The position numbers and the translations under genes were made by a program. Below the pieces are notes generated by a model. That model saw nothing but the letters and a program-made list of their open reading frames with translations. It did no database searches and was not told the DNA's origin. A stretch of DNA of 64,000 nucleotides from Terrimicrobium sacchariphilum (GTDB lineage: Bacteria; Verrucomicrobiota; Verrucomicrobiia; Chthoniobacterales; Terrimicrobiaceae). Of this stretch, positions 1-64,000 are shown one piece after another. The DNA lies in NCBI RefSeq assembly GCF_001613545.1, contig NZ_BDCO01000002.1, forward strand, positions 992,001 to 1,056,000, given 5' to 3'. Position 1 is the stretch's first letter. Each line of letters begins with the position of its first letter.

Positions 1-2109
1 TACACCAAGGACGACGGCTCCCAGATCACCGACATCAAAGCCGTCCTGAAGGACAACTACGCAGTCTCCACCAGCACCCGCTTCAACCGCGGCACCTCCA
101 GCCTCGGCGCCGCCGCCTCGCTCACCAATCTCACCACCGGCGTCGCCACCCGCATCGGCTTCTACAGCGACGAATTCACCAGCACCACCAAGCTCCAGGA
201 CACCTCCATCACCGATAGCCTGGGCAACTACGTCATCGGCACCTCCACCCGCTACTCCGACACCACCAGGCTCGGTGCCGCCGCATGGTACGCCGACGTC
301 ACCACCGGCGTCACCACCCGCATCGGCCTCTACGACGCCGCCTACACCAGAACCGACGGCACGAAAACCTCCTCCGTCACTTCCCTCACCAGCAGCGGCT
401 ACGCCACCGGCACATCCCGCATCTACACCAGCGCCACCGAAGGCACCGCCGTCTGGCTCGCCAACCTCACCACCGGCGCCACCACCCGCGTCGGCCTCTA
501 CAGTACGGAGTTCACCAAATACGACACCTACCAATACAGCAGCCCCAGCCCCACCCTCACCGAAAGCGGCTACCTCACCGGCACCTCCTACCGCTACAAC
601 GGCACCCTCACCCAGATCGGTCAGGGCGCCTGGATCGCCAACGCCGCCACCGGCGCCACCACCCGCATCGGCCTCTACACCGGCGACGAATTCACCAAGC
701 TCGACGGCACCCAATATTCGACGACCTCCAACAGCACCGAAAGCGGCTACGCCTACGGTGCCTCGTACCGCTACAACAAGACCACCACCCAGCTCGGGCA
801 GGCCACCTGGGTCGCCAACGCCGCCACCGGCACCACCACCCGCCTCGGCTTCTACACCGGCGCGGAATACACCAGGCTCGACGGCACACAGTACAGCATC
901 ACCAACAAGGTCACCGAAAGCGGCTACGCCTACGGCGCCTCGTACCGCTACAACGGCACCGGCGGCCAGCTCGGGCAGGCCGCCTGGGTCGCCAACGCCG
1001 CCACTGGCGTCACCACCCGCCTCGGCTTTTACACCAGCGCGGAATACACCAAGGCCGACGGCACACAGTCCAGCACCGTCAGCGGCATCAGCGATAGCGG
1101 CTACGCCTACGGTACCTCCGATGCCTACTACCTAGGGGTCGCCACTGCCAGCCGCCACGCCTGGGTCGCCACCACCGATGCCAGCAGCATCACCCGCATC
1201 GGCCTCTACGGCACCACCGAGTTCCGCGCCACCGACGGCACCGAAAGTTCCTCCACCAGCGGCTCCCGGAGCGGCTACATCTACGGCACCTCCAACCGCT
1301 ACAGCGGCACCACCCAGCTCGGGCAGGGCGCCTGGGTCGCCAACGCCGCCACCGGCGCCACCACCCGCATCGGCCTTTACACCGGGGAGGAATTCATCAG
1401 AACCGACGGCTACCAGGCCAGCGCCATCAGCACCCTCAACGCCAGCGGCTACCTCTACGGTAGCTCCAACCGCTTCAGCGGCGCGACCGACGCTGGCAAC
1501 GCCGCCTGGGTGGCCAACGCCGCAACCGGCGCCACCACCCGCGTCGGCCTCACCGACGCCCGGCACACCAGCAGCGAGGGCAAGCAATACAGCGTCACCA
1601 CCAGCATCATCAACGGCCTCTACGTCTTCGGCACCTCCACCCGCTACAACGGCGACACCTACGCCACCGGCCAGAACGCCTGGATCTTCAACCTCGCCAC
1701 CGGCTCCCAGATCGCCATCGACCTCTCCACGCGCCCGTCCGACAACTACAGCTACTCCACCATCATAGGCATCACCGACAGCGGCCTCGCCTTCGGCACC
1801 TACAGGCTCTTTGACGGCGAGACCGACAAGGGCAACCGCGCCTTCATCTGGACCGAAGACTGGGGCACCGTCATCCTCGACGAAGCCTTTTCCAACCAGA
1901 TCGCGCAAGACGGCTGGGCCGCCTTCACCTCCGTCGCCAGCATCCTCCCCGAAAAACTCTTCTTCGGTCAGGGTACCCTCGGAAGCACCGCCACCAGCCA
2001 GGGCATCTACATGGCCCAGGTCGCCCCCATCCCCGAGCCCGCCACCCTCGGCCTCCTCAGCCTCGGCCTAGCCACCACCCTCCTCGCCGCCCGCCGCCTC
2101 CGCGCCTAA
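1..2109 (+). CDS. Repeat-rich PEP-CTERM surface protein, 5' end outside window
   Basis: The frame is open from base 1 to the TAA at 2107-2109, so the start lies upstream. About ten copies of a ~59-residue repeat are visible, each centred on a segment like AWVANAATGATTRIGLY followed by an EFTxxDGT-like stretch and a GYxYGTSxRY stretch. The copies lie about 171-177 bp apart. The C-terminus is a PEP-CTERM sorting tail: PEPATLGLLSLGLA, a hydrophobic helix, then AARRLRA. Proteins with this tail are exported and processed by an exosortase. The repeats suggest a beta-rich extracellular protein. The substrate or partner is unknown. Confidence 0.85.
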   Translation, partial: YTKDDGSQITDIKAVLKDNYAVSTSTRFNRGTSSLGAAASLTNLTTGVATRIGFYSDEFTSTTKLQDTSITDSLGNYVIGTSTRYSDTTRLGAAAWYADVTTGVTTRIGLYDAAYTRTDGTKTSSVTSLTSSGYATGTSRIYTSATEGTAVWLANLTTGATTRVGLYSTEFTKYDTYQYSSPSPTLTESGYLTGTSYRYNGTLTQIGQGAWIANAATGATTRIGLYTGDEFTKLDGTQYSTTSNSTESGYAYGASYRYNKTTTQLGQATWVANAATGTTTRLGFYTGAEYTRLDGTQYSITNKVTESGYAYGASYRYNGTGGQLGQAAWVANAATGVTTRLGFYTSAEYTKADGTQSSTVSGISDSGYAYGTSDAYYLGVATASRHAWVATTDASSITRIGLYGTTEFRATDGTESSSTSGSRSGYIYGTSNRYSGTTQLGQGAWVANAATGATTRIGLYTGEEFIRTDGYQASAISTLNASGYLYGSSNRFSGATDAGNAAWVANAATGATTRVGLTDARHTSSEGKQYSVTTSIINGLYVFGTSTRYNGDTYATGQNAWIFNLATGSQIAIDLSTRPSDNYSYSTIIGITDSGLAFGTYRLFDGETDKGNRAFIWTEDWGTVILDEAFSNQIAQDGWAAFTSVASILPEKLFFGQGTLGSTATSQGIYMAQVAPIPEPATLGLLSLGLATTLLAARRLRA

Positions 2110-2302
2110 TTCCCCGCCCATCCCGCAGGCGGCAAGGGCGGAAACCAACGCACGATCAGAACCAACGCGCCAGCGCAGGCACCGACTGGCGAGAGCGAGG
2201 GGACTTTCTGCCCCTGTTTTCTGAACCCGCCTCCCATTGGCGAGATGCTGGACCAGCCTCCCTGATTTCCAAAAACAACGGAGCAGAGATCGGCGGATCG
2301 AT

Positions 2303-2761
2303 TTACGGAATGGGACCGAGGTCCTTTACTGAGAAATAAGAGTCCGTCTGGATGCCAAGGGTGGAGTAGCCTCCATTTTCGTCGCGCTTGAGGAAGAGTA
2401 AATACCGGTGCTTTTCCGAGGGGTTGAACCATATGAGGTTTGGGCCATTAGCCGCAGGTTTGGCGCGCGACTCGTCGGATCGGAGGTAGTGCAGAACGAA
2501 CGTCTTTGCCGCGCCATCCCCTTTGAGCACGGCCAGCACGTCAAACTCGGCCTCCATACGGATCGCGGGAACAGGCTTCCCGTCGCACTGAATGCCGGGA
2601 AACGTCGTCTCCACCTGGGTGTCGCGCACACTGGTCGGAGTGGCGATAACGACCAGGTCCGCCTGCTGGAGCAACTGATCATAAGGCAGAACCAAAACCG
2701 GACGGCAAATCGCCGGAGAGACGGAAAGCAGGACAAGCGCAACAGCCAGCAGATTTTTCAT
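2303..2761 (-). CDS. Secreted protein of unknown function
   Basis: A 152-residue protein with a signal peptide (MKNLLAVALVLLSVSPAIC). The mature part has the pattern QADLVVIATPTSV...EFDVLAVLKGDG...RYLLFLKRDE. The same pattern appears at the N-terminus of the HEAT-repeat protein at 17495 (KADVIFKATAVSE...MVSVLKGDV...YLVFALRQ), so the two share an exported domain. No catalytic motif is recognisable. It stands alone, convergent with the PEP-CTERM gene to its left. Confidence 0.7.
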   Translation of the reverse strand: MKNLLAVALVLLSVSPAICRPVLVLPYDQLLQQADLVVIATPTSVRDTQVETTFPGIQCDGKPVPAIRMEAEFDVLAVLKGDGAAKTFVLHYLRSDESRAKPAANGPNLIWFNPSEKHRYLLFLKRDENGGYSTLGIQTDSYFSVKDLGPIP

Positions 2762-2927
2762 GGGAAATGGGGGTCAGTGTGCAAGTTCTTTCAGCTTGAT
2801 GAACCCTGGAAGCGCTTAGGGCGTCTCGGCGCGATGTTCAGGGCTTTCGGACAGAGTTTTGTTCCCTGAAATTTCTGCAAGATATTGCACCCTAACCCCT
2901 GTTTTCGATCACAGTTTTTTGGCAGAT

Positions 2928-3842
2928 TTATTGCTCTGCAAAGAGTTCGGGCTGATCGTGTGATGTTGGTTTTCCTTTTGCTGGTGATTCTGGTTTCGGC
3001 GGCTCAAAGTTCATAACAAGCGCCTCGATGACGGGGTTGCGGTTTTCCTCTTTCCCTCCGGCGTGGTAGAAATGTTCCTTAGTGACAATGTGAAAATCCG
3101 ACCAGTGCTTCTCAATAGAAGTATTGGTGCGGAAGTCATTATGGTGCCATGTCGAGAGAATGAATTTCGCCCTCGTTTTGTGTAGCAGAGCTGCCAACTC
3201 AGCTTCGTCCTTCTCACTCCAGGTATTGAAATAGTCCGTGTAGCGACCATAGTAAGGAGGGTCGCAGTAGATCATATCTCCGACCTCTGCCTGCTTCAAC
3301 GTCTTGTCAAAACGGGCGGTGGTATACTCCCATTTTGGCTTGATAACGGCTTGCACGTTTTTTACCTGATTCACGATCTTTGTGCGATAGGCGTCGCGGA
3401 ATCTATCCGGCTTTTTGCAAAAAGGGATATTCCAGTTGCCCTTTTTGGAGAAGCGAATCATGCCGTTGAAGCCCGCTCGATTTAGGAAGAGAAAATCCAG
3501 CGGGGCGAAGGAGGCATTGAAGCGGTCACGCACCGCTCGATAATGGACGTACCCTGCGTCTTCTGCCGTGCGGAGTTTTTCACCTTCGTTGCGGAGGTAT
3601 TCCTCCACCCGTTGTGCGGTAATTTCCCCAGAGCGCACAGCTTTATAGAAGGCGACGAGGTGGGGGTTTATGTCAGAGATTAGGGCTTTCTCAAATCTTG
3701 AATTGAGACCTACCACTCCCGTGCCCATGAAAGGCTCGATCCAACGGCCTTCGCGATCTTTATCCGTAATCTGCTCCATGATCCACGGGACTAGCTTAGT
3801 TTTGATACCCTGCGACTTGATCGGAGGAACGATGACTTTCAT
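2928..3842 (-). CDS. Type II DNA adenine-N6 methyltransferase, D12 class (EcoRV-type M subunit)
   Basis: A 304-residue protein with the alpha-class adenine methyltransferase order. KTKLVPWI (about residues 14-21) is motif X, IEPFMGTGVV (35-44) binds S-adenosylmethionine, DINP (57-60) follows, then the region NRAGFNGMIRFS (121-132), and the catalytic DPPY is at 194-197. It methylates adenine in host DNA to protect it from the adjacent endonuclease. Its start codon overlaps the endonuclease stop codon by 4 bp (ATGA, 3839-3842), so the two are translationally coupled. Because the partner is EcoRV-like, the target is probably GATATC (inference). Confidence 0.92.
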   Translation of the reverse strand: MKVIVPPIKSQGIKTKLVPWIMEQITDKDREGRWIEPFMGTGVVGLNSRFEKALISDINPHLVAFYKAVRSGEITAQRVEEYLRNEGEKLRTAEDAGYVHYRAVRDRFNASFAPLDFLFLNRAGFNGMIRFSKKGNWNIPFCKKPDRFRDAYRTKIVNQVKNVQAVIKPKWEYTTARFDKTLKQAEVGDMIYCDPPYYGRYTDYFNTWSEKDEAELAALLHKTRAKFILSTWHHNDFRTNTSIEKHWSDFHIVTKEHFYHAGGKEENRNPVIEALVMNFEPPKPESPAKGKPTSHDQPELFAEQ

Positions 3843-4882
3843 GGTAGCGCGCCTTGTCCTCTCTTTCTTCCCCGCCGACGGGCGTTTTCGCGGTTGATGA
3901 GAGAAACGTCCAAGTTTCGGTGGATGAGATATTCATCCAATTTTGTGATGGCCTTCTCTTTACCTTCCTTGAGTATTTTAAGCTTCCCGTGGTTCATCCA
4001 ATATTCATCGAAGATTTCCTCACCGAGGTTCACGAAGACGCCGTTGCCGGTTTTGATGTCTTCTATGCTCTGGATGCCACCAATGTTCGCAGTGTTACCA
4101 CTGCCGGCGCGGTCGGAGGCTAGTTCCCATTTCTCACAAGCGAAAAACTCAAAATCCCGGACGACCGAGGCAATCGACTGAAGTCTGTTTACCTTTTTGA
4201 GTTTCAACTCGAAAGTTCTTCTCTTGTGATCATCCTCTTCGAGGACGCCACCCAGCGGTTTTTGGGGAACTTCGGCAGCGGCGGGGTCGGAGCCCAGTTC
4301 CTTCACGCTATAAACTTCCATGCCTGTGAGGTCCTCCTCGACCGTCCGGGTGTAGATCGCGCCTAGGCAGAAGTGACCAAAATAGTCTTTGTATGGGAAC
4401 TGGATGTTCTTCGTACTCGATCGGTTAGTGAAATACTCGCCATGACTGCCGAGAGTAAAGCCGTTCACGTAGCCTGGCCTATCCGGGTCGCGGTAGGTCG
4501 TTTTAAGGTCAACGGCGAATTTGATTTCGGGGTCGGCAGCCCCGACGAAAGAAAAGTCGGGATACCAGTTTTGCTTTTCTGCCAGCACGACCTTGAGGTT
4601 GTGCTCCTCGGCAAATGCGAGGATCTTGGGAAACAGGTGAACTTCCAAAATCTTGGAGACGATTTTTGTGTCGGCTGTGATGGTGTAGATGTTCCGGAAT
4701 ACATCAATGAAGCCTTTGACGGCCCACTGTCCGTCTTCGCTCGACACGTAGTGCTGTAAGTCGGAGGCAAACTCCTTGAGCGCGGCCTTGAATGCGGCTT
4801 TTTCTCTGGCTTTTTCTTCGGGAGACATCCCGGATAACCAATAACAACTACCCTGAAAAGTCGAGGAATCTGAGTTATCCAC
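3839..4882 (-). CDS. EcoRV-like type II restriction endonuclease
   Basis: A 347-residue protein; EcoRV has about 245 residues, and the extra length is at the N-terminus and in an insertion near residues 180-245. Landmarks align with EcoRV. Glu80 in SKILEVHLFP corresponds to EcoRV E45. Asp109 in NWYPDF, Asp125 and Lys127 in FAVDLKTT correspond to catalytic D74, D90 and K92. GSGNTA (260-265) matches the EcoRV base-reading loop GSGNTT. Recognition of GATATC is therefore likely. The endonuclease is first in the operon and the methylase second, with no controller gene visible. The start could instead be the ATG 18 codons downstream (4828). Confidence 0.9.
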   Translation of the reverse strand: MDNSDSSTFQGSCYWLSGMSPEEKAREKAAFKAALKEFASDLQHYVSSEDGQWAVKGFIDVFRNIYTITADTKIVSKILEVHLFPKILAFAEEHNLKVVLAEKQNWYPDFSFVGAADPEIKFAVDLKTTYRDPDRPGYVNGFTLGSHGEYFTNRSSTKNIQFPYKDYFGHFCLGAIYTRTVEEDLTGMEVYSVKELGSDPAAAEVPQKPLGGVLEEDDHKRRTFELKLKKVNRLQSIASVVRDFEFFACEKWELASDRAGSGNTANIGGIQSIEDIKTGNGVFVNLGEEIFDEYWMNHGKLKILKEGKEKAITKLDEYLIHRNLDVSLINRENARRRGRKRGQGALP

Positions 4883-5032
4883 GAAGCCTCTCCGACAAGT
4901 TTTCGAAATGCGCGTTACGCACCAATCGAAAAGGCGCTCGAGGAGCGTTTAATGGTGCGATCCGCTGGAGCCTTCGGGCCAAAAAAGAAAACTTCCCGCT
5001 GGGCGCGGTGGGGGTGTAGTTCGGGTGGGGTG

Positions 5033-6109
5033 ATGGTGGCTGTTGGCGAGATGAGTTGGCTGGATGTGGCGGGGCGGGTGGTGATCGGGCTGCTCGGGCT
5101 CGGGTGCGTGGTGTATTTTTTCAAGTCGATCATTCGGGTCGGCGTGCTGAACCGGAAGTTCCGCGATCCGATGGCGTTCTGGGTTTCGCGGCTGGTGCTG
5201 AATGTCTTCCGGCTCTACATCCGGCGGGTGCCGGGGGCGCGGGAGCGGGGCAATGATGTGCTGACGTGGTACTGGCCGTGCGCGTTCATCGCGATCATCA
5301 CGGGGTGGTTCCTGCTGGTGATGCTGGGGTTTACGCTGATGAACGTGGCGGTGCAGGCGGAGCCGTCGGTGATGCGGGCGGTGATCGCGAGCGGGTCGGC
5401 GCTGAGCACGCTGGGCTTTTCCACGCCGAGCACGGAGGCGGGCGAACTGCTGGCCATCGCGGAGGGGGCGATCGGGTTGTTTGTGGTGGTGTATTTGTTC
5501 ACGTTTCTGCCGGGGTTCATGGATGTGATCCAGGAGCGCGGGCGGCGGGTGGCCTGGGTGTATGACCGGGCGGGGGAGCACCCGTGCGGGGCGCGGCTGG
5601 TGCTGTGGCTGTATCGCAACGGGCGCGGCGACTCGCTCGACGGGGTGTGGGAGGACTGGGAGGCGTTTTTCCGGAAGTTCGCGGAGGCGCGGAGCTTCCT
5701 GCCGATCCTGAGCCTGGTGCGTCCGGTGAAGCCGGATCGCTCGTGGGTGTGTGCCTTTGGGGCGTTCCTGGATGCGCTGGCGCTGGTGCGCACGACGGTG
5801 GCGCGGCCCTGGGGGACGGCGGAGATTTGCCTGCAATGCGGCATCGAGACGATGGAAAACATTCATCACGCGATGTATGGGACGCCGATCGTGCCGAAGC
5901 GCGATCCGGCCCTGGCGGAGGTGAAGCGCGAGGTTTACGACTCGGCCTGCGCGGCGCTGGCGGCGGCCGGGGTGCCGCTGGTGGAGGATCGCGAACGGGC
6001 GTGGCAGGATTTCGCGGCGCTGCGCATGAGCTACGAGGGTCAGGTGGCCTGGGTGGCCGAGGCGCTGGGCGACCCGAAGCCGTCGTGGCCTACGCCGGGG
6101 GAAGTCTGA
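5033..6109 (+). CDS. Membrane protein with potassium-channel-like pore loop
   Basis: About 358 residues from this ATG; ATG 5051 is an alternative. There are three hydrophobic segments near the N-terminus (around VVIGLLGLGCVVYFF, AFIAIITGWFLLVMLG and EGAIGLFVVVYLFTF). The second and third flank a re-entrant segment, SGSALSTLGFSTPS, which resembles a K+-channel or Trk selectivity loop. The remaining ~220 residues are soluble and have no recognised domain. An ion-channel role is inferred only from this topology. An array of dispersed repeats begins directly after the stop codon. Confidence 0.65.
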   Translation: MVAVGEMSWLDVAGRVVIGLLGLGCVVYFFKSIIRVGVLNRKFRDPMAFWVSRLVLNVFRLYIRRVPGARERGNDVLTWYWPCAFIAIITGWFLLVMLGFTLMNVAVQAEPSVMRAVIASGSALSTLGFSTPSTEAGELLAIAEGAIGLFVVVYLFTFLPGFMDVIQERGRRVAWVYDRAGEHPCGARLVLWLYRNGRGDSLDGVWEDWEAFFRKFAEARSFLPILSLVRPVKPDRSWVCAFGAFLDALALVRTTVARPWGTAEICLQCGIETMENIHHAMYGTPIVPKRDPALAEVKREVYDSACAALAAAGVPLVEDRERAWQDFAALRMSYEGQVAWVAEALGDPKPSWPTPGEV

Positions 6110-6116
6110 CAGAAGA

Positions 6117-6640
6117 ACTTTTTACAGAAGGTCGCAAAGGACACGAAGGGAAGACCACAAAGGCAGGGTTGGACAGAAGGAAGCGAAGGAAGCTAAGGGG
6201 TGGCTTGAGTCGGGGGTGACGGGGCGTTGTGAACTCAGGGCGTGCGCCGTGATGGCACGGAGGGAAGGTTTTACAGAAGGTCGCAAAGGACACAAAGGGG
6301 AGACCGCAAAGGCAGGGAGGAACAGAAGGAAGCGAAGGGAGCCAAGGGGTGGCCTTACTCGGGGGTGGCGGGGCGCTGTGAGCTAACGGAGCGCGTCGCG
6401 ATAGCGGGGAGGGAAGGCAGGTTTTTCCAGAAGGTCGCGAAGGACACGAAGGGAAGGCGGCAAAGGCAGGGAGGAACAGAAGGAAGCTAAGGAAGCCAAG
6501 GGGTGGCCTGAGTCGGGGGTGGCGGGGCGCTGTGAACTAACGGAGCGCGTCGCGATAGCGGGGAGGGAAGGCAGGTTTTTACAGAGCCGAGGCTTTGCGA
6601 GACAGGCGGGGCCAACGTCGCAAAGGACGCAAAGGGGAGG
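6117..6640. repeat. Tandem array of dispersed ~150-bp intergenic repeat
   Basis: Three full copies plus a degenerate fourth, about 150 bp apart, starting near 6117, 6268, 6421 and 6573. Each contains ACAGAAGGTCGCAAAGGACA, then a CAAAGGCAGGG-like part, then AACAGAAGGAAGCGAAGG, then a GGTGGC...CGGGGCG part. They fill nearly the whole 585-bp gap between two convergent genes. Small frames across the repeat on both strands look like artefacts of its low-complexity purine-rich composition. Confidence 0.85.
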
Positions 6641-6694
6641 AGTGCAGCCGATGTTGCCCCGGCTGCACGGAAATCTGGGAATGCGCCGCGCTTA

Positions 6695-7075
6695 TTAGCT
6701 CAGGCTATGAAGGCCGATGGTGTTGCCCTCGGTGTCGCGGAAGATGGCGATGAAGCCATGCTCGCCGATGCCGAGGCGCGGCTGTAGCACGGTGCCGCCG
6801 GCGGCGGGGATGCGGGAGAGGACGCCGTCGAGGTCGCCCTCGACATTGAGGTAAATGAGCGTGCCGCCCGCGCCGGGGCCGTGGCCCTCCTTTTTCACGA
6901 GGGCTCCGCCGATGCCGTTTTCATAGTCAAAGGGGAAGATGGCCATCTCCATCCCGCTCTCCGGGTTCTCGGGGGTGTCGAGTTCGGTTTCCAGGATGGA
7001 GGCGTAAAAGGCGCGGGCGCGGATGAGGTCGGCTACGTAGATGTCGAACCAGCTGAGGGCGTTTTTCTTGCTCAT
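6695..7075 (-). CDS. VOC-family (glyoxalase/bleomycin-resistance fold) protein
   Basis: A 126-residue single-module VOC protein. It starts NALSWFDIYVADLIRARAFY, has a central GGALVKKEGHGPGAGGTLIY strand pair and ends RDTEGNTIGLHS, the usual site of a metal-binding Glu/His. The family includes metal-dependent lyases, dioxygenases and binding proteins, and the substrate here cannot be predicted. It lies 97 bp downstream of, and codirectional with, a YafY-type regulator. This pairing is common and suggests the regulator controls it. Confidence 0.85.
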   Translation of the reverse strand: MSKKNALSWFDIYVADLIRARAFYASILETELDTPENPESGMEMAIFPFDYENGIGGALVKKEGHGPGAGGTLIYLNVEGDLDGVLSRIPAAGGTVLQPRLGIGEHGFIAIFRDTEGNTIGLHSLS

Positions 7076-7172
7076 GATGTGATGTGTTTTTGTGTGGAGT
7101 CCGCGCGGTTTTGCGGCGGACGGGGGGCATCATGGCAGGGGGCACTGACAACCCTATGTCAGCAGGGATTTT

Positions 7173-8129
7173 TCAGGCCGGTGGGAGTCGGTGAAAATCG
7201 GCCAGCCGCGTGGCCTGGGCGACGACGCGGTCGCGGAGCTCGGGCGGCGCGAGGATTTCCACCTCCGTGCCGTGCGAGAGCACCCAGGGCGTGATCCAGT
7301 CGAGATTGCCGATCTGGAAGCGCAGGACGACGCCCTCGGGGGTGGCGGTCTCGGTGAACCGGCCCTGCGTCCAGTGGCGGCGTACGCGATCCGCCGCGCG
7401 CGGGGTGAGGCGCAGCGCGACCTCCGTGCCGCACTCCTCCTCGGTCCACGAGGCGATGTGGTCGGCGAGGGAAAAGGATTCGTGCGGGGCAAAGGTCTCG
7501 TCGCGCACGGTGAGCGAGACGATGCGATCGGTGCGAAAATCGCGGTAATCCTCGCGGAGTCGGCAATACGCGATGAGGTGCCAGTGGGAGGAGTAGTACA
7601 CGATGCCGAGCGGCTCGACGGTGCGCCGGGTGGTCTCCTCGCCGCCGCCGGTGCGGTAATCCAGCGCGACGACCTGGCAGCGGGCGATGGCGTGCTGGAG
7701 CCGGGCGAGAGCGGGATGGTGCGAGCGCGGGCCGCGCTGCGAGGTGATGAAGAGGGCGGTGGATTTTTCCAGCCGGTCGAGGTCGCCCTGGTGGCCGGCG
7801 GGGAGGACGGAGCGGATCTTCGCGAGGGCCGAGCGCATCTGCTCGTAGAGCGAGGCGTCGGCGAGATGGCTCACCAGCTCCGCCCCGAGGAAGAGGGCGC
7901 CCGCCTCGCCCGGCGTGAACGCCACGGGCGGCATGTGGTAGCCGCGCGCGATGCTATACCCCACGCCCGCCTCGGCCACGATGGGCACCCCGGCCTCGCC
8001 CAGCGCCGCGATGTCGCGATACACCGTACGCAGGCTGATCTCAAAGTGATCGGCCACCTCCTGCGCCGTGATGACGCGCCGACCCTGCAGCAGCAGGATC
8101 ATGCCGGTGAGACGATCGATGCGATTCAT
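7173..8129 (-). CDS. YafY-family transcriptional regulator (HTH + WYL domain)
   Basis: About 318 residues starting at MNRIDRLTGMILLLQGRR. The N-terminal helix-turn-helix (ITAQEVADHFEISLRTVYRD) is followed by a WYL ligand-sensing domain with EPLGIVYYSSHWHLIAYC and FRTDRIVSL, and a WCX-like C-terminal part. A frame extension upstream of 8129 runs into repeat DNA and was rejected. The gene begins only about 15 bp from a copy of the ~150-bp repeat, so its promoter must lie inside the repeat array. It probably regulates the VOC gene downstream. Confidence 0.9.
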   Translation of the reverse strand: MNRIDRLTGMILLLQGRRVITAQEVADHFEISLRTVYRDIAALGEAGVPIVAEAGVGYSIARGYHMPPVAFTPGEAGALFLGAELVSHLADASLYEQMRSALAKIRSVLPAGHQGDLDRLEKSTALFITSQRGPRSHHPALARLQHAIARCQVVALDYRTGGGEETTRRTVEPLGIVYYSSHWHLIAYCRLREDYRDFRTDRIVSLTVRDETFAPHESFSLADHIASWTEEECGTEVALRLTPRAADRVRRHWTQGRFTETATPEGVVLRFQIGNLDWITPWVLSHGTEVEILAPPELRDRVVAQATRLADFHRLPPA

Positions 8130-9151
8130 GGCGCGGAGTGTGACAGGTTTTCCAGAAGGCCGCAAAGGCGGGATCGAACAGAAGGAAGCAAAGGACACAA
8201 AGGGAAGACCGCAAAGGCAGGGAGGAACAGAAGGAAGCGAAGGAAGCCAAGGGGTGGCCTGAGCCGGAGGTGGCGGGGCGCTGTGAACTTAGGGAGTGCG
8301 CCGTGATGGCACGGAAGACAGGTTTTTACAGAAGGTCGCAAAGGACACGAAGGGAAGGCGGCCAAGGCAGGAGTGAACAGAAGGAAGCGAAGGAAGCCAA
8401 GGGGTGGCCTGACTCGGGGGTGACGGGACGTGGCGAACTCAGGGCGTGCGCGGTGATGGCGTGAAGCGGGAGACGGGTATTACAAAAGGTCGCGAAGGAC
8501 ACGAAGGGAAAGCCGGAAAGGCCGTGACGAAACAGAGCCGCCTGACGGTCGCGATCTTCACCCCGCCCGCCGCGCCGGGCCATATCGGGATATGCGGCAT
8601 GGCGCGGGACGGGCTTTCGGAGAGGGTGCCTTAGGCTTTGCCAGTAGGGATCACGACGGCCTCCTGACGTGATCCAGGCATCCCGTGGAAGGCATGGCGG
8701 CCCGGCGCGGGAATGGGTCTTCTCAAGCTCTGGCTCTTTCTTGCCTGCGTGCGATTATCATCTGCACGATGAGCTGAGTCTATTGACTAAGCCATCCGGG
8801 GTGGAGGCGGGCATTCTCCGGGAAACCGCTTGGCATTTCTGTCGGCCTTTGTTTAGGCTCGCGGGGTCGAGTCCCCCCTTGCGATGGAGAAGTCAAATCC
8901 AGAGAGAGCGCCGGTAATGCCTGCTGCCTGATTTCCAGAAGGAACTCGCTTTGCATAGGAAGGAACACGTGGATTGCACTTAACCGAGCACGAGCAGGGA
9001 AGAGACGAGGGCGGGGGGTTCCTCCGGGATGGCGGGGCGGAGGCTGCTGCGCCGGATGGGCTGGGGTGCGGATTTCCCGGCGGGAGGGTACGACATGGCG
9101 CATAGGACCCGGCCAGAGCGAAGGGGGGCTCCCAGGCAGACGGCTCCCGGC
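8130..9151. repeat. Repeat array (8140-8530) and otherwise empty intergenic DNA
   Basis: 8140-8530 holds two and a half copies of the ~150-bp repeat (ACAGAAGGTCGCAAAGGACA type), in the same orientation as the array at 6117. From 8530 to 9151 I see no convincing gene. Short frames there lack family resemblance and plausible starts, and a T-loop-like GGGTCGAGTCC near 8863 is not part of a tRNA fold. Confidence 0.75.
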
Positions 9152-9742
9152 ATGGCTCGCGCGGAGGGGGCGGCGTTGCTGACGCGGCGGATGCTGGGCC
9201 GACTCGTGCTGCTGGCTTTTTTGGTCACCTTCACGACGGCGCGGATCGGGCTGGCGCTGGACATGCTTTACAATGGCCCGAAGGTCTTCCTGCACATCCA
9301 GGATACGCATGTGCATCATCTCGTCTACGGGGTCATCCTGCTGGGGCTGGTGGGCGGGTATGTGATCTTCGGGCGATCGAGTGTGGCTCGGCAGCGGTTG
9401 ACGGCGCTTCTTTATGGGGTGGGGCTGGCGCTGGTGTGCGACGAGTTTGGCATGTGGGTGCGGCTGGAGCCGGACTACTGGGAGCGGCTCAGCTATGACG
9501 CGGTGGCGGTGGTGACGGGCGTGCTGGCCTTTGTGTCGTTCTGCCCGGAATCCCAACCCCCGGCGCGGAGGCCGTGGCGGAGGATCGCGGCGGTGGGCGT
9601 GGCGTGTGTGATGCTGTCCCTGGCCCTGGGGGGCGCGCTAAATCTGCTGCAGGACCGATTCGGGCACGAACTCAAGGCAGCCGAGGGCATCACTCCCAAG
9701 AAACGAAGCCCGACGAGCGGGGACAACTGGGGGAGCCGCTGA
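9152..9742 (+). CDS. Conserved integral membrane protein
   Basis: About 196 residues from this ATG; earlier in-frame starts at 9029 and 9095 would add a charged leader. There are four likely membrane segments. Between them are HVHHLVYGVILLGLVGG and LLYGVGLALVCDEFGMWV followed by EPDYWERLSYDAV. The HHLVYG...LDEF...YW...DAV pattern is familiar from a family of uncharacterised bacterial membrane proteins. Function unknown. Confidence 0.65.
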   Translation: MARAEGAALLTRRMLGRLVLLAFLVTFTTARIGLALDMLYNGPKVFLHIQDTHVHHLVYGVILLGLVGGYVIFGRSSVARQRLTALLYGVGLALVCDEFGMWVRLEPDYWERLSYDAVAVVTGVLAFVSFCPESQPPARRPWRRIAAVGVACVMLSLALGGALNLLQDRFGHELKAAEGITPKKRSPTSGDNWGSR

Positions 9743-9871
9743 GAAATCGTCGCCCGTGCCCGATGGCATTGCGCGTCGGCCGCCGTGCCATGAGACGGCG
9801 AGTCGACCGGGAAAGCTCTCGCCGCCGGGGTGTCGGATCGCTTAGTTTTTCCGGGCGTAATTCTATCTCGG

Positions 9872-10345
9872 ATGAAAGCGGTTTCCCTGGTGGCGGCATT
9901 GATGGTGGCGGTCCTGTGCGGCGGGTGCAAAGACACGCGCAAGATGCATGAACAGGGCGCGAGGGGCGTGGCGGAGTTTCACCGGCTCTACAATGCGGAG
10001 AAATACGCGGAGATCTTCACGGCGGCGGACCCGGACTTTGGCAGGGAGATCACGCTGCCGGATTTTCAGCAATTCCTAAGCGCCATGCGGGGCCGGCTGG
10101 GAAAGGTGATTCACTCGACGGAAAGCGGCTGGGGCGCGAGCAGCCAGCATGACAAGCGCTTCTCGCTCTCGCTGGGAGAGGGCGTGCGAGCCAGCGGTGG
10201 AAGCGACAAGGATTTCGTCACGCTAAGCCAAAAGACGACCTATGAGAAAGGCGAGGCCAGGGAGACTTTTGTCTTCGTCGTGCGCGATGGACAGGCGCTC
10301 CTTTATGACTACCGGGTCGAGCCGCCTGCCCTCATCAAAAACTAG
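9872..10345 (+). CDS. Putative lipoprotein of unknown function
   Basis: 157 residues. The N-terminus MKAVSLVAALMVAVLCGGCKD is a signal sequence with a possible, non-canonical lipobox ending in Cys. The mature part is mixed alpha/beta, contains FHRLYNAEKYAEIFTAADPDF, and ends in a strand-rich segment (FVFVVRDGQALLYDYRVE). It resembles small periplasmic proteins of the DUF4019/DUF3887 sort only in outline. The ATG at 9872 was chosen because it gives the signal peptide directly. Confidence 0.65.
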   Translation: MKAVSLVAALMVAVLCGGCKDTRKMHEQGARGVAEFHRLYNAEKYAEIFTAADPDFGREITLPDFQQFLSAMRGRLGKVIHSTESGWGASSQHDKRFSLSLGEGVRASGGSDKDFVTLSQKTTYEKGEARETFVFVVRDGQALLYDYRVEPPALIKN

Positions 10346-10473
10346 GTCGCAGTCGAGGCAGCGGGCGGTCCCGGCAGGCCGGGCGAGAGGTGCCTCACCC
10401 TGCGGAAACCGGCTGGTTTCTTCACCGCGAAAAAGCCTTCCCGGCGGCGGAGCGGCGGTGTAGTGGGGAGGGA

Positions 10474-11184
10474 ATGATCTCCCTCGGTAGATTGGTGTCG
10501 GGCCGGGCGCTTTGCCTGGCGGGTGTGATGGCTCTCGCAATGGGCGCGTCGCAGGCGGCGGAGCCGGTGATGAAGGAGCGCACAAATCTGCGCAATCAAC
10601 GCTACGGCGAGATCCTCGTCGTGAAGGGCGGCCCGTGGAGCTACACCGCCACGGTGTACAACACGGTCGGCCTCAATGATTGCCCCGAGGCGGCGTGGAA
10701 AAAGCTCGACGCCAAGGCGCTGAAAAAGGAACTCGGCGCGCGCACGGTCATCCTCAACGGGCCGCGCCATTTCATGATGGACTCCAACGCGCTGAAAAAT
10801 CCCGGCGGCGTCTCGACCTTTGACGGCCTGGAGGCTCGCCGCCTCGCGACGGTCGACATCACGCTGCCCGACATCCTGCGCGGCCGCAGCAAACCGTACA
10901 CCGGCAACACGGTGAACCGCACCACCCGCTATGTCTACAAGGCCGGGCTGCCGGTGTATGAACTCGTCTCGCCAAAGGGCGACGTCTATGTGATGCAGAG
11001 CTATTCGCTCCAGGTCGACCCGACCCTCACCGCCGCCGACCTGCCGAATCTCGGCAAAAAGCTCAAGCTCCCGAAGGGCTGGCAGTACCGCGTGGTGACG
11101 CCGAAGGAAGACCTCGTATTGACCACCTCCGGCACCGCCACCGTCCTGCAGGACGAGCTTTTGAATTCCTACCAAAAGAGGTAG
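10474..11184 (+). CDS. Conserved exported protein of unknown function
   Basis: 236 residues with signal peptide MISLGRLVSGRALCLAGVMA, cleaved near ASQAAEP, and a good Shine-Dalgarno (GGGGAGGG) just upstream. The segments RYGEILVVKGG, TVYNTVGLNDCPEAAW, VILNGPRHFMMD, PVYELVSPKGDVYVMQSY and LKLPKGWQYRV match a widespread proteobacterial and verrucomicrobial family that, as far as I know, has no assigned role. It is probably periplasmic. It is followed by a repeat fragment and a terminator. Confidence 0.75.
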   Translation: MISLGRLVSGRALCLAGVMALAMGASQAAEPVMKERTNLRNQRYGEILVVKGGPWSYTATVYNTVGLNDCPEAAWKKLDAKALKKELGARTVILNGPRHFMMDSNALKNPGGVSTFDGLEARRLATVDITLPDILRGRSKPYTGNTVNRTTRYVYKAGLPVYELVSPKGDVYVMQSYSLQVDPTLTAADLPNLGKKLKLPKGWQYRVVTPKEDLVLTTSGTATVLQDELLNSYQKR

Positions 11185-11284
11185 GGGCCGGAGGAGTTTT
11201 CAGTGATTCAGTTTTCAGACTGCGTGTGGAGGCGCGGCGCGGCGGGTTTGCCGCTGGCGGCCCGGCGATGACGCGGCACGCTGA

Positions 11285-11345
11285 GGATTGAACAGAAGGA
11301 AGCGAAGGGAACGAAGGGCAAGGCCGGAAGGCATTTTTACAAAAG
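11285..11345. repeat. Single fragment of the ~150-bp intergenic repeat
   Basis: The AACAGAAGGAAGCGAAGG-type half of the repeat followed by TTTTTACAAAAGGCCGC. It lies in the 339-bp gap between 11184 and 11524, which holds no gene. Confidence 0.6.
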
Positions 11346-11378
11346 GCCGCGTCTCCGCGAAGGGGGCGCGGCTTTTTT
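11346..11378 (+). terminator. Rho-independent terminator
   Basis: Stem GCCGCG/CGCGGC, loop of about 15 nt, then six T residues. It is placed after the exported-protein gene ending at 11184 and partly overlaps the repeat fragment. Confidence 0.65.
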
Positions 11379-11523
11379 GGGCGGGACTTTTCGCGTAGAG
11401 TGCAAACGTCGGTATTTTCTCGGCGCTTTTCCGCTTGTATGATGAAATCGGGTATCGAGAGTGTGTTACCAGTCGCCCAAGCGCGGTAGATACAGAAAAC
11501 AGCGCTCAAGGTGCAAACGGACC

Positions 11524-12933
11524 ATGGCAATCACATCTCACCAAATTGATCTCTGGCTAGCATCTCCTTCTGAGAACCAAACTTTGGAGTTCAAGGAAGC
11601 CAAGACGCAGTTCGATAACAAAAAGCTGTATGAGTATTGCGTGGCCTTGGCGAACGAGGGCGGCGGCCACTTGTTGCTTGGAGTTACGGACAAGCGGCCG
11701 CGAAACGTGGTCGGTACCCTGGCTTTCAATGATCTGGTGGCGATGACAGCGAAGCTGTTCGAAGCGGTAGGTTTCCGCGTGGACATTGAGGAGGTGCGGC
11801 ATCCCGACGGGAGAGTAGTAGTTTTCCATATCCCTTCTCGTCCGCGCGGAACAGCCTATCATCTGAATGGGAAGTATCTGATGCGTTCAGGTGAGGCGTT
11901 GGTCCCGATGTCGGAGGATAGATTACGCAGCATATTCGCTGAAGGCGGACCGGACTGGAGTGAGGAATATAGCAAGACCGGGCTCGATGGTCAGGAAGTT
12001 GTTGATCTACTCGACACACAGGCGTTCTTCGAATTGATGAGGCAGCCGTATCCGACGGATCGCGCGGGAGTATTGAATGCCTTGGCAAATGTGCGGTTGA
12101 TTGACCAGGAGAATGGAGCTTTTTCAATACGCCGTATCGGCGCGCTACTGCTGGCAAAAAGACTTCCTGATTTTGATGATCTGGCTCGGAAGGCGCTTCG
12201 TTTGGTAGTCTATAATGGGAACTCAAAGCTAGACACCAAGCTTGATGAGACGGTGGCGAAAGGCTACGCCGTTGGATTTCAGGAGACAATACGTTTCATT
12301 ATGGGGCAGTTACCTCAGAATGAACGGATCGTCGACGCGTTGCGCAAGGAGGTTACGCTGGTGCCGGAAGCCGCCATTCGCGAAGTGGTTGCTAATGCGA
12401 TGATCCATCAGGATTTCTCCGCGAAGGGAGCCTCGATCATGGTTGAAGTCTATGCGAGTCGCGTGGAGATATCGAATCCCGGCCAGCCGTTGGTGCCCGT
12501 GGAGCGATTTATCGATGGATACGAGTCTCGCAACGAAAGTGTGGCTCGCATGATGCGGCGAATGCACATTTGTGAGGAGAAGAGCAGCGGTATCGATAGA
12601 GTGGTGCAGACGGCGGAAGTTTACCAATTGCCTGCACCTGTTTTTCGGGCTGACTTTAGACGTACTAACGTAGTGATTTTTGGTCCCCGGTCTTTTGAGG
12701 AAATGGATCGTGATGATCGGGTGCGGGCCTGCTATCAGCATTGTTCGCTGAAATGGGTGATGTCGGAGCACATGACCAATCAAACTTTGCGAGAACGGTT
12801 TAGTCTGCCAGAAGCCAAGGCTGCCACTGTTTCTCAAGTTCTTTCGGCAGCTCTGGAGGCCGGGGTGATCAAACTCGATGAGACAAGCAAGGGGTCGCGA
12901 AAGTTTGCCCGGTACTTGCCATTTTGGGCCTGA
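11524..12933 (+). CDS. Schlafen/AlbA-domain putative DNA-binding protein (RecG-like ATPase-associated)
   Basis: About 469 residues. The N-terminus has the AlbA_2/Schlafen pattern: ENQTLEFKEAK, then YCVALANEGGGHLLLGVTD. In the middle, AAIREVVANAMIHQDFS with EISNPGQP and SGIDRV is the degenerate HATPase-like module common in this family. A winged-helix-like C-terminus follows. Such proteins occur as regulators and in phage-defence loci. Base composition is visibly lower in GC than the neighbours, consistent with transfer. Start: ATG 11524; an upstream extension lacks conserved sequence. Confidence 0.8.
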   Translation: MAITSHQIDLWLASPSENQTLEFKEAKTQFDNKKLYEYCVALANEGGGHLLLGVTDKRPRNVVGTLAFNDLVAMTAKLFEAVGFRVDIEEVRHPDGRVVVFHIPSRPRGTAYHLNGKYLMRSGEALVPMSEDRLRSIFAEGGPDWSEEYSKTGLDGQEVVDLLDTQAFFELMRQPYPTDRAGVLNALANVRLIDQENGAFSIRRIGALLLAKRLPDFDDLARKALRLVVYNGNSKLDTKLDETVAKGYAVGFQETIRFIMGQLPQNERIVDALRKEVTLVPEAAIREVVANAMIHQDFSAKGASIMVEVYASRVEISNPGQPLVPVERFIDGYESRNESVARMMRRMHICEEKSSGIDRVVQTAEVYQLPAPVFRADFRRTNVVIFGPRSFEEMDRDDRVRACYQHCSLKWVMSEHMTNQTLRERFSLPEAKAATVSQVLSAALEAGVIKLDETSKGSRKFARYLPFWA

Positions 12934-13167
12934 TTTTATTTAAGGGCAAGACAGGTCTGGCTGACTTTTTTTATGTAAATATCTCAAAATCAATTATTTA
13001 TTTATTTAATTTCATTTTAAAATCCGATGAGCAGTCCGATTGGCATGTAAATGCCCTTGACCGACAAGAGGCTTTCGTAAGAAGCCTCCAGGGAGAACCG
13101 TATGGAGTACGCCGGGCGCGAGTTTGCGCTGGGTGGCGGGGAGCGGGTTGGCTAAGGTTTGTACGTC

Positions 13168-13560
13168 ATGAAGGCGTTTCGCCGGCACTGGGTTGTGGTC
13201 TTCGTCAAGATGGTGGCGGGCGCGGGTCTGGTCGTCACGGCCGGGTGTGCGCTGCTGGTGGCGATGGTCGAGGCCGGGCAGTGGTTTTCCTCGCAGGCGG
13301 TGCGGCGGGACAAGGCGGAGATTTGCGCGATTTTTGACCGGGCCATCGCGGACGGGACCGCGTCAGCGATCGCGGCGGGCAAGTACACGGTCGGCGCAGA
13401 TTGCGGCGGAGCCTCCTATTACGTCCGGTATCGGGATGCGGCAGGGGAAACTCAGGGGTATTTCGTGAGCCGGATCGGGCGGGACCGGTGGGAGTTTCAG
13501 CGTCTCACGGATGGCCCCGCGCGGCAGGTCTTTGTGCGCGAGCGGGTGAGCGCGGAGTAG
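13168..13560 (+). CDS. Small membrane-anchored protein
   Basis: 130 residues: one N-terminal transmembrane helix (VVVFVKMVAGAGLVVTAGC) and a ~90-residue exported domain ending in short strands (YYVRYRDAAGETQGYFVSRI). No family recognised. It is preceded by 230 bp of AT-rich DNA (12960-13030) with no gene. Confidence 0.5.
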   Translation: MKAFRRHWVVVFVKMVAGAGLVVTAGCALLVAMVEAGQWFSSQAVRRDKAEICAIFDRAIADGTASAIAAGKYTVGADCGGASYYVRYRDAAGETQGYFVSRIGRDRWEFQRLTDGPARQVFVRERVSAE

Positions 13561-13913
13561 CGCGGTCCCGCTCCGGGCGCGGGAAGCCGTTCTCCGCGCG
13601 GCGGGTCGACGGCGGCGCGGGCGGCTCGTGTTTCGCGTTCCTCGCGGGGATGCGGCGGCGGGAAGTATTAGGCTGATTGCGTACTAATGCGTAAGCTGTC
13701 GCGCGAGGCTGCGGTGGAGCGGGGTGGTGGCTTGGGTTGAGCGCCGGCGGGGGCGGTTTTTGGGATTCTCTTTACGCGCGAGGGCGGGGGAACTAAATAC
13801 TGCGGCGATGGCGCGATCGTGGGTTGGCTCTGTCGACTCCTCGCTCTCCGCCGGCCCTGGTTTTTTCTCACCCACCCACCCGCCTCTTACTCTCGGACTC
13901 TCTCTCACCTCTC
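13561..13913. other. Intergenic, no gene seen
   Basis: A 353-bp gap. Its last ~55 bp form a pyrimidine-rich leader (CTC/TCT runs) directly before the ATG at 13914. No repeat or structural RNA recognised. Confidence 0.5.
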
Positions 13914-14972
13914 ATGAATACCACCCGATACGCCCTCGTCGCCGCCGCGGCCCTCGCCCTCGCGAGCACCGGCCACGCGCAGCAGAAAGCCGTCTCCGGT
14001 CCCGCCATCACGGGCACGATGGAGATCATCTTCAACACGCGGATGCCGGGGCATCAGGATTCCTCGGGCGGGCCGAGCAAGAATGTCTTTGACGAATACA
14101 AGGTGGACCTCGTCGCGGGCGCGATCGGCATCAAGGGCAAGATCGAGCGCACGCCGCGCCTCGTGAGTTCCGTCCTCGGGCGCGAGACGCAGAAGGGGAA
14201 GATTTTCTACCAGCTCGCGTGGAACTTCAAAGGCACCTATCTCGGTGACTGGCTCGGCACGGTGGTGACAAACGACCGCGGCGAGTACCTGTGGAACGGC
14301 AGCGGCGATCCGGCGTCAAAGCCGCGCATCCAGATCCAGACGGTGGGCAACCAGGCGGGCTTCACGGATTACTTTGACGGCGTAATGATCGGCAAGGGCG
14401 CCCAGGCGGGCGGGTCGGCCAAGTTCTTCCGCAAGCTCTCCGGTGGCAAGGTGGCAGTCTATACCGCGACGAACACCGACCCGATGGATTTCCGCCAGCT
14501 CGTGCTGGCCAAGGGGCCGCTCGGCGCGTATGGCCGCGTGGCCGTCGACGGCAAGCTCATCTACGACCGCGAGAGCGGGAGCTGGATCACCGACGGCATC
14601 AACCTCACGCCGGAGGGTTCCAAGACGCCGGACAAGGTGACGGGATCGATCCGCTGGATCGAGGACCCGAACCGCGCGTCGAATGGCAAGGGCCAGTACG
14701 TGCTCAACCTCCGCTGGAACGAGGACCGCGTGCAGCCCTCCGACGAGACCTTCACCGCCGGGCCGGTGGATGAGGAGTCGTTCTTTGCCGTGGACAAGTC
14801 CAAGCCGGGCCTCACCGGCACGATCGACTACGAGGACAAGCTGAACTCCGACGGCTCGCCGGTCTTTAGCAAGGTCACCTTCAACATCGTGGCCAACAAC
14901 CTCGAACGCGGCCAGATCCTCGCCTTCATGAAACTCTGGCTCGTCGGCGTGGGTCCGCTCAACGACGAATAA
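13914..14972 (+). CDS. Exported protein of unknown function
   Basis: 352 residues with a clear signal peptide (MNTTRYALVAAAALALAS, cleaved after GHAQ). The mature protein is rich in beta-strand-like segments and charged residues, including WNFKGTYLGDWLGTVVTND and GSIRWIEDPN. It contains no Cys-based or catalytic signature I know. It is followed after about 50 bp by a small membrane protein in the same direction, possibly co-transcribed. Confidence 0.65.
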   Translation: MNTTRYALVAAAALALASTGHAQQKAVSGPAITGTMEIIFNTRMPGHQDSSGGPSKNVFDEYKVDLVAGAIGIKGKIERTPRLVSSVLGRETQKGKIFYQLAWNFKGTYLGDWLGTVVTNDRGEYLWNGSGDPASKPRIQIQTVGNQAGFTDYFDGVMIGKGAQAGGSAKFFRKLSGGKVAVYTATNTDPMDFRQLVLAKGPLGAYGRVAVDGKLIYDRESGSWITDGINLTPEGSKTPDKVTGSIRWIEDPNRASNGKGQYVLNLRWNEDRVQPSDETFTAGPVDEESFFAVDKSKPGLTGTIDYEDKLNSDGSPVFSKVTFNIVANNLERGQILAFMKLWLVGVGPLNDE

Positions 14973-15025
14973 CGCGGCGCGACGGTTTCCATCGAAAGGC
15001 TAACACTTTTTCCTCATACAGAAAC

Positions 15026-15346
15026 ATGGCCATCTTGCTCGCTCTCCTCGCCTTTGGCGTCCAGGTCTTTGCCTTCAACATGGGGCGGCTCATCCCCAAC
15101 GTGCCCGGCATCAAGGGGGTGCCCGGCCGGGTGCTCGACTGGATCGTGATCCTCATCGGCATCTTCTTTTCCCTCCCGACGCTGCTGCTCACCCGGGCGG
15201 ACTTTGTCCCCGTGGCGATCTGGTCGGTCTCGTGGATCGGGGCATACTTCATCGGCAACATCCCGAACAAGGCGCTGAACAAGGTCATCTTCGTCGTATG
15301 GTTCCTCGCCACGGTCGGCCTGATGATCTGGTTCATGCCGGAGTAG
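15026..15346 (+). CDS. Small integral membrane protein
   Basis: 106 residues with three to four predicted membrane segments: N-terminal ILLALLAFGVQVFAF, then DWIVILIGIFFSLPTLLLT, VAIWSVSWIGAYFIGN and VIFVVWFLATVGLMIWF. No family recognised. It is codirectional with the exported protein upstream. Confidence 0.6.
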   Translation: MAILLALLAFGVQVFAFNMGRLIPNVPGIKGVPGRVLDWIVILIGIFFSLPTLLLTRADFVPVAIWSVSWIGAYFIGNIPNKALNKVIFVVWFLATVGLMIWFMPE

Positions 15347-15501
15347 GGCGCACGGAGGTGGCGACAGGTTTCCCCCTGTGGAGCAGGCAAGACGTGACGC
15401 CTGGTTTCCGGAGTGGATTTCCGGGCTGCTTGTCGGCTTGATTCCTTGATCCGTGGGCGTTTTTGCTGACACATCCGCCGTGGTTTTGTAGGGTGCCGGT
15501 G

Positions 15502-15840
15502 ATGAGCGACATGGGATATCGAGTAGTCGGAGCCGGGCTGGCGCTGCTGGGCGCGGGCGTGGCCTATGTTTACGCCTATCTTCCCTGGCAGGCGGCGCAG
15601 CATCAGGCGCCCGAGGTGGGCGGAGCTTCCAAGGTGCTCTTCCTTGCGCCGACGGCTCTCATCTTCGGCCTGCTCCTGCTGATTTTCGGAGAGAGATTTC
15701 GCCGGGCGATTCAGGAGACCCGTCACGGCAGGCAGCGGCTGACGGTCGTGGGCTGGATCGTGGTGGGCGTCTGCATCGTCGGTGGCATCGCCGCCAACGA
15801 ATGGCTGAAGGCCGCGCTCAAGGCGCTGGGCTACTCCTAG
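15502..15840 (+). CDS. Small integral membrane protein
   Basis: 112 residues with three hydrophobic segments (VVGAGLALLGAGVAYVYAYL, LFLAPTALIFGLLLLIFG, VVGWIVVGVCIVGGIAA). The ATG at 15502 is preferred over one 13 codons upstream because the longer leader is polar and unconserved in character. No known family. Confidence 0.55.
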   Translation: MSDMGYRVVGAGLALLGAGVAYVYAYLPWQAAQHQAPEVGGASKVLFLAPTALIFGLLLLIFGERFRRAIQETRHGRQRLTVVGWIVVGVCIVGGIAANEWLKAALKALGYS

Positions 15841-15939
15841 GGCACAGCCCTCCGCTAGAGGCATCACGAAGGATGCGGTCGACCTGCGGCCTGACCGGAG
15901 CCGGGATCGAGGCGGAGTGGGCCGGGCCTGGCCGCAAGC

Positions 15940-16449
15940 TCAGTGAGAGGCGGCGCCTGCCTGGGGCGCGTCGTGCTTGCTATCAGTTTGGGCGGGAATG
16001 TCCTCCGCTGCGGGAGAGAGGCGTGATTGCTTTCGCCATTCTTTCCAGATGGAGATTTTTGTGAGCAGCCAGAATCCTCCGCCAATCCCCATGACAGAGA
16101 CAAAAAGAAGCCAGAGGAACGTCTGCAGGTTCATCTCCTGGGCCATGTAGAACCCGAGGGGGACGACGAAGCTCAGGGTGCTCGCCAGGCAGGACATGCA
16201 AAATACACCTCGTTGGTCGAAGAGAATCTCGATACGGTTTTGCGTGGCGAGCAGGAGGAAATTGAGAAAGACCACGGGTGCAGAAATCGCGGCGGCGAGA
16301 ACGACGATTTTTGGCGTGGTGAGTTCGGAGATAAGGTCGGGGTTTAGCGCCCAGATAGTGAGCACGCCAGGGCAGATGAGGCCTAGCGCCGCCGAGACAA
16401 TGATGGTCCAGTCGGCAGCGGTGAGTTTTTTTAGGTCGTCGAGGTCCAT
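15940..16449 (-). CDS. Integral membrane protein
   Basis: 169 residues with four hydrophobic helices and a polar C-terminal tail of about 35 residues. A CMSC pair sits between helices two and three. It is divergently arranged with the Mrr-type gene across about 140 bp. Function unknown. Confidence 0.6.
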   Translation of the reverse strand: MDLDDLKKLTAADWTIIVSAALGLICPGVLTIWALNPDLISELTTPKIVVLAAAISAPVVFLNFLLLATQNRIEILFDQRGVFCMSCLASTLSFVVPLGFYMAQEMNLQTFLWLLFVSVMGIGGGFWLLTKISIWKEWRKQSRLSPAAEDIPAQTDSKHDAPQAGAASH

Positions 16450-16589
16450 GCGGGATGCGAGTAAGCGAAGTTTTTTCTAAGGTATCGGGCCGGGGTAAAC
16501 AAGGATGCGCTGGCGGGAAATCATCAGCCGATGGCTGGCTTGTCTCGACTTGCGGGTGATGACGGTGGTACTTGGTATGGCCTTGTCAT

Positions 16590-17438
16590 ATGGCCGTCCC
16601 AAAGTATTACGAGCTTTTCAACCCCCTGCTCCAGGCCTTGCGCGAATTGGGCGGGTCGGCATCGATTCCCGAACAGGAGGAGGCCGTCGCGCGGCTGCTT
16701 TCCTTATCCGAGGACGATGTGAATGAGATCCATCGCGGGAATCGAACCAAGTTTGGCTACAAGCTGGGCTGGGCACGGACATATCTGAAACGCTACGGTC
16801 TATTGGAGAATTCGGATCGCGGAGTCTGGGCGCTTACCGAAGACGGCACCTCAGTCGACCGGGTCGTGCCGGAGGAGGTCGTTCGCATGGTTCAGCAGCA
16901 GGGCCGCGTCGCGCGAGAGGAACTGGCGGAGGCGGAGGCCGAGCAGGAGACGCCGGAGATGGTGGCGGAGCTGCGATGGCAGGATGCCGCCCTACAGGCG
17001 CTCCGGGAAATGGCTCCCGATGCTTTTGAGCGGCTCTGCCAGCGCTTGCTGCGCGAATCGGGCTTTATCCAGGTCGAGGTGACGGGGCGCTCGGGCGATG
17101 GCGGGATCGATGGCAAGGGCGTGGTCAAGCTCGGCGGCATCCTGTCGTTTCACGTCAGCTTTCAATGCAAACGCTACCAGGGCAGCGTTTCGTCCGGAGC
17201 GATCCGGGATTTTCGCGGGGCCATGGTCGGGCGCGCCGACAAGGGGCTGTTCATTACGACAGGCACATTTACGCGCGACGCACGGGCCGAGGCCCAGCGG
17301 GATGGCGCTCCGCCGCTCGACATGATCGACGGCGACGAGCTCGTAGTCATGCTGAAAGACCTGCGCCTGGGCATCGATGTGCGGTCGCGCACCGTCGAGG
17401 AGGTTTCCGTGAACCGCGAATGGTTTCAAAAAATCTAA
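16590..17438 (+). CDS. Mrr-type (type IV) restriction endonuclease
   Basis: 282 residues. The N-terminal Mrr_N winged-helix domain is at about residues 1-95 (YYELFNPLLQALRELGG...WARTYLKRYGLLE). A coiled linker of about 25 residues follows. The Mrr_cat PD-(D/E)xK domain has FERLCQRLLRESGF, GRSGDGGIDGKG (Asp170/Asp174) and the QCK catalytic pair (Gln192, Lys194), then KGLFITTGTFT. Mrr enzymes cut DNA carrying foreign methylation, so this is a solitary defence gene. The ATG at 16590 gives the canonical N-terminus. Confidence 0.9.
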   Translation: MAVPKYYELFNPLLQALRELGGSASIPEQEEAVARLLSLSEDDVNEIHRGNRTKFGYKLGWARTYLKRYGLLENSDRGVWALTEDGTSVDRVVPEEVVRMVQQQGRVAREELAEAEAEQETPEMVAELRWQDAALQALREMAPDAFERLCQRLLRESGFIQVEVTGRSGDGGIDGKGVVKLGGILSFHVSFQCKRYQGSVSSGAIRDFRGAMVGRADKGLFITTGTFTRDARAEAQRDGAPPLDMIDGDELVVMLKDLRLGIDVRSRTVEEVSVNREWFQKI

Positions 17439-17494
17439 CGCGTGATGGAGCAGGATTTTTCTTAAGAAACCCGGCGGGATTACGTTCTCTCTTT

Positions 17495-19123
17495 ATGACC
17501 GCTCGATGCGTCCTCCCCTTGGTCGTGGCCTTCGCTTGTCTCTGGCCCGGCGTGGCGGGGGCGTATAAGGTCGGGCGGGCGGTGCCGCTGGAGGGCGTGG
17601 CGGCGAAGGCGGATGTCATCTTCAAGGCCACGGCGGTGTCGGAGGCGCGCACGGACCAGGGCGGGTTTGAAAAGGTGCCGGGGTTTGCTCCGGTCGAGAC
17701 GCGGCTGCGCATGGTTTCCGTGCTGAAGGGCGACGTGCCAAAGGGCGAGGTCGGGTTCCTGCATTATGACGTGCAGGATGGGGAACTCTTTTGTGACTAC
17801 GAGCCGCAACATTACCGCCTCGTGCCGGGAAAGACGTATCTGGTCTTTGCCTTGCGGCAGGCGTGGAATGATCCGGCGCTGTTTCGCCAGATCTGGATGA
17901 GCCACACGGGGCTGAAGACCCAGGGCGAGCTGCTCTGCGCCGACGACCAGCCGCTCGCCTCGACCGATGTGCGGGAGATTTACTGGAAGGAACTGACAGG
18001 ATTGCTCCACAGCAGCGACCCGGCGGAGGTGGTGTATGCCATTGAGATGCTCGACAAGCTGGGCGGGGACGGCCGCGAGACCTACGACCAGCTCAAAGAG
18101 TTCCCGCGCGAGAAGGTGATCGACGCCGTGAAACCACTCATCACCAGCAAAGACCCTGCGATCGCCCGCGCCGCACTCATGGTCGTGGGCGGGGGAAATC
18201 CCTACATGACCGAGGAGCGCGCGGCCTTCTGGCTCGCGACGATCGGTGTGGAGACGCCGGGGCTTGGCCGCATGGACCCGGGGCTGAAGAACCCCGGCGC
18301 GGAGCGTTACGCCCAGGACCTGATCGCGCTGGCCGATGGCTCTGGACCGGAGGAAACCCGCGCCCTGGCCATTCTCGCCCTCGGCCTCACCCGCAACCCG
18401 GCAGTGCAGCCTGCGCTCGAGCGGTGGTTGACTGATCCGTCGCCGCGCGTGCGCGCTGCCGCCGTGGTGCTGCTGGCGGACTATCCCGCGATGGCGACCG
18501 GGCAAAGATTGCGCACCGCAGCCACCGATCCGGCAGCGGAGGTGCGGTCGGCAGCGGCGCGGGCGGTGGGTTTCGGTCAATACATCGACCATGCGGGACT
18601 GCTGGCGGATTTGCTGAAAGACCCCGACCGGAAGGTGCGGCACGATGCGTCGGTAAGCCTGCTTTCCTTCCCGCCGGAGAAAGAAAGCATCGCGGCGATC
18701 TTCCGCGCCAACCTCGGCACCGCGGAGTTTGCCCCGCTCTTCCTCCTCGCGCTGGCGGCGAAAGACCCCTCCCCCTATCGCGATGCGCTGGCGGACGTGG
18801 TGGTGAAGGAAATCTCGCCGACGAACTGGAGCGGCGGTCAGATCCCGTCCTACACCGCGCGGGCTCTCCTGCTGCGCGATCTGAAGGCGCAGTCGCCGGA
18901 GGACCTGCGCTCCGGGCGTTTTGACCATGCTCTCGATGCCTTAGGGACGTTCCGGAAGGGAGGCGGCAGTTCGCCGGTCGAGGTCTACGCGCTGTACTTT
19001 CAGAAGGGCCTCACCGACCGCGCCAAGGCCCTCCGCGCCCAAGCCACCGCCGAGGCAGGCTACGACATCGGCTCACAATTTGACGCCGCAGCCGCCCACC
19101 CCGATGCCTATCTCGGTAATTAG
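17495..19123 (+). CDS. Exported HEAT-repeat protein
   Basis: About 542 residues. A signal peptide (MTARCVLPLVVAFACLW) precedes a ~150-residue domain shared with the protein at 2303 (KADVIFKATAVSE...MVSVLKGDV...YLVFAL). The rest is alpha-helical with HEAT-type repeats, clearest in the DPSPRVRAAAVVLLADYP, DPAAEVRSAAARAVGFG and DPDRKVRHDASVSLLSF segments. HEAT arrays generally act as protein-binding scaffolds. Here it would be periplasmic or outer. The start at 17495 follows the Mrr gene by 57 bp. Confidence 0.75.
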   Translation: MTARCVLPLVVAFACLWPGVAGAYKVGRAVPLEGVAAKADVIFKATAVSEARTDQGGFEKVPGFAPVETRLRMVSVLKGDVPKGEVGFLHYDVQDGELFCDYEPQHYRLVPGKTYLVFALRQAWNDPALFRQIWMSHTGLKTQGELLCADDQPLASTDVREIYWKELTGLLHSSDPAEVVYAIEMLDKLGGDGRETYDQLKEFPREKVIDAVKPLITSKDPAIARAALMVVGGGNPYMTEERAAFWLATIGVETPGLGRMDPGLKNPGAERYAQDLIALADGSGPEETRALAILALGLTRNPAVQPALERWLTDPSPRVRAAAVVLLADYPAMATGQRLRTAATDPAAEVRSAAARAVGFGQYIDHAGLLADLLKDPDRKVRHDASVSLLSFPPEKESIAAIFRANLGTAEFAPLFLLALAAKDPSPYRDALADVVVKEISPTNWSGGQIPSYTARALLLRDLKAQSPEDLRSGRFDHALDALGTFRKGGGSSPVEVYALYFQKGLTDRAKALRAQATAEAGYDIGSQFDAAAAHPDAYLGN

Positions 19124-19231
19124 TGAACGCTTCCTTGAGTGGTGACGGCGGGCGCGGATTTGCTGAAAGACTTGACTAGAAGGTACGATCGTATGCATCG
19201 ATGAGCCAGCCATTGGCGATGGCTGCGAATG

Positions 19232-19268
19232 GGCTGGGCATTTGCTCGGGGCACGCTAAGCTTGCGCG
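19232..19268 (+). promoter_or_regulatory. Duplicated upstream segment, copy 1
   Basis: About 37 bp including GCTCGGGGCACGCTAAGCTT, nearly identical to 19908-19944 upstream of the paralogue. Both stop at the ATG. It probably carries the leader, and perhaps the promoter, duplicated along with the gene. Confidence 0.5.
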
Positions 19269-19880
19269 ATGAAGCTCCCCCTTTTGCTTAGTCTCCTGTG
19301 TGTCGTGACCGCGAGTGTGTGGGCGGATCAGCCGCGGAACGTGGTGAAGCCGCCGACCATCGTGAAGGTGTCGATCATGTCGGGGAAGACCAATGTTGCC
19401 GGTTTTGAGGTGAGGGCGGACGGTCTGAAGGCGACGACGGGCTGCTCGACGTGTGCTACTTTTTCCGCGCAGCGGGATCGCTTGGTGCCGACGGGTTGGG
19501 ATCTGCCAATGAAAGTGCGCGGCAGCGATGGACAAGTCCATTATGTCCCGGCGACGCCCTCATTCTTTGACCGCCGCCCGCTCGGCCTCACGGTGAATGC
19601 CGTTGCGACGCTAAAAAATGGACTCATAGTGCTCGATTGCGAAATCACGCAGTCTGAGGGGCGAAATCTGGCGACCCTCTACGGCGAGGGTGTCGATCGG
19701 ATGGATGCCGAAGATGGCCGGGTGGTAAAGTTTCGCAAGTTGAAGGGTGATGCAGGCACGGTAACAAGCGTGACGTCTTTCCAGCTCTATGCCAGGCCGG
19801 GCAAGACCTACACGATCCCCGTGCTCTTCGGCGGCAAGACGGTGAACTGGCGGGTGACATGCACGCTCGTGGAACCGTGA
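19269..19880 (+). CDS. Exported protein, tandem paralogue 1
   Basis: 203 residues with signal peptide MKLPLLLSLLCVVTASVWA. It is similar over its whole length to the next gene (196 residues): shared PRNVVKPPTIVKVSIMSGK, RPLGLTV, GLIVLDCEITQSEGR and PGKTYTIPVLFGGKTVNWRV. The EITQSEGR stretch recalls strands in secretin-type proteins, but the rest does not. It has an extra CSTC motif (Cys pair) lacking in the paralogue. Function unknown. Confidence 0.7.
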   Translation: MKLPLLLSLLCVVTASVWADQPRNVVKPPTIVKVSIMSGKTNVAGFEVRADGLKATTGCSTCATFSAQRDRLVPTGWDLPMKVRGSDGQVHYVPATPSFFDRRPLGLTVNAVATLKNGLIVLDCEITQSEGRNLATLYGEGVDRMDAEDGRVVKFRKLKGDAGTVTSVTSFQLYARPGKTYTIPVLFGGKTVNWRVTCTLVEP

Positions 19881-19907
19881 GCCCCCCTTTGGAGGGGCGG
19901 ACAAATC

Positions 19908-19944
19908 GGCTGGGCTTTTGCTCGGGGCACGCTAAGCTTGCGCG
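19908..19944 (+). promoter_or_regulatory. Duplicated upstream segment, copy 2
   Basis: Second copy of the segment at 19232-19268, again ending immediately before the ATG. Confidence 0.5.
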
Positions 19945-20535
19945 ATGAAGTTTCCCCTTTTGCTTAGCCTCCTGTGTGTCGTGGCCGCGAGTGTGTGGGC
20001 AGGTCAGCCTCGGAATGTGGTGAAGCCGCCGACCATCGTGAAGGTGTCGATGATGTCGGGGAAGAGTAGTATTGCCGAGCTGGAAATGAGGGCAAACCGC
20101 CCGGACGTAGCAACCTTTTCCGTGCAGCGGGACCGTATGGTGCCGACGGAGTGGGAACTGCCGAGGAAATCGCGCGGCAGCGATGGTGGAGTCTACTATA
20201 GTGGGGCGACGCCCATGGCGTTTGAGGCGCGCCCGCTCGGCCTCACGGTGAAGGTGGTCGCGGCGCTGGAAAAGGGGCTCGTGGTGCTCAATTGCGAAAT
20301 CTCGCAGTCGGAGGGCCGGAAGCTGCCGACCATCTACGGCGAGGGTATCGACCGGGTGGATACCGGGGATGGCCGGGTGGTGAAGTTTCGCCAGGGGGCC
20401 TATGAGTCGGGCACGGTGACGAGCGAGACGACGTTCCAGCTCTATGCCAAGCCGGGCAAGACCTACACGATCCCCGTGCTCTTCGGCGGCAAGACGGTGA
20501 ACTGGCGGGTGACGTGCTCTGTGGTTGAGCCGTGA
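19945..20535 (+). CDS. Exported protein, tandem paralogue 2
   Basis: 196 residues with signal peptide MKFPLLLSLLCVVAASVWA. The closest relative in the window is the preceding gene. The C-terminal ~25 residues are almost identical, while the middle has diverged. The conserved 5' segment, start and C-terminus point to a fairly recent tandem duplication. Function unknown. Confidence 0.7.
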   Translation: MKFPLLLSLLCVVAASVWAGQPRNVVKPPTIVKVSMMSGKSSIAELEMRANRPDVATFSVQRDRMVPTEWELPRKSRGSDGGVYYSGATPMAFEARPLGLTVKVVAALEKGLVVLNCEISQSEGRKLPTIYGEGIDRVDTGDGRVVKFRQGAYESGTVTSETTFQLYAKPGKTYTIPVLFGGKTVNWRVTCSVVEP

Positions 20536-20598
20536 GCCGCGAATCCGCTTTTTCCAGGCGCGGGATTTGCTAAGTATTCGCTCAATATCATACTGGCG

Positions 20599-20877
20599 AT
20601 GCAAACTTTTGGAATCAATGAGCTGGGTGCGGTTTACAGCCTCCTTTTCATTCCGTACCTGATCCTGCACCTGGTCTTTACCTTTGCCGTGCTGGCGGAT
20701 GCGCGGGCGCAGCGCGAGGCGGGGTCGGGATTGTTTCTCTTCGGGCCGTTCGTGTGGTCGATGGTGGCGCTGTTCTTCGGCCTGCTCGGCGTGGTGGTGT
20801 ACTGGGGCATTCATCATTCCTCACTGCGCTCACCCGTCCCGCCCGTGCGGCGCTCGCGGGAGCCGGAGGAGGTTTAG
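20599..20877 (+). CDS. Small membrane protein
   Basis: 92 residues with two membrane helices (YSLLFIPYLILHLVFTFAVL and WSMVALFFGLLGVVVYWGI) and a basic, proline-containing tail. No family assigned. Only 7 bp separate its stop from the HNH gene start, so they are probably co-transcribed. Confidence 0.6.
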   Translation: MQTFGINELGAVYSLLFIPYLILHLVFTFAVLADARAQREAGSGLFLFGPFVWSMVALFFGLLGVVVYWGIHHSSLRSPVPPVRRSREPEEV

Positions 20878-20884
20878 CTGGATC

Positions 20885-21493
20885 ATGCACTCCCCCTTTG
20901 CCAGAAATGCGGCGGCGACTGCCGTGCGCGCCTATCTCGCCGAGATCGGATCGGTATACCTCGGGAAGGTCTATGACCCGAAGAATGACGGTGTCAGCGA
21001 AGACGCCTGGACGATAACGATGGATCACTTTCGGCAGCGTTGCGCGTACTGCAACCGTGAGGGCAAGTCCTTGCCAAAGGGGGTGAAACTCACCCGCGAG
21101 CATCTGATCGAAACAAACCAATGGCAGTGCGGACTTCATCATCCGGCCAATGTCATACCCGCCTGTTCCCAATGCAATGTCTCGCGGGACCGCTCCGAGG
21201 ATGGGTCACGTGTGAGCTGGGAGGAGCATTTGCAAAACCTCGGAAAGAGGCATGGATGGACGCCTGCGACGGTGGAGAAGCGCCGGCTGCATATCCGGAA
21301 ATTTGTCGAGCAGGGTGGGTATCCCGACATCACTGACGCGGAAATGGCCTACCTGCAAACAACCTCGCAAAAACTTTACCGGGATGTGCTCGCCCTCTGC
21401 GTGGCTGGCAGGCGGGTTATGTCGCCATTCGTGGCGAGGACGCCGTGCGGATCACGCCTGCGCCTGCCGCAAAAAAGCCTGCCAAGCTTCTGA
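20885..21493 (+). CDS. HNH endonuclease-domain protein
   Basis: 202 residues. It carries a zinc-knuckle HNH motif: CAYC (53-56), REHLIE with His73, then HHPANVIPACSQCN (85-98), which provides Asn89 and the second Cys pair. HNH proteins of this size nick or cut DNA. No partner methylase or anti-phage gene is adjacent, so the role is open. The ATG at 20885 is chosen because an upstream extension overlaps the membrane gene in another frame. Confidence 0.8.
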   Translation: MHSPFARNAAATAVRAYLAEIGSVYLGKVYDPKNDGVSEDAWTITMDHFRQRCAYCNREGKSLPKGVKLTREHLIETNQWQCGLHHPANVIPACSQCNVSRDRSEDGSRVSWEEHLQNLGKRHGWTPATVEKRRLHIRKFVEQGGYPDITDAEMAYLQTTSQKLYRDVLALCVAGRRVMSPFVARTPCGSRLRLPQKSLPSF

Positions 21494-21517
21494 AGGGAAA
21501 AAGGTAATACCGTGAGA

Positions 21518-21949
21518 ATGGCATCCATAACCGTCGCGCTGGTCATGCTTGTCTGCACCCTCGTGCTGACGGCTTGCTCGCGGCCTGCGGCGGGGGAGGC
21601 CCCGCAGGTTGGGAATGGCGACCCGGAGGGACTCGCCTTCACCGTCTCGGTTACTCCCTCCCCGATCGATAACGCCACGACGCGCTACACGGATTTTTCC
21701 TATCACATCCGCCCGGTGGGTGCGGTGGAGTACATGGTCTTTGCCCCGGCGAAGGTCGAGCCGACGAAAGACCGCAGCGTCCTCGTGACTTTTGAGGTGA
21801 CGCTGTCGTCGGTGAAGGCCAATCAACTCTACGAGTCGTTCCATGCCTGGAAGGTCGATGGCCGGGAGGAAATCTCGAACTGCCCGACGGAGGCCTTGAT
21901 CGGCGATGTCGTGGACGGTCGTCTGCCCGGCAGCACGCACTGCCGCTGA
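21518..21949 (+). CDS. Putative lipoprotein
   Basis: 143 residues. The signal peptide ends in the lipobox LTAC, followed by a small strand-rich domain (FTVSVTPSPIDN, FSYHIRPVGAVEYMVF, VLVTFEVTLSSV). A GTG at 21512 could be used instead. No known family. The 227 bp that follow contain no gene. Confidence 0.6.
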   Translation: MASITVALVMLVCTLVLTACSRPAAGEAPQVGNGDPEGLAFTVSVTPSPIDNATTRYTDFSYHIRPVGAVEYMVFAPAKVEPTKDRSVLVTFEVTLSSVKANQLYESFHAWKVDGREEISNCPTEALIGDVVDGRLPGSTHCR

Positions 21950-22113
21950 CCCCGCGTGGGCGAGGCGCTGGCCCGGGCACCGGACGACGGTGCGTAAACG
22001 GGGGCACAGCGGCTTTGAATTGACAGCATCCCGGCCAGTCTCCCCCCTCCCGCCTGGGGCGATGGTGTGAGGTTTTTCTGCCCGTGAGATTTCTCTTTAC
22101 GGGGAAACAGTAA

Positions 22114-22150
22114 AGATATATCAAGAAACTTACATCGATACAAAATCGAT
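22114..22150 (+). promoter_or_regulatory. Shared upstream motif of PEP-CTERM gene, copy 1
   Basis: AGATATATC followed by a GAA-containing spacer and CATCGATACAAAATCG, ending 26 bp before the ATG at 22177. A closely similar string precedes the paralogue (24021-24054). The surrounding DNA is GC-rich, so this AT-rich conserved patch stands out. Whether it is a promoter or an operator is unknown. Confidence 0.45.
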
Positions 22151-22176
22151 AGCGTTTTCGAAATATCACCTCCCCT

Positions 22177-23847
22177 ATGAAGAAATCCACCTTTGCAACT
22201 TTGCTATTGGCGGGGGCCTCGAGCCTGCCGCTCTCCGCTGCCGACCTGACGTGGGGCGGCACATCGGCGCTGAATACCTGGAGCCCGACTGCGAGCGGCT
22301 CGACCGCGCCGTGGAGCGACGGTGTGACGAGCTACGATCATTGGCTGGGCGACACGTATACGGCGGTGTTTGGCACCTCCACGCAAAAGGCGGTCTCGGT
22401 CGATACGGGCGTCGGGGCCTATGGGCTGGTTTTCAAGCAGAGCGGCTATTCCTTTACCACCAACGCGATCACCCTGGGTACCGGCGGTGTGGATGCATCG
22501 GCGCTGACCTCGGGTGCCACGGCGCTCGGCTCCGTGACGCTCTCGGCGGCGCAGACCTGGAGGCTGGGTGGCGGATCGAGCCTCTCGGGAACCGTCACCA
22601 ATGCGGGGAACGCTCTCACGATGGATGTCGCGTCGGGATCGACCACTCTTGGGGCCTTGATCAGCGGCACCGGTGGGCTGGTCAAGACCGGGGCAGGAAA
22701 TCTTAACATCAATACGGTGAGCAGTTTCTCGGGCGATGTTGATATCCAGGCCGGCAAGGTCACGATCGCCGCATCGAATTCCGGAACCTCGAGCGCGGTC
22801 GGGCAGGCGAGCAGCTCGAGGACAATCACGGTGGGCTCGGGCGCGACGCTGGATGGCACGAGCAACAACTGGTTCGGCGGGTACCATGTGGCATCGTCTT
22901 CCCTGCCCACGATCACGGTGAACGGCGGCACGCTCTCCACGTCGAACTACACAGCCATCGGCAACCTGAATCTCAATGGTGCCACGGTGTCGAACCGGAG
23001 TGCGGGCGGCACGGGCTGGCAAGGGTTTGCCCTGCGCGGCACGGTGACGGTGGGAGGCTCGGCCGCCTCGACGATCTCCTCGACAGGCTCGGGAGCATCG
23101 ACCTACGGATATCACCTCGCGGCGAATACGGTTTTCAATGTGGCCGACGCCACGGGATCATCGGCGGCTGACCTGACGATCTCCGCCGCCCTGCGCAATC
23201 AGGGCTCGGATTTCGACAGTGGCGCGGGCGGCCTGACGAAATCCGGCGCGGGCACGATGGAGTTGAGCGGGGCAAATACCTACACGGGCGCGACGGCGGT
23301 GAGCGCGGGTACGCTGCTCATCAATGGCTCGACCTCGACCGGCGCGGTGAGCGTGGCCTCGGGCGGACGGCTCGGCGGCACGGGTACGATCGGCGGTGCG
23401 ACGACAGTGGCTGGCGGCGGCACGCTGCTGGCCGGAGCGGGCAGCGCCTCGGGCAGTCTCACGATTGCCAACGGCCTGACTCTCGGTGACAACTCAAAGA
23501 TCGAGCTAACGCTCGGGGCGGGGCTGACGAACTCCAGCCTCATCCGCACGAGCGGTGCGTGGGTCTTCGATGCCGACCAGCTCTTTGTCATCAGCGGGTC
23601 AAACTTTACGATCGGCACGTACCAGAATGTCATCTCCGGCCTGACGGGTTCGGAGAGCGGACTGGGCACGATTGGCACCTGGGCCATCGCTGGCGGTACG
23701 GTACAGGGCACCTTCTCCTATGACGGCTCGGGCGGCGTGGATCTCCAGATCACAGCCGTGCCAGAGCCCGGCACCTGGGCGCTGGCCGCACTCGGCGGCA
23801 TGCTGGTGATGATCGTCTCCCGTCGTCGCAAGGCCGCCAGGGATTAA
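22177..23847 (+). CDS. PATR-repeat PEP-CTERM protein, tandem paralogue 1
   Basis: 556 residues. A signal peptide (MKKSTFATLLLAGASSLPLS) precedes a long beta-helix-like passenger with PATR-type repeats such as LVKTGAGNLNI and TKSGAGTMELSGANTYTG, then SAGTLLING. It ends in a PEP-CTERM tail: VPEPGTWALAALGGMLVMIV plus RRRKAARD. It is predicted to be exported, cleaved by an exosortase and surface-displayed. No beta-barrel translocator is present, so it is not a true autotransporter. A duplicate gene follows directly. Confidence 0.85.
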   Translation: MKKSTFATLLLAGASSLPLSAADLTWGGTSALNTWSPTASGSTAPWSDGVTSYDHWLGDTYTAVFGTSTQKAVSVDTGVGAYGLVFKQSGYSFTTNAITLGTGGVDASALTSGATALGSVTLSAAQTWRLGGGSSLSGTVTNAGNALTMDVASGSTTLGALISGTGGLVKTGAGNLNINTVSSFSGDVDIQAGKVTIAASNSGTSSAVGQASSSRTITVGSGATLDGTSNNWFGGYHVASSSLPTITVNGGTLSTSNYTAIGNLNLNGATVSNRSAGGTGWQGFALRGTVTVGGSAASTISSTGSGASTYGYHLAANTVFNVADATGSSAADLTISAALRNQGSDFDSGAGGLTKSGAGTMELSGANTYTGATAVSAGTLLINGSTSTGAVSVASGGRLGGTGTIGGATTVAGGGTLLAGAGSASGSLTIANGLTLGDNSKIELTLGAGLTNSSLIRTSGAWVFDADQLFVISGSNFTIGTYQNVISGLTGSESGLGTIGTWAIAGGTVQGTFSYDGSGGVDLQITAVPEPGTWALAALGGMLVMIVSRRRKAARD

Positions 23848-23881
23848 GACTTTCTCGCAAGAGGAAATAGAAAGCGTGAGG

Positions 23882-23913
23882 AAGCCCGCCCTGTCAAACG
23901 GGGCGGGCTTTTT
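23882..23913 (+). terminator. Rho-independent terminator
   Basis: Perfect 10-bp stem AAGCCCGCCC/GGGCGGGCTT with a 9-nt loop and a T tract, 34 bp after the stop at 23847. It is nearly identical to the terminator after the paralogue at 25905. Confidence 0.9.
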
Positions 23914-24020
23914 CGTGTCCAGTGGACCTGTCGGAAAGGACACGCTCCGCGCGCCGCCGGATCGGAGATCGCGACCCCAGCGACGGGTGAGGTGAGATTC
24001 TGCTTTACTTAAAAAATGAG

Positions 24021-24054
24021 AGATGTATCTCGAATGTTAAATCGATACAAATCG
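24021..24054 (+). promoter_or_regulatory. Shared upstream motif of PEP-CTERM gene, copy 2
   Basis: AGATGTATC, a GAA-containing spacer, then AATCGATACAAATCG. It matches 22114-22150 with one deletion and a few changes. Here the motif runs right up to the GTG start at 24054, so its distance from translation differs from copy 1. Confidence 0.45.
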
Positions 24055-25868
24055 TGAATCCGGCCCCCCACTCCCGTCGACTCTCCCTCGCAGGAAACTC
24101 CACGCTCGCGGCTTTGCTCCTCGGTGCAACCTGTCTCCCTGCCCTCGCTGAGGACTGGACCTGGAACGCCAGCACCACGAGCAATGTCTGGCGCACCACG
24201 GCGGGTTCCGCGACAAATCGCGCCTCGTGGACGTACGGTGCTGCGACCAATCTGGCGTGGCTGACCAATGCCAACGGCGCGGGAAACAATAACGCCGTTT
24301 TTTCGGCGGCGGGCGGATACACCATCCTGGTCAGCGCGGATCTGAGCGGTACCAACGATGCGACCAACATCTATGCCAACGGACTCATCTTTACCGCGGC
24401 GGAGTACACCTTTACCTCCAACAACATCCGCCTGGGAGCGGGAGGAGTCGATACTACGGCGCTGAGCAGCGGAACGATCACCTTTGGCGATACGGGAACG
24501 AATGGCGGAGGGCTTTATTTCACGGCGGCGCAGACGTGGAAGCTGGGCGCGGGCACCACGATCGTCGCCAACAACTGGTACCAGGGAAATCCGGTGACCC
24601 GTATCAATAACAACGGCTACAACCTCACGCTGAACAGCGCCTCGGGATCGACGGCGGTGAATGCCACGCTCGGCGGCTCGGGCGGTCTGGTGAAGACCGG
24701 CGCGGGGAATGTGACGCTCGGCAGCGGCACGGCCAACTTTACCGGCAATGTGGATGTGCAGCAGGGCACGCTGACCGTCGCCGCGAGCGCCACGGGGAAT
24801 ACCGGCGACCGCACGGCGTTTGGCCAGACGAACGCAGGGGCAAAGACGATCACGGTGGCCTCGGGCGCGACGCTCGCCGGGACGGTCAACGACTGGTTTG
24901 GCAATGCCACGGCGACCGTGTTGCCCACGATCACGGTGAATGGCGGCAGCCTGACCACGAGCGCCTATACGACGCTTGGCGGCCTGAATCTCAACGGCGC
25001 GAGCGTGAGCAGCAGCTCGGCGGGCACCGCTTCCTACCAGGGATTTGCCTTTCGCGGTACGGTGACGGTGGGCGGTTCCTCGGCCTCGACGATTTCCTCC
25101 ACCTCCTCCGGAGCGTCCACCTACGGGTATCATCTCGGGGCGAACACGGAATTCAACGTCGCCGATGCGACTGGCTCCTCCGCCGCCGACCTCACAGTCT
25201 CGGCTGCGCTGCGCAACCAGAGCGCGGGCTTTTCCAGCGCCGCAGGCGGGCTGACGAAGACAGGCGCGGGCACGATGGTGCTGGGCGGGGCGAGTACCTA
25301 CACCGGCGCGACAGCGGTGAGCGCAGGCACGCTGCTCGTCAACGGCTCGACGACGGGTTCCGCCGTATCGGTGGCATCGGGCGCAAAGCTCGGCGGCACG
25401 GGCACGGTCACGGGCGCGGTATCTGTCGCAGGCGGCGGCAGCGTGGTCGGCGGCGCAGGCGCGGCAGCCTCGGGCAGCCTCTCGATCGCGGGCAACCTGA
25501 GCCTGCTCGACAATTCCAAGATCGAGCTCGCCCTCGGTCCCGGCCTGAGCCACTCCAGCCTCGCCCGCACCAGCGGCACCTGGGCCTTCGATGCCGATCA
25601 GCTCTTTGTTTTCACCGGCACGGGTTTCACCACCGGGACGTACCAGAATATCATCTCCGGCCTCACGGGTACGGAGTCGGGCCTGAGCACGATCGGCTCG
25701 TGGACGATCTCGGGTGGTCAGGTGCAGGGCACCTTCTCCTATGACGGCTCGGGCGGCGTGGATCTTCAGGTCACCGCGGTCCCGGAACCCGGCACCTGGG
25801 TGCTCGCCGCGCTCGGCGGCATGCTGGTGATGATCGTCACCCGCCGTCGCAAAGCCGCGCAGGAATAA
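24054..25868 (+). CDS. PATR-repeat PEP-CTERM protein, tandem paralogue 2
   Basis: 604 residues from a GTG. No in-frame ATG lies between this codon and the signal-peptide core (STLAALLLGATCLPALA). It is homologous along its length to the previous gene, with near-identical C-terminal halves (PATR repeats TKTGAGTMVLGGASTYTG, SAGTLLVNG) and PEP-CTERM tail VPEPGTWVLAALGGMLVMIV. The N-terminal third is more diverged. It has its own copy of the terminator. Confidence 0.85.
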   Translation: MNPAPHSRRLSLAGNSTLAALLLGATCLPALAEDWTWNASTTSNVWRTTAGSATNRASWTYGAATNLAWLTNANGAGNNNAVFSAAGGYTILVSADLSGTNDATNIYANGLIFTAAEYTFTSNNIRLGAGGVDTTALSSGTITFGDTGTNGGGLYFTAAQTWKLGAGTTIVANNWYQGNPVTRINNNGYNLTLNSASGSTAVNATLGGSGGLVKTGAGNVTLGSGTANFTGNVDVQQGTLTVAASATGNTGDRTAFGQTNAGAKTITVASGATLAGTVNDWFGNATATVLPTITVNGGSLTTSAYTTLGGLNLNGASVSSSSAGTASYQGFAFRGTVTVGGSSASTISSTSSGASTYGYHLGANTEFNVADATGSSAADLTVSAALRNQSAGFSSAAGGLTKTGAGTMVLGGASTYTGATAVSAGTLLVNGSTTGSAVSVASGAKLGGTGTVTGAVSVAGGGSVVGGAGAAASGSLSIAGNLSLLDNSKIELALGPGLSHSSLARTSGTWAFDADQLFVFTGTGFTTGTYQNIISGLTGTESGLSTIGSWTISGGQVQGTFSYDGSGGVDLQVTAVPEPGTWVLAALGGMLVMIVTRRRKAAQE

Positions 25869-25904
25869 GCAGACTTTCTCGCAAGAGGAATAAAAAGCAT
25901 GAGG

Positions 25905-25936
25905 AAGCCCGCCCTGTCAAAGGGGCGGGCTTTTTC
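25905..25936 (+). terminator. Rho-independent terminator (duplicate)
   Basis: Stem AAGCCCGCCC/GGGCGGGCTT with a short loop and T tract. The 3' flank from the stop codon through the terminator matches that of the paralogue at 23848-23913. Confidence 0.9.
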
Positions 25937-25962
25937 GTGAAACCGGGAAGTCGGGAAAGACT

Positions 25963-26300
25963 GGTTTTTACAGAAGGTCGCGAAGGACACAAAGGCCAAG
26001 GCGGGAAGTCAAACAAAAGGAAGCGAAGGGTGGAGCGCACAACGCACCGGGAGTCCGTCGGAGAGAGCCGCATTTGTGGCTTTCTGTAAAAGGATCGGAA
26101 AAAGTTCGGGCCGACGAGTTCCGTGTCGTGCCGTCACACGAGCGAAAGGCGCAACCCTTCGTTTCTTTTGCTGCCTTCTGTAAAGCAACATGTATGTCCT
26201 GCTCCGCGAGCACGGCGGGCGTAGGGAGTCGCGGCGCACCGCGATCCTGTCGGATGGCCAGCCCTTTGTGTCCTTTGCGACCTTCTGTAAAATCCTGTTC
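25963..26300. repeat. Inverted pair of ~150-bp-repeat fragments
   Basis: A plus-oriented fragment at about 25968-26033 (ACAGAAGGTCGCGAAGGACA type) faces minus-oriented fragments at about 26158-26185 and 26255-26297 (CCTTTGTGTCCTTTGCGACC type). These fill the gap between the terminator at 25905 and the gene ending at 26427. No gene is seen here. Confidence 0.7.
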
Positions 26301-26426
26301 CGTCCCAGTCGCTACTCAATGGTGAGGACGGTGATGGAGAGGGTCGGGCAGGAGATCGTGCCGGTCTTGTTTTGATTGAGGATCTGGGAGGAGCGGGAGG
26401 AAAAATGCGGCGAGGATGGCGTTTTT

Positions 26427-26918
26427 TCATTCGGTGGATTCGCATCGGTCGGTGCGGTAAATCTCGATGGCGGCCAGGGCGCTGACGGCGTGGCGGGCCC
26501 AGTGGGAGCGGTAGAGCAGCGCCCAGTAGAAGCAGGCGTCGTCGACGTGGCCTGCTTGGGCGAGGGCCACACTCCCGGCAAGATCGCCATAGATGTCGGC
26601 TAGGTCGTCGCTGAGGCTTCCGGTAACGGGTTCGTCTTTTTCCTCGAAATCATGCGGATCAAAGACAACCCGGTAGAGGTTGAAAGGCAGGGCTTCCAGC
26701 TTCTTTACGGCACGGTAGTACCCCTCCATCCCGGGTTGGTCGTCGTCGTGGTCGGTGCCATGCGGATGACTCTCCACGGCGGTGATGTGAAAGATGAGCC
26801 GCAGGAGGAGATCGCGGAACGTCCAGATGTCGCGTGCCTCAATGGGCTCCTCGCGAGTGAAGAGGGCGCAGTATTGCTCGGCGGCGGTACGGAATTCGTC
26901 GAGGGATGGAGCGACCAT
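26427..26918 (-). CDS. DUF5063-family protein
   Basis: 163 residues. The pattern AAEQYCALF...DLLLRLIFH, YRVVFDPHDF, DEPVTGSLSDDLADIYGDL and YWALLYRSHWARHAVSALAAI fits DUF5063, an all-alpha cytoplasmic family of unknown role. It is probably co-transcribed with the exported-protein gene 7 bp upstream. Confidence 0.75.
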   Translation of the reverse strand: MVAPSLDEFRTAAEQYCALFTREEPIEARDIWTFRDLLLRLIFHITAVESHPHGTDHDDDQPGMEGYYRAVKKLEALPFNLYRVVFDPHDFEEKDEPVTGSLSDDLADIYGDLAGSVALAQAGHVDDACFYWALLYRSHWARHAVSALAAIEIYRTDRCESTE

Positions 26919-26925
26919 GATGGGC

Positions 26926-27402
26926 CTACTTTTCCTCCGTCTGCTTTCTCAGGGAAAAGATGTATTCCTCGGTCGAGCCTCTCCATCCGGAAATGATCTG
27001 GAGGCGGCCTTTGAAGTAGGGGGTGGTGGCGCTGTCGGGCGAACCCCCTGAGAAGACGCGGGTCTGAAATTCAAACATTCCCTTCGACGCGGGAGGGAGG
27101 GTGAAGGTGATGTCGTTCTTTCGAGAATAAACGGGCACGGTCTGGCCCTGCACGGTGATGCTGGGTAGATCCCCCTCGTAGGTGACCTCAGCGGGTTGGG
27201 CCCAGGGGGCCAAAAAGGATTTTTCCAGGTCGGGGTGAGCCGGGGAGCAGATGAGCTGGTATTTGCCGGGCGGGAGCATCTCCGGGAGCGTGCGCTGCGG
27301 GGCATTCGCCAATATCGACCTGTGAATAAGCGGCTGGTCGCTTTGGGCATGGACGGACAGCGCGGGCAGGAGGAGAAGGCTTAGCGCAAGGAGAGGTCTC
27401 AT
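26926..27402 (-). CDS. Exported protein of unknown function
   Basis: 158 residues with signal peptide MRPLLALSLLLLPALSVHA. The mature part is strand-rich, including LPPGKYQLICSPAH and GMFEFQTRVFSGG. No recognised domain. First gene of a likely two-gene operon with the DUF5063 gene. Confidence 0.6.
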   Translation of the reverse strand: MRPLLALSLLLLPALSVHAQSDQPLIHRSILANAPQRTLPEMLPPGKYQLICSPAHPDLEKSFLAPWAQPAEVTYEGDLPSITVQGQTVPVYSRKNDITFTLPPASKGMFEFQTRVFSGGSPDSATTPYFKGRLQIISGWRGSTEEYIFSLRKQTEEK

Positions 27403-27539
27403 CTTAGCCGGGAGGCTGCCATGGAATGGTGCGGAGGGGAAGGAAGATCACAATCGCTTCGACCCAGAAACTAAGGTGTCGGGAGAGGAGATCGAAACCA
27501 AAGATCGCACTTTCGCGTTGGACGGAATAAAAGCCGGGA

Positions 27540-28322
27540 GTGAAAGCGATCCTTTTGGCCTTGCTCCTGGGCGGCGCGTATCTGTCAGCTCAGGCTGCGG
27601 ATGTGGTGGAGGAAACGAAGGAGCTGTTTGGCCCGATGAGGAGCAATAACCCCTTTGGCGGCATTCCAGACCGAGCCAAGTTTTCCATTGCGGCGTTCAC
27701 GTTATACATCGACATCCGGTGGTGGTTCGATGAGCTGGCGGAAGCGTCAGCGAAGGAGCCCGATGCCGAAACGCAAAAGAAGATATGGGAGAGGTTTGTG
27801 TGGCTGACCGGATTCAACGACAAGGCTTGCGCCGTGATCAGGAAGCTCGCAAAGACCGAGCCGCTCTGCCCGGAGGGGAAAGAGGAGGTAGTTGCATTGC
27901 AAACATTTCAGTCCCTCGCCGCGCAGGTGTTGACGAAGGACAAATCAGCGGGCATCCCGGCGGATGTGGTGCAGAGAATTGAGAAAGTCCGGCAGGGATG
28001 CCTGGAGAAGATCCCGGCTTTCGTAATGACGCTGCCGAAATGGCAGAAACGTGACGTGATCGGCCTGACGATCGCCCTCGACGACCCGGTGCAGGAGGAG
28101 ATGTATCGATTCGGGAAGAGCGGGTTTGTTGCGGTTACCGCAGGGACAAAAGGGAAAGAATTGACTTGTCCTGTTTACAAATGGCGGATTCAGGACGGAG
28201 AGTTGGAACTGCGAGACGAAGATGGCGGGCTCGTGCAAAGCTGGCGGTTCCTAAAGCGGGATGGAAACATCCTGTATGTCGAGGAGGCCATCGGAAGGAC
28301 AAGGCGGTTCACCGTGCTTTGA
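27540..28322 (+). CDS. Exported protein of unknown function
   Basis: 260 residues from a GTG start, with signal peptide MKAILLALLLGGAYLSAQA. The mature protein is mostly helical (WWFDELAEASAKEP, KIWERFVWLTGFNDKAC) with a strand-rich C-terminus (YKWRIQDGELELRDEDGG). No family recognised. No ATG is available upstream of the signal peptide. Confidence 0.6.
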   Translation: MKAILLALLLGGAYLSAQAADVVEETKELFGPMRSNNPFGGIPDRAKFSIAAFTLYIDIRWWFDELAEASAKEPDAETQKKIWERFVWLTGFNDKACAVIRKLAKTEPLCPEGKEEVVALQTFQSLAAQVLTKDKSAGIPADVVQRIEKVRQGCLEKIPAFVMTLPKWQKRDVIGLTIALDDPVQEEMYRFGKSGFVAVTAGTKGKELTCPVYKWRIQDGELELRDEDGGLVQSWRFLKRDGNILYVEEAIGRTRRFTVL

Positions 28323-28351
28323 GAATGTGGAAGTCTTGCATGGCGAGACGG

Positions 28352-28717
28352 TCAGAAAGTGTAGAGGAGGATTCCGTCGTGGTGGGACCAGTACATCATC
28401 AGCCTGTCGCGGTCGGGGATGAGGTAGAGATCTTCATCGGTGCCAAATGCGGTGGGCCGCCACTTGGCGAAATGGGTGGGGAGTTCTTCTCGGGCCAGGA
28501 TGAGTGGCGGGCGCCGTCCGCCCTTTGACTCTCTCGGTACTATGCGGAATTCGGCGGCATCGCCGAGCAGCGGCAGGACGTCTCTCTGAAAGTCGAAATC
28601 CGCGTTAAGCGGTATTTCGGAGGAGGTGAATTTTCCCACGGGCGAGATGACGGCAGTGGTTTCGATTTCCTCGTACGCCAGACCGATGCGGGCGCAATGT
28701 TCTTTGATGGGAAACAT
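28352..28717 (-). CDS. Hypothetical protein downstream of the toxin-antitoxin module
   Basis: 121 residues starting MFPIKEHCARIGLAYEEIET and ending DRLMMYWSHHDGILLYTF. It reads like a small cytoplasmic protein with no known domain. It begins 25 bp after the end of the ParE-like pseudogene, on the same strand. An upstream extension of this frame is only the off-frame reading of that pseudogene and was excluded. Confidence 0.5.
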   Translation of the reverse strand: MFPIKEHCARIGLAYEEIETTAVISPVGKFTSSEIPLNADFDFQRDVLPLLGDAAEFRIVPRESKGGRRPPLILAREELPTHFAKWRPTAFGTDEDLYLIPDRDRLMMYWSHHDGILLYTF

Positions 28718-28742
28718 TGTGCGTGAGGTGGCTATGCAACGG

Positions 28743-29045
28743 CTATGGACCTTGCCGTCCCAGCTTTTGTTCGATCCAAGCCGGATCGCGGCGCAGATCG
28801 AGGATGGCGCGGATGAGTACGATGTCACCAGCGATATCGTAATAGACGGCAAAGGGAAAACGGGAGGAGAGCAGCCGGAATTTTCCGAAGTGAACCGAGT
28901 GTATCCCGGCGTAAAGCTGCAGGGAGTCGATGTCGGAATAGAGGGTATCGAGGAAATACGAGCCAAGCCCTTCGGACTGGCTCTCGTAGAACCTTTATCC
29001 GCGCTTCAGGTCGTTGAGCGCGGAGGGCTGGATCGAGATGGTCAC
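28743..29045 (-). pseudogene. ParE/RelE-family toxin with an in-frame stop
   Basis: Read on the minus strand, GTG opens a frame whose conceptual product begins VTISIQPSALNDLKRG. It hits TAA at codon 17 (28995-28997). The same frame then continues for 83 codons as RFYESQSEGLGSYFLDTL ... LLSSRFPFAVYYDI ... LDLRRDPAWIEQKL, a typical ParE-like toxin. Apart from the single stop codon the frame is intact. The GTG overlaps the antitoxin stop (GTGA). No suitable restart codon follows the stop, so the toxin is probably inactive. Confidence 0.8.
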
Positions 29046-29254
29046 GGCAGCTCTTGTCGGAGCTGCTTCTTGGCGGTTTCCCAGTCGATGAATTGCTCCT
29101 TGCCAGCTGCGATGAGGCGGTCGCGTTCGGCGAGGATTTCACCATGCCATGCGGGGGAGGCGAGGTCTTCGCGGGAGAGATCGCGCCACAATGCCTCCAT
29201 GAGCCGGAGCTTTTCGGCTACGGTCATTTGCTGGAGATCGACAGTCGCGGACAT
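29042..29254 (-). CDS. Addiction-module antitoxin (ParD-like, unstable antitoxin family)
   Basis: 70 residues: MTVAEKLRLMEALWRDLS, then SPAWHGEILAERDRLIAAGK and DWETAKKQLRQEL. This is the TIGR02574/PF09720 type that precedes RelE/ParE toxins. Its stop overlaps the toxin GTG. The antitoxin frame is intact although the toxin has a nonsense codon. Confidence 0.85.
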   Translation of the reverse strand: MSATVDLQQMTVAEKLRLMEALWRDLSREDLASPAWHGEILAERDRLIAAGKEQFIDWETAKKQLRQELP

Positions 29255-29333
29255 GGCTTACTGGCAGCAGGTTTTCGCGAGGTCACAACCCCGGAGCGTA
29301 CGGGGGGCTCCGGCATTTCGGAGGGCCTGTTTC

Positions 29334-29609
29334 CTAATACGTAAACTCCACGCCTTTGCGGGGTGGGGTGGAGGAGATGGTCTGGTTCTGGGTGTAGAGG
29401 TATTCGATGGGCCAGAAGACGATGTCGATGGGGACGACGAGGGGGACGAGGGCGTAGGCCAGGGGTTGGGGCTGGCGCGGGGGCATGTCGGGCGGGTCCA
29501 TGGGGCCGGGGGTGCCTTTTGCGGTGGCGATCACGCTCTGCGTGACGCAGGAGGAAAACAGGGTGGCGGTAACACCGACGGCGGCAACGTGGAGCAGGAG
29601 CCTTTTCAT
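29334..29609 (-). CDS. Small lipoprotein, possibly YceK/YidQ-like
   Basis: 91 residues from MKRLLLHVAAVGVTATLFSSC, a signal peptide with lipobox FSSC. The C-terminal half has PLAYALVPLVVPIDIVFWPI, the hydrophobic PxxxxDxxxxP pattern seen in YceK-like lipoproteins. Assigned with moderate certainty. An upstream ATG at 29636 would add nine residues before the signal peptide. Confidence 0.6.
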   Translation of the reverse strand: MKRLLLHVAAVGVTATLFSSCVTQSVIATAKGTPGPMDPPDMPPRQPQPLAYALVPLVVPIDIVFWPIEYLYTQNQTISSTPPRKGVEFTY

Positions 29610-29654
29610 GGGTAGGTGGGCGGGACTATAGCGCACCCGTTGCGGACGCGGAAG

Positions 29655-30340
29655 TGCGGATTTTTAACAGAAGGACGCACACAAAGGACAGGGCAGGGAG
29701 AAACAGAAGGAAGCGAAGGAAGCGAAGGGGAGGGCTTTCTGTGGAGGTGACGGGACGCGGCGTGCGGATCAGTGCGCTGGGCCGGCAAAGACGGATTTTT
29801 ACAGAGCCGAGCTTGCAAGACAGGCGGAGCCAACGTCGTAAAGGACACAAAGGACAAGGCTGAAGAAACAGAAGGAAACGAAGGGGAAAGGCGCTCCTCC
29901 TTGTGGCGGCACGTCTCGTTACCGCAGCCCGTCCGGTAATCAAGCCTTCAAGAACCGTGCGGCGGGAGTCTTCTCTCCCTGCGAAAGGCTTCCCTGCTGG
30001 CCGTCCAAACGGTTCGCTCCGGGCTTGCTCGGCGTCGAGTCGCCCGTCGCTTCAGTAAGCCGCTCCGGCCTCGGAGCGGCGGTATTTGGACGTGTGTCAA
30101 GACGTGTGCCACGACCCATCGGCGCGCAATATCTGAAAACCGAGCCACGGAAACTCGCAGGCTCTTCCTGCCTCCCTGCGACGCTCACCGGAATCACCGC
30201 GCCCGTCAGCGCCGATTTTCGCCCGTCCCTTTGCTATCTTCGTTTCGTTGGCTGCGCCTGTCTCGCGGACTCGGCTCTGTTCTATCCTTTGTGCCTTCCC
30301 TTTGTGTCCTTTGCGGCCTTCTGTAAAAGTTCCCCGGTTC
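29655..30340. repeat. Mixed repeat region without genes
   Basis: 29655-29890 has plus-oriented fragments of the ~150-bp repeat. 30288-30332 has a minus-oriented fragment. 30133-30225 is the minus copy of a ~95-bp segment repeated at 33367-33460. 30059-30080 is a perfect hairpin (GCCGCTCCG/CGGAGCGGC, 4-nt loop) without a T tract. No coding region is supported. Confidence 0.65.
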
Positions 30341-31201
30341 TTACTTGATCCAGGTTACGGAAAGGATCTGCTGCACGTCCTGTTTGCCTCCGGCCTCGGG
30401 GAGGTTCTCGGTGGATTCCTTCCAGGTGACGCGGCATTTTTTGCCGACGAATTTCTCGGGGGCGTCGGTGACGGCTTCCACGTTGGCGTCGGGCTTGATG
30501 ATGAAGTAGTCGACCTCTTCGCCCGTCTCTTTGTCCTTCATCACCCAGTGAAAGTAATCGCCCTCGTCGATGCGGAGGAATTTTCCCTCGGTCACATTGA
30601 GCGTGCTGCCTTTGATGTCGCCCTTGCCTGCGCTGGCGAAGGTCTTGCCGGCGGATTCCTCGCTCGCGCTGTCGGCGGCGGATTCGCTGGCGGATTGGGC
30701 GGCAGGCTGGGTGGCAGGTTTTGTGGGCGATGCGCTGGCGGGTTCGGCGGCCTGGTCGGGGAGGAGGATGTGGGAGTAGGTCGCGAAGTTCTTCTGGAAG
30801 GTGGCGAAGCTTTCCTTCAGTTCCTCCGGGGACTCGTCGGAGTTTTCGCCATTGGCGAGCCATTTGACGATGGCGGTGGGGGTGAAGTAGATGCTCTCCT
30901 TCACGCGGTGGTCGTCGTCGCCCCAGTCGAGATGGACATAGGCGAGCTTGCCGTCGGGGCCGGGGTAGTAATCCTCGGAGCGCCCGGAACTGTTGGCCGT
31001 GACCTTGATGAGACTGCCGTCCTCATCGACCCAGCCGACGAGCGCGTCGCCGTATTCCGAGCTGCCGCAGACTTTTTTGCAGGAGGCGAGGTTCTTCTCA
31101 GCTTTCTGGTAAATCGCCTTTTGGGCGGAGATGTCCTGCGCGAGGGCAGGCGCGGCCAGGGCGACGAGCACCGCCGCCAACAACGGGGAAAACCTCTTCA
31201 T
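30341..31201 (-). CDS. Exported two-domain protein, family member A
   Basis: 286 residues: signal peptide MKRFSPLLAAVLVALAAPAL, an N-terminal domain (about 22-145: DISAQKAIYQKAEKNLASCKK ... GPDGKLAYVHLDW ... AIVKWLANGE), an Ala/Ser/Pro-rich linker (about 150-200), and a C-terminal domain (EGKFLRIDEGDYFHWVMKD ... FVGKKCRVTWKEST ... QDVQQILSV). Homologous throughout to the gene at 32516 and, in the N-terminal domain, to 31538. Function unknown; probably periplasmic. Confidence 0.7.
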   Translation of the reverse strand: MKRFSPLLAAVLVALAAPALAQDISAQKAIYQKAEKNLASCKKVCGSSEYGDALVGWVDEDGSLIKVTANSSGRSEDYYPGPDGKLAYVHLDWGDDDHRVKESIYFTPTAIVKWLANGENSDESPEELKESFATFQKNFATYSHILLPDQAAEPASASPTKPATQPAAQSASESAADSASEESAGKTFASAGKGDIKGSTLNVTEGKFLRIDEGDYFHWVMKDKETGEEVDYFIIKPDANVEAVTDAPEKFVGKKCRVTWKESTENLPEAGGKQDVQQILSVTWIK

Positions 31202-31208
31202 GCAACCC

Positions 31209-31242
31209 GCTTACTTCCCCGATCCGGGGAAAAACGCAAGCC
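31209..31242 (-). promoter_or_regulatory. Conserved 5' element of the three-gene family, copy A
   Basis: On the minus strand GGCTTGCGTTTTTCC is followed 10 bp on by GGAAGTAAGC, ending 8 bp before the ATG. The same layout precedes the genes at 31990 and 32516. It probably includes promoter and ribosome-binding sequence. Confidence 0.5.
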
Positions 31243-31267
31243 GATTTCTGGCGGTCCTTTGGGTGGG

Positions 31268-31350
31268 AAGACAGGCTTTTGCAGAAGGTCGCAAAGGACA
31301 CAAAGGAAAGGCAGGAAGGAGTGAACAGAAGGAAGCAATGGAGCGGGTGC
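31268..31350. repeat. ~150-bp-repeat fragment
   Basis: One plus-oriented fragment (GCAGAAGGTCGCAAAGGACA type) in the 336-bp gap between 31201 and 31538. The rest of that gap holds no recognisable gene. Confidence 0.65.
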
Positions 31351-31537
31351 ACCCGGCGGTGATGGGGCGCGGTGAGTTTGGGAGAGCCGGTTTGCTGATC
31401 CCTAAAGGATGGAAGGCGTCGGTGTTGCTATTCGTCGCCGCTTTGGAGGCTTGCAATCCTTGTCAATTCACGAGGCGCAGCTTCCGAAGTCACCGCAGGG
31501 CACAATCCTGCAATGTCTGAAAACTCCTCCGCCTCCC

Positions 31538-31990
31538 CTAGGGCTTGCGGCCGAGGAGGACCAGGGAGTAGTCGTGGCAGAAGTGGACGAAGCCGTGGTA
31601 CCGCTCGTTCAGCGTGGCGGGGTCGAGGTCGGCGTCCTTCCCGTCGGTGAGCCATTTGACGATGCTCTTGTTGGCAAAGTAGATGCGTTCCTCGAGGTGG
31701 GTGCCGTCCTTGTTCCAGTCGAGAAAGACGAAGGCGACCTTGTTATCGGGGCCGAGGTAAAACTCCGCAGTGTTGCCGTTGTTTTCGCTCACGATCTTGA
31801 CGAACCGGCCTTCGCGATTCTTCCAGCCCTTCAGCGCGATGCCGTCGTCGGTGGTGGCGGTCAGCTTTTTGTAGCTATCGAGCTTTTCCTCGATGGAGTT
31901 GTAGAGTGCCTTCTGTGCGGATACGTCCTGCGCGAGGGCAGGCGCGACCATGACGGCCAGCAGCACCACCCACGGGAATAACATCTTCAT
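31538..31990 (-). CDS. Exported protein, family member B (N-terminal domain only)
   Basis: 150 residues: signal peptide MKMLFPWVVLLAVMVAPALA and DVSAQKALYNSIEEKLDSYKK ... GPDNKVAFVFLDWNKDGTHLEERIYF ... IVKWLTDGKD. This is the N-terminal domain of the neighbours at 30341 and 32516 without the C-terminal domain or linker. Either the ancestral short form or a truncated copy; the frame is clean. Confidence 0.7.
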   Translation of the reverse strand: MKMLFPWVVLLAVMVAPALAQDVSAQKALYNSIEEKLDSYKKLTATTDDGIALKGWKNREGRFVKIVSENNGNTAEFYLGPDNKVAFVFLDWNKDGTHLEERIYFANKSIVKWLTDGKDADLDPATLNERYHGFVHFCHDYSLVLLGRKP

Positions 31991-31996
31991 GCGACT

Positions 31997-32031
31997 GGCT
32001 TAATTCTCTCATCCTTGGAAAAACGCAAGCC
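31997..32031 (-). promoter_or_regulatory. Conserved 5' element, copy B
   Basis: Minus strand GGCTTGCGTTTTTCC, then GAGAATTAAGCC, ending 6 bp before the ATG at 31990. Nearly the same as 32476-32510. Confidence 0.5.
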
Positions 32032-32475
32032 TAATGCGGAAGCTGGTTTTTCCGAGGGAGGTTAAGTTTCCCGGCCAGGCTGCGAGAGGGTGGTCCGGCC
32101 TGTCGCGCGTACCGTCCGGAGTATACAGACTCTTAAGAGAGAGTTGCCGACAGGGACGCGCGACGGGCGCTGATGGAGGGGCGTCTGTCCGCCCGGGAGT
32201 CCGGGAGCGGTGGCGTACGATGGCCGGTGGCGATGCGGCGGAGGGTCGCGAGGGAATGCCTAATCCTTAGGAAGACGTTGATAAAGTGTGACGCGGGCAT
32301 CCGTGAGGGATTCTTGCGATCTGCCATGGCAGCGCACGCGGCGGCCTCTTCAGGGCCAGCCCCTGTTTCCGGTGGCGGCATCCCGCAAAACTTCCTCGCA
32401 TCTGCCTCGCGCCGATTTCCTTAGCGATACGAGAAAATGAGGGGTTAGCATGGCGGGGCGGCGGACGGTGAAATG
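32032..32475. other. Intergenic between divergent family members
   Basis: The stretch separating divergent genes B (31990) and C (32516). Short frames exist but none has a plausible start and recognisable composition. Nothing else seen. Confidence 0.4.
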
Positions 32476-32510
32476 GGCTTGCGTTTTTCCACAGAAGGGA
32501 GAATTAAGCG
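32476..32510 (+). promoter_or_regulatory. Conserved 5' element, copy C
   Basis: GGCTTGCGTTTTTCC followed by GGGAGAATTAAGC, ending 5 bp before the ATG at 32516. Shared with the other two genes of the family. Confidence 0.5.
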
Positions 32511-32515
32511 AGCGC

Positions 32516-33280
32516 ATGAAGAGATTGCTCCCCGTGGTGGCGGTGTTCCTGGCAGTGACGGCGTCGGCCTGGGCGCAGGATGTCTCCGCGCAAAAGGCGG
32601 TCTACGATTCCATCGAGAAAAACCTCGGCTCGTACAAGAAGGTGAAGGCCAAAGGGCCGGACGGCGCGGCGCTGACGGGATGGATCGACACGGACGACGT
32701 GCCGGTGAAGATCCTGGCGAAACTGCCGGGCGAGTCGGATGAGTTTTTCACGGGGCCGGATGGCAAGCTGGCCTTTGTCTATCGCGAATGGACCAAGGAC
32801 GGCGCGAAGGTGGAGGAGCGATTTTACATGGATGCCGAGGGCATCGTCAAATGGCTGTCGACCGAGAAAAACGCGCCGGTGATGCATGGCGAGGATTACC
32901 GGGAGATGTGGTATGCGCTCATCAAGTCGTGCGTGGAATACTCCAAGGTGCTCGCACCCGAGGAACCGGCGAAGGTCATGGAGATCCGCGAGCAGACGAC
33001 GGAGGTAAAGAGCGGTGCGACGCGCTTTACGGAGGGAAAATTCCTCCGTATCGACGAGGGCGATTATTTTCACTGGGTGATGAAGGACAACGCGACGGGC
33101 GAGGAGGCGACGTACTTCATCCTGAAGCCGGATGCCTCGGTGGAGGCGGTGGTGAGCGATCCGGAGAAATTCGTGGGCAAAAAGTGCCGTGTTACCTGGA
33201 AGGAATCGACCGAGAGAATCCCCGAGGCAGGCCAGAAGATGGACGTGCAGCAGATCCTTTCCGTCGACTGGGCAAAGTAA
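32516..33280 (+). CDS. Exported two-domain protein, family member C
   Basis: 254 residues: signal peptide MKRLLPVVAVFLAVTASAWA, then DVSAQKAVYDSIEKNLGSYKK ... GPDGKLAFVYREW ... IVKWLSTEK, a short linker instead of the Ala-rich one of member A, and C-terminal EGKFLRIDEGDYFHWVMKD ... FVGKKCRVTWKEST ... MDVQQILSVDW. The homology with member A continues into the 3' flank, in inverted orientation. Function unknown. Confidence 0.7.
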   Translation: MKRLLPVVAVFLAVTASAWAQDVSAQKAVYDSIEKNLGSYKKVKAKGPDGAALTGWIDTDDVPVKILAKLPGESDEFFTGPDGKLAFVYREWTKDGAKVEERFYMDAEGIVKWLSTEKNAPVMHGEDYREMWYALIKSCVEYSKVLAPEEPAKVMEIREQTTEVKSGATRFTEGKFLRIDEGDYFHWVMKDNATGEEATYFILKPDASVEAVVSDPEKFVGKKCRVTWKESTERIPEAGQKMDVQQILSVDWAK

Positions 33281-33903
33281 GAACCCAGGAACTTTTACAG
33301 AAGGTCGCAAAGGACACAAAGGACAAGGCAGGAAGAAACAGAAGGAAGCGAAGGAAGCAAAGGAACGGGCGAAAACCGGCGCTGAGGGGCGCGGTGACTC
33401 CGGCGAGCGTTTCAGGGAGGCGGGAAGAGCCTGCGAGTTTTCCGTGGTTCAGTTTTCAGACCTGGCGCGAAAGGCGCTGGGCTGAGATCTTGCGGGTCAG
33501 CTTTTGTGACGGCGCCGGAGTGTTTCCATACCCGAGTCGGCTTGACCCGAGGCAGTGAACGCACGGGAAAACAGCGGGGAATCTGCGCTCAAGCTCGGCT
33601 CGGATAGGGGATGGCGTATTCTGCCCCGGTGAGATTGGGTGATCGCGCTGAGCTATGGTCTGGCTTGGACATCCGTGAGCCATGGCTGCGCCAGGCGTTT
33701 GTCTGAGATCGGACGGATGAGGCAATGCGAGATTGCGGCCAAAAAAAGACCGGGCGGGCTTTGGGGGCCCGTCCGGTGGCTTTGGTCTGTGCTGATTGTC
33801 TGTCGATCTTTGGCATCACCTCCTTGTCCTGGCGTCCCTCCGTTGCGGGGGACGCTTTGATGAGTGTGGTGAGTGGCAGTTTCTTTGTTAGCTTCTCCGG
33901 GTG
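33281..33903. repeat. Repeat-bearing intergenic region
   Basis: 33288-33365 is a plus fragment of the ~150-bp repeat (ACAGAAGGTCGCAAAGGACA). 33367-33460 is the plus copy of the ~95-bp segment found inverted at 30133-30225. From 33460 to 33903 no gene or known element is recognisable. Confidence 0.6.
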
Positions 33904-34227
33904 TTAAATCTCCTCGCCGACCTTGCTGATGCGGGCGCGGAGCTCGGGTGAAAGGTGTTCGGCCTGGACGTAGTCAATGCGCTTGCGTCCGATGGTGTCG
34001 CGCTCGCCGAAGTTTCGGCGGCAGTCGGCCATGGCGGAGGCGACGAGCTCCTCGCGGACGCCCTCAAAGTAGACGTCAATGTCGGAGAAGTCCGGGTTGT
34101 AGGCTCCCAGCGTGAGAGAGCCGAAGAGCAGGACCTTGGTCGCGCCGTAACGGTCCTTCAGGTAGAGGCCGATGGAATGGGCCAACCTCCGCGCGTAGGC
34201 CACAGGGATGTGATCCTTCAGTTGCAT
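33904..34227 (-). CDS. MNT-type nucleotidyltransferase-domain protein
   Basis: 107 residues from MQLKDHIPVAYARRLAHSIG. The nucleotidyltransferase signature is VLLFGSLTLGAYNPDFSDIDVYF: GSxxxG followed by DxD. The downstream catalytic Asp is probably that in RKRIDYVQ. Solitary; no HEPN partner is next to it. Members of this fold include antitoxins that add nucleotides to partner toxins. A much longer upstream extension was rejected because it lacks conserved sequence. Confidence 0.75.
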   Translation of the reverse strand: MQLKDHIPVAYARRLAHSIGLYLKDRYGATKVLLFGSLTLGAYNPDFSDIDVYFEGVREELVASAMADCRRNFGERDTIGRKRIDYVQAEHLSPELRARISKVGEEI

Positions 34228-34778
34228 AGGTATTTCCTCCTTCGAGGTATGGTCAGCATACGGCGGGCCAAGTTTTTTGCAAATGAGGCAGGGCGGGCGG
34301 GATGCCGTATCCCTTTGCGGGATAGGGAAATAAAATTCTCGCCGGGGAGAGGTGTGCGGGTGGGCGTTTTTCGCCAAGGGTGGAAATTTCGGGCCATCTG
34401 AAGGGGGCTTTCGGAGGAGAAAGGAAAAGGGGGCCCAAAATGATGCCGCGGCTGCGCAGGCGGAGTGCTTCGCAACGGTCGCGACGTTGAGTCGGCGGAC
34501 CCGGTTTTGGGGCGGGCGTTTCCGGGGCAGCGAAGATGGTTCGCGGGTAAACGGATGCGAAGGGAACAAAGGGAGGACTATGTGCATGGCCGCCGCCGCC
34601 TCGGTGCTACGAGTCCGGTTTTGTCTCAGGCAATGAGTTTACAGCCCGGCGTCAGCGAAGTGGTGGCTTTGTCGGAGCGGTCTTTTTGCTAAGCTATGCG
34701 TGGCGGGTGAGAGTGGGTTAGCCATTGCGCGGGGAGGAGTTGTGTGTTAACTGCTCGCAGCTGAGGATCCTTCGACTT
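34228..34778. other. Intergenic, no gene seen
   Basis: A stretch of about 550 bp between divergent genes. No frame shows recognisable protein features, and no repeat from elsewhere in the window was noticed. Confidence 0.4.
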
Positions 34779-35210
34779 ATGAAAAGCTTGCTTGGTTGTC
34801 TTGGTCTGCTGGCGGCGATGTGTTTGCCGAGTCTTCACTCGGAAGAGATCGCCCGGACGCGAGGTGTGCATCAGGCCGCCGTGGCGGATTATCTTCAGGC
34901 GCATATCGCGAAGGTATCTCGATCGGGTGACCGGGTGGTGCTCGGCGGGGATGGCGAGGTTTTTGCCGTGAAGGGCGACAAGCAAAATATCACAGGCTTT
35001 TCCGATCGCATCGTGCTCCGGCAGGCGGGCGACTCCTTTGTCGCGAACTTCGGGGCCAGCGAAGGAGTCAATACCGTATTGACCCTGGTGAAGGTGGATA
35101 CCGGGAGGGTAGAGCTGCGCTACCGGGTAATGGACTCCCGCCGCGGCGGGTTGCGGATTGACGAGGGTGCGGTGTCTCTTGCCGTGGCGCGAAGTGGTGC
35201 TGAAGCCTGA
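34779..35210 (+). CDS. Exported protein of unknown function
   Basis: 143 residues with signal peptide MKSLLGCLGLLAAMCLPSLH. The remainder is strand-rich (DRVVLGGDGEVFAVKGD, DSFVANFGASEGVNTVLTLV, VELRYRVMDSRRGGLRIDEG). No family recognised. Confidence 0.55.
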   Translation: MKSLLGCLGLLAAMCLPSLHSEEIARTRGVHQAAVADYLQAHIAKVSRSGDRVVLGGDGEVFAVKGDKQNITGFSDRIVLRQAGDSFVANFGASEGVNTVLTLVKVDTGRVELRYRVMDSRRGGLRIDEGAVSLAVARSGAEA

Positions 35211-35348
35211 GAAGCCGGTGAGGAGGTTCTCTTTAGCAAGTCGGGAGTCTCATCCCTCTCCCTAGACCCGCGTCTGCCTGCCTGGGTGGCAAGGGTTCTG
35301 GGCTGCCTCTTTCCGTCTCCCTCGCTTCACTCAACCTGCCTTGTGTGG

Positions 35349-35738
35349 TCAGGTAAGGAGGGGGGCGCCGAGGGAGGGCATCTGGACGGGGCAGTACTGC
35401 CACGCGCCGATGTCGAAGAGGACGGCACAGCTGGTGTCGTCCTTCCAGATGGCGTCGGGGAGGCCCCAGTAGACGATGTGCGTCGTGGTGCGGGAGCGGT
35501 TGGTGAACGACGTGTTGGACCCGGAGGAGGTGTAGACGTGGATGTAGTCGCCCTTCGCAATGCGGCGGGAGGGCAGCCAGAAGGTGCGGCGCAGGGAGCC
35601 GGTGATCTCGCCGTCGCTCCGGCACGTACTATCGGCAAGGATGTACGCGCCGGCGTCGCAGTCGGCGTTGGCCTTCAGCGAGACGTATTCCTTTCCTCGG
35701 TTGCCTCGATGATGGACTGATCGGATCTCGATGCGCAT
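35349..35738 (-). CDS. Conserved hypothetical protein
   Basis: 129 residues: EYVSLKANADCDAGAYILAD, RTFWLPSRRIAKGDYIHVYT, NTSFTNRSRTTTHIVYWGL and AVLFDIGAWQ. The layout (strand, 'GDYIxxYT', 'THxxYW', 'AVLFxxxxW') matches a small conserved bacterial family without a known function. It lies downstream of the pyruvate oxidoreductase gene on the same strand. Confidence 0.6.
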   Translation of the reverse strand: MRIEIRSVHHRGNRGKEYVSLKANADCDAGAYILADSTCRSDGEITGSLRRTFWLPSRRIAKGDYIHVYTSSGSNTSFTNRSRTTTHIVYWGLPDAIWKDDTSCAVLFDIGAWQYCPVQMPSLGAPLLT

Positions 35739-35789
35739 GGGGCTAGGGTGCGGCGGATTGCGGGGTTGAGGGGGGAACGGGGGCTGACC

Positions 35790-35810
35790 GCCGGGAGATT
35801 AACTCCCGGC
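35790..35810 (-). terminator. Hairpin containing the stop codon of nifJ
   Basis: Perfect inverted repeat GCCGGGAG-ATTAA-CTCCCGGC. The TAA stop of the oxidoreductase (35799-35801) lies in the loop. There is no T tract on the minus-strand 3' side, so it may be an mRNA-end stabiliser rather than an intrinsic terminator. Confidence 0.5.
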
Positions 35811-38800
35811 AGTCTGGAGAGCAGCGTTTTCGCTGGGCTTGGCCGGAGTGCCGGGCTGTGCGGCGGCCGGGGCGCTGGGAGCCTCTGCTGCGGCCTCGGG
35901 CTTGGGAGCCGGGGTGGCTGCGGCGGGAGCGGGCGCGGTCGGCGCGGGCTTGCTCGGGTGTTGGGCCATGGCCTGGAGAGTATCCCAGTGGCGGTCGACA
36001 TCGGCCTGGGCGGCGGCCAGGATGGCGGCGGCGCGGGCTTTGTCGGTGCCCTTGGAGCGGAAGCGGAGCTCGTTCTTCAGGTACTCGGCGACGGGCACGG
36101 TGGGCGCGCCGCAGTCGAGCTGGAAGGAGGGCTGTCCAGCCTCCGCGCGACGGGGGTCGAAGCGGTAGAGCGGCCAGGTGCCGGTATTGACGGCGAGCTT
36201 CTGCTGCTCCAAGCCCATGTTCATCGAGTACCCGTGGGCGATGCAATGGCTGTAGGCGAGGATGAGCGAGGTGCCGGGGTAGCTCTCGGCCTCCTCAAAG
36301 GCCTTGAGGGTCTGCGAGTCCTTGGCGCCGAAGGCGACGCGGGCGACGTAGACGGAGCCGTAGCTCATGGCGATCATGCCGAGGTCTTTCTTCGGCGTGT
36401 TCTTGCCGTTGGAGGCAAACTTCGCCAGGGCTCCGAGCGGGGTGGCTTTGGACTGCTGGCCGCCGGTGTTCGAATAGACCTCGGTGTCGAGGACGAGGAT
36501 GTTGATGTTCAGCCCGAGGGACATGACGTGGTCGAGTCCGCCGAAGCCGATGTCGTACGCCCAGCCGTCGCCGCCGACGATCCACACGCTGCGCGGGATG
36601 AGCGAGTCGGCCAGGTACTCGAGACGGCGCGCTGCGGGTGAGGCAATACGCGGAAGTCTCTCGCGGAGGGCGGCGATACGCTCGCGCTGGGCGGTGATGG
36701 CGGCCTCGCCGGCGGTGGGAGCGGTGAGGATCTCGTTGACGAAATCGTCGCCGATCTGCGGGGCGAGGGAGCTGAGGAGTTGGCGGGCGGCTTGATTCTG
36801 CTGCTCGTAGGCGAAGCGCAGGCCGAGGCCGTACTCCGCATTGTCCTCAAAGAGCGAGTTGGACCAGGCAGGGCCGCGGCCTTCGCTATTCGTGGTGTAC
36901 GGGGTGGTGGGCAGGTTGCCGCCATAGATGGAGGAGCAGCCCGTGGCGTTGGCAATGACGGCGCGGTCGCCGTAGAGCTGGGTGAGGAGCTTGATGTAGG
37001 GCGTCTCACCGCAGCCGGCGCAGGCGCCGGAGAACTCGAAGAGCGGCTCGGCGAACTGGCTGGACTTCACCTCGGGCTTGAGCTGCGAACGGTCGGCGTT
37101 GGGCAGGGTGAGGAAGAAGTCGAAGTTCTTGCGGCCTGCCTCGACGTGGTCGGCGTGCGGGGCCATGTTGAGGGCCTTGCGCTTCGGGTCGGCCTTGTCC
37201 TTGACGGGGCAGACCTGGACGCAGAGCGTGCAGCCGGTGCAGTCCTCCGGGGCGACCTGGAGGGTGTACTTGTAGTCCTTGAAGTCGCGGGAACGGAAGT
37301 CCGCGCTCTGGAAGGAATCCGGCGCGCTTTCGAGGAGCGACGACGGGTAGTATTTGGGCCGGATGCAGGCGTGCGGGCAGACGAGCGCGCACTTGTTGCA
37401 CTGGATGCAGATGTCGGAGTTCCAGATGGGAACGGCGAGACCGACGTTGCGTTTCTCCCACTTCGCCGTGCCAGTCGGCCAGGTGCCGTCCGGCGGGAAG
37501 GCGCTGACGGGGAGTTCGTCGCCGAGACCGGCCATCATGGGCGCGGTGACGTGCTGGATGAACTCGGGCGCGATCTCCGGGACGAGGGCGTGAGATGGGG
37601 CGTTGAGCGGCGCGTTGGCAGGAATCTCAACCGGCACGAGACCGGCGAGGGCGCGGTCGACACCGGCGTAGTTTTTCTCAACGATGGCAGCGCCTTTCTT
37701 GCTGTAGGTGTGCTCGATGGCCTCCTTGATATGGGCGATCGCTTCGTCCTTCGGAATGACGCCGGAAAGGGCGAAGAAGCAGGTTTGCATGATGGTGTTG
37801 ATGCGGTTGCCGAGTCCGGCCTCCGCGGCGACCTTCACGGCGTCGATGGCGTAGACGCGGAGGTGCTTCTCGAGGATCTGCTCCTGGGCGAGACGCGGGA
37901 GTCGGCTCCAGGTCTCGGAGGGGGAGAAGGGCGTGTTGATCAACACGGTCGCGCCCTCCGCGGCGATGCCGAGGACGTCGAAGCGCTCAAAGAACGGGAA
38001 CTGGTGGACGCCAACGAAATTGGCCTGGCCGATGAGGTAGTGCGACCCGATCGGGCGAGGGCCGAAGCGCAGGTGCGAGACGGTCATGGCGCCGGATTTC
38101 TTCGAGTCGTAGACGAAGTAGCCCTGGGCGTAATTGGCGGTCTTTTCGCCAATGATCTTGATGGAGTTTTTATTCGCTCCCACGGTGCCGTCGGAGCCGA
38201 GGCCGAAGAAGACGGCGCGGCAGACGTCGTCGGGCTCGATATCAAACTCGCGATCGTAGTCGAGCGAGGTGCCGGTGATGTCGTCGTTGATGCCGATGGT
38301 GAAGTGGCGGCGCGGGCGCTCGGCTTTCAGCTCGTCGTAGACGGCCTTGACCATGGCTGGGGTGAATTCCTTGGACGACAGGCCGTAGCGGCCGCCGATG
38401 ACGACGGGCTCGACCTCAAAGGGCGAGCAGCCGGCGGCGCGGCCCTCGGCGATGGCGGTGATGACGTCCTGGTAAAGCGGCTCGCCGATGGCTCCGGGCT
38501 CCTTCGTACGGTCGAGCACGGCGATGCTGCGCACGGTGCGCGGCAGGGCGCCGAGGAAATCCGGCACGGAGAAGGGGCGGAAGAGGCGGATTTTGAGAAC
38601 GCCGGTGCGCTCGCCGTCCTGGTTCAGGGCAAGGGCCGTCTCCTCGGCGGTTTCCGCGCCCGAACCCATGGCGATGATAACGCGGTCGGCATGAGGGTGG
38701 CCGGTGTATTGGAACAGCCCGTATTCGCGGCCGGTGAGGTCCGCAAAACGATCCATCAGTGCCTGAACGACGCCGGGGAGACGATTGTAGTAAGGGTTGC

Positions 38801-39491
38801 AGGATTCGCGGGCCTGGAAGAAGACGTCGGGATTTTGCGCGGTGCCGCGAATGACCGGGTGATCGGGGCTGAGGCCGTGATCGCGGAAGGCGGCGATCCA
38901 TTCGTCGTCGATCATGCGGCGGAGGACGTCGTCGTCGAGTTCGTCGATCTTGCCGATCTCATGCGAGGTGCGGAAGCCGTCGAAGAAGTGGATGAAGGGC
39001 ACCTTGCCCGCGAGCGTGGCGGCGTGGGCGATGAGGGCGAGATCCTGCGCCTCCTGCACGGAGTTGGAACAAAGCAGGGCGACGCCGGTCTGGCGGCAGG
39101 CCATGACGTCGGAGTGATCGCCGAAGATGGAAAGTGCGTGGGCCGCGACGGTGCGCGCGGTGACGTGGAGGACAAAGGGAAGAAGCTCGCCCGCGATCTT
39201 GTAGAGATTCGGGATCATGAGCAGGAGACCCTGCGACGCGGTGAATGTGGTGGAGAGCGAACCGGCCTGCAGCATGCCATGGATGGCGCCGGCCACGCCG
39301 GCCTCGGACTGCATCTGCACGAGCTGCGGGATGGCGTTCCAGAGGTTCGGCTGGGACTTGCTGGACCATTCATCGCACCACTCGGCCATGGGGGAGGACG
39401 GAGTGATGGGATAAATGGCGATGGTTTCGCTCAAACGATAGGCGACGGAGGCGACCGCCTCGTTGGCATCCAAAGTTACTGGGGCCTTCAT
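35799..39491 (-). CDS. nifJ: Pyruvate:ferredoxin (flavodoxin) oxidoreductase
   Basis: About 1230 residues, a single-chain homodimeric PFOR. The N-terminal pyruvate-binding domain has AIYPITPSSPMAEWCDEW. The middle has two [4Fe-4S] motifs, CIQCNKCALVCPHAC and CTGCTLCVQVCPV. The TPP domain has GACAGCGETPYIKLLTQLYG, TGCSSIYGGN and GDGWAYDIGFGGLDHV. It oxidises pyruvate to acetyl-CoA and CO2, passing electrons to ferredoxin or flavodoxin, so the host has anaerobic or microaerobic metabolism. The last ~50 residues form an Ala/Pro/Lys-rich tail not usual for the family. ATG 39491 preferred over TTG 39503. Confidence 0.95.
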   Translation of the reverse strand: MKAPVTLDANEAVASVAYRLSETIAIYPITPSSPMAEWCDEWSSKSQPNLWNAIPQLVQMQSEAGVAGAIHGMLQAGSLSTTFTASQGLLLMIPNLYKIAGELLPFVLHVTARTVAAHALSIFGDHSDVMACRQTGVALLCSNSVQEAQDLALIAHAATLAGKVPFIHFFDGFRTSHEIGKIDELDDDVLRRMIDDEWIAAFRDHGLSPDHPVIRGTAQNPDVFFQARESCNPYYNRLPGVVQALMDRFADLTGREYGLFQYTGHPHADRVIIAMGSGAETAEETALALNQDGERTGVLKIRLFRPFSVPDFLGALPRTVRSIAVLDRTKEPGAIGEPLYQDVITAIAEGRAAGCSPFEVEPVVIGGRYGLSSKEFTPAMVKAVYDELKAERPRRHFTIGINDDITGTSLDYDREFDIEPDDVCRAVFFGLGSDGTVGANKNSIKIIGEKTANYAQGYFVYDSKKSGAMTVSHLRFGPRPIGSHYLIGQANFVGVHQFPFFERFDVLGIAAEGATVLINTPFSPSETWSRLPRLAQEQILEKHLRVYAIDAVKVAAEAGLGNRINTIMQTCFFALSGVIPKDEAIAHIKEAIEHTYSKKGAAIVEKNYAGVDRALAGLVPVEIPANAPLNAPSHALVPEIAPEFIQHVTAPMMAGLGDELPVSAFPPDGTWPTGTAKWEKRNVGLAVPIWNSDICIQCNKCALVCPHACIRPKYYPSSLLESAPDSFQSADFRSRDFKDYKYTLQVAPEDCTGCTLCVQVCPVKDKADPKRKALNMAPHADHVEAGRKNFDFFLTLPNADRSQLKPEVKSSQFAEPLFEFSGACAGCGETPYIKLLTQLYGDRAVIANATGCSSIYGGNLPTTPYTTNSEGRGPAWSNSLFEDNAEYGLGLRFAYEQQNQAARQLLSSLAPQIGDDFVNEILTAPTAGEAAITAQRERIAALRERLPRIASPAARRLEYLADSLIPRSVWIVGGDGWAYDIGFGGLDHVMSLGLNINILVLDTEVYSNTGGQQSKATPLGALAKFASNGKNTPKKDLGMIAMSYGSVYVARVAFGAKDSQTLKAFEEAESYPGTSLILAYSHCIAHGYSMNMGLEQQKLAVNTGTWPLYRFDPRRAEAGQPSFQLDCGAPTVPVAEYLKNELRFRSKGTDKARAAAILAAAQADVDRHWDTLQAMAQHPSKPAPTAPAPAAATPAPKPEAAAEAPSAPAAAQPGTPAKPSENAALQTAGS

Positions 39492-40350
39492 AGTGGAGCC
39501 CAACGTAACGCCATCAATCCCAAACCGACTCTGCGTGTGTTGGCGAAGACTGTGCGGGAATTGTCACTCGGGACAACGGAGGTTGTACGGAAAGAGCGCG
39601 GGGGCGGGCGCGCGTGAGGGGGGTTTTCAAAAGAAGCGTCCTTTGTGGCTAGAAAAGGGGCGGTGCTGCCGGGTCGGAGGATCTCGAGGATGGAAGCTGA
39701 GAAAATAACCGGGCAGAGATGAAGAAATGAGGGGCTTGGTTCTGAGAAGGGAGGCGTTATGCCGGAGCGATGGGATATGTGACTCGAGCGCGGCTGCATG
39801 GACGCAGTGCCGGAGGCTCCACGAAGGAGCTGGCAAGCGAACATATTGCAGTGCCGCACATGAAGGCTCATCGAGCGGGGAGGCTGACCGGTTTCCATCT
39901 CTCGATGAAATGACGCGGTGGCCACAGGACAGGCTCACCAGGCGAAAAGCGAAGATGTGAGGCGTAGCGTGGCAAATGAGGAGATGAGAAGGCATCTTGG
40001 GCTGGCATCAAGGCCGGGCGAGCGGAAGTGCTCGTCCTCATCGAACGAATGCCCCGTCCTTAGCGAGTTCGGCTCCAACTCCCTCATCCCTACGCTAATG
40101 ATGAGATGCCCGATGGCATAACGAATTTTCGAGTGCTTTGCGGAGACGGGCGCCCGGTTGTGGACGTTTCTCGTGATGCTGTTCAAAGCCGACTCGGTTT
40201 AGTGAGCCAAAAGGGCCGAGCCGGCTGTTTGCATGTTTGCGAGTGTTGCATCCCTAGCATGGTTTGGAGCGGATTATTGGGAAATAGATTGGTTCGCTGA
40301 ATGTTTCGGCTTTCATCCTTTAGAGTCTTATGGTATTTCTCCTTATAACC
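39492..40350. other. Left flank of the phage island
   Basis: About 860 bp without a convincing gene. Short frames on both strands have no resemblance to known proteins. An integration site would be expected here or further left, but I found no long direct repeat shared with 60488-61147. Confidence 0.45.
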
Positions 40351-41685
40351 ATGAGCGTACAAAGCGAAACAAATCGTGTGCAGTACTGGGGCAACGGGAC
40401 GACGACGACGGCCTATCCGGTGCCGTTCTATTTCTTTGAAATCGGCGATCTCCGAGTCGTAGTGACGGATGCCGAGGGGGCTGATATCAAGCTGGCGGAG
40501 GGTAGTGACTACTCCGTCTCGGGCGCAGGCAATGAAAGTGGAGGCGCGATATGGACTGTTGCAGCCGTTCCGCCGACCTCGCGAGTAACGATCTATCGCG
40601 AAGTTCAGGCAGTGCAGTCCACAGTCTACGAGGAGAACGGGGAATTTCCCGCCAAAACCCACGAGCGGGCCCTTGATCGGCAAACCATGCTAAGCCAGCA
40701 AAACGCCCGGGCATTGGGCCAGGCACTGAAGGTGCGGGAGAGTGATGGTGAAAAATCGCCCCTGACCACGGTGACAAACTCGGTCATTGGATTTGGTGGA
40801 GACGCGCAGCCTAGGACATTTACGCCAGAGCAACTCGCGGTATGGCTGAATTTGACCCAGCAGTTCTTCGGCGAAGGAACCAAGACATGGCTGATGAACT
40901 CTGATCGGACCTCAGTGGTTCCAGAGTTTCTCGGGCAGGTGGGAGTGCAACTGGAAGACTTCACGATCTGGGTTGCGACCGGGACTTCGGCGGGAGCATG
41001 GGTCGCCCCGAAAGCGGGGATTCCGGACAACTCTATCCTTACGACCATGCTGGCCAACGGCGTGTTGTCCGCGGATTCCGCCGGTCGTGCGAAAATGTCC
41101 GACTCATTTCTCACACTGGCAAAGATCGGATCTGGAATCTTCACGGCGGACGCAGCAGGCCGAGGAAAGTTCGGCTCCGGTTTCGTGGATTCCAGCCTTT
41201 GCGCATCGGGTTTGTGGAATGCCATCGCCCCGGTAGGGGCAATTATTCAGACGGTAGGCGCATCCAGTAATGCGGAAACGACGCTTAGTGCGCAGATTCC
41301 ATTCGGCAATGCGAAGCCTCAGATTTCTGATGGGACGCAGGTGATCTCTGTGTCAATAACTCCGATTTTATCATCAAGTAAGATTCGAGTTCAATATAAT
41401 GGGCCATACTCAGCGTCATCTGCAACTGGAGCCTGTTTTGCTATTTTTCGTTCTGGCGTAAATGACTGTTTAGTTAGTTCCTACTGTTCGTTTGGTTCCG
41501 GGGATTATGGGGTTAATGTGAATTTGGATATGATTGATGTGCCGGGAGGAGGGGTTAAAACTTACTCTATCAGGGTTGGGCCTGTTGTTTCGTCTGTTAT
41601 TTATTTGAATCGCCTTCACACTTATGGTTCTAAGTTTGGAGGATCGCTTGCGCAGGTGTTAACTGTGCAGGAAATTAAGGGGTAA
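40351..41685 (+). CDS. T7-type tail fibre protein
   Basis: 444 residues from MSVQSETNRVQYWGNGTT. The first ~140 residues match the N-terminal tail-attachment domain of podovirus fibres (YPVPFYFFEIGDLRVVVTD ... GSDYSVSGAG ... ALDRQTMLSQQ). The central part is repetitive (LADSAGRAKMSD/ FTADAAGRGKFG-like). The C-terminal ~140 residues are Ser/Val-rich and encoded by distinctly lower-GC DNA from about 41260 on, as expected for an exchanged receptor-binding tip. First gene of the island. Confidence 0.85.
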   Translation: MSVQSETNRVQYWGNGTTTTAYPVPFYFFEIGDLRVVVTDAEGADIKLAEGSDYSVSGAGNESGGAIWTVAAVPPTSRVTIYREVQAVQSTVYEENGEFPAKTHERALDRQTMLSQQNARALGQALKVRESDGEKSPLTTVTNSVIGFGGDAQPRTFTPEQLAVWLNLTQQFFGEGTKTWLMNSDRTSVVPEFLGQVGVQLEDFTIWVATGTSAGAWVAPKAGIPDNSILTTMLANGVLSADSAGRAKMSDSFLTLAKIGSGIFTADAAGRGKFGSGFVDSSLCASGLWNAIAPVGAIIQTVGASSNAETTLSAQIPFGNAKPQISDGTQVISVSITPILSSSKIRVQYNGPYSASSATGACFAIFRSGVNDCLVSSYCSFGSGDYGVNVNLDMIDVPGGGVKTYSIRVGPVVSSVIYLNRLHTYGSKFGGSLAQVLTVQEIKG

Positions 41686-42072
41686 TTTCGGATTTGTGAA
41701 ACTCGCGAGCGCTGATTGCTCTTTTGTTGAGCTTGAGGTGTCTGGGGTCGGGTTGCATGTATTTCACTGGATGGATGGTGTGGCGTATTCTTCGATGTGT
41801 TGATTCTTGGTTGGATGAACTTCGTTTCGCTTTGGCTTTTGCGTGCGGGGTTTTTGAGGAACTTCTTACTTTATATCTTAATGTTGTTGCATTTGTTGAT
41901 CTGCCTAATTTTGTGGCAGGATTTGCAAAGCAGGCATTCGCTTGTCATTAAAATGTGTGGTCATTCAAGGAGTCGATGTTGCTTGAGTAATCTGCGCGTC
42001 CGGCAGGTTTTGGATACACGGGCCGATTCACATTCCCGAGTTTTTTGAGAAAATTGCACTATTTTTACAATT
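41686..42072. other. Low-GC gap after the tail fibre
   Basis: Frames of 75-83 codons exist here, but they are hydrophobic, overlap one another and lack ribosome-binding sites, so I do not call them. The composition matches the preceding fibre tip and the next gene, so this is part of the acquired segment. Confidence 0.4.
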
Positions 42073-42552
42073 ATGATTATTGAGAACTTTCGAACCATTA
42101 TTGTTGATTTAATCCCGACGCTCGATGTTGGTATCTATGCCGCAGGCGACGTTTTGTTTGATCGCTCTATTCTCGATATCGGGAACTATGCGAATCCAGG
42201 ACAGAATGCCGTGCAAAAAATCCGTGGCCGTATTCTCTCGGTTGGAGTTCTTGATAAGGATGACCAGGGTGTGACAATGGACCTGTGTTTTCTTAAGGCT
42301 GATGTCAGTCTGGGTATAGTTAATGCCGCACCTTCCATTACGGATGCGGACGCCGAGAATATTGTTGGGTTTGTTACCGTTGCTGCGAGCAAGGACCTTG
42401 GTGGTTGCAGGTTTGGTCAGGCTGACTGCGATATCCGGTTCTCCATTACCGGTGAGACGCTCTATTTGGCGGGGATTACGCTGGGCGCGCCGACGCACAC
42501 GGCCTTTGGGTTGAAATTTCGCATCGTGCTTGAGCTTGAGGAGGGATACTGA
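42073..42552 (+). CDS. Phage protein of unknown function
   Basis: 159 residues, MIIENFRTIIVDLIPTLDVG ... AGITLGAPTHTAFGLKFRIV. Low-GC, located between tail fibre and lectin-like protein, with its last base overlapping the next start. Probably a fibre-associated or baseplate-type accessory protein by position only. Confidence 0.6.
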   Translation: MIIENFRTIIVDLIPTLDVGIYAAGDVLFDRSILDIGNYANPGQNAVQKIRGRILSVGVLDKDDQGVTMDLCFLKADVSLGIVNAAPSITDADAENIVGFVTVAASKDLGGCRFGQADCDIRFSITGETLYLAGITLGAPTHTAFGLKFRIVLELEEGY

Positions 42553-43367
42553 TGGCTGTTCCCTGGCGATCCTCTGGAAGGATGGATGCCGATGTGCGAG
42601 GCTATTGTGATCGCACAGGGGCAACTGCTTCGACAGCGATCAACAATTTTGCCCGCGGGCTGAAGGGGATGGGAATGTGGGAGAATTTTGCATGTTTCCT
42701 CATGCCACAGACTCAATCCATTGGCTCAGGGTCGTTTCTGCCGTGTTTTGGCGGATCGGGTGCGGGAATCACTGGGACTCTGATAAATGGCCCGACGTGG
42801 GGCTTACAGGGTATTACATTCCCGTTTTCCTCATATATTGATGTTAGCGGTGCGAACAGTCTCTTTCGCAACAAGGGTGCCGGCTGGGTCTGCGCAGTGT
42901 ATTCAGATGGCGATCCGTCGGGTGGTGACTCGGGACGGTCAGTGGTTTGGTTCTCGACAGGTATCAATACCGCAGTTCGTCTGGCTCTCTGGTCTCGCAG
43001 AAACATGACGTATTCGGTGGGGTTATCCAGGCGACTCGACACGGAAGGCGTTGTTGAGAGTTCCTCGGGCACAGCCCCCGGAACGGGATTTCATTACCAT
43101 GACTGTGTCGCCCAGTGGTCGGCCAACACTCTTGCGAGTCGCATTGACGGCGCTGCAAACCCGGTGGGGGCCTTTTCCTCGGCGGGTGTAACGGCCGACA
43201 TAGCAAGCGCATCTGTGCGCATCGGGTCATCGGCTCCAGGGGCTAACCGTTTTAGCGGAATCATCTCGATGATCGCGTTCTCTGACCGGGCGGTTACGTT
43301 GGCAACCTCGGAGGCATTTCGAAGCCTTTATAAATCCACCGTAGGAAGGGAACTTGGGCTGCCATGA
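42552..43367 (+). CDS. LamG/concanavalin-like phage protein
   Basis: 271 residues. The segments FSSYIDVSGANSLFRNKGAGW, CVAQWSANTLASRIDGA and FSGIISMIAFSDRAVTLAT give the beta-sandwich pattern of laminin-G/concanavalin-like lectin domains, common in phage receptor-binding proteins. Overlaps the preceding gene by 1 bp and the next by 4 bp. Confidence 0.6.
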   Translation: MAVPWRSSGRMDADVRGYCDRTGATASTAINNFARGLKGMGMWENFACFLMPQTQSIGSGSFLPCFGGSGAGITGTLINGPTWGLQGITFPFSSYIDVSGANSLFRNKGAGWVCAVYSDGDPSGGDSGRSVVWFSTGINTAVRLALWSRRNMTYSVGLSRRLDTEGVVESSSGTAPGTGFHYHDCVAQWSANTLASRIDGAANPVGAFSSAGVTADIASASVRIGSSAPGANRFSGIISMIAFSDRAVTLATSEAFRSLYKSTVGRELGLP

Positions 43368-43708
43368 GCTTTCAGCAAATTGAAAGAATAGTGGCATTTG
43401 ACTCCATGCAGGTTGGCGCACTGTTGGGCACGGCGTTGGAATGGTTTGGTGAGACGGTCCCGGACGGCGCGGAATCTATCAGAACCATCGGCGCATTTTG
43501 GGACGATGAAGGGAGGACCCGCATTCGCGCAGCCAGCCTGGTCGATGGAACGATTTCGGGAATTCCTCTCGCGGACGGGCGGGTTGCATTCCAGTGTCTC
43601 TGGCAGAGCGATCTCGTTGACGCCTGGCAGGAGGGGCTGTTTCCCGGTGTAGTGGAACTGACAACGGAAGAGCTGTCGGCTCTTCGAGTAGTGGAGGTGG
43701 AACCGTGA
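43364..43708 (+). CDS. Small phage protein of unknown function
   Basis: 114 residues, MSFQQIERIVAFDSMQVG..., acidic C-terminus. ATGA-type overlaps on both sides show that it belongs to the tail-fibre/lysis operon. Confidence 0.55.
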   Translation: MSFQQIERIVAFDSMQVGALLGTALEWFGETVPDGAESIRTIGAFWDDEGRTRIRAASLVDGTISGIPLADGRVAFQCLWQSDLVDAWQEGLFPGVVELTTEELSALRVVEVEP

Positions 43709-44004
43709 CAGAGGAACTCAAGGCTGCCGCGCAGGCAGGAGACCGTTTTGCTAATATTATCCTTCTGGCTTACAAGCTGGGCGGATGGGGTGTGTTATCG
43801 TTGGCGCTGTTGGTGGCTCTTCGGTACGTCTGGGACGAACGGGCGACGACGAGCCAGGTGCTTATCGCGGAGTTGCGTGACGGAAAGCAGGCGCAACTCG
43901 AGGTGATCACGCAAAATTCGCTCGCTTTGCAAAAAAGTGCGGAGTCGCAGCAGCAGGTAGCACGCGCGGTGGAGCAGCTTGCTGCCGAGGTGCGGAGAAA
44001 GTGA
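43705..44004 (+). CDS. Phage membrane protein, lysis accessory candidate
   Basis: 99 residues from a GTG that overlaps the previous stop. One transmembrane helix (LGGWGVLSLALLVALRYVW) is followed by a coiled-coil-like tail (LIAELRDGKQAQLEVIT ... SAESQQQVARAVEQLA). The N-in, single-helix plus coiled-coil form fits an i-spanin or a pinholin-type accessory near the endolysin. Confidence 0.6.
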   Translation: MTEELKAAAQAGDRFANIILLAYKLGGWGVLSLALLVALRYVWDERATTSQVLIAELRDGKQAQLEVITQNSLALQKSAESQQQVARAVEQLAAEVRRK

Positions 44005-44240
44005 GAAAGATGAAATTGAAAACAGGTATTTCCAAGGTCGGAGCCGTGGTCTTTGGAGCCGCGGCCGGGGCGATCGGGGCAGTGGTGACGGGAGGCGTGA
44101 CTGCGGCGGTACAGTATGTGCAGGCCAATGGCGCGACGCAAAACTGGCAGGCGGTGGGGGGTGCGGCGGCAGCCGGAGCGGTGCTCGGCGCGGCTGCGTA
44201 CTTCTTCCCGTCACCGCTGCGGGAGCAGTCAGCACAATGA
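44001..44240 (+). CDS. Putative holin
   Basis: 79 residues from GTG 44001 (ATG 44010 also possible). Two Gly/Ala-rich hydrophobic segments (VGAVVFGAAAGAIGAVVTGG and AVGGAAAAGAVLGAAAYFF) with short charged ends. The size, topology and position just upstream of the endolysin suggest a holin. Confidence 0.55.
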   Translation: MRKMKLKTGISKVGAVVFGAAAGAIGAVVTGGVTAAVQYVQANGATQNWQAVGGAAAAGAVLGAAAYFFPSPLREQSAQ

Positions 44241-44641
44241 TGAAAACGGGTTTTCTGGAACCTCTTCCGGGTTTCCGCTGGATGAGCTACAAGGACGGGC
44301 GGCAGACGCTGATTGATTCGCTAGTTTATGTTTCCCGGGGTGGTGAGCGGTTCGAGGTGCCAGCGGGATTTGTCACGGACTATGCTTCTGTGCCGTCGCT
44401 CTTCTGGAATATTCCAGGTTTCGATCCTTACGGCCCGGCGAAATTTCCGGCGGTGCTTCACGACTGGCTGTATTCCCTGCGCGGAGGCGAACCCCATGAA
44501 AAGAAGCGCGAGGAATGCGATGCGCTCTTCCTTGAAGCCATGCAGTCGGTTGGGGTTGGTTGGTTGCATCGACGGATCATCTGGGCGGCGGTACGGCTTT
44601 GTGGGGGACTCTGGTCGATGTCTCAACCCTGGGTGAAATGA
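44240..44641 (+). CDS. DUF1353 phage protein
   Basis: 133 residues. The DUF1353 signature is plain: FEVPAGFVTDYASVPSLFW ... AKFPAVLHDWLYSL ... ECDALFLEAM. The family is common in phage lysis/tail regions, and its biochemical role is unknown. Either ATG 44237 or 44240 could start it. Its stop overlaps the endolysin ATG. Confidence 0.85.
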   Translation: MKTGFLEPLPGFRWMSYKDGRQTLIDSLVYVSRGGERFEVPAGFVTDYASVPSLFWNIPGFDPYGPAKFPAVLHDWLYSLRGGEPHEKKREECDALFLEAMQSVGVGWLHRRIIWAAVRLCGGLWSMSQPWVK

Positions 44642-45171
44642 CGACGAAACCCATGCTGATTGACGGATCTCTGGCGAGGCTGATACCCACACCGATCGAC
44701 ATCGCTGCCCGCCATGTCGGGGCACGCGAGACATCTCGCAACAAGGGGCCGGAAATCGCGCTGTTCTGGAATGACACGACCTACCCTCGGGGCAATGAAA
44801 ACCGTGAACCCTGGTGCGCAGCCTTCGTTTGCTATTGTCTGGCGGAGGCGGCCCGGCAGGGTTGGCGACCAAAGGTCAAGACACTCCCGCGCGAGGCGGC
44901 GGTGCGGTATTTCCTCGACTGGTGTCGAGGTCGCTATGGCGTGGAGGTCTGGGCGAATGACGGGAGGCGATTGCCCCTGGCGGGAGACATTGCGGTGTTT
45001 CTGCCTCGCCTATCCCACATCGGGTTCGTCGAAAACGTCTCGGGGAGGACGCTCGGCACGATCGAGGGGAATACCGATGACGGAGGCGGCCGCGAAGGGG
45101 ACGGAGTGCATCGCCGCCAGCGTGCGCTCTCTTTTCCGGGGTGGTTTGTGCGGTTTCTTTCCTTCGCGTAA
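44638..45171 (+). CDS. CHAP-domain endolysin
   Basis: 177 residues. The catalytic Cys60 is in EPWCAAFVCYCLAEA, His127 is in GDIAVFLPRLSHIGFVEN, and the acidic/Asn residue is in TIEGNTDDGG (about 142-145): the Cys-His-Asn/Asp order of NlpC/P60-CHAP amidases or endopeptidases. It cleaves peptidoglycan at the end of the phage cycle. No separate cell-wall-binding domain is seen. Translationally coupled to the DUF1353 gene. Confidence 0.85.
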   Translation: MTTKPMLIDGSLARLIPTPIDIAARHVGARETSRNKGPEIALFWNDTTYPRGNENREPWCAAFVCYCLAEAARQGWRPKVKTLPREAAVRYFLDWCRGRYGVEVWANDGRRLPLAGDIAVFLPRLSHIGFVENVSGRTLGTIEGNTDDGGGREGDGVHRRQRALSFPGWFVRFLSFA

Positions 45172-45197
45172 TGCGTGGTCTTGTGTACTGTTCTGGC

Positions 45198-45617
45198 ATG
45201 TTCCGGGTGGCAAAATTCCTGCTGATTTCTCTGGTCGCGCTGGCTGTGGAGGTTCCAGCGATCCGCGCCATTGGGCCATCCCGGGACCAGGACTATTTTG
45301 TCCGGCCGCAGCCCAGCCCGTTGGCCACACCGTATTCCGCACCTCTCTCGGGTATCGGCGCGGCGATCTCCGAGGACTCGGGCGTATGCCGGATCATGCA
45401 GATATTGCCGGATTCCGGAGCAAAGGCCGCGGGCCTTCTGCCGAACGACGAGATCGTGCGTATTGATGGAACCTTGATTGCGGGGTTTCCTCTCGACGAT
45501 ATTGCCTCGCTCCTGCGGGGGTCTCCGGGGACTCGCGTACTCGTGACGATCAAGCGCCCCGGTGTGGAAAAGCCTCTCGAGATCTGGGTGATTCGCGCGC
45601 CGATCAAGGTGCGTTGA
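45198..45617 (+). CDS. Exported PDZ-domain protein within the phage operon
   Basis: 139 residues. Signal peptide MFRVAKFLLISLVALAVEVP. A PDZ domain follows (SGIGAAISEDSGVCRIMQIL, DSGAKAAGLLPNDEIVRIDG, VLVTIKRPG). No protease domain is attached. Such a protein is typical of bacterial cell envelopes rather than phage particles. It lies between the endolysin and small terminase genes and may be a host-derived cargo gene or an envelope-acting lysis/immunity factor. Confidence 0.75.
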   Translation: MFRVAKFLLISLVALAVEVPAIRAIGPSRDQDYFVRPQPSPLATPYSAPLSGIGAAISEDSGVCRIMQILPDSGAKAAGLLPNDEIVRIDGTLIAGFPLDDIASLLRGSPGTRVLVTIKRPGVEKPLEIWVIRAPIKVR

Positions 45618-45692
45618 GCTGTACGCCTCTTGCGGGCGATACGGGTTTTTGGCTTGGTTCCGAAATCGATATTTGATAGTTTCTCCTTATAT

Positions 45693-46160
45693 ATGTCGGG
45701 AAAGCAACGGATGAGACGAAGCGCGGCCCTCGGCGAGGTGATCTGCGAACGTCTGGCGGCTGGGGAAAGTCTGCGACGGATTTGCCGGGATGCCGGGATG
45801 CCGTCCCTGGCTTCCATTTATCGCTGGCTCCAGGCGGATGAGGCGTTCCGTGCGCAGTACGTGCTGGCGCGAGAGCACCAGGCGGACGCGCTCTTTGACG
45901 AGATCCTCGACATCGCGGATGACGGGACGAATGACTTTGTGGAAAAAGAATCCAAAACCGGCCTACGAACCATCGTGCTGCGGGAGGAGGCAATATCACG
46001 CTCTCGCCTGCGGGTGGAGGCTCGGAAGTGGATGATCGCCCGCCTCGCCCCGAAGAAGTACGGCGAGAAGCACGAGCCCAAGGGCGAATCCTCCGATACG
46101 CTGCTCGACTTCCTAGATGGAATCCGCGCGGCGGGCGAGCGCCGGGAGGGAGCGGAATGA
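45693..46160 (+). CDS. Small terminase subunit
   Basis: 155 residues. Helix-turn-helix at the N-terminus (ICERLAAGESLRRICRDAGM, then SIYRWLQADEAFRAQYVLAR) and an oligomerisation helix (LRVEARKWMIARLAPKKYG). It recognises packaging sites and feeds DNA to the large subunit. Its stop overlaps the large-subunit ATG (ATGA). Confidence 0.85.
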   Translation: MSGKQRMRRSAALGEVICERLAAGESLRRICRDAGMPSLASIYRWLQADEAFRAQYVLAREHQADALFDEILDIADDGTNDFVEKESKTGLRTIVLREEAISRSRLRVEARKWMIARLAPKKYGEKHEPKGESSDTLLDFLDGIRAAGERREGAE

Positions 46161-47701
46161 AGATCGACCATCTCAAGGACCGCCTCTGGAGGCTGCGCAA
46201 CCTCTACTCGATCAAGGATGCCGAGACGGGGCGGGTGATCCCCTTCGTGCCGCGTCCCGAGCAGGAGGCAGTGTTTCAGGCCCTCGCCGGGGGACATCGC
46301 AAGATCATCATTCTCAAGGCGCGGCGCCTTGGGATGAGCACGGCCATCGATGTCTATGCGGCGGACGAGGCAATATTCCACGCCGGGCGGCAGATCAGCA
46401 TCGTCGATCGCAACCAGGATGACGCGGGCAAAAAGCTGAGCGGCATTTGCAAGGTGGCCTTTGAGTCGCTGCCGACGGCAATCCGCGAGCGCTTCCTTAT
46501 CGTGCGGGACAACGACAGCTCGTGGCAGATCCAGACGCTCTCCGGCGATACCGTGAGCGCGATCTATGCTGGGAAAAACGCGCGAGGCGGGACGAACCAG
46601 CTCCTTCACATTTCCGAGTGGGGCGTGATCCAGGCGGATGATTCCGGGCGTTCCGAGGAGATCCTCACCGGGGCGCTGCCCTCGGCGGAGCATGGCGTAA
46701 CAATTATCGAGACGACGTGGAAGGGCGGGCGCAACGGCCACCTCTGGACGCTGGTGAAAGATGCCCTCGCCATCCCGGCGGAGCGGCGCACACTCCAGGA
46801 CTGGCGCTTGTTCTTCTTCCCCTGGTGGAACGATCCCACCTACCGCGAGGCGGGCGACGAATCGCGCATCGATCCGGAGCTGCGCGCCTACTTTGCGGAA
46901 AAGGAGGCCGAGATCGGGTGCACGTTCGACCTCGCGCAAAAGACCTGGTACGCACGGCGGCGGGCGAGCCTCGGAGTCTTCATGTACCGCGAGTTTCCCA
47001 CCACGTTTGACGAGTGCTTCCGTGCGCCGATCGACGGGGCCATCTACGCGCCGCTCCTGGACAACCTGCGGCGGCAGGGTGCGATCACCGGCGGGCCGGT
47101 CGATGGGAGTGGACTTGTCCATACGTTCTGGGATCTCGGGAGCCCGCTGAATACTGTCGTGTGGTACGTGCAGTTCGTCGGGCGCGAGATCCGCGTGGTC
47201 GATGTCGATCTCTCAAGTGCGGACACGCCGCTCGACCTCACTCCCGTGCAGCGTGTCTCCCGCATGCTGGCCAAGGGTTACGTTTACGGAACCCACTACC
47301 TGCCGCACGACGCGGCGGTGACGGAGCGCAGCGGGAGGACCTTCCAGAGCGAACTCACGGCGGCGGGCCTGGTCAATACCCGCATCATTCCGCGCACGGC
47401 GGACATCTGGGTCGGCATCAACCGCCTGCGTCAGCTTATGCCGCGCATGTCATTTCGCATCCCGGCCTGCGAGGCGGGTCTGGATGCGCTGGCAAATTAC
47501 CACACGCGCAGCCAGGGCGAGGGTGGCCGGGCCAGCGACGAGCCCGTGCATGACTGGTCGAGCCACGCCGCGGACGCCCTGCGCATGATGGCCGAGGCGG
47601 AAATGGCGGGGATGATCTCCTCCGGCGGCGCGGCGGCGCATTCCGGCCGTGTGGCGGTGAAGATGGCCGGCCGCACCAGGCGCTTTACCGCGCGGCATTA
47701 G
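46157..47701 (+). CDS. Large terminase subunit
   Basis: 514 residues. Walker A-like KARRLGMST (54-62) and Walker B LLHISEW (149-155) form the packaging ATPase. The C-terminal RNase H-like nuclease has HTFWDLGSPLNT, the acidic VVDVDLSS, and HDWSSHAADALR. It cuts concatemers and pumps DNA into the prohead. The full-length, uninterrupted frame argues that this gene is still under selection. Confidence 0.92.
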   Translation: MKIDHLKDRLWRLRNLYSIKDAETGRVIPFVPRPEQEAVFQALAGGHRKIIILKARRLGMSTAIDVYAADEAIFHAGRQISIVDRNQDDAGKKLSGICKVAFESLPTAIRERFLIVRDNDSSWQIQTLSGDTVSAIYAGKNARGGTNQLLHISEWGVIQADDSGRSEEILTGALPSAEHGVTIIETTWKGGRNGHLWTLVKDALAIPAERRTLQDWRLFFFPWWNDPTYREAGDESRIDPELRAYFAEKEAEIGCTFDLAQKTWYARRRASLGVFMYREFPTTFDECFRAPIDGAIYAPLLDNLRRQGAITGGPVDGSGLVHTFWDLGSPLNTVVWYVQFVGREIRVVDVDLSSADTPLDLTPVQRVSRMLAKGYVYGTHYLPHDAAVTERSGRTFQSELTAAGLVNTRIIPRTADIWVGINRLRQLMPRMSFRIPACEAGLDALANYHTRSQGEGGRASDEPVHDWSSHAADALRMMAEAEMAGMISSGGAAAHSGRVAVKMAGRTRRFTARH

Positions 47702-47705
47702 CTTT

Positions 47706-48068
47706 ATGAAACACCGTGAGCCGCCCGTGTTCCAGATCGCGGAGATGTACCGTGCCCAGGCCACGCGTTTGTCGTTTCGCGAGGAGCTCGATGGGTATTT
47801 GCAGCATGGCTACGTTTTCAATACGCCCGCTTTCTTTGTCATGGGGCGTGCAGTGTCCCGCCACGCGAGCCTTGAGGAAATCGTCGACCCGTGGCGGGTC
47901 TTCGCCCGGGAGGAGCAGGATGCGTGGTTCCTGGCCGCGCTGGCGGGTGACTGGCGCTCGCCGCTGCACCTCTTTCCGTATTCCCTCCCGTGGATCGGGT
48001 GGGAGAGGGGGCTGAAGAGCGGCTTGCGCTTCTGGCCGCTGGCGAGGGTGGCGCGCTATCGCGCCTGA
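47706..48068 (+). CDS. Conserved podophage protein of unknown function
   Basis: 120 residues: YVFNTPAFFVMGRAVSRHAS, VDPWRVFAREEQDAWFLAA, AGDWRSPLHLFPYSLPWIGW. This type of small protein occurs near packaging genes of several podophages. It occupies the place where a portal gene would normally lie. It is followed by 267 bp without a gene that lead to the capsid start. Confidence 0.6.
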   Translation: MKHREPPVFQIAEMYRAQATRLSFREELDGYLQHGYVFNTPAFFVMGRAVSRHASLEEIVDPWRVFAREEQDAWFLAALAGDWRSPLHLFPYSLPWIGWERGLKSGLRFWPLARVARYRA

Positions 48069-48335
48069 GGATTGCGCCTTTCGCGGAAACTTTCCGCAAA
48101 TTTTTTCACCAGCTGCCGAGCATCCCTTGCATGGGTTGCATGACTTAGGTTGCGATTAGCGTTCGTGGCTTAGTTTTTACTTCCTGTTTCTCCTTAAATG
48201 TGTATTGTTAAGGATGTCGAGCGGAGAACTCCTGGTGAGCCCGCCCACGGCGATTCCCGAAGGCTGGGACCTGCACGGTTGCAGATAATCCAGTCGGCCG
48301 AGGGGCGAACCAATTCCAACCAAGGAAAAAAACCT

Positions 48336-49238
48336 ATGGCAGCTATCAAGAGCATTCCGGAATACTATGTGACGGAATACGAGACAAACTGGAGCCACAA
48401 GGCCCAGCAGAAAATCTCCCTGCTCAAGGATCAGGTGATCCTCGACAACATCGACGGCAAGGAGAAGAGCTACAACAAAATCGGCACGGTCGAGTTTCAG
48501 CGGGTGACCGAGCGCGCGGGCGCCACGCGAGTGAGCGACCTCAGCCTCGAGAAGCGCTGGCTGCGCCCGTTCCCGTTTGACGACACGAAAGTCTTCGACG
48601 AGTGGGACGAAAAGTTCCTCGGCGAGATCAGCCTGCCGTCGAGCCAGCTCATGGAGGCCCAGGCGGCCGCCTATGCCCGGCTCGCCGATAGCATCATCCT
48701 GCAGGCCGCCGTGGGCGATGCCTACACGGGTGAAAACGGCGCGAGCGTCGTCTCCCTGCCGTCCTCGCAGACCGTCGCGGTGAACTACGTGGAGAGCGGC
48801 ACCGCTGCAAACAGCGGCCTCACCATCGGCAAGCTGCGCCGTGCGAAGTACATCCTCGACGACAACGACGTCGACGACATGGAGCCGCGCACCGTCGCGT
48901 ACTGCGCGAAGCAGCTCCAGGATCTCCTGCGCTCCGTCGAGATCGGCAGCAAGGACTACAACGCTGTGCAGGCGCTGGTCGACGGCCAGGTGAACAAGTT
49001 CCTCGGCTTCACCTTCAAGCGTGTGTCGAGCAAGGTGCTGCCCATCTCGGGCGGCGTGCGCCAGGTGGTCTTCTGGGCGAAGAACGGTCTGCGCCTCTCC
49101 GACAGTGGCAAGCAGACCCGCATGGACATCCTGCCGACCCAGTCGCACGCGCTCCAGGTGCGTTCCGTGGGCGTGCTCGGCGCGACCCGCGACGAGGAGG
49201 CCCGCGTGGGCATCATCTACTGCGACGAGACGGTCTAA
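48336..49238 (+). CDS. Major capsid protein (podophage type)
   Basis: 300 residues from MAAIKSIPEYYVTEYETNW, preceded by a purine-rich Shine-Dalgarno (AAGGAAAAAAAC). The segments QKISLLKDQVILDNIDGKEK, RRAKYILDDNDVDDMEPRTV and SHALQVRSVGVLGATRDEEA fit the capsid family of P22/phiKMV-like podophages. The position between packaging and tail genes agrees. An N-terminal extension to 48198 was rejected. Confidence 0.8.
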   Translation: MAAIKSIPEYYVTEYETNWSHKAQQKISLLKDQVILDNIDGKEKSYNKIGTVEFQRVTERAGATRVSDLSLEKRWLRPFPFDDTKVFDEWDEKFLGEISLPSSQLMEAQAAAYARLADSIILQAAVGDAYTGENGASVVSLPSSQTVAVNYVESGTAANSGLTIGKLRRAKYILDDNDVDDMEPRTVAYCAKQLQDLLRSVEIGSKDYNAVQALVDGQVNKFLGFTFKRVSSKVLPISGGVRQVVFWAKNGLRLSDSGKQTRMDILPTQSHALQVRSVGVLGATRDEEARVGIIYCDETV

Positions 49239-49275
49239 GCAACCGGCGAGGAACCTTAGAAATCAAGTAAACATC

Positions 49276-49737
49276 ATGGCAACAGTGAAAACTGACGTGG
49301 CGACCGCGCAGAGCTCGAGCAATCCTCGGGACCGCGGCGATGGCAACAAGGTGACGGGCGACCTCCGGATTGCGGAGGCTGTCTATACAACCACGACGGC
49401 CCTGGCCGCGAACGACGTGATCGATGTCGTGACGCTGCCCGTGGGAGCGATCGTGCTCCCCGAGCGCAGCTGGGTGGCCAGCGAGGGCACCGGCGGTACC
49501 GGTACGGCGATCGCCAAACTCGGCGACGCGCTGGACGATGACCGTTACTCGGCCACCAGCGTGGCGATCGCCTCCGCCGCCTCCTCGGCGGTGACGGCGG
49601 CTGCGGCGACCAGCGTGGTCGTGCGCACTCCGGTGACGAAGGACACGGCGACCGTGAAGGCGACCGTGGCCCTCTCCAGCGGCACGGTGACGGCGGGCAA
49701 GGTGGTGCGCTTCAGCATCGCCTACCTCCTCCCGTAA
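49276..49737 (+). CDS. Phage head-associated protein (decoration-like)
   Basis: 153 residues: MATVKTDVATAQSSSNPRDR, then a beta-rich Ala/Thr/Val-rich body (LAANDVIDVVTLPVGAIVLP ... GKVVRFSIAYLLP). Directly downstream of the capsid gene, where decoration or head-stabilising proteins often lie. Assigned by position and composition only. Confidence 0.6.
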   Translation: MATVKTDVATAQSSSNPRDRGDGNKVTGDLRIAEAVYTTTTALAANDVIDVVTLPVGAIVLPERSWVASEGTGGTGTAIAKLGDALDDDRYSATSVAIASAASSAVTAAAATSVVVRTPVTKDTATVKATVALSSGTVTAGKVVRFSIAYLLP

Positions 49738-49836
49738 GGGCGGGCGTCCTGGTTGATACCCCGCATCCCGGCCTCGCGCCGGGGTGCGGCAATCAGCCCG
49801 GAGCCTTCGCTCCCGCATTCCCTAATAAAAATCATC

Positions 49837-50433
49837 ATGGCAGCAAACCCGACCACCATCTGCAATCTCGCCCTGGCCCACCTCGGCGAGGATCACCTCA
49901 TGAGCCTCGACGACGACTCGCGCGAGGCGCAATTCTGCAAGCGCTTCTACGACCAGACGCGGGACGAGGTGATACAAAGCCACCCGTGGAATTTCGCCAT
50001 CCGCCGCGCCGTGCTTTCCCGGCTCGCGGAGGCTCCCGCCTTTGGCTGGGCCTGGCAGTATCAGCTCCCCGCCGACTGCCTGCGCATCCTCCAGCTCAAC
50101 GGCCACGATGTGTCGAAGCGCGAGGGCCGCTACGAGGTCGAGGGCGGCCGCCTGCTCACGAACGACGACGAGTGCGCCGTGCGCTACCTGCGCCGCGTGG
50201 AGGATGCCGCGTTGTTTCCTCCGCTCTTCGTCGAGGCGGTCGCTCTGAAGATCGCCACCCGCCTGGCGAAGCCCCTCACCGGCAGCACCTCCGAGGTGGA
50301 GCGCCTGCTCATCGAGTACGAACGAATCACCAAGCCTCTCGCCATGCGCGCCGATGCGCTGGAGGGCCGTCCCGCCGTGCGCCCGGCCTGGGTCGAGAGC
50401 GATTTCGTGCGCGCCCGCCGCGGAGGCATCTAA
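49837..50433 (+). CDS. Tail tubular protein A (T7 gp11-like)
   Basis: 198 residues, MAANPTTICNLALAHLGEDH, SLDDDSREAQFCKRFYDQTR, HPWNFAIRRAVLSRL, YQLPADCLRIL. This is the hallmark start of gp11-like tail-tube/adaptor proteins of podophages. Its partner gp12-like gene follows after 5 bp. Confidence 0.85.
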   Translation: MAANPTTICNLALAHLGEDHLMSLDDDSREAQFCKRFYDQTRDEVIQSHPWNFAIRRAVLSRLAEAPAFGWAWQYQLPADCLRILQLNGHDVSKREGRYEVEGGRLLTNDDECAVRYLRRVEDAALFPPLFVEAVALKIATRLAKPLTGSTSEVERLLIEYERITKPLAMRADALEGRPAVRPAWVESDFVRARRGGI

Positions 50434-50438
50434 AGATC

Positions 50439-52718
50439 ATGGCCTATCAGCTCATCCCCAGCTTCAACGCGGGAGAAATCTCGCCCTATCTCGACGCCCG
50501 CAGCGACCTGGAGAAGTACGCCTCCGGCTGCCGCCTGCTTGAGAACTTCATCATCCTGCCCTACGGCGGCGTCTACCGGCGTCCCGGCACCGAGTACCTC
50601 GGCCGGGCAAAGCATGCCGACTCGCGCTGCCGCCTCATCGGGTTCAACTTCTCCATCACCACGCGGTTCGTCCTCGAGTTGGGGAGTCAATACGTCCGCT
50701 TTTGGTCGAATGGCGTCCCGGTTACCACCACCGGCGGGCTGCCGCTTGAGCTCGCCACGCCCTACCTCGAGAGCGAGCTGCGCGACCTCCAGTACGTGCA
50801 GATCAATGACGTGATGTACTTCGTCCACCCCGCGCACGAGCCGCGCAAGCTCACGCGCCGGGCGGATACCGACTGGACCTTCGCGCCTGTCGCGTGGGAC
50901 TGGCCTGCCTTCCTTGATGACAATACCGACGCGACCACCATCACGCCCAGCGCCACGACGGGCACGGGAATCACGCTCACCGCGTCGGCGGCGACCTTTG
51001 AGAGCGGCCATGTCGGCGCGTACTGGCAGATCGCCCACGCCCGGGCCAATGCGTCGGTGACCGTCTCCATCACTGCGAGTAATACCTCGTCCTCCCTCGC
51101 CGTCATCGGCAGCTGGGAAATCACCACCTACGGCACGTGGGCGGGCACCGTGCAGGTGCAGCGCAGCGAGGATGGCGGCGCGACCTGGGAGACCATTCGC
51201 TCCTTCGCCTCCGAGAGCAATCGCAACGTCTCGGCCACCGGCAAGGAAAACAAGGAGGTCCTCCTGCGCCTCGCCGTCGCCTTTACCTCCGGCTCCGGCA
51301 CCGCGCGGCTCGAGGCCGTGCAGTCGCGCGAGTACGGCTTTGTGAAGATCACCGAGGTCACCGACTCCACCCATGCAAAGGCCGACGTGGTCAATGCCCT
51401 CACCGCCACCACGGCGACCAAGGCCTGGGCCGAGGGCGCATGGTCGCAGCGCCGCGGCTACCCGCGCACCGTCACCCTGCACGAGCAGCGGCTCTACTTT
51501 GGTGGCACCAGCGCGCGCCCGCAGTCGCTCTGGGGCAGCGTCATCGACGACTTTGAAAACTTCCGCGTCTCCTCGCTGGACGACTCCGGGTTGTTCTTCA
51601 CCCTCTCCGCGCAGGAGTCCAATCCCATCCAGTGGCTCCTCTCCCAGGACCAGCTCCTCATCGGCACCGCCGGCGACGAGTGGACGCTGGGCAGCAGCGA
51701 CAGCAACTCCGCCCTCACGCCCACCAACGTCCGCGCCGCCCGCCAATCCAGCTACGGGTCAAAGTCCCTCCGCGCCCTCATCATCAACGACGTCGTCCTC
51801 TTCGTCCAGCGCCAGGGGCGCAAGGTGCGCGAGCTCGTCTACTCCTTTGAGAAAGACGGCTGGGTCGCGCAGGATCTCACGCTCCTCTCCGAGCACATCA
51901 CCCGCGGCGAGGTGCTCGAGTGCGCCTTTCAGCAGCAGCCCGACGCCATTTACTGGACCATCACCGGCGCGGGCCAGCTCGTCGGCATGACCTACGAGCG
52001 CCTGCAAAACGTCGTCGGCTGGCACCGGCACACCACCGATGGCGCGTTTGAGAGCGTCGCCACCACCTACGGCGCGAATGGCGCGGACGAGGTCTGGGTC
52101 GCCGTGCGCCGCACCATCGACGGCCAGGAGGTGCGCTACATCGAGCGCTTCCGCACCGACTTCCGCGAGACCTTTGAGCAGGAGGACAAGGTCCACTGGT
52201 GGTACCTCGACTGCGCCCGGAGAGTAGTCAATACCCCCGAGTCCGCCACCGTCTCCGGCCTCGATCACCTGGAGGGAAAGAGCGTGGAAATCCTCGCCGA
52301 CGGCGCGGTCTCGCCCGGGCGCGAGGTCTCGGGCGGCGCGGTCACCCTGCAATCCCCCGCCGGCATCGTCCTCGCCGGGCTGCCCTTCACCTCCACCCTG
52401 CGCCCGATGAAGCTTGAGATGCCCGACCAGCAGGGCGCCTCCCGGGGCCGCAAAAAACGCATCCACCGCATGCTCCTCTCCCTGCACAAGTCCCTCGGCG
52501 GCGAGGTCTCCAGCGACGGCGGCGCGCGCTGGGGAGCAGTCTATTCCCGCTCCACCGGCGACCACATGGACGACAGCCCGCCCGTCTTCACCGGCGACAA
52601 AAACGTCGTCGTCGCGGGCAGCCATGCCACCTCGGCCGACATCGCCGTGCGCCAGGCCCAGCCCCTGCCGCTCACCGTGCTCGACCTCGTCCTGAAGTGG
52701 GAGGTCTATGGAGACTGA
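50439..52718 (+). CDS. Tail tubular protein B (T7 gp12-like tail nozzle)
   Basis: 759 residues, beginning AYQLIPSFNAGEISPYLDAR, with ENFIILPYGGVYRRPGTEYL and many beta-strands. Typical of the large nozzle protein of podovirus tails. Later segments (LHEQRLYFGGTSARPQSLWG, LLSQDQLLIGTAGDEWTLGS) are characteristic of the family. Overlaps the next gene by 11 bp. Confidence 0.88.
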   Translation: MAYQLIPSFNAGEISPYLDARSDLEKYASGCRLLENFIILPYGGVYRRPGTEYLGRAKHADSRCRLIGFNFSITTRFVLELGSQYVRFWSNGVPVTTTGGLPLELATPYLESELRDLQYVQINDVMYFVHPAHEPRKLTRRADTDWTFAPVAWDWPAFLDDNTDATTITPSATTGTGITLTASAATFESGHVGAYWQIAHARANASVTVSITASNTSSSLAVIGSWEITTYGTWAGTVQVQRSEDGGATWETIRSFASESNRNVSATGKENKEVLLRLAVAFTSGSGTARLEAVQSREYGFVKITEVTDSTHAKADVVNALTATTATKAWAEGAWSQRRGYPRTVTLHEQRLYFGGTSARPQSLWGSVIDDFENFRVSSLDDSGLFFTLSAQESNPIQWLLSQDQLLIGTAGDEWTLGSSDSNSALTPTNVRAARQSSYGSKSLRALIINDVVLFVQRQGRKVRELVYSFEKDGWVAQDLTLLSEHITRGEVLECAFQQQPDAIYWTITGAGQLVGMTYERLQNVVGWHRHTTDGAFESVATTYGANGADEVWVAVRRTIDGQEVRYIERFRTDFRETFEQEDKVHWWYLDCARRVVNTPESATVSGLDHLEGKSVEILADGAVSPGREVSGGAVTLQSPAGIVLAGLPFTSTLRPMKLEMPDQQGASRGRKKRIHRMLLSLHKSLGGEVSSDGGARWGAVYSRSTGDHMDDSPPVFTGDKNVVVAGSHATSADIAVRQAQPLPLTVLDLVLKWEVYGD

Positions 52719-53181
52719 GGCCGCATCGCACCGCCCGATGAAGCCGTACCTGCAGCTACGAGAGTTCGACCCCGCGCGGGATTACGCCATGATCGAGGAG
52801 TGGCACGCGGAGCATGGGCGGTGCGCCCCGCCGCTCCAGATGCTCCCGCGCCTCGGCATCATCATCTACGAGCAGCCCTCGGGCCGCGACCTCGCAGCCA
52901 TCTGGCTCTACATGGACAATTCCGTCGGCGTCTGCTTCCCCGAGCAGATCGTCACGCGGCCCGGGTTGGGAATGAAAGCGGCGCGCGCCGCGCTGCTCAC
53001 GGGGCTGGATTTTTTGAAGCGCCGGGCGAGGGCGCTGGGTTACTGGGCCATGGTCGTGCACACGCTGCCGGCCATCGCCCGCACATTGAAATCACGCGGG
53101 TGGGCCGCCACCTGCCCGCCGGAAAAGATCACCATGATCACGACACTATTGGAGGAGGAAAACGATGGGTACGGGAGCTGA
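52708..53181 (+). CDS. GNAT-like small phage protein
   Basis: 157 residues (ATG 52738 is also possible). REFDPARDYAMIEEWHAEHG, the strands IWLYMDNSVGVCFPEQIV and AARAALLTGLDFLKRRARAL, and MVVHTLPAIARTLKSRGWA resemble a GNAT acetyltransferase fold. Small acetyltransferase-like genes at this position are frequent in podophages. The catalytic status is uncertain. It overlaps both neighbours. Confidence 0.6.
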   Translation: METEAASHRPMKPYLQLREFDPARDYAMIEEWHAEHGRCAPPLQMLPRLGIIIYEQPSGRDLAAIWLYMDNSVGVCFPEQIVTRPGLGMKAARAALLTGLDFLKRRARALGYWAMVVHTLPAIARTLKSRGWAATCPPEKITMITTLLEEENDGYGS

Positions 53182-53941
53182 ACTGGCACCTTATTTGATT
53201 GCGATGACTGTGACCTCGATTGCCGCATCGGCAGCGAGCACCGGCATCAGCATGTACTCGCAGCAGGAGCAGGCCAAGACCGCCAGCGCCATTGCGGATT
53301 ACAACTACGACATCGAGCGCCAGAATGCCGAGGTGCAGGCCAAAATGGCCCAGCAGCAGGCCCTCTGGCGGCAGCAGGCCGCGCAGGTCCAGTATCAGCT
53401 CGACCAGAACAACGCGCAGTACATGGATCAGCAGGCGCGCGCCGTCCAGATGCAGGCGGAGGAAAAAGCCCGCCGCGTCCGCGAGGAAGGCGAGCGCACC
53501 CTGGCCAAGCAGCGCGCGCAATACGCCGCCTCGGGAGTCGTTAATGAAGGCACTCCGCTTGCCGTCCTCAGCGAATCCGCCGGGCTGATCGAGCTGAATG
53601 CCCAGGACGCCATTTACGAGGGCGACGTGCAGTCCCGCGACTGGCTGCGCAAGGCCGAGGAGGCCCGGTATCAGTCAAAATTCAGCCTCTTCGACCAGCA
53701 GACCGCCGGTTATGAGGCAGCCGCCGCCAAGGCGGGCAAGGTCATCAGCCTCCAGACTGCGGAGTTGAACCGCGCCGCTGGCAAGGCCCAGGCCGAGGGC
53801 TACCGCATCAGCTCCTACGGCACTCTGCTTGGCGGAGTCTCCGACATCGCCAGCACGGCCAGCTATGGGCTCGACCGATACTCCAGCCTGCGCAAGGACG
53901 ACGCGCTCAAGTCCACCGCCGCGAAAACTTCCACCAACTAA
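53165..53941 (+). CDS. Internal virion protein (T7 gp14-like)
   Basis: 258 residues: N-terminal hydrophobic Ala/Ser-rich segment (AMTVTSIAASAASTGISMYS), then a long Gln/Ala-rich coiled region (NAEVQAKMAQQQALWRQQAA) and the conserved AKQRAQYAASGVVNEGTPLA ... GDVQSRDWLRKAE. Such proteins leave the capsid first and form the trans-envelope ejection channel. Confidence 0.8.
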   Translation: MGTGAELAPYLIAMTVTSIAASAASTGISMYSQQEQAKTASAIADYNYDIERQNAEVQAKMAQQQALWRQQAAQVQYQLDQNNAQYMDQQARAVQMQAEEKARRVREEGERTLAKQRAQYAASGVVNEGTPLAVLSESAGLIELNAQDAIYEGDVQSRDWLRKAEEARYQSKFSLFDQQTAGYEAAAAKAGKVISLQTAELNRAAGKAQAEGYRISSYGTLLGGVSDIASTASYGLDRYSSLRKDDALKSTAAKTSTN

Positions 53942-53951
53942 GCAACCACCC

Positions 53952-55379
53952 ATGTCACGAGTCTATTTGCAGGAAATCCCCAACGCGCCGCAGAGCGTGG
54001 GCGGAGGGGTGATGATGAGGGCCGACGTGCGCGTGCCGGGCAATGTGGCCGGGAGCCTGTTGCAGGCCAAGATCCCTCAGGGAGCCTTTGACGGTCCGGC
54101 GCAGGGCATGGCGGCAGTGGCGCGCGGGCTGGCCGAGGCGGGGAAGATCCCGATGAAAGCCTATGCCGCCATCGAGCACTGGCAGCAGACCGAGCGCGAG
54201 GTGCGCGATTTCAAGGGGCTGACCGACATCGAGCTGAACTACCGCAACGCCAATGCCTCCCTCGACGAGCAGCTCCGCACCCAGCCCGAGAGCCAGTGGC
54301 CCGCCGCGATGAGCGCCTTTGCCAAGTCCACCCGCGACTACGCAGCCAAGCAGCCGCTGAGCGACGCCGCGCGAGCCCGGGCCGACCAGTACGAGCGCAG
54401 CCAGCTCATCGGGGCGCAGCAGCGCATGGTGAACCGCAGCCGCTCCGACCTCATCCAGGGCGCGCGGGATTCCGCCATCACGCTCAGCCAGCAGCTCAAC
54501 GACACGGGCCGTTACGAGGACGCCGTCACGCTGATGACCCAGGCGCGCGACAGCGGGCTCATCACGGTGGACGAGGAGGAGCGCTTCCACCAGCAGGCCA
54601 TCGTGCGCCTGAACCACCGCAACATGCAGCAGCTCATCGGCTCCGATCCCTGGATGGCGCAGAGCGTGCTGGAGGAGGATGAAAAGCTGAGCCAGCACCC
54701 CGACGGCCGCGAGCACATGAGCTACCGCGCCCTCACCGACGACGACCGGGCCAATTACCTCACCGCCGCCCGCCAGCAGATCACCGAGCGTCAGCGCACC
54801 ACGACTGCCGGGCTGGATACCGCCATCACCAGCGGCCAGCTCCGCGACGCCGCCGACCTCAGCGCCCGCGCCGCCCAGGCCCATTTGCCGAAGGAAGAGG
54901 TTGCCTCGCTCAAGCGCAGCCTGCGCGACATCCCCGTCGACACCGAGCCGACGCACGCCCGCTACCTCGCGAATCAATCGCTGCTCACCACCGCCCTGGA
55001 AACCTACGACCCGCAGGCCGATACGGGCGACGCGGGTTACGCCGCCCTGCGCCGCAGCATCCGCGAGAATATCCCGCTGGCTCGGCGCGAGGAGTGGTTC
55101 CAGCGCCTCGACGCTCGCCGCCAAAAGGGCCGCAGTGAAACCTCCCTCATCACCGGCAACCTCTACGAACAGCTCGATCTCGTCGCCCGCCACATCGGCG
55201 GCAGCGAGAGCGACCCGCGCCGCGTCGCCACCCTGTGGTCCGGCGTGCAAGCCGTGAAAACCGCGCTGCCGGAGTATATAAGGAGGAACGCTAATGCCAC
55301 CCCGGCGGAAACGAAGCGCTGGATGATGGGATTCCTGCGTCCCGACGTGATGACAAGCACCCTCAAAAGGAATCGCTGA
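53952..55379 (+). CDS. Internal virion protein (T7 gp15-like)
   Basis: 475 residues from MSRVYLQEIPNAPQSVGG. Almost entirely alpha-helical, with repeated helix pairs (RYEDAVTLMTQARDSGLITV, YLTAARQQITERQRTTTAGL). This order (gp14-like, gp15-like, then a large protein) mirrors the ejection-protein operon of podophages. 2 bp separate it from the next gene. Confidence 0.75.
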   Translation: MSRVYLQEIPNAPQSVGGGVMMRADVRVPGNVAGSLLQAKIPQGAFDGPAQGMAAVARGLAEAGKIPMKAYAAIEHWQQTEREVRDFKGLTDIELNYRNANASLDEQLRTQPESQWPAAMSAFAKSTRDYAAKQPLSDAARARADQYERSQLIGAQQRMVNRSRSDLIQGARDSAITLSQQLNDTGRYEDAVTLMTQARDSGLITVDEEERFHQQAIVRLNHRNMQQLIGSDPWMAQSVLEEDEKLSQHPDGREHMSYRALTDDDRANYLTAARQQITERQRTTTAGLDTAITSGQLRDAADLSARAAQAHLPKEEVASLKRSLRDIPVDTEPTHARYLANQSLLTTALETYDPQADTGDAGYAALRRSIRENIPLARREEWFQRLDARRQKGRSETSLITGNLYEQLDLVARHIGGSESDPRRVATLWSGVQAVKTALPEYIRRNANATPAETKRWMMGFLRPDVMTSTLKRNR

Positions 55380-55381
55380 CG

Positions 55382-57484
55382 ATGTTGATTGAGACACCCG
55401 GCTCGAATGAGCCCATGGACGAGGTATTGCCGCGTCCCTTCACCCTGGAAACCCCGCCGCCCAGACTGGACTCCTCGCCCGGCCAGCCGCAGGGAGCGGA
55501 GACAAACCTGCTGCCGACCTCGCCCAGCCCGGCGGGCGACCGCTGGATGAATATCTTCCATGGCGACGAGACGTGGCAGGGGCGCTGGAATCCGGAGAAC
55601 GACGTTCTGCTTTCGTTCGTCGACGACCCCGAGAGCTTCAAAATGTCGGTGGGCAACGCGCATTGGATCGCCGACCAATACGGCGAGACGCTGGACGCGG
55701 TGGGAGCGGCCTACCCGATGGCGCAGATGCTTGTCTCGCAGGAGCTGCTCGGCCACATGGACGGGAGCGACGAGGACGTGTTTCGAGCCATCGGCGACAG
55801 CCTCGTGCCGACGCTGACCATGGAGGACATCACGGGCGTGCGCGAGCAGCCGCTCAGTCGGCTGGAGAGCTACGTGCCGCGCTCGATCTACCTGAGCAAC
55901 CGAGTGTCGGAGCTGGAGGAGGCGATTTCCTACAGCGATCTCGGGCGCAAGGTCTTCACCCTATCCTGGTCCGGCGGGCTGCCTCCGGGAGTGTCGCTCA
56001 GCGACGCGGAGGCCGAGCAGATCGGAAGGCAGGCCTGGCGTGAGAAGAGGGCGGAGGAAAAACGGCGCAAGTCGTTTGAGAACTACGACGAGTTTCAACT
56101 GGAAAAGACCCTCTTCGGGTCGATGGCCGAGAGCAGTCTCACCATGGCTGAGGGTCCGGTCTTCTGGCTGGACAAGCGGCTGGAGCTGCAGCCCGGCCTC
56201 GGGTACGAAGGGACGACGGCGGACACGTGGATGAATGCCACGCTGGGCTTCTTTGAGGGCCAGAGAAAGCTGGCGCGGGAATACTACGCGGTGGACCCGG
56301 AGTTTGCGGAGAGCTACGCCGGGAAGGTCGCGGGAGCCGTGGGCGCAGCCGTGCCGCAGCTCGTGGCGATGCGCGTCCCCATCGCGGCCGTGGTGGGAAT
56401 CGGCGGTCAGTCGTTCCTGCACGCCTGGGAGGATGCCGAGAATACGGCGATGCGGCGGGGCGAGGAGTTCGATCCAAACCGCGCCTATGCCTACGCCACG
56501 ACGATGGCGGCGCTGAATACCGCGCTGACCTTCCTGGAGTTTGACAAGGTGCTCGGCCCGTGGAGGAAGGGGCAGAGCGAACTGCTGGGCGACAACCTGA
56601 TCAAGCTCTTCCAGAGCGCCACAGGGGCAGGAGCGGTCAATGCCGTGCAGGGAGGAGTCAACGACCTCGGAGCCACCGCCTTCGGCATCGAGACCCGCAA
56701 TCCCTTCGACCTGGAACGCCGCTGGGACGACTTCACCGTCGGAACCGGCGCAGGCATCGTGCTCGGCGCAGGGGCGAGGGTGGCATTAGCCGACATCCCG
56801 GAAACGCCCACGCAACGACCTCCCCTGAAACCAGGCATTACCTTCGTAGATTCGCTCGGGAAGCAGGAGGTGCCTATTCTTCACGAGGACCTTTCGGTCA
56901 TAAAGAAAAAGGAGGAGGCGGATGTCAGCCTTGATGCCAAAACGCTCGAAGGGACGGGCAAGTTAACGGTTGAAGAAGCAGTTCGTCTCGTTAAGGAACA
57001 TCCGAGTCATATCGTTACTGAGGCCTTAACCGCATGGTTTGGAAAAGCGCATTCACGTATTCAAAGTGGAAGGCTTCTGGCCTATAAATATGTACTAAAG
57101 AGTTTTTTGAATAGATTGCCGCCTTTTCAAGCGGGAGATCGTGTTTTATATCGGGGGTTTCGCTTCCGGACAGAAGAGGAGCGATCGAGTTTTCTAAAAC
57201 AGTTTTCTGGAGCTGAATGGCTGAATGCGAGGCCTTTCTTGAGCGCGTCAACAGATGTGGCTGTGGCGTATGAATTTGCAACGTATTGGCCGTATCCATT
57301 GCTAATGGAAATTCGCAAGTCGCATTCAGCACGAAATATTGAGCCCTTCTCGTTCTTGGACGAGCGATACGCTTATCAAAAAGAGCTGCTTTTTACTGAT
57401 GATGCGATCTTTCGGGTCCTTGGTGTTGTCAAGCTTGAGGAGAATGGGCGCGTGATGTATCAAGTGATCGTGGAGGAGAAATAA
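55382..57484 (+). CDS. Large ejection (internal virion) protein with C-terminal ADP-ribosyltransferase domain
   Basis: 700 residues. Residues 1-490 form the virion part: a Pro-rich start, helical segments, and two hydrophobic Gly/Ala-rich stretches (VAGAVGAAVPQLVAMRVPIA, GTGAGIVLGAGARVALA). SLGKQEVP (491-498) marks a junction. After it the DNA becomes visibly lower in GC and the protein changes character. Residues ~585-700 carry the R-S-E ART signature: Arg591 in VLYRGF, SxS at 621-623 in FLSAST, QxE (Gln666, Glu668) in YQKELLF. ARTs transfer ADP-ribose from NAD+ to a target. Delivered with the phage ejection apparatus, it could act on the infected cell. The part before the junction is homologous to 58281-59902. 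Confidence 0.8.
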   Translation: MLIETPGSNEPMDEVLPRPFTLETPPPRLDSSPGQPQGAETNLLPTSPSPAGDRWMNIFHGDETWQGRWNPENDVLLSFVDDPESFKMSVGNAHWIADQYGETLDAVGAAYPMAQMLVSQELLGHMDGSDEDVFRAIGDSLVPTLTMEDITGVREQPLSRLESYVPRSIYLSNRVSELEEAISYSDLGRKVFTLSWSGGLPPGVSLSDAEAEQIGRQAWREKRAEEKRRKSFENYDEFQLEKTLFGSMAESSLTMAEGPVFWLDKRLELQPGLGYEGTTADTWMNATLGFFEGQRKLAREYYAVDPEFAESYAGKVAGAVGAAVPQLVAMRVPIAAVVGIGGQSFLHAWEDAENTAMRRGEEFDPNRAYAYATTMAALNTALTFLEFDKVLGPWRKGQSELLGDNLIKLFQSATGAGAVNAVQGGVNDLGATAFGIETRNPFDLERRWDDFTVGTGAGIVLGAGARVALADIPETPTQRPPLKPGITFVDSLGKQEVPILHEDLSVIKKKEEADVSLDAKTLEGTGKLTVEEAVRLVKEHPSHIVTEALTAWFGKAHSRIQSGRLLAYKYVLKSFLNRLPPFQAGDRVLYRGFRFRTEEERSSFLKQFSGAEWLNARPFLSASTDVAVAYEFATYWPYPLLMEIRKSHSARNIEPFSFLDERYAYQKELLFTDDAIFRVLGVVKLEENGRVMYQVIVEEK
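56852..56875 (+). other. Junction motif SLGKQEVP, copy 1
   Basis: Encodes the last residues shared by the intact virion protein and the truncated second copy. The DNA TCGGGAAGCAGGAGGTGCCT is identical in both. Everything downstream differs. Confidence 0.7.
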
Positions 57485-57485
57485 T

Positions 57486-57722
57486 ATGGAGGAGAAAAGA
57501 AAAAAAAGCTGGGAAGAATTTCGAAAGCGCCTTCCAGAAGGTCCAATCTCAAGTGAACAATTTGAGCAGCTTCTTTTGGCGGCGATGAGGGAAGCTGACG
57601 ATTTTGAGCCGCCGAGTCCGGAAAGAATGCGGGCTTTCGACAGATTTTGGGACCCGGACTACGATCCTTTTCGAGAAGAGGAGCCGCCCGATCCATCGGG
57701 TAACGGCAAGGCTGCGTCGTAA
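57486..57722 (+). CDS. Small acidic protein, immunity candidate for the ART domain
   Basis: 78 residues: MEEKRKKSWEEFRKRLPEG, then EQFEQLLLAAMREADDFEPP and an acidic DPDYDPFREEEPPDP end. It starts 1 bp after the stop of the ART-bearing gene. The tight spacing, small size and acidity fit an immunity protein. No family recognised, so this is inference. Confidence 0.55.
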   Translation: MEEKRKKSWEEFRKRLPEGPISSEQFEQLLLAAMREADDFEPPSPERMRAFDRFWDPDYDPFREEEPPDPSGNGKAAS

Positions 57723-57809
57723 GAATTGATGTGACGCATCTGCTTGACCGGACGAGGATGGGATTCCGTAGGACGGTCGGTTGACGTGAAATCGACCCGG
57801 AAGTAGAAT

Positions 57810-58076
57810 ATGCAGAACAAAACGTTTTCAGTTCCGAAAGAGGCTTCCCCTGATGTTGTATTGGAAAAAATCAACCAAGGACTGAAGCCGATTTGCCCGG
57901 TTTGCAAAGGGGAGATATTGGTTGCTCGTCGCAAGGGCGACGGCAAAGCGGAAGGCGCTGTCTCCAGTTTGAGATGTCGTTCCTCCGACAGTCATTTCTT
58001 TATCCATTTTCTATTTATGGAAGATGCTCGACGCCTTGAGGCTATCCTCGAGGAGAAGAAGCAAGGAAACGAATAG
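57810..58076 (+). CDS. Small zinc-ribbon-like protein
   Basis: 88 residues. CPVC at about 29-32 is followed by a Cys at about 50 and several His residues (SSDSHFFIHFLF), suggesting a metal-binding ribbon. A protein with a similar CPxC layout (59914) follows the second toxin-like cassette. It may be an immunity or regulatory partner. It is separated from the preceding gene by about 87 bp of GC-rich spacer. Confidence 0.55.
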   Translation: MQNKTFSVPKEASPDVVLEKINQGLKPICPVCKGEILVARRKGDGKAEGAVSSLRCRSSDSHFFIHFLFMEDARRLEAILEEKKQGNE

Positions 58077-58101
58077 TTCTGGGATGTGAAAACTGGGAGA
58101 C

Positions 58102-58274
58102 GGGAAGGGATCGGGCCTATAATATACATGTCGCGAGGCGTGTAAGCGGTGATCGGATGCTTCAGAGAAGAGTCGCGATTTGGAGATTCGCTGCGCAAAC
58201 GCGAACCATGGGAGTATTGCCTAGAATGCGTTCTCCGAGGTCGAACATGTAAATTATAGGCCCGACCCCTTCCC
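58102..58274. mobile_element. Short element bounded by ~30-bp inverted repeats (MITE-like)
   Basis: The left arm (58102-58133) contains GGGCCTATAATATACATGT. The right arm (58243-58274) contains ACATGTAAATTATAGGCCC. Arms pair with only a few mismatches. The ~110-bp interior is homologous to 63615-63735 and has no gene. The element ends 6 bp before the truncated virion-protein copy starts (58281). Its size and ends suggest a non-autonomous mobile element; no target duplication was confirmed. Confidence 0.6.
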
Positions 58275-58759
58275 CATACGCCCTGGATCGCCGAGCACCT
58301 CGGCGAGTCGCACGACGCCGTCACCCGCGCCTACCCCATGGCCCTCGGCCTCACCTCCCTGCGGCTCCTCGGCCACATGGACGGCACCGACCGCGATGTT
58401 TACCATGCTATTCGGCTGAGCCTCGTACCCGAGCTGACTCCGGAGGACGTCGCCAAGGTGAAGACAGTTCCCTTGAGCCTCACTCAGTATTACCTGCCGG
58501 ACCTCGTGGATGAGGAAAACCGGGTGCCGGAGCTGGACGAAAGCCGCGCCTATTTTCAGATCGGCGAGTTTCCACTCAATCTTCCGATAGCGCAGCATGA
58601 GGACCGGACGCCGGGAGAGATCGAAATGCTCGGTCGCGCCCGCTGGGACAAGAGCCTTGAGCAGAAAGGCACGCCTGCGCCGCAGCGCAATGGCAATCTC
58701 GCGACCGACATCGTCAAAAGCTTCTTCGGCGGTATGGCGGAAAGTTCTTTCACGATGTT

Positions 58760-58766
58760 GGGGGGG
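58760..58766 (+). other. Poly-G tract at the frameshift
   Basis: Seven consecutive G at the exact point where the homologous reading frame changes. It could be a decay mutation, a phase-variable tract or a sequencing error. Confidence 0.7.
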
Positions 58767-59452
58767 CCAAGTTCTTTGGAGATAAGGTGGCCGAGTTCAT
58801 TCCCGGTTACGAGGGGTCATTCTTCGATAAATCGACAAACGCCGAAATCGCCCTCCTCCAGTGGCAGCGAGGCATTATGCAGAACTTCTATCACGTCGAC
58901 CCGGAGTTCGCGCAGAGCTATGCCGGGGAGCTCTCGAGCACTCTCGGTGCGACGGTGCCGCAGATGTTGTCGATGACGTTGCCGCCCGTGGCTGCGACCA
59001 TGATCGGCGGGCAATCCTTCCTGTACGCTTGGGAAGATGCGGAAAATACAGCCAAGCGGCTGGGCCAGTCCTTCAATCGCAACCGGGCCTTTGCCTATGC
59101 GCTTACGATGGGAGCGGTCAATGCGGCGATGACGATGGTGAAGTTCGACCTGACCGTGAAACCGTGGCTGAACGCGGAGGGCCGATCGCTGGTCAACAAC
59201 GCCTTCAAGCTCCTCCGCACCACACTCCTCGGCACGGTGACCAATGTCGGCCAGGGAACGATTAATGATGCCATTGCCTCAGGTTTCGGCATCGAATTTC
59301 GCAACCCCCTCGACCTGGAGCGCCGCAAGCACGACGCCCTGCTCGGTGCGGGAACAAGCCTCGTCCTCAGCCTCGGCGGCATGACATTAGCTCCCGCCGC
59401 CGAAAAAACCGCCCAGCCCCCGCCCGAGAAACCCGGCGTTATCTTCGATAAA

Positions 59453-59476
59453 TCCCTCGGGAAGCAGGAGGTGCCT
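59453..59476 (+). other. Junction motif SLGKQEVP, copy 2
   Basis: Same residues and nearly the same DNA as at 56852-56875, immediately before the exchanged C-terminal domain. Confidence 0.7.
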
Positions 59477-59913
59477 CAATCGCCCTTGCCGCCGAAGACA
59501 GACGTTGAAAATTTACGGTTAACCCCCCAAAGACTTGCGGATAATTTAAACGAAAGATCGGTCGCGTTAAATAATGAAGGAGCGAGATACGTCCTTCCGA
59601 AAGATCGAACTGCGGTCAATGAGTTTGTCAGAACTACGCTAGCTGATTTTCGCGCGAATGGAGGAATTATCCGGAATATAAAAACTCCTCAGACCTTTTT
59701 TGGGCGATACCATTCGAAGAATAACATTATTGAACTTGCGCCCGGAAGAGGGCTTGATACGCTTGTTGAAGAGTTGATTCATTATCGACAGGCGCAGGAA
59801 GATAATCTGGTTGGAAGGTTGTCGTTTCCTGGAATGCCTAATCGTTACGAGGCAGATGCGGTAGATCGACTTATAGAGTTGGGATTTATTCCGGTTAACT
59901 AAAATTTAATTTT

Positions 59914-60186
59914 ATGATTTATCAGGGAAAAAGATATGGCGTTTTTGGTAAGGAGCTGGATTTCCTCGTTAAGAGAGTTTATGAAAAAGATGCTTTGGCT
60001 TCCATCGAGGCGCATTTATGCCCGCAGTGTTCTGCGCCTTTGAAGGTAGGCTTTTATCCCGATGGCAAAGCATTTCTTATAGGTTGCGAAGGGAAAGTTC
60101 CTCACTATACGCAATGCCAGTATATCGACACCCCGCCGGCCTGGTGGCAGGAACGGGTAGTGGAGGTGACGGAATGGCTTGAATAA
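59914..60186 (+). CDS. Small zinc-ribbon-like protein, immunity candidate
   Basis: 90 residues: MIYQGKRYGVFGKELDFLVK, then CPQC at about 38-41, Cys at about 56, and HYTQC near 63-67, a likely metal site. It lies 11 bp after the metallopeptidase-like domain. Low GC like that domain. Resembles in layout, not in sequence, the protein at 57810. Confidence 0.6.
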   Translation: MIYQGKRYGVFGKELDFLVKRVYEKDALASIEAHLCPQCSAPLKVGFYPDGKAFLIGCEGKVPHYTQCQYIDTPPAWWQERVVEVTEWLE

Positions 60187-60487
60187 CTCGCTGTTTTGGA
60201 GAGATGCAGGGAAATCCGCGGAAGTGAAAGACTACATTTTTAATCAACTGAAAAAGGGTAAGGATCATCTTCGAAACCTGGATATGAATGTCACTCAGGA
60301 TATTCCAGGAGAAGAGGTGTTGGGAGTTTATCGAAATAACAGTGGAGAGAATATTTCGTTGACGGACGTGGCGTTGCATTCCCCTTCAATCGGTAGAATT
60401 GAGTATAAACAGATTGATGATGTTCATTCTGTCGGGGAAGCGACGAAAGTATGTGAGCTCATTTTGGAACTAATGCGGCAACCATAG
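60179..60487 (+). CDS. Small hypothetical protein, immunity candidate
   Basis: 102 residues from a TTG that overlaps the preceding gene by 8 bp: NSLFWRDAGKSAEVKDYIFN ... LGVYRNNSGENISLTDVALH ... ATKVCELILELM. No known family. Last gene of the island and low in GC. Its coupling to the preceding gene suggests both serve the orphan cassette. Confidence 0.5.
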   Translation: MNNSLFWRDAGKSAEVKDYIFNQLKKGKDHLRNLDMNVTQDIPGEEVLGVYRNNSGENISLTDVALHSPSIGRIEYKQIDDVHSVGEATKVCELILELMRQP

Positions 60488-61147
60488 CAAGGCGGGTGCC
60501 AGCTATTTTTGGTAATGGTGCCGGAGGCAGCTTCTTGGAGATGCAGTGGCCGCGTTCTTGCAAGCTTGCCTCGGATTCGCTGGAACATGCCAACACACGG
60601 GCCCTCCCTCATCCAGTGTTCGTCCCCGGCAACCTGGGGGTTCCCGTGGCGGGATGTTTCACCGGGGGAACGCCCCGCGAAGCGGGTTAGGCATGCGACT
60701 GCTTTCGGCTCTGTCGCTGCGGGGCAGCTTCTCATGGCGGCGGCGAGGAGGCAATACGGGATGATACCTCGGGCGCGCGTTAGGCCGGGCGGTTCGCGCC
60801 TGATCTGCGGTGGCAAATGATTCGCCGGGGTTCGTCTCCTGATGGTTTCTGCTCCACCCGGGACCCCCCTTGCTTTTCTGCCAGCGCCCCATGGTCGCTC
60901 GTTTTCAGGGCTATGAGTGCGCCGGTCGGGGCGACAGCCCGTATGGCTGGCCCCGTTTCCCCCTCGCCTTCGCCATGCCGTCCACTTTGCCCTGCGACAT
61001 CGTTCACGATCCGCCGCAGTTCGGGGGCCGCCGCCCCTTGACAGGGCTCCCGACCTTTGCAATGTAGTGCGCGCCATGCAATTGGTTTCGCGTGTCCTGA
61101 GGGAGGACGCGTGCCGATCCATTTCAAAACCCCGCCCACGTCCCATA
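60488..61147. repeat. Right flank of the island with dispersed-repeat fragment (60652-60750)
   Basis: No gene is supported. About 60652-60750 contains GCGAAGCGGGTTAGGCATGC and GACTGCTTTCGG, matching the second half of the element at 63610-63830. The remainder has scattered GC-rich short frames without recognisable products. Confidence 0.55.
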
Positions 61148-63586
61148 ATGTCTGTCCGTCGTTTATCCGTTTTCGCTCCACTTGCCTGCATCGGCCTCGC
61201 CCTGTTCGCCGTCGGCTCACCGGCTCGCGCGGGCGGAATCACGACAAACTGGCTGCCCACCGGCCCGGGCGATTTCATGGAGAACGCCAACTGGTCCGAC
61301 AACGTCCCGCAGATGGAGGGCTACGGAAATACCGGCTTCTTCACCATCAACAACGGCGGCGAGGCGCAGCTCTCCGTCAGCCACGAGGTCGCCAGCGGCC
61401 AGCTCGGCCAGACCACCGGGCAATCCGGCATCCTCACCCTCCAGACCGGATCGAATCTCATCCTGAAGCGCAATGACCTGGAGGACGACGCCTACGGCAC
61501 CATCTATGTCGGCGTGGCGGGGCAGGGCGCGCTGAATCTCACGGGCGGCACCCTCAGCGGGGTGGACCTTCGCGTGGCCAGCGCCTCCGGCGGCACCGGC
61601 AGCGTGACCTTCTCCGGCGGCGCGCTGAATCTCTCCGGCGTCCTTTACCTCGGCGACGGCGGCACCGGCACGCTCAACCAGACCGTCGGCGTATCGACTC
61701 TCTCCAGCGCCATCATCGGCGCATCCAGCACTGGCTCCGGCAACCTCACAGCCACCGGCGGCCTCCTCGATATTGATTCCCTCACCGTCGGCGGGACAGG
61801 GGAGGGAACTCTCTCCGTCGGCGGCACGGCCACCCTCCAGACCGCCTCCGTCGTCGTGGGAAGCAACTCCGGCTCCACCGGCACGGCCACCCTCAGCGGC
61901 ACCACATGGACAAACTCGGGCAATGTCACGGTGGGCGGGGCCGGGCAGGGCAGGCTCACCATCGAAAATGGCGCCTCCCTCACCGTGAACGGCTTGCTAT
62001 CCCTCTCCGGCACCTCCGGCGGCAGCGGCGCCCTCGTGCTGGATGCCTCCACTCTCGATGTCGGTCTCTTCCTCACCATCGGCCAGAGCGGCAACGGCAC
62101 CGCCACCATTTCCAATGGCAGCACGCTTACCGCCGACTCCATCGTCGTCTCCGGCGAGTCCCCCGCGCCCGCCTCCTCCCTCACTGTGACCGACTCCACC
62201 ATCATCGCCGGGCAGATCGCCGGCATGAGCAATGGCAGCGCCTCCTTTGCCGACTCCACCATCCGCGTCACGGAGGACAATGCCGCCTACTTCCTCGGGC
62301 TCAACGAGGTCTCCCTGCTCGGCGCCAGCAATACCTTTGATACCCGGCAGTATCACATCAGCACGAGTACCGCCCTGCTCGGCACCGCCCGCCTCATCAA
62401 GACCGGCGCTGGCAGCCTCGCCCTCCTCGGCGCCAGCAGCTACTCGGGAGGCACCTACCTCCAGCAGGGCGAGATCGTGGTAAACAATGCCTCCTCCCTC
62501 GGCACCGGCGCTCTTGAGATGGACACCAGCGAACTCCGCTCCACCGCCACCGCCACGCTCGCCGTCACCGAGCTCACCGTGAATGCCGCCCAGGCCGCCA
62601 CGTTCTCCACCGCCGCCTCCACCACGCTCACGCTCGACCTGGCGTCTCTGGACCTCGGCGACGACGCCACCCTCCGCTTCGGCAGCGCAGGCAATACCGG
62701 CACGATCCTCTTCGGGGCCGACACGGTGAACGCCACGCCCGGCGGCACCGGGATTCTCAGCCTGGAATACGGCACCCTCACCGCCACCGACGCCGCCCTC
62801 GGCGCCATCGCCTCGCGCGTGAGCAAGGTCTTTGTCAAAGACGGCGCCGTGCTCAACTTCAACGACCAGTCCTCCTCCGTCGACATCGGCATCCTCGAGG
62901 GCGACGGTATCCTCACCACCGGCAACAGCGTCCAGACGACCGTCACCGTCCGCTCCGGCCGCTTCGGCGGCCAGCTGGCCACCCCCGGCCAGATCGTGAA
63001 GGAAGGCTCCGGCACCCTCACCCTCTCCGGCGCACCGCAGATCTCGGATGGCATCACCGTGAATGCCGGAACCCTCCTCGTGAATGGCGCGGCCAGCAGC
63101 GATGTCTTCGTCACCGATGGCACCCTCGGCGGCACCGGCTCAGCCGATGTCATCACCCTCCAGGGCGGCACGATGAATCCCGGCGAGATCGGCGAGGCCG
63201 GCACCTTCACCGCCGATTCTCTCGTCTGGGTCGATGGCGACATGGTCTTTGACCTGGGCGCCACCCCTGCCGCCTCCGACCAGCTCATCCTCACCGGCGG
63301 CCTCTACGGCCAGGGCACGACCTACAGCTTCCTCTTCAATCTCGCCCCCGGCGCCGTCCTGAATACCACCTACACCCTCATCACGTTCGGCAGCCAGGAC
63401 ATCGCCTTGAACGCCTTCACCATCGCAAATACCGACGGCCTCGACGGCACCTTTGCCTACAACGGCTCCGCCCTCGAGTTCACCCTCACCGCCATCCCCG
63501 AGCCCGGCAGCCTGCTGTTGGCGGGAGCGGGATTGGCTGTCATGGCGATCAGTCGGTTCCGAAAGCGTAAGTCCCCAAGCGCTTAA
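61148..63586 (+). CDS. Large PATR-repeat PEP-CTERM protein
   Basis: 812 residues. Signal peptide MSVRRLSVFAPLACIGLALF (cleaved near ARAGG). Long beta-helix-like passenger with repeats of the GxGTLxxSG and NAGTLLVNG type (GSGTLTLSGAPQISDG, TVNAGTLLVNG). The PEP-CTERM tail is IPEPGSLLLAGAGLAVMAIS followed by RFRKRKSPSA. Predicted export, exosortase processing and surface location. Not a duplicate of the 22177/24054 pair but of the same architecture. Upstream in-frame extension to 60917 lacks coding character. Confidence 0.85.
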   Translation: MSVRRLSVFAPLACIGLALFAVGSPARAGGITTNWLPTGPGDFMENANWSDNVPQMEGYGNTGFFTINNGGEAQLSVSHEVASGQLGQTTGQSGILTLQTGSNLILKRNDLEDDAYGTIYVGVAGQGALNLTGGTLSGVDLRVASASGGTGSVTFSGGALNLSGVLYLGDGGTGTLNQTVGVSTLSSAIIGASSTGSGNLTATGGLLDIDSLTVGGTGEGTLSVGGTATLQTASVVVGSNSGSTGTATLSGTTWTNSGNVTVGGAGQGRLTIENGASLTVNGLLSLSGTSGGSGALVLDASTLDVGLFLTIGQSGNGTATISNGSTLTADSIVVSGESPAPASSLTVTDSTIIAGQIAGMSNGSASFADSTIRVTEDNAAYFLGLNEVSLLGASNTFDTRQYHISTSTALLGTARLIKTGAGSLALLGASSYSGGTYLQQGEIVVNNASSLGTGALEMDTSELRSTATATLAVTELTVNAAQAATFSTAASTTLTLDLASLDLGDDATLRFGSAGNTGTILFGADTVNATPGGTGILSLEYGTLTATDAALGAIASRVSKVFVKDGAVLNFNDQSSSVDIGILEGDGILTTGNSVQTTVTVRSGRFGGQLATPGQIVKEGSGTLTLSGAPQISDGITVNAGTLLVNGAASSDVFVTDGTLGGTGSADVITLQGGTMNPGEIGEAGTFTADSLVWVDGDMVFDLGATPAASDQLILTGGLYGQGTTYSFLFNLAPGAVLNTTYTLITFGSQDIALNAFTIANTDGLDGTFAYNGSALEFTLTAIPEPGSLLLAGAGLAVMAISRFRKRKSPSA

Positions 63587-63609
63587 GAAATAGCGGGAAA
63601 GGTGTCAGG

Positions 63610-63830
63610 CGTGTAATATCCGTTTTCGCGAAGCGTGCAGGCTGTGATCCGGTGCTTCACGGACAAAGGCACTGCGATCTGGAGATTTCCTGCGCAGCCC
63701 CCCGCCATGGAACATCGCCTCGGATGCCTTCGCCAGTGGAACGCCGCTGCGAAGCGGGTTGGGCATGCGACTGCTTTTGGCCCTGTCGTTTCGCGCCACA
63801 GCATCCCACGGCAAGGGCGATGAGGCCATA
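63610..63830. repeat. Dispersed ~220-bp repeat, longest copy
   Basis: The first half (63615-63735: CGCGAAGCGTG, TGATCCGGTGCTTCAC, GGAGATTTCCTGCGCA) aligns with the interior of the element at 58102-58274. The second half (GCGAAGCGGGTTGGGCATGC, GACTGCTTTTGG) aligns with 60652-60750. No gene is supported from 63587 to the end of the window at 64000. Confidence 0.6.
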
Positions 63831-64000
63831 CCGTCGGATGTGCGCTCGGATGGATGGTGTGCCGAGTCGGTCCTCGAGTCGACGGCGGGTGCTCTTCAAT
63901 GGGTGCCGATCGGTTCCTCGGATTGCGCTGCGCACAGGCCGCGCTTCGTCCGGCGACCGACAAAATCCATGAACATCTTTCCCTCCCGGGTCCAGTCCTC

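What the first reader, a model, noticed from the sequence alone, without database searches (positions are those of the whole stretch)
56876..57484. ADP-ribosyltransferase signature at the end of a virion protein
VLYRGF (Arg591), FLSAST (SxS 621-623) and YQKELLF (Gln666-x-Glu668) occur in the right order and spacing for the R-S-E class of ADP-ribosyltransferases. The domain sits at the C-terminus of a protein expected to enter the cell with the phage DNA. A Gln in the QxE position is known in C3-like and related enzymes, so targets other than arginine are possible.
Basis: partly seen in the sequence, partly recalled or inferred. Interest (0 to 1): 0.72.

Follow-up and report, generated by a model that had tools for sequence, protein, structure and literature searches.

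The report
Swappable ADP-ribosylating toxin on phage protein
A soil bacterium carries phage-derived particle genes in which the last internal protein ends in an exchangeable ADP-ribosylating enzyme followed by a likely antidote gene, as if a domesticated phage had been armed with interchangeable toxins.

Summary
Residues 529-700 of the 700-aa protein (window 55382-57484) carry Arg591, Ser621/Ser623 and Gln666-x-Glu668. The loose motif alone is weak (2,202 of 20,000 shuffles). Homology settles it: a sister domain, 48% identical, keeps every motif residue and scores just under the ADPrib_exo_Tox cut-off, and a model of that sister has the ART fold (Foldseek E 2.2e-6; VIA Z 11.1).

The larger point was not in the finding. 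In the congener LR76 the DNA is 96.4% identical up to window 56779; then the ART and its downstream small gene are replaced by a diverged pair, and a broken relic of the window's own small gene remains. Polymorphic toxin-immunity modules are exchanged this way; here the carrier is at the last ejection-protein position of an epsilon15-like operon, not MuF. The missing portal block lies at a second locus in 3 of 3 congeneric genomes, and 12 of 12 element genes compared with LR76 have dN/dS 0.03-0.16. I read it as a domesticated, possibly DNA-transferring, toxin-armed particle. Delivery, toxicity and immunity are inferred.

The parts
55382..57484 (+). 700-aa carrier protein with C-terminal ART; last gene of the ejection-protein run
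   Evidence: residues 1-465 98% identical to LR76, dN/dS 0.087; no Pfam or NCBIfam family at E 1
56966..57481 (+). ADP-ribosyltransferase domain (residues 529-700): Arg591 codon 57152-57154, Ser621 57242-57244, Ser623 57248-57250, Gln666 57377-57379, Glu668 57383-57385
56780..57493 (+). exchanged segment: no nucleotide similarity to LR76 found by blastn between flanks that are 96.4% (left) and 97.6% (right) identical
57486..57722 (+). 78-aa acidic putative immunity gene, one nucleotide after the ART stop codon; near-identical broken relic downstream of the different module in LR76
57810..58076 (+). 88-aa small gene with one CPxC motif, possible further immunity gene (unproven)
58102..58275 (.). 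repeat of about 170 bp with inverted ends, three copies near the LR76 contig end; lies directly before the broken carrier copy
58338..58976 (+). first piece of a broken second carrier copy (40% identical to carrier residues 113-259)
58787..59902 (+). second piece of that copy in another frame (48% identical to carrier residues 274-498), then a different C-terminus containing VEELIHYRQ (metallopeptidase-like by eye only)
   Evidence: no Pfam family in the tip
59914..60186 (+). 90-aa small gene, possible immunity gene of the second module (unproven)
60179..60487 (+). 102-aa small gene, possible immunity gene (unproven)
53952..55379 (+). 475-aa gp15-position gene (identity by position)
53165..53941 (+). 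gp14-like internal virion protein
   Evidence: phrog_418 internal virion protein E 2e-17; epsilon15 gp14 E 8.3e-5
52708..53181 (+). gp13-position gene (identity by position only)
50439..52718 (+). tail tubular protein B-like (epsilon15 gp12)
   Evidence: phrog_376 tail protein E 1.7e-216
49837..50433 (+). tail tubular protein A-like (epsilon15 gp11)
   Evidence: E 1.6e-23
48198..49238 (+). major capsid protein
   Evidence: PF19821 E 1.1e-59, phrog_3437 E 1.1e-46
46028..47701 (+). terminase large subunit (ORF as listed; likely start near 46154)
   Evidence: phrog_2 E 1.9e-20
45630..46160 (+). terminase small subunit (Sf6 type)
   Evidence: PF20901 E 1.7e-43
44560..45171 (+). endolysin
   Evidence: phrog_9589 E 3.1e-13
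40330..41685 (+). tail fibre/tail protein
   Evidence: phrog_1640 E 2.6e-33
47702..48197 (+). place between terminase and capsid genes where two fuller sibling prophages carry portal and head-assembly genes; here only a 120-aa ORF

Best explanation
The C-terminal 170 residues are an R-S-E class mono-ADP-ribosyltransferase of the Vis/Tre1/C3/SpvB/VIP2 kind with a Gln-x-Glu motif. It is the exchangeable effector tip of the protein encoded at the last ejection-protein position of an epsilon15-like podovirus structural operon, and the 78-aa gene one nucleotide downstream is its immunity gene. The tip and the small gene are replaced together by recombination, leaving old small genes and orphan tips behind, as in polymorphic toxin systems. 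Inferred steps: the protein is packed in a short-tailed particle, enters a target cell with the ejected proteins and DNA, modifies an unknown target using NAD+, and spares cells that hold the matching small gene. The particle genes do not look like an ordinary prophage: they are split over two loci in three congeneric species and conserved, so the particle is probably kept by the host as a competition and/or DNA-transfer device. Shown here by sequence: domain, fold (of the homologue), module exchange, split loci, selection. Inferred: packing, delivery, toxicity, immunity.
For: ART identity. Module exchange: 96.4% identity for 53951-56779, none across the ART, 97.6% for 57494-57702, with LR76's copy of that stretch lying behind LR76's own ART and 75-aa gene; the two ARTs are 48% and the two small genes 33-34% identical while carrier residues 1-465 are 98%. 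Orphan modules: broken carrier copy with another tip; G001 447-aa copy whose tip has no Pfam family itself but is related to a region of L051 proteins, one with a sub-cut-off Kinase-PolyVal match; the last 76 residues of G001's effector recur at the portal locus of the window's genome (46.8% over 77 columns, E 2.4e-17). Operon position. Split loci and selection.
Against: No experiment. The window's own ART domain hits no Pfam family at E 5 and its own model failed; the good model is of the LR76 homologue, of middling confidence (pLDDT 61), and its three-row alignment included a viral ART. The carrier matches no known ejection protein. The small-gene family has no convincing relative elsewhere, and small genes are common in phage operons. 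Only one independent congener shows the ART exchange; the IMG/VR contig is identical to it. Selection is less clear against G001: dN/dS 0.52 for the gp13-position gene, 0.27 for gp14, 1.10 for gp15 (28% identity, saturated), no carrier homologue, and one stop in the aligned TerS; the 743-aa second-locus effector has 0.35; tail-fibre dS is near 2, so its ratio means little. The 104-aa and 292-aa head genes were not computed.
Confidence: 0.66

Rival explanations
1. Phage-serving ART: like T4 Alt, the injected enzyme modifies host proteins (for example RNA polymerase) to favour the phage; the downstream gene is an unrelated small phage gene.
For: Alt is injected with T4 DNA (passages of PMC9503650 and PMC5512222); weak match of the domain to phrog_832 RNA polymerase ADP-ribosylase, E 0.32.
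Against: Tip and small gene change together while the rest of the carrier stays about 96% identical in DNA, and an old small gene is kept as a relic; the operon lacks portal genes and looks domesticated.
Confidence: 0.17
2. Decaying prophage: the operon is a dead remnant and the ART has no present function.
For: Portal and head-assembly genes are missing here; broken second carrier copy; relic small gene in LR76; a repeat with inverted ends next to the broken copy; a stop in the aligned TerS of G001.
Against: 12 of 12 element genes compared with LR76 are without stops and have dN/dS 0.03-0.16; the missing portal is intact elsewhere with dN/dS 0.017 and 0.047.
Confidence: 0.12
3. Superinfection exclusion only: the small gene protects lysogens while the injected ART harms newly infected rival lysogens of a normal temperate phage.
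For: MuF toxins are hypothesised to be delivered with the phage DNA and need immunity (PMC5576092, passages); the exclusion role is my inference. Two fuller sibling prophages share the genome.
Against: The element lies beside the PFOR gene in 3 of 3 congeneric genomes and lacks the portal block, so it does not look like a normal mobile temperate phage; Pfam finds nothing in the 1927-aa gp16-position protein of one fuller prophage (the 1901-aa one was not scanned).
Confidence: 0.15

Closest known systems
MuF polymorphic toxins of temperate phages (Jamet 2017, PMC5576092; Bxa, PMC11699363)
   Same: Phage-encoded head protein with variable C-terminal toxin, ART among the tips, small downstream immunity ORFs, proposed delivery with phage DNA (passages); Bxa is an experimentally antibacterial prophage ART with two immunity proteins (abstract and sections 7-8 read)
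   Different: No MuF domain in this carrier; it sits at the last ejection-protein position of a podovirus-type operon; the particle genes are split over two conserved loci
Polyvalent proteins of phages (Iyer 2017, PMC5512222, passages)
   Same: Virion-borne multidomain effectors; the G001 effectors at the same positions carry LPD37 and LPD3, and a 1681-aa homologue elsewhere has LPD37 and a sub-cut-off Kinase-PolyVal match
   Different: Their prototype ART is described as an H-Y-D type, this one is R-S-E; the window's carrier has no LPD match; immunity-like genes and module replacement
Vis and Tre1-type ART toxins (name Tre1 recalled; entry 6dre is titled ADP-ribosyltransferase toxin/immunity pair)
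   Same: Best sequence hit Vis; structural neighbours HopU1 Z 11.1, 6dre Z 10.3, Vis Z 10.0, SpvB and VIP2 9.8 (differences under 1 are ties)
   Different: Gln-x-Glu where the aligned Vis has Glu-x-Glu; carried by a phage-operon protein
Gene transfer agents (general features recalled)
   Same: Intact terminase, portal, capsid and tail genes in more than one locus, conserved in several species, no mobility gene recognised among the ORFs scanned
   Different: epsilon15-like gene set, toxin-like tips; packaging of host DNA not shown

Membership tests
R-S-E class ADP-ribosyltransferases (PF03496-like) | Catalytic Arg, S-x-S and [E/Q]-x-E in order, conserved across homologues | tested here: met
   R, S, S, E invariant in 5 of 5 aligned domains; Gln in 4 of 5, Asp in L018
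R-S-E class ADP-ribosyltransferases (PF03496-like) | Family profile above its cut-off | tested here: inconclusive
   LR76 domain 23.1 bits against cut-off 23.4, E 5.1e-5; window domain no hit
R-S-E class ADP-ribosyltransferases (PF03496-like) | ART fold | tested here: met
   LR76 homologue model pLDDT 61, pTM 0.58; the 50 entries shown by VIA (of 231 chains with Z 2 or more) are ART toxins or complexes with one, by title or recall, Z 9.2-11.1. Window's own model failed
R-S-E class ADP-ribosyltransferases (PF03496-like) | NAD+ cleavage and transfer | not testable with these tools
   needs assay
Polymorphic toxin systems | Conserved N-terminal carrier, variable C-terminal tip with a sharp boundary | tested here: met
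   broken copy with another tip
Polymorphic toxin systems | Small gene directly downstream that changes with the tip | tested here: met
   33-34% identical small genes beside 48% identical ARTs, in a 96.4% identical DNA background; one comparison
Polymorphic toxin systems | Orphan modules and left-over immunity genes | tested here: met
Polymorphic toxin systems | Toxicity neutralised by cognate immunity protein | not testable with these tools
   needs experiment
MuF toxins | MuF domain (PF04233) | tested here: not met
   0 Pfam families in the 700-aa protein at E 1; found in the ART relative L018
Polyvalent proteins | LPD or other polyvalent-type domains | tested here: not met
   none in the window's carrier at E 1; present in the two G001 effectors
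Podovirus ejection proteins | Position after TTB and gp14-like genes | tested here: met
Podovirus ejection proteins | Sequence relation to known gp16/gp17-type proteins | tested here: inconclusive
   carrier against epsilon15 gp15-gp17: no significant match; the 743-aa gene at the second locus matches gp17 weakly, E 3.3e-4 in a search of 11 proteins
Gene transfer agents | Phage structural genes kept under purifying selection at conserved host loci | tested here: met
   3 of 3 congeneric genomes; dN/dS with the exceptions named in the Against line
Gene transfer agents | No replication or integration genes | tested here: inconclusive
   none recognised among the ORFs scanned; no dedicated integrase search was made
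Gene transfer agents | Particles package random host DNA | not testable with these tools
   needs experiment

The most novel reading that the evidence does not exclude
A toxin-armed domesticated phage particle. Spartobacteria of this genus keep one epsilon15-like short-tailed particle whose terminase, capsid, tail and ejection genes lie beside the PFOR gene and whose portal and head-assembly genes lie at a second conserved locus. Each locus ends in its own polymorphic ejection-protein/effector/immunity array, and the cassettes are traded between the two loci. The particle would deliver DNA and a kin-discriminating enzyme together: a gene-transfer agent that favours recipients with the matching immunity gene.
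Probability: 0.38. Interest if true: 0.88.

Novelty: new variant of a known kind. Interest (0 to 1): 0.7.

Why it matters
Phage-borne polymorphic toxins are known on MuF proteins, but why virions carry antibacterial toxins is open. Here the toxin tip sits on an ejection-position protein of an operon that appears domesticated, so effects on phage fitness and on host competition could be separated by experiment. If the split element packages DNA, it would join kin discrimination by toxins with DNA transfer in a single particle. My one search for gene transfer agents in this phylum found 29 papers; none of the 15 listed is about one there, judged by title and abstract start.

Tried and rejected
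Structure of the window's own domain with two aligned rows failed (pLDDT 36); nothing is drawn from it. Searches for more ART relatives in viral contigs gave only LR76's own contig or nothing; the L024-type query gave nine loci 99-100% identical to it, one of which (L069) went into the second model. tblastn against 50,697 phage records: none for the full protein or the window's domain, one weak hit for the LR76 domain (E 0.4). The weak N-terminal hit in G005 (E 3.9e-4) appears to lie antisense to a long host ORF and was dropped. The small-gene profile matched 74 of 387 genomes at E 1; besides the window's own copy the best was E 6.6e-4 with stops inside, then 0.0039 and above; I count none as real. 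The idea that the two CPxC small genes are relatives was not supported (E 11). L016, L024 and L026 looked MuF-like to my eye, but Pfam found no family in L016 and the other two were not tested, so only L018 is counted as MuF. G001 has no homologue of the window's carrier; its gene at that place is related to the gp16-position proteins of the fuller prophages. The inverted-end repeat, the zeta-toxin protein of LR76 and metallopeptidase-like tips were noted, not pursued. Literature searches: (listings seen). Papers opened: PMC11699363 (abstract, start of the text, sections 7 and 8), PMC9503650, PMC5512222, PMC5576092, PMC8954989 (passages only).
Full report
Observation. The loose motif is found in 2,202 of 20,000 shuffles of the domain and a stricter form in 8 of 20,000, so the sequence pattern alone was suggestive, not decisive.

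ART identity. The whole protein has no Pfam or NCBIfam family at E 1 and only weak PHROG hits (best E 0.0045 to a family of unknown function; for the ART region 0.089 and 0.32). A congener, Spartobacteria bacterium LR76 (handle G002; same contig as QAYZ01000010.1 by length and by the gene found in both), has a domain 48% identical in which VLYRG, SAS and YQKE are kept. That domain scores 23.1 bits against PF03496 ADPrib_exo_Tox, cut-off 23.4, E 5.1e-5; the window's domain gets no Pfam hit. A profile of just these two hits Vis toxin first among solved structures (E 0.0093); the other nine rows, all E 0.23 or more, are unrelated proteins. Adding three relatives from other Verrucomicrobiota genomes raises the Vis hit to 8.8e-7; the other five rows below E 1 are HopU1, a PAAR-linked ART (6dre, 6drh) and SpvB (two). 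That profile includes L018, itself a PF03496 member (3.8e-14), so it is partly circular; the two-row profile against an alignment of four other ARTs gives prob 93.9 and P 1.5e-7. The second structure job modelled the LR76 domain (pLDDT 61.1, pTM 0.58). The 50 entries shown by VIA, of 231 chains with Z 2 or more, are ART toxins or complexes with one, Z 9.2-11.1. Foldseek lists ART structures first, with anthrax lethal factor chains (an ART-like domain, recalled) among its first 50. Catalytic-pocket geometry was not measured; residue equivalence rests on alignments.

Module exchange. Window against LR76: 96.4% identity from 53951 to 56779, no nucleotide similarity found across the ART domain, and 97.6% from 57494 to 57702. 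The last match is the window's 78-aa gene, found in LR76 downstream of LR76's own ART and 75-aa gene, where an early in-frame stop breaks it (after the stop it is 98.4% identical over 63 residues). The two small genes are 33-34% identical, both acidic (pI 4.6 and 4.5) beside basic ART domains (pI 8.8 and 8.2), and each starts at or within a nucleotide or two of the ART stop codon. Carrier residues 1-465 are 98% identical with dN/dS 0.087. The simplest reading is that a toxin-immunity unit was replaced and the old immunity gene was left behind and decayed. The IMG/VR stretch L008 is 100% identical to LR76 over its 7,282 bases, so this is one independent comparison.

Orphan modules. Downstream in the window lies a broken carrier copy in two frames, 40-48% identical to the carrier, with a different tip. 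In the third congener, G001, the gene at this place is listed as 1474 aa and related to the gp16-position protein of a fuller prophage (38% over 752 aa). It is followed by a 447-aa orphan that joins a carrier remnant (45% to its neighbour, 54.6% to another prophage's protein) to a tip similar to a region of the L051 1003-aa protein (53.8%) and of the L051 1681-aa protein (32.5%); the latter region has a Kinase-PolyVal match of 25.2 bits, cut-off 27, and the 447-aa protein itself has no Pfam family. The last 76 residues of G001's 1474-aa protein recur as a free fragment at the window genome's second locus (46.8% over 77 columns, E 2.4e-17).

Operon and particle. The order TerS, TerL, capsid, TTA, TTB, gp13-position, gp14-like, gp15-position, carrier follows epsilon15, with one gene fewer in the ejection run and the tail fibre on the other side. 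TTA, TTB, gp14 and, from the second locus, portal match epsilon15 gp11, gp12, gp14 and gp4 by sequence; the gp13-position, gp15-position, capsid and carrier proteins do not match significantly. The carrier is therefore an ejection-type protein by position only. A review of ejection proteins (PMC8954989, passages) describes the gp14-gp15-gp16 cluster and the poor conservation of gp16-like proteins.

Split loci. Two fuller sibling prophages in the window's genome carry portal (561 aa each), a 104-aa gene (listed for one), 182 or 260 aa, and 292 or 297 aa genes between TerL and capsid; phage records name the portal relative 'head-tail connector'. No protein of that block matches the window at E 1e-5. 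In each of the three congeneric genomes held, a portal gene lies at a separate locus: G001 and G002 have one portal, one TerL and one capsid gene each, portal and capsid on different contigs; G000 has three of each, and its third portal lies about 190 kb from the window's capsid gene on the same contig. At the second locus the same block (portal, 104-aa, part of the 182-aa, 292-aa) is present and no other protein of the reference prophage stretch, including TerL, capsid and TTB, matched. The second loci are 93-96% identical among the three genomes over the block and share upstream sequence. dN/dS for portal is 0.017 and 0.047; the 104-aa and 292-aa genes were not computed. For capsid, TerL, TTA, TTB, the 120-aa and 153-aa genes it is 0.03-0.14 in both comparisons, and for gp15 and carrier 0.09 against LR76; in all, 12 of 12 element genes against LR76 have 0.03-0.16 and no stops. 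dS of capsid, 153-aa, TTA, TTB, gp15 and carrier (0.09-0.21; gp15 and carrier against LR76 only) is like that of the host PFOR gene (0.14, 0.19), as expected for vertical descent; dS of TerS, TerL, the 120-aa gene and tail fibre is higher, as is gp14's. Against this: gp13-position 0.52, gp14 0.27 and gp15 1.10 (28% identity) against G001, no carrier in G001, a stop in the aligned TerS of G001, and 0.35 for the 743-aa effector of the second locus.

Two arrays. The second locus also ends in a gp15-like gene, an effector-position gene (743 aa in G000 and LR76, 1044 aa in G001) and small genes, duplicated in LR76. G001's second-locus gp15 is 92% identical to residues 1-409 of the window's first-locus gp15, while G001's own first-locus gp15 is only 29% identical to it, which fits exchange of cassettes between loci.

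Relatives. Among 387 Verrucomicrobiota genomes drawn by the tool, 4 have a domain at E 0.001 or better with the two-row profile, including the window's own. One of the other three (L018) is a MuF protein by Pfam. PF03496 itself was found in 5 of 236 genomes of the class, 4 above the cut-off. MuF toxins with ART tips and small downstream ORFs are published (PMC5576092, passages), and Bxa is an experimentally antibacterial example (PMC11699363). A survey states that ARTs are found in only 3% of siphoviruses and podoviruses and that many are fused to MuF (PMC9503650, passages).

Judgement. ART identity: about 0.93. Polymorphic toxin-immunity module: about 0.78. Delivery by a particle: about 0.6, by synteny. 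Domesticated particle that moves DNA: about 0.38. The mended details did not change these odds. Searches for 'ADP-ribosyltransferase' with 'internal virion protein' (2 papers), 'ejection protein' with 'polymorphic toxin' (4 papers) and 'gene transfer agent' with 'polymorphic toxin' (7 papers) listed nothing describing this combination, judged by titles and abstract starts; the library lacks most subscription papers.

Noticed in passing
window 47702-48197; G000:C2:847441-849093 (L090), G002:C14:220878-222530 (L091), G001:C64:42273-43931 (L092): Portal and head-assembly genes of an epsilon15-like phage split from the terminase/capsid/tail operon, with the same split in 3 of 3 congeneric genomes and purifying selection on the portal and most operon genes tested.
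   Followed up: yes
L091 15985-17177: Two tandem copies of a small gene (listed as 193 and 175 aa, 72.6% identical) behind the 743-aa effector gene in LR76, as if immunity genes accumulate.
   Followed up: partly
L009 4065-5177 (-): Zeta-toxin domain protein (PF06414 E 9.6e-13) in the LR76 array downstream of the ART module.
   Followed up: no
L091 17650-18735: 361-aa orphan with HEIYHH (metallopeptidase-like by eye), 29.7% identical over part to the gp16-position protein of a fuller prophage, beside a fragment that by eye resembles the first-locus gp15.
   Followed up: partly
window 58102-58275: About 170-bp repeat with inverted ends, also at three places near the LR76 contig end and, as translated matches, in other arrays; may be a MITE that helps move or break modules.
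   Followed up: partly
window 6159-6640 and 8155-8540: Repeated units of roughly 150 bp that match one LR76 stretch many times.
   Followed up: no
window 60917-63586: 889-aa repeat-rich ORF ending in a PEP-CTERM-like tail (by eye), just beyond the phage element.
   Followed up: no
G000:C3 ~766-790 kb (L078, L047); G000:C2 ~1.968-1.991 Mb (L079, L048): Two fuller sibling prophages with 1927- and 1901-aa gp16-position proteins that are 86% identical in the C-terminal half but 33% in the N-terminal part, the reverse of the window's pattern.
   Followed up: no
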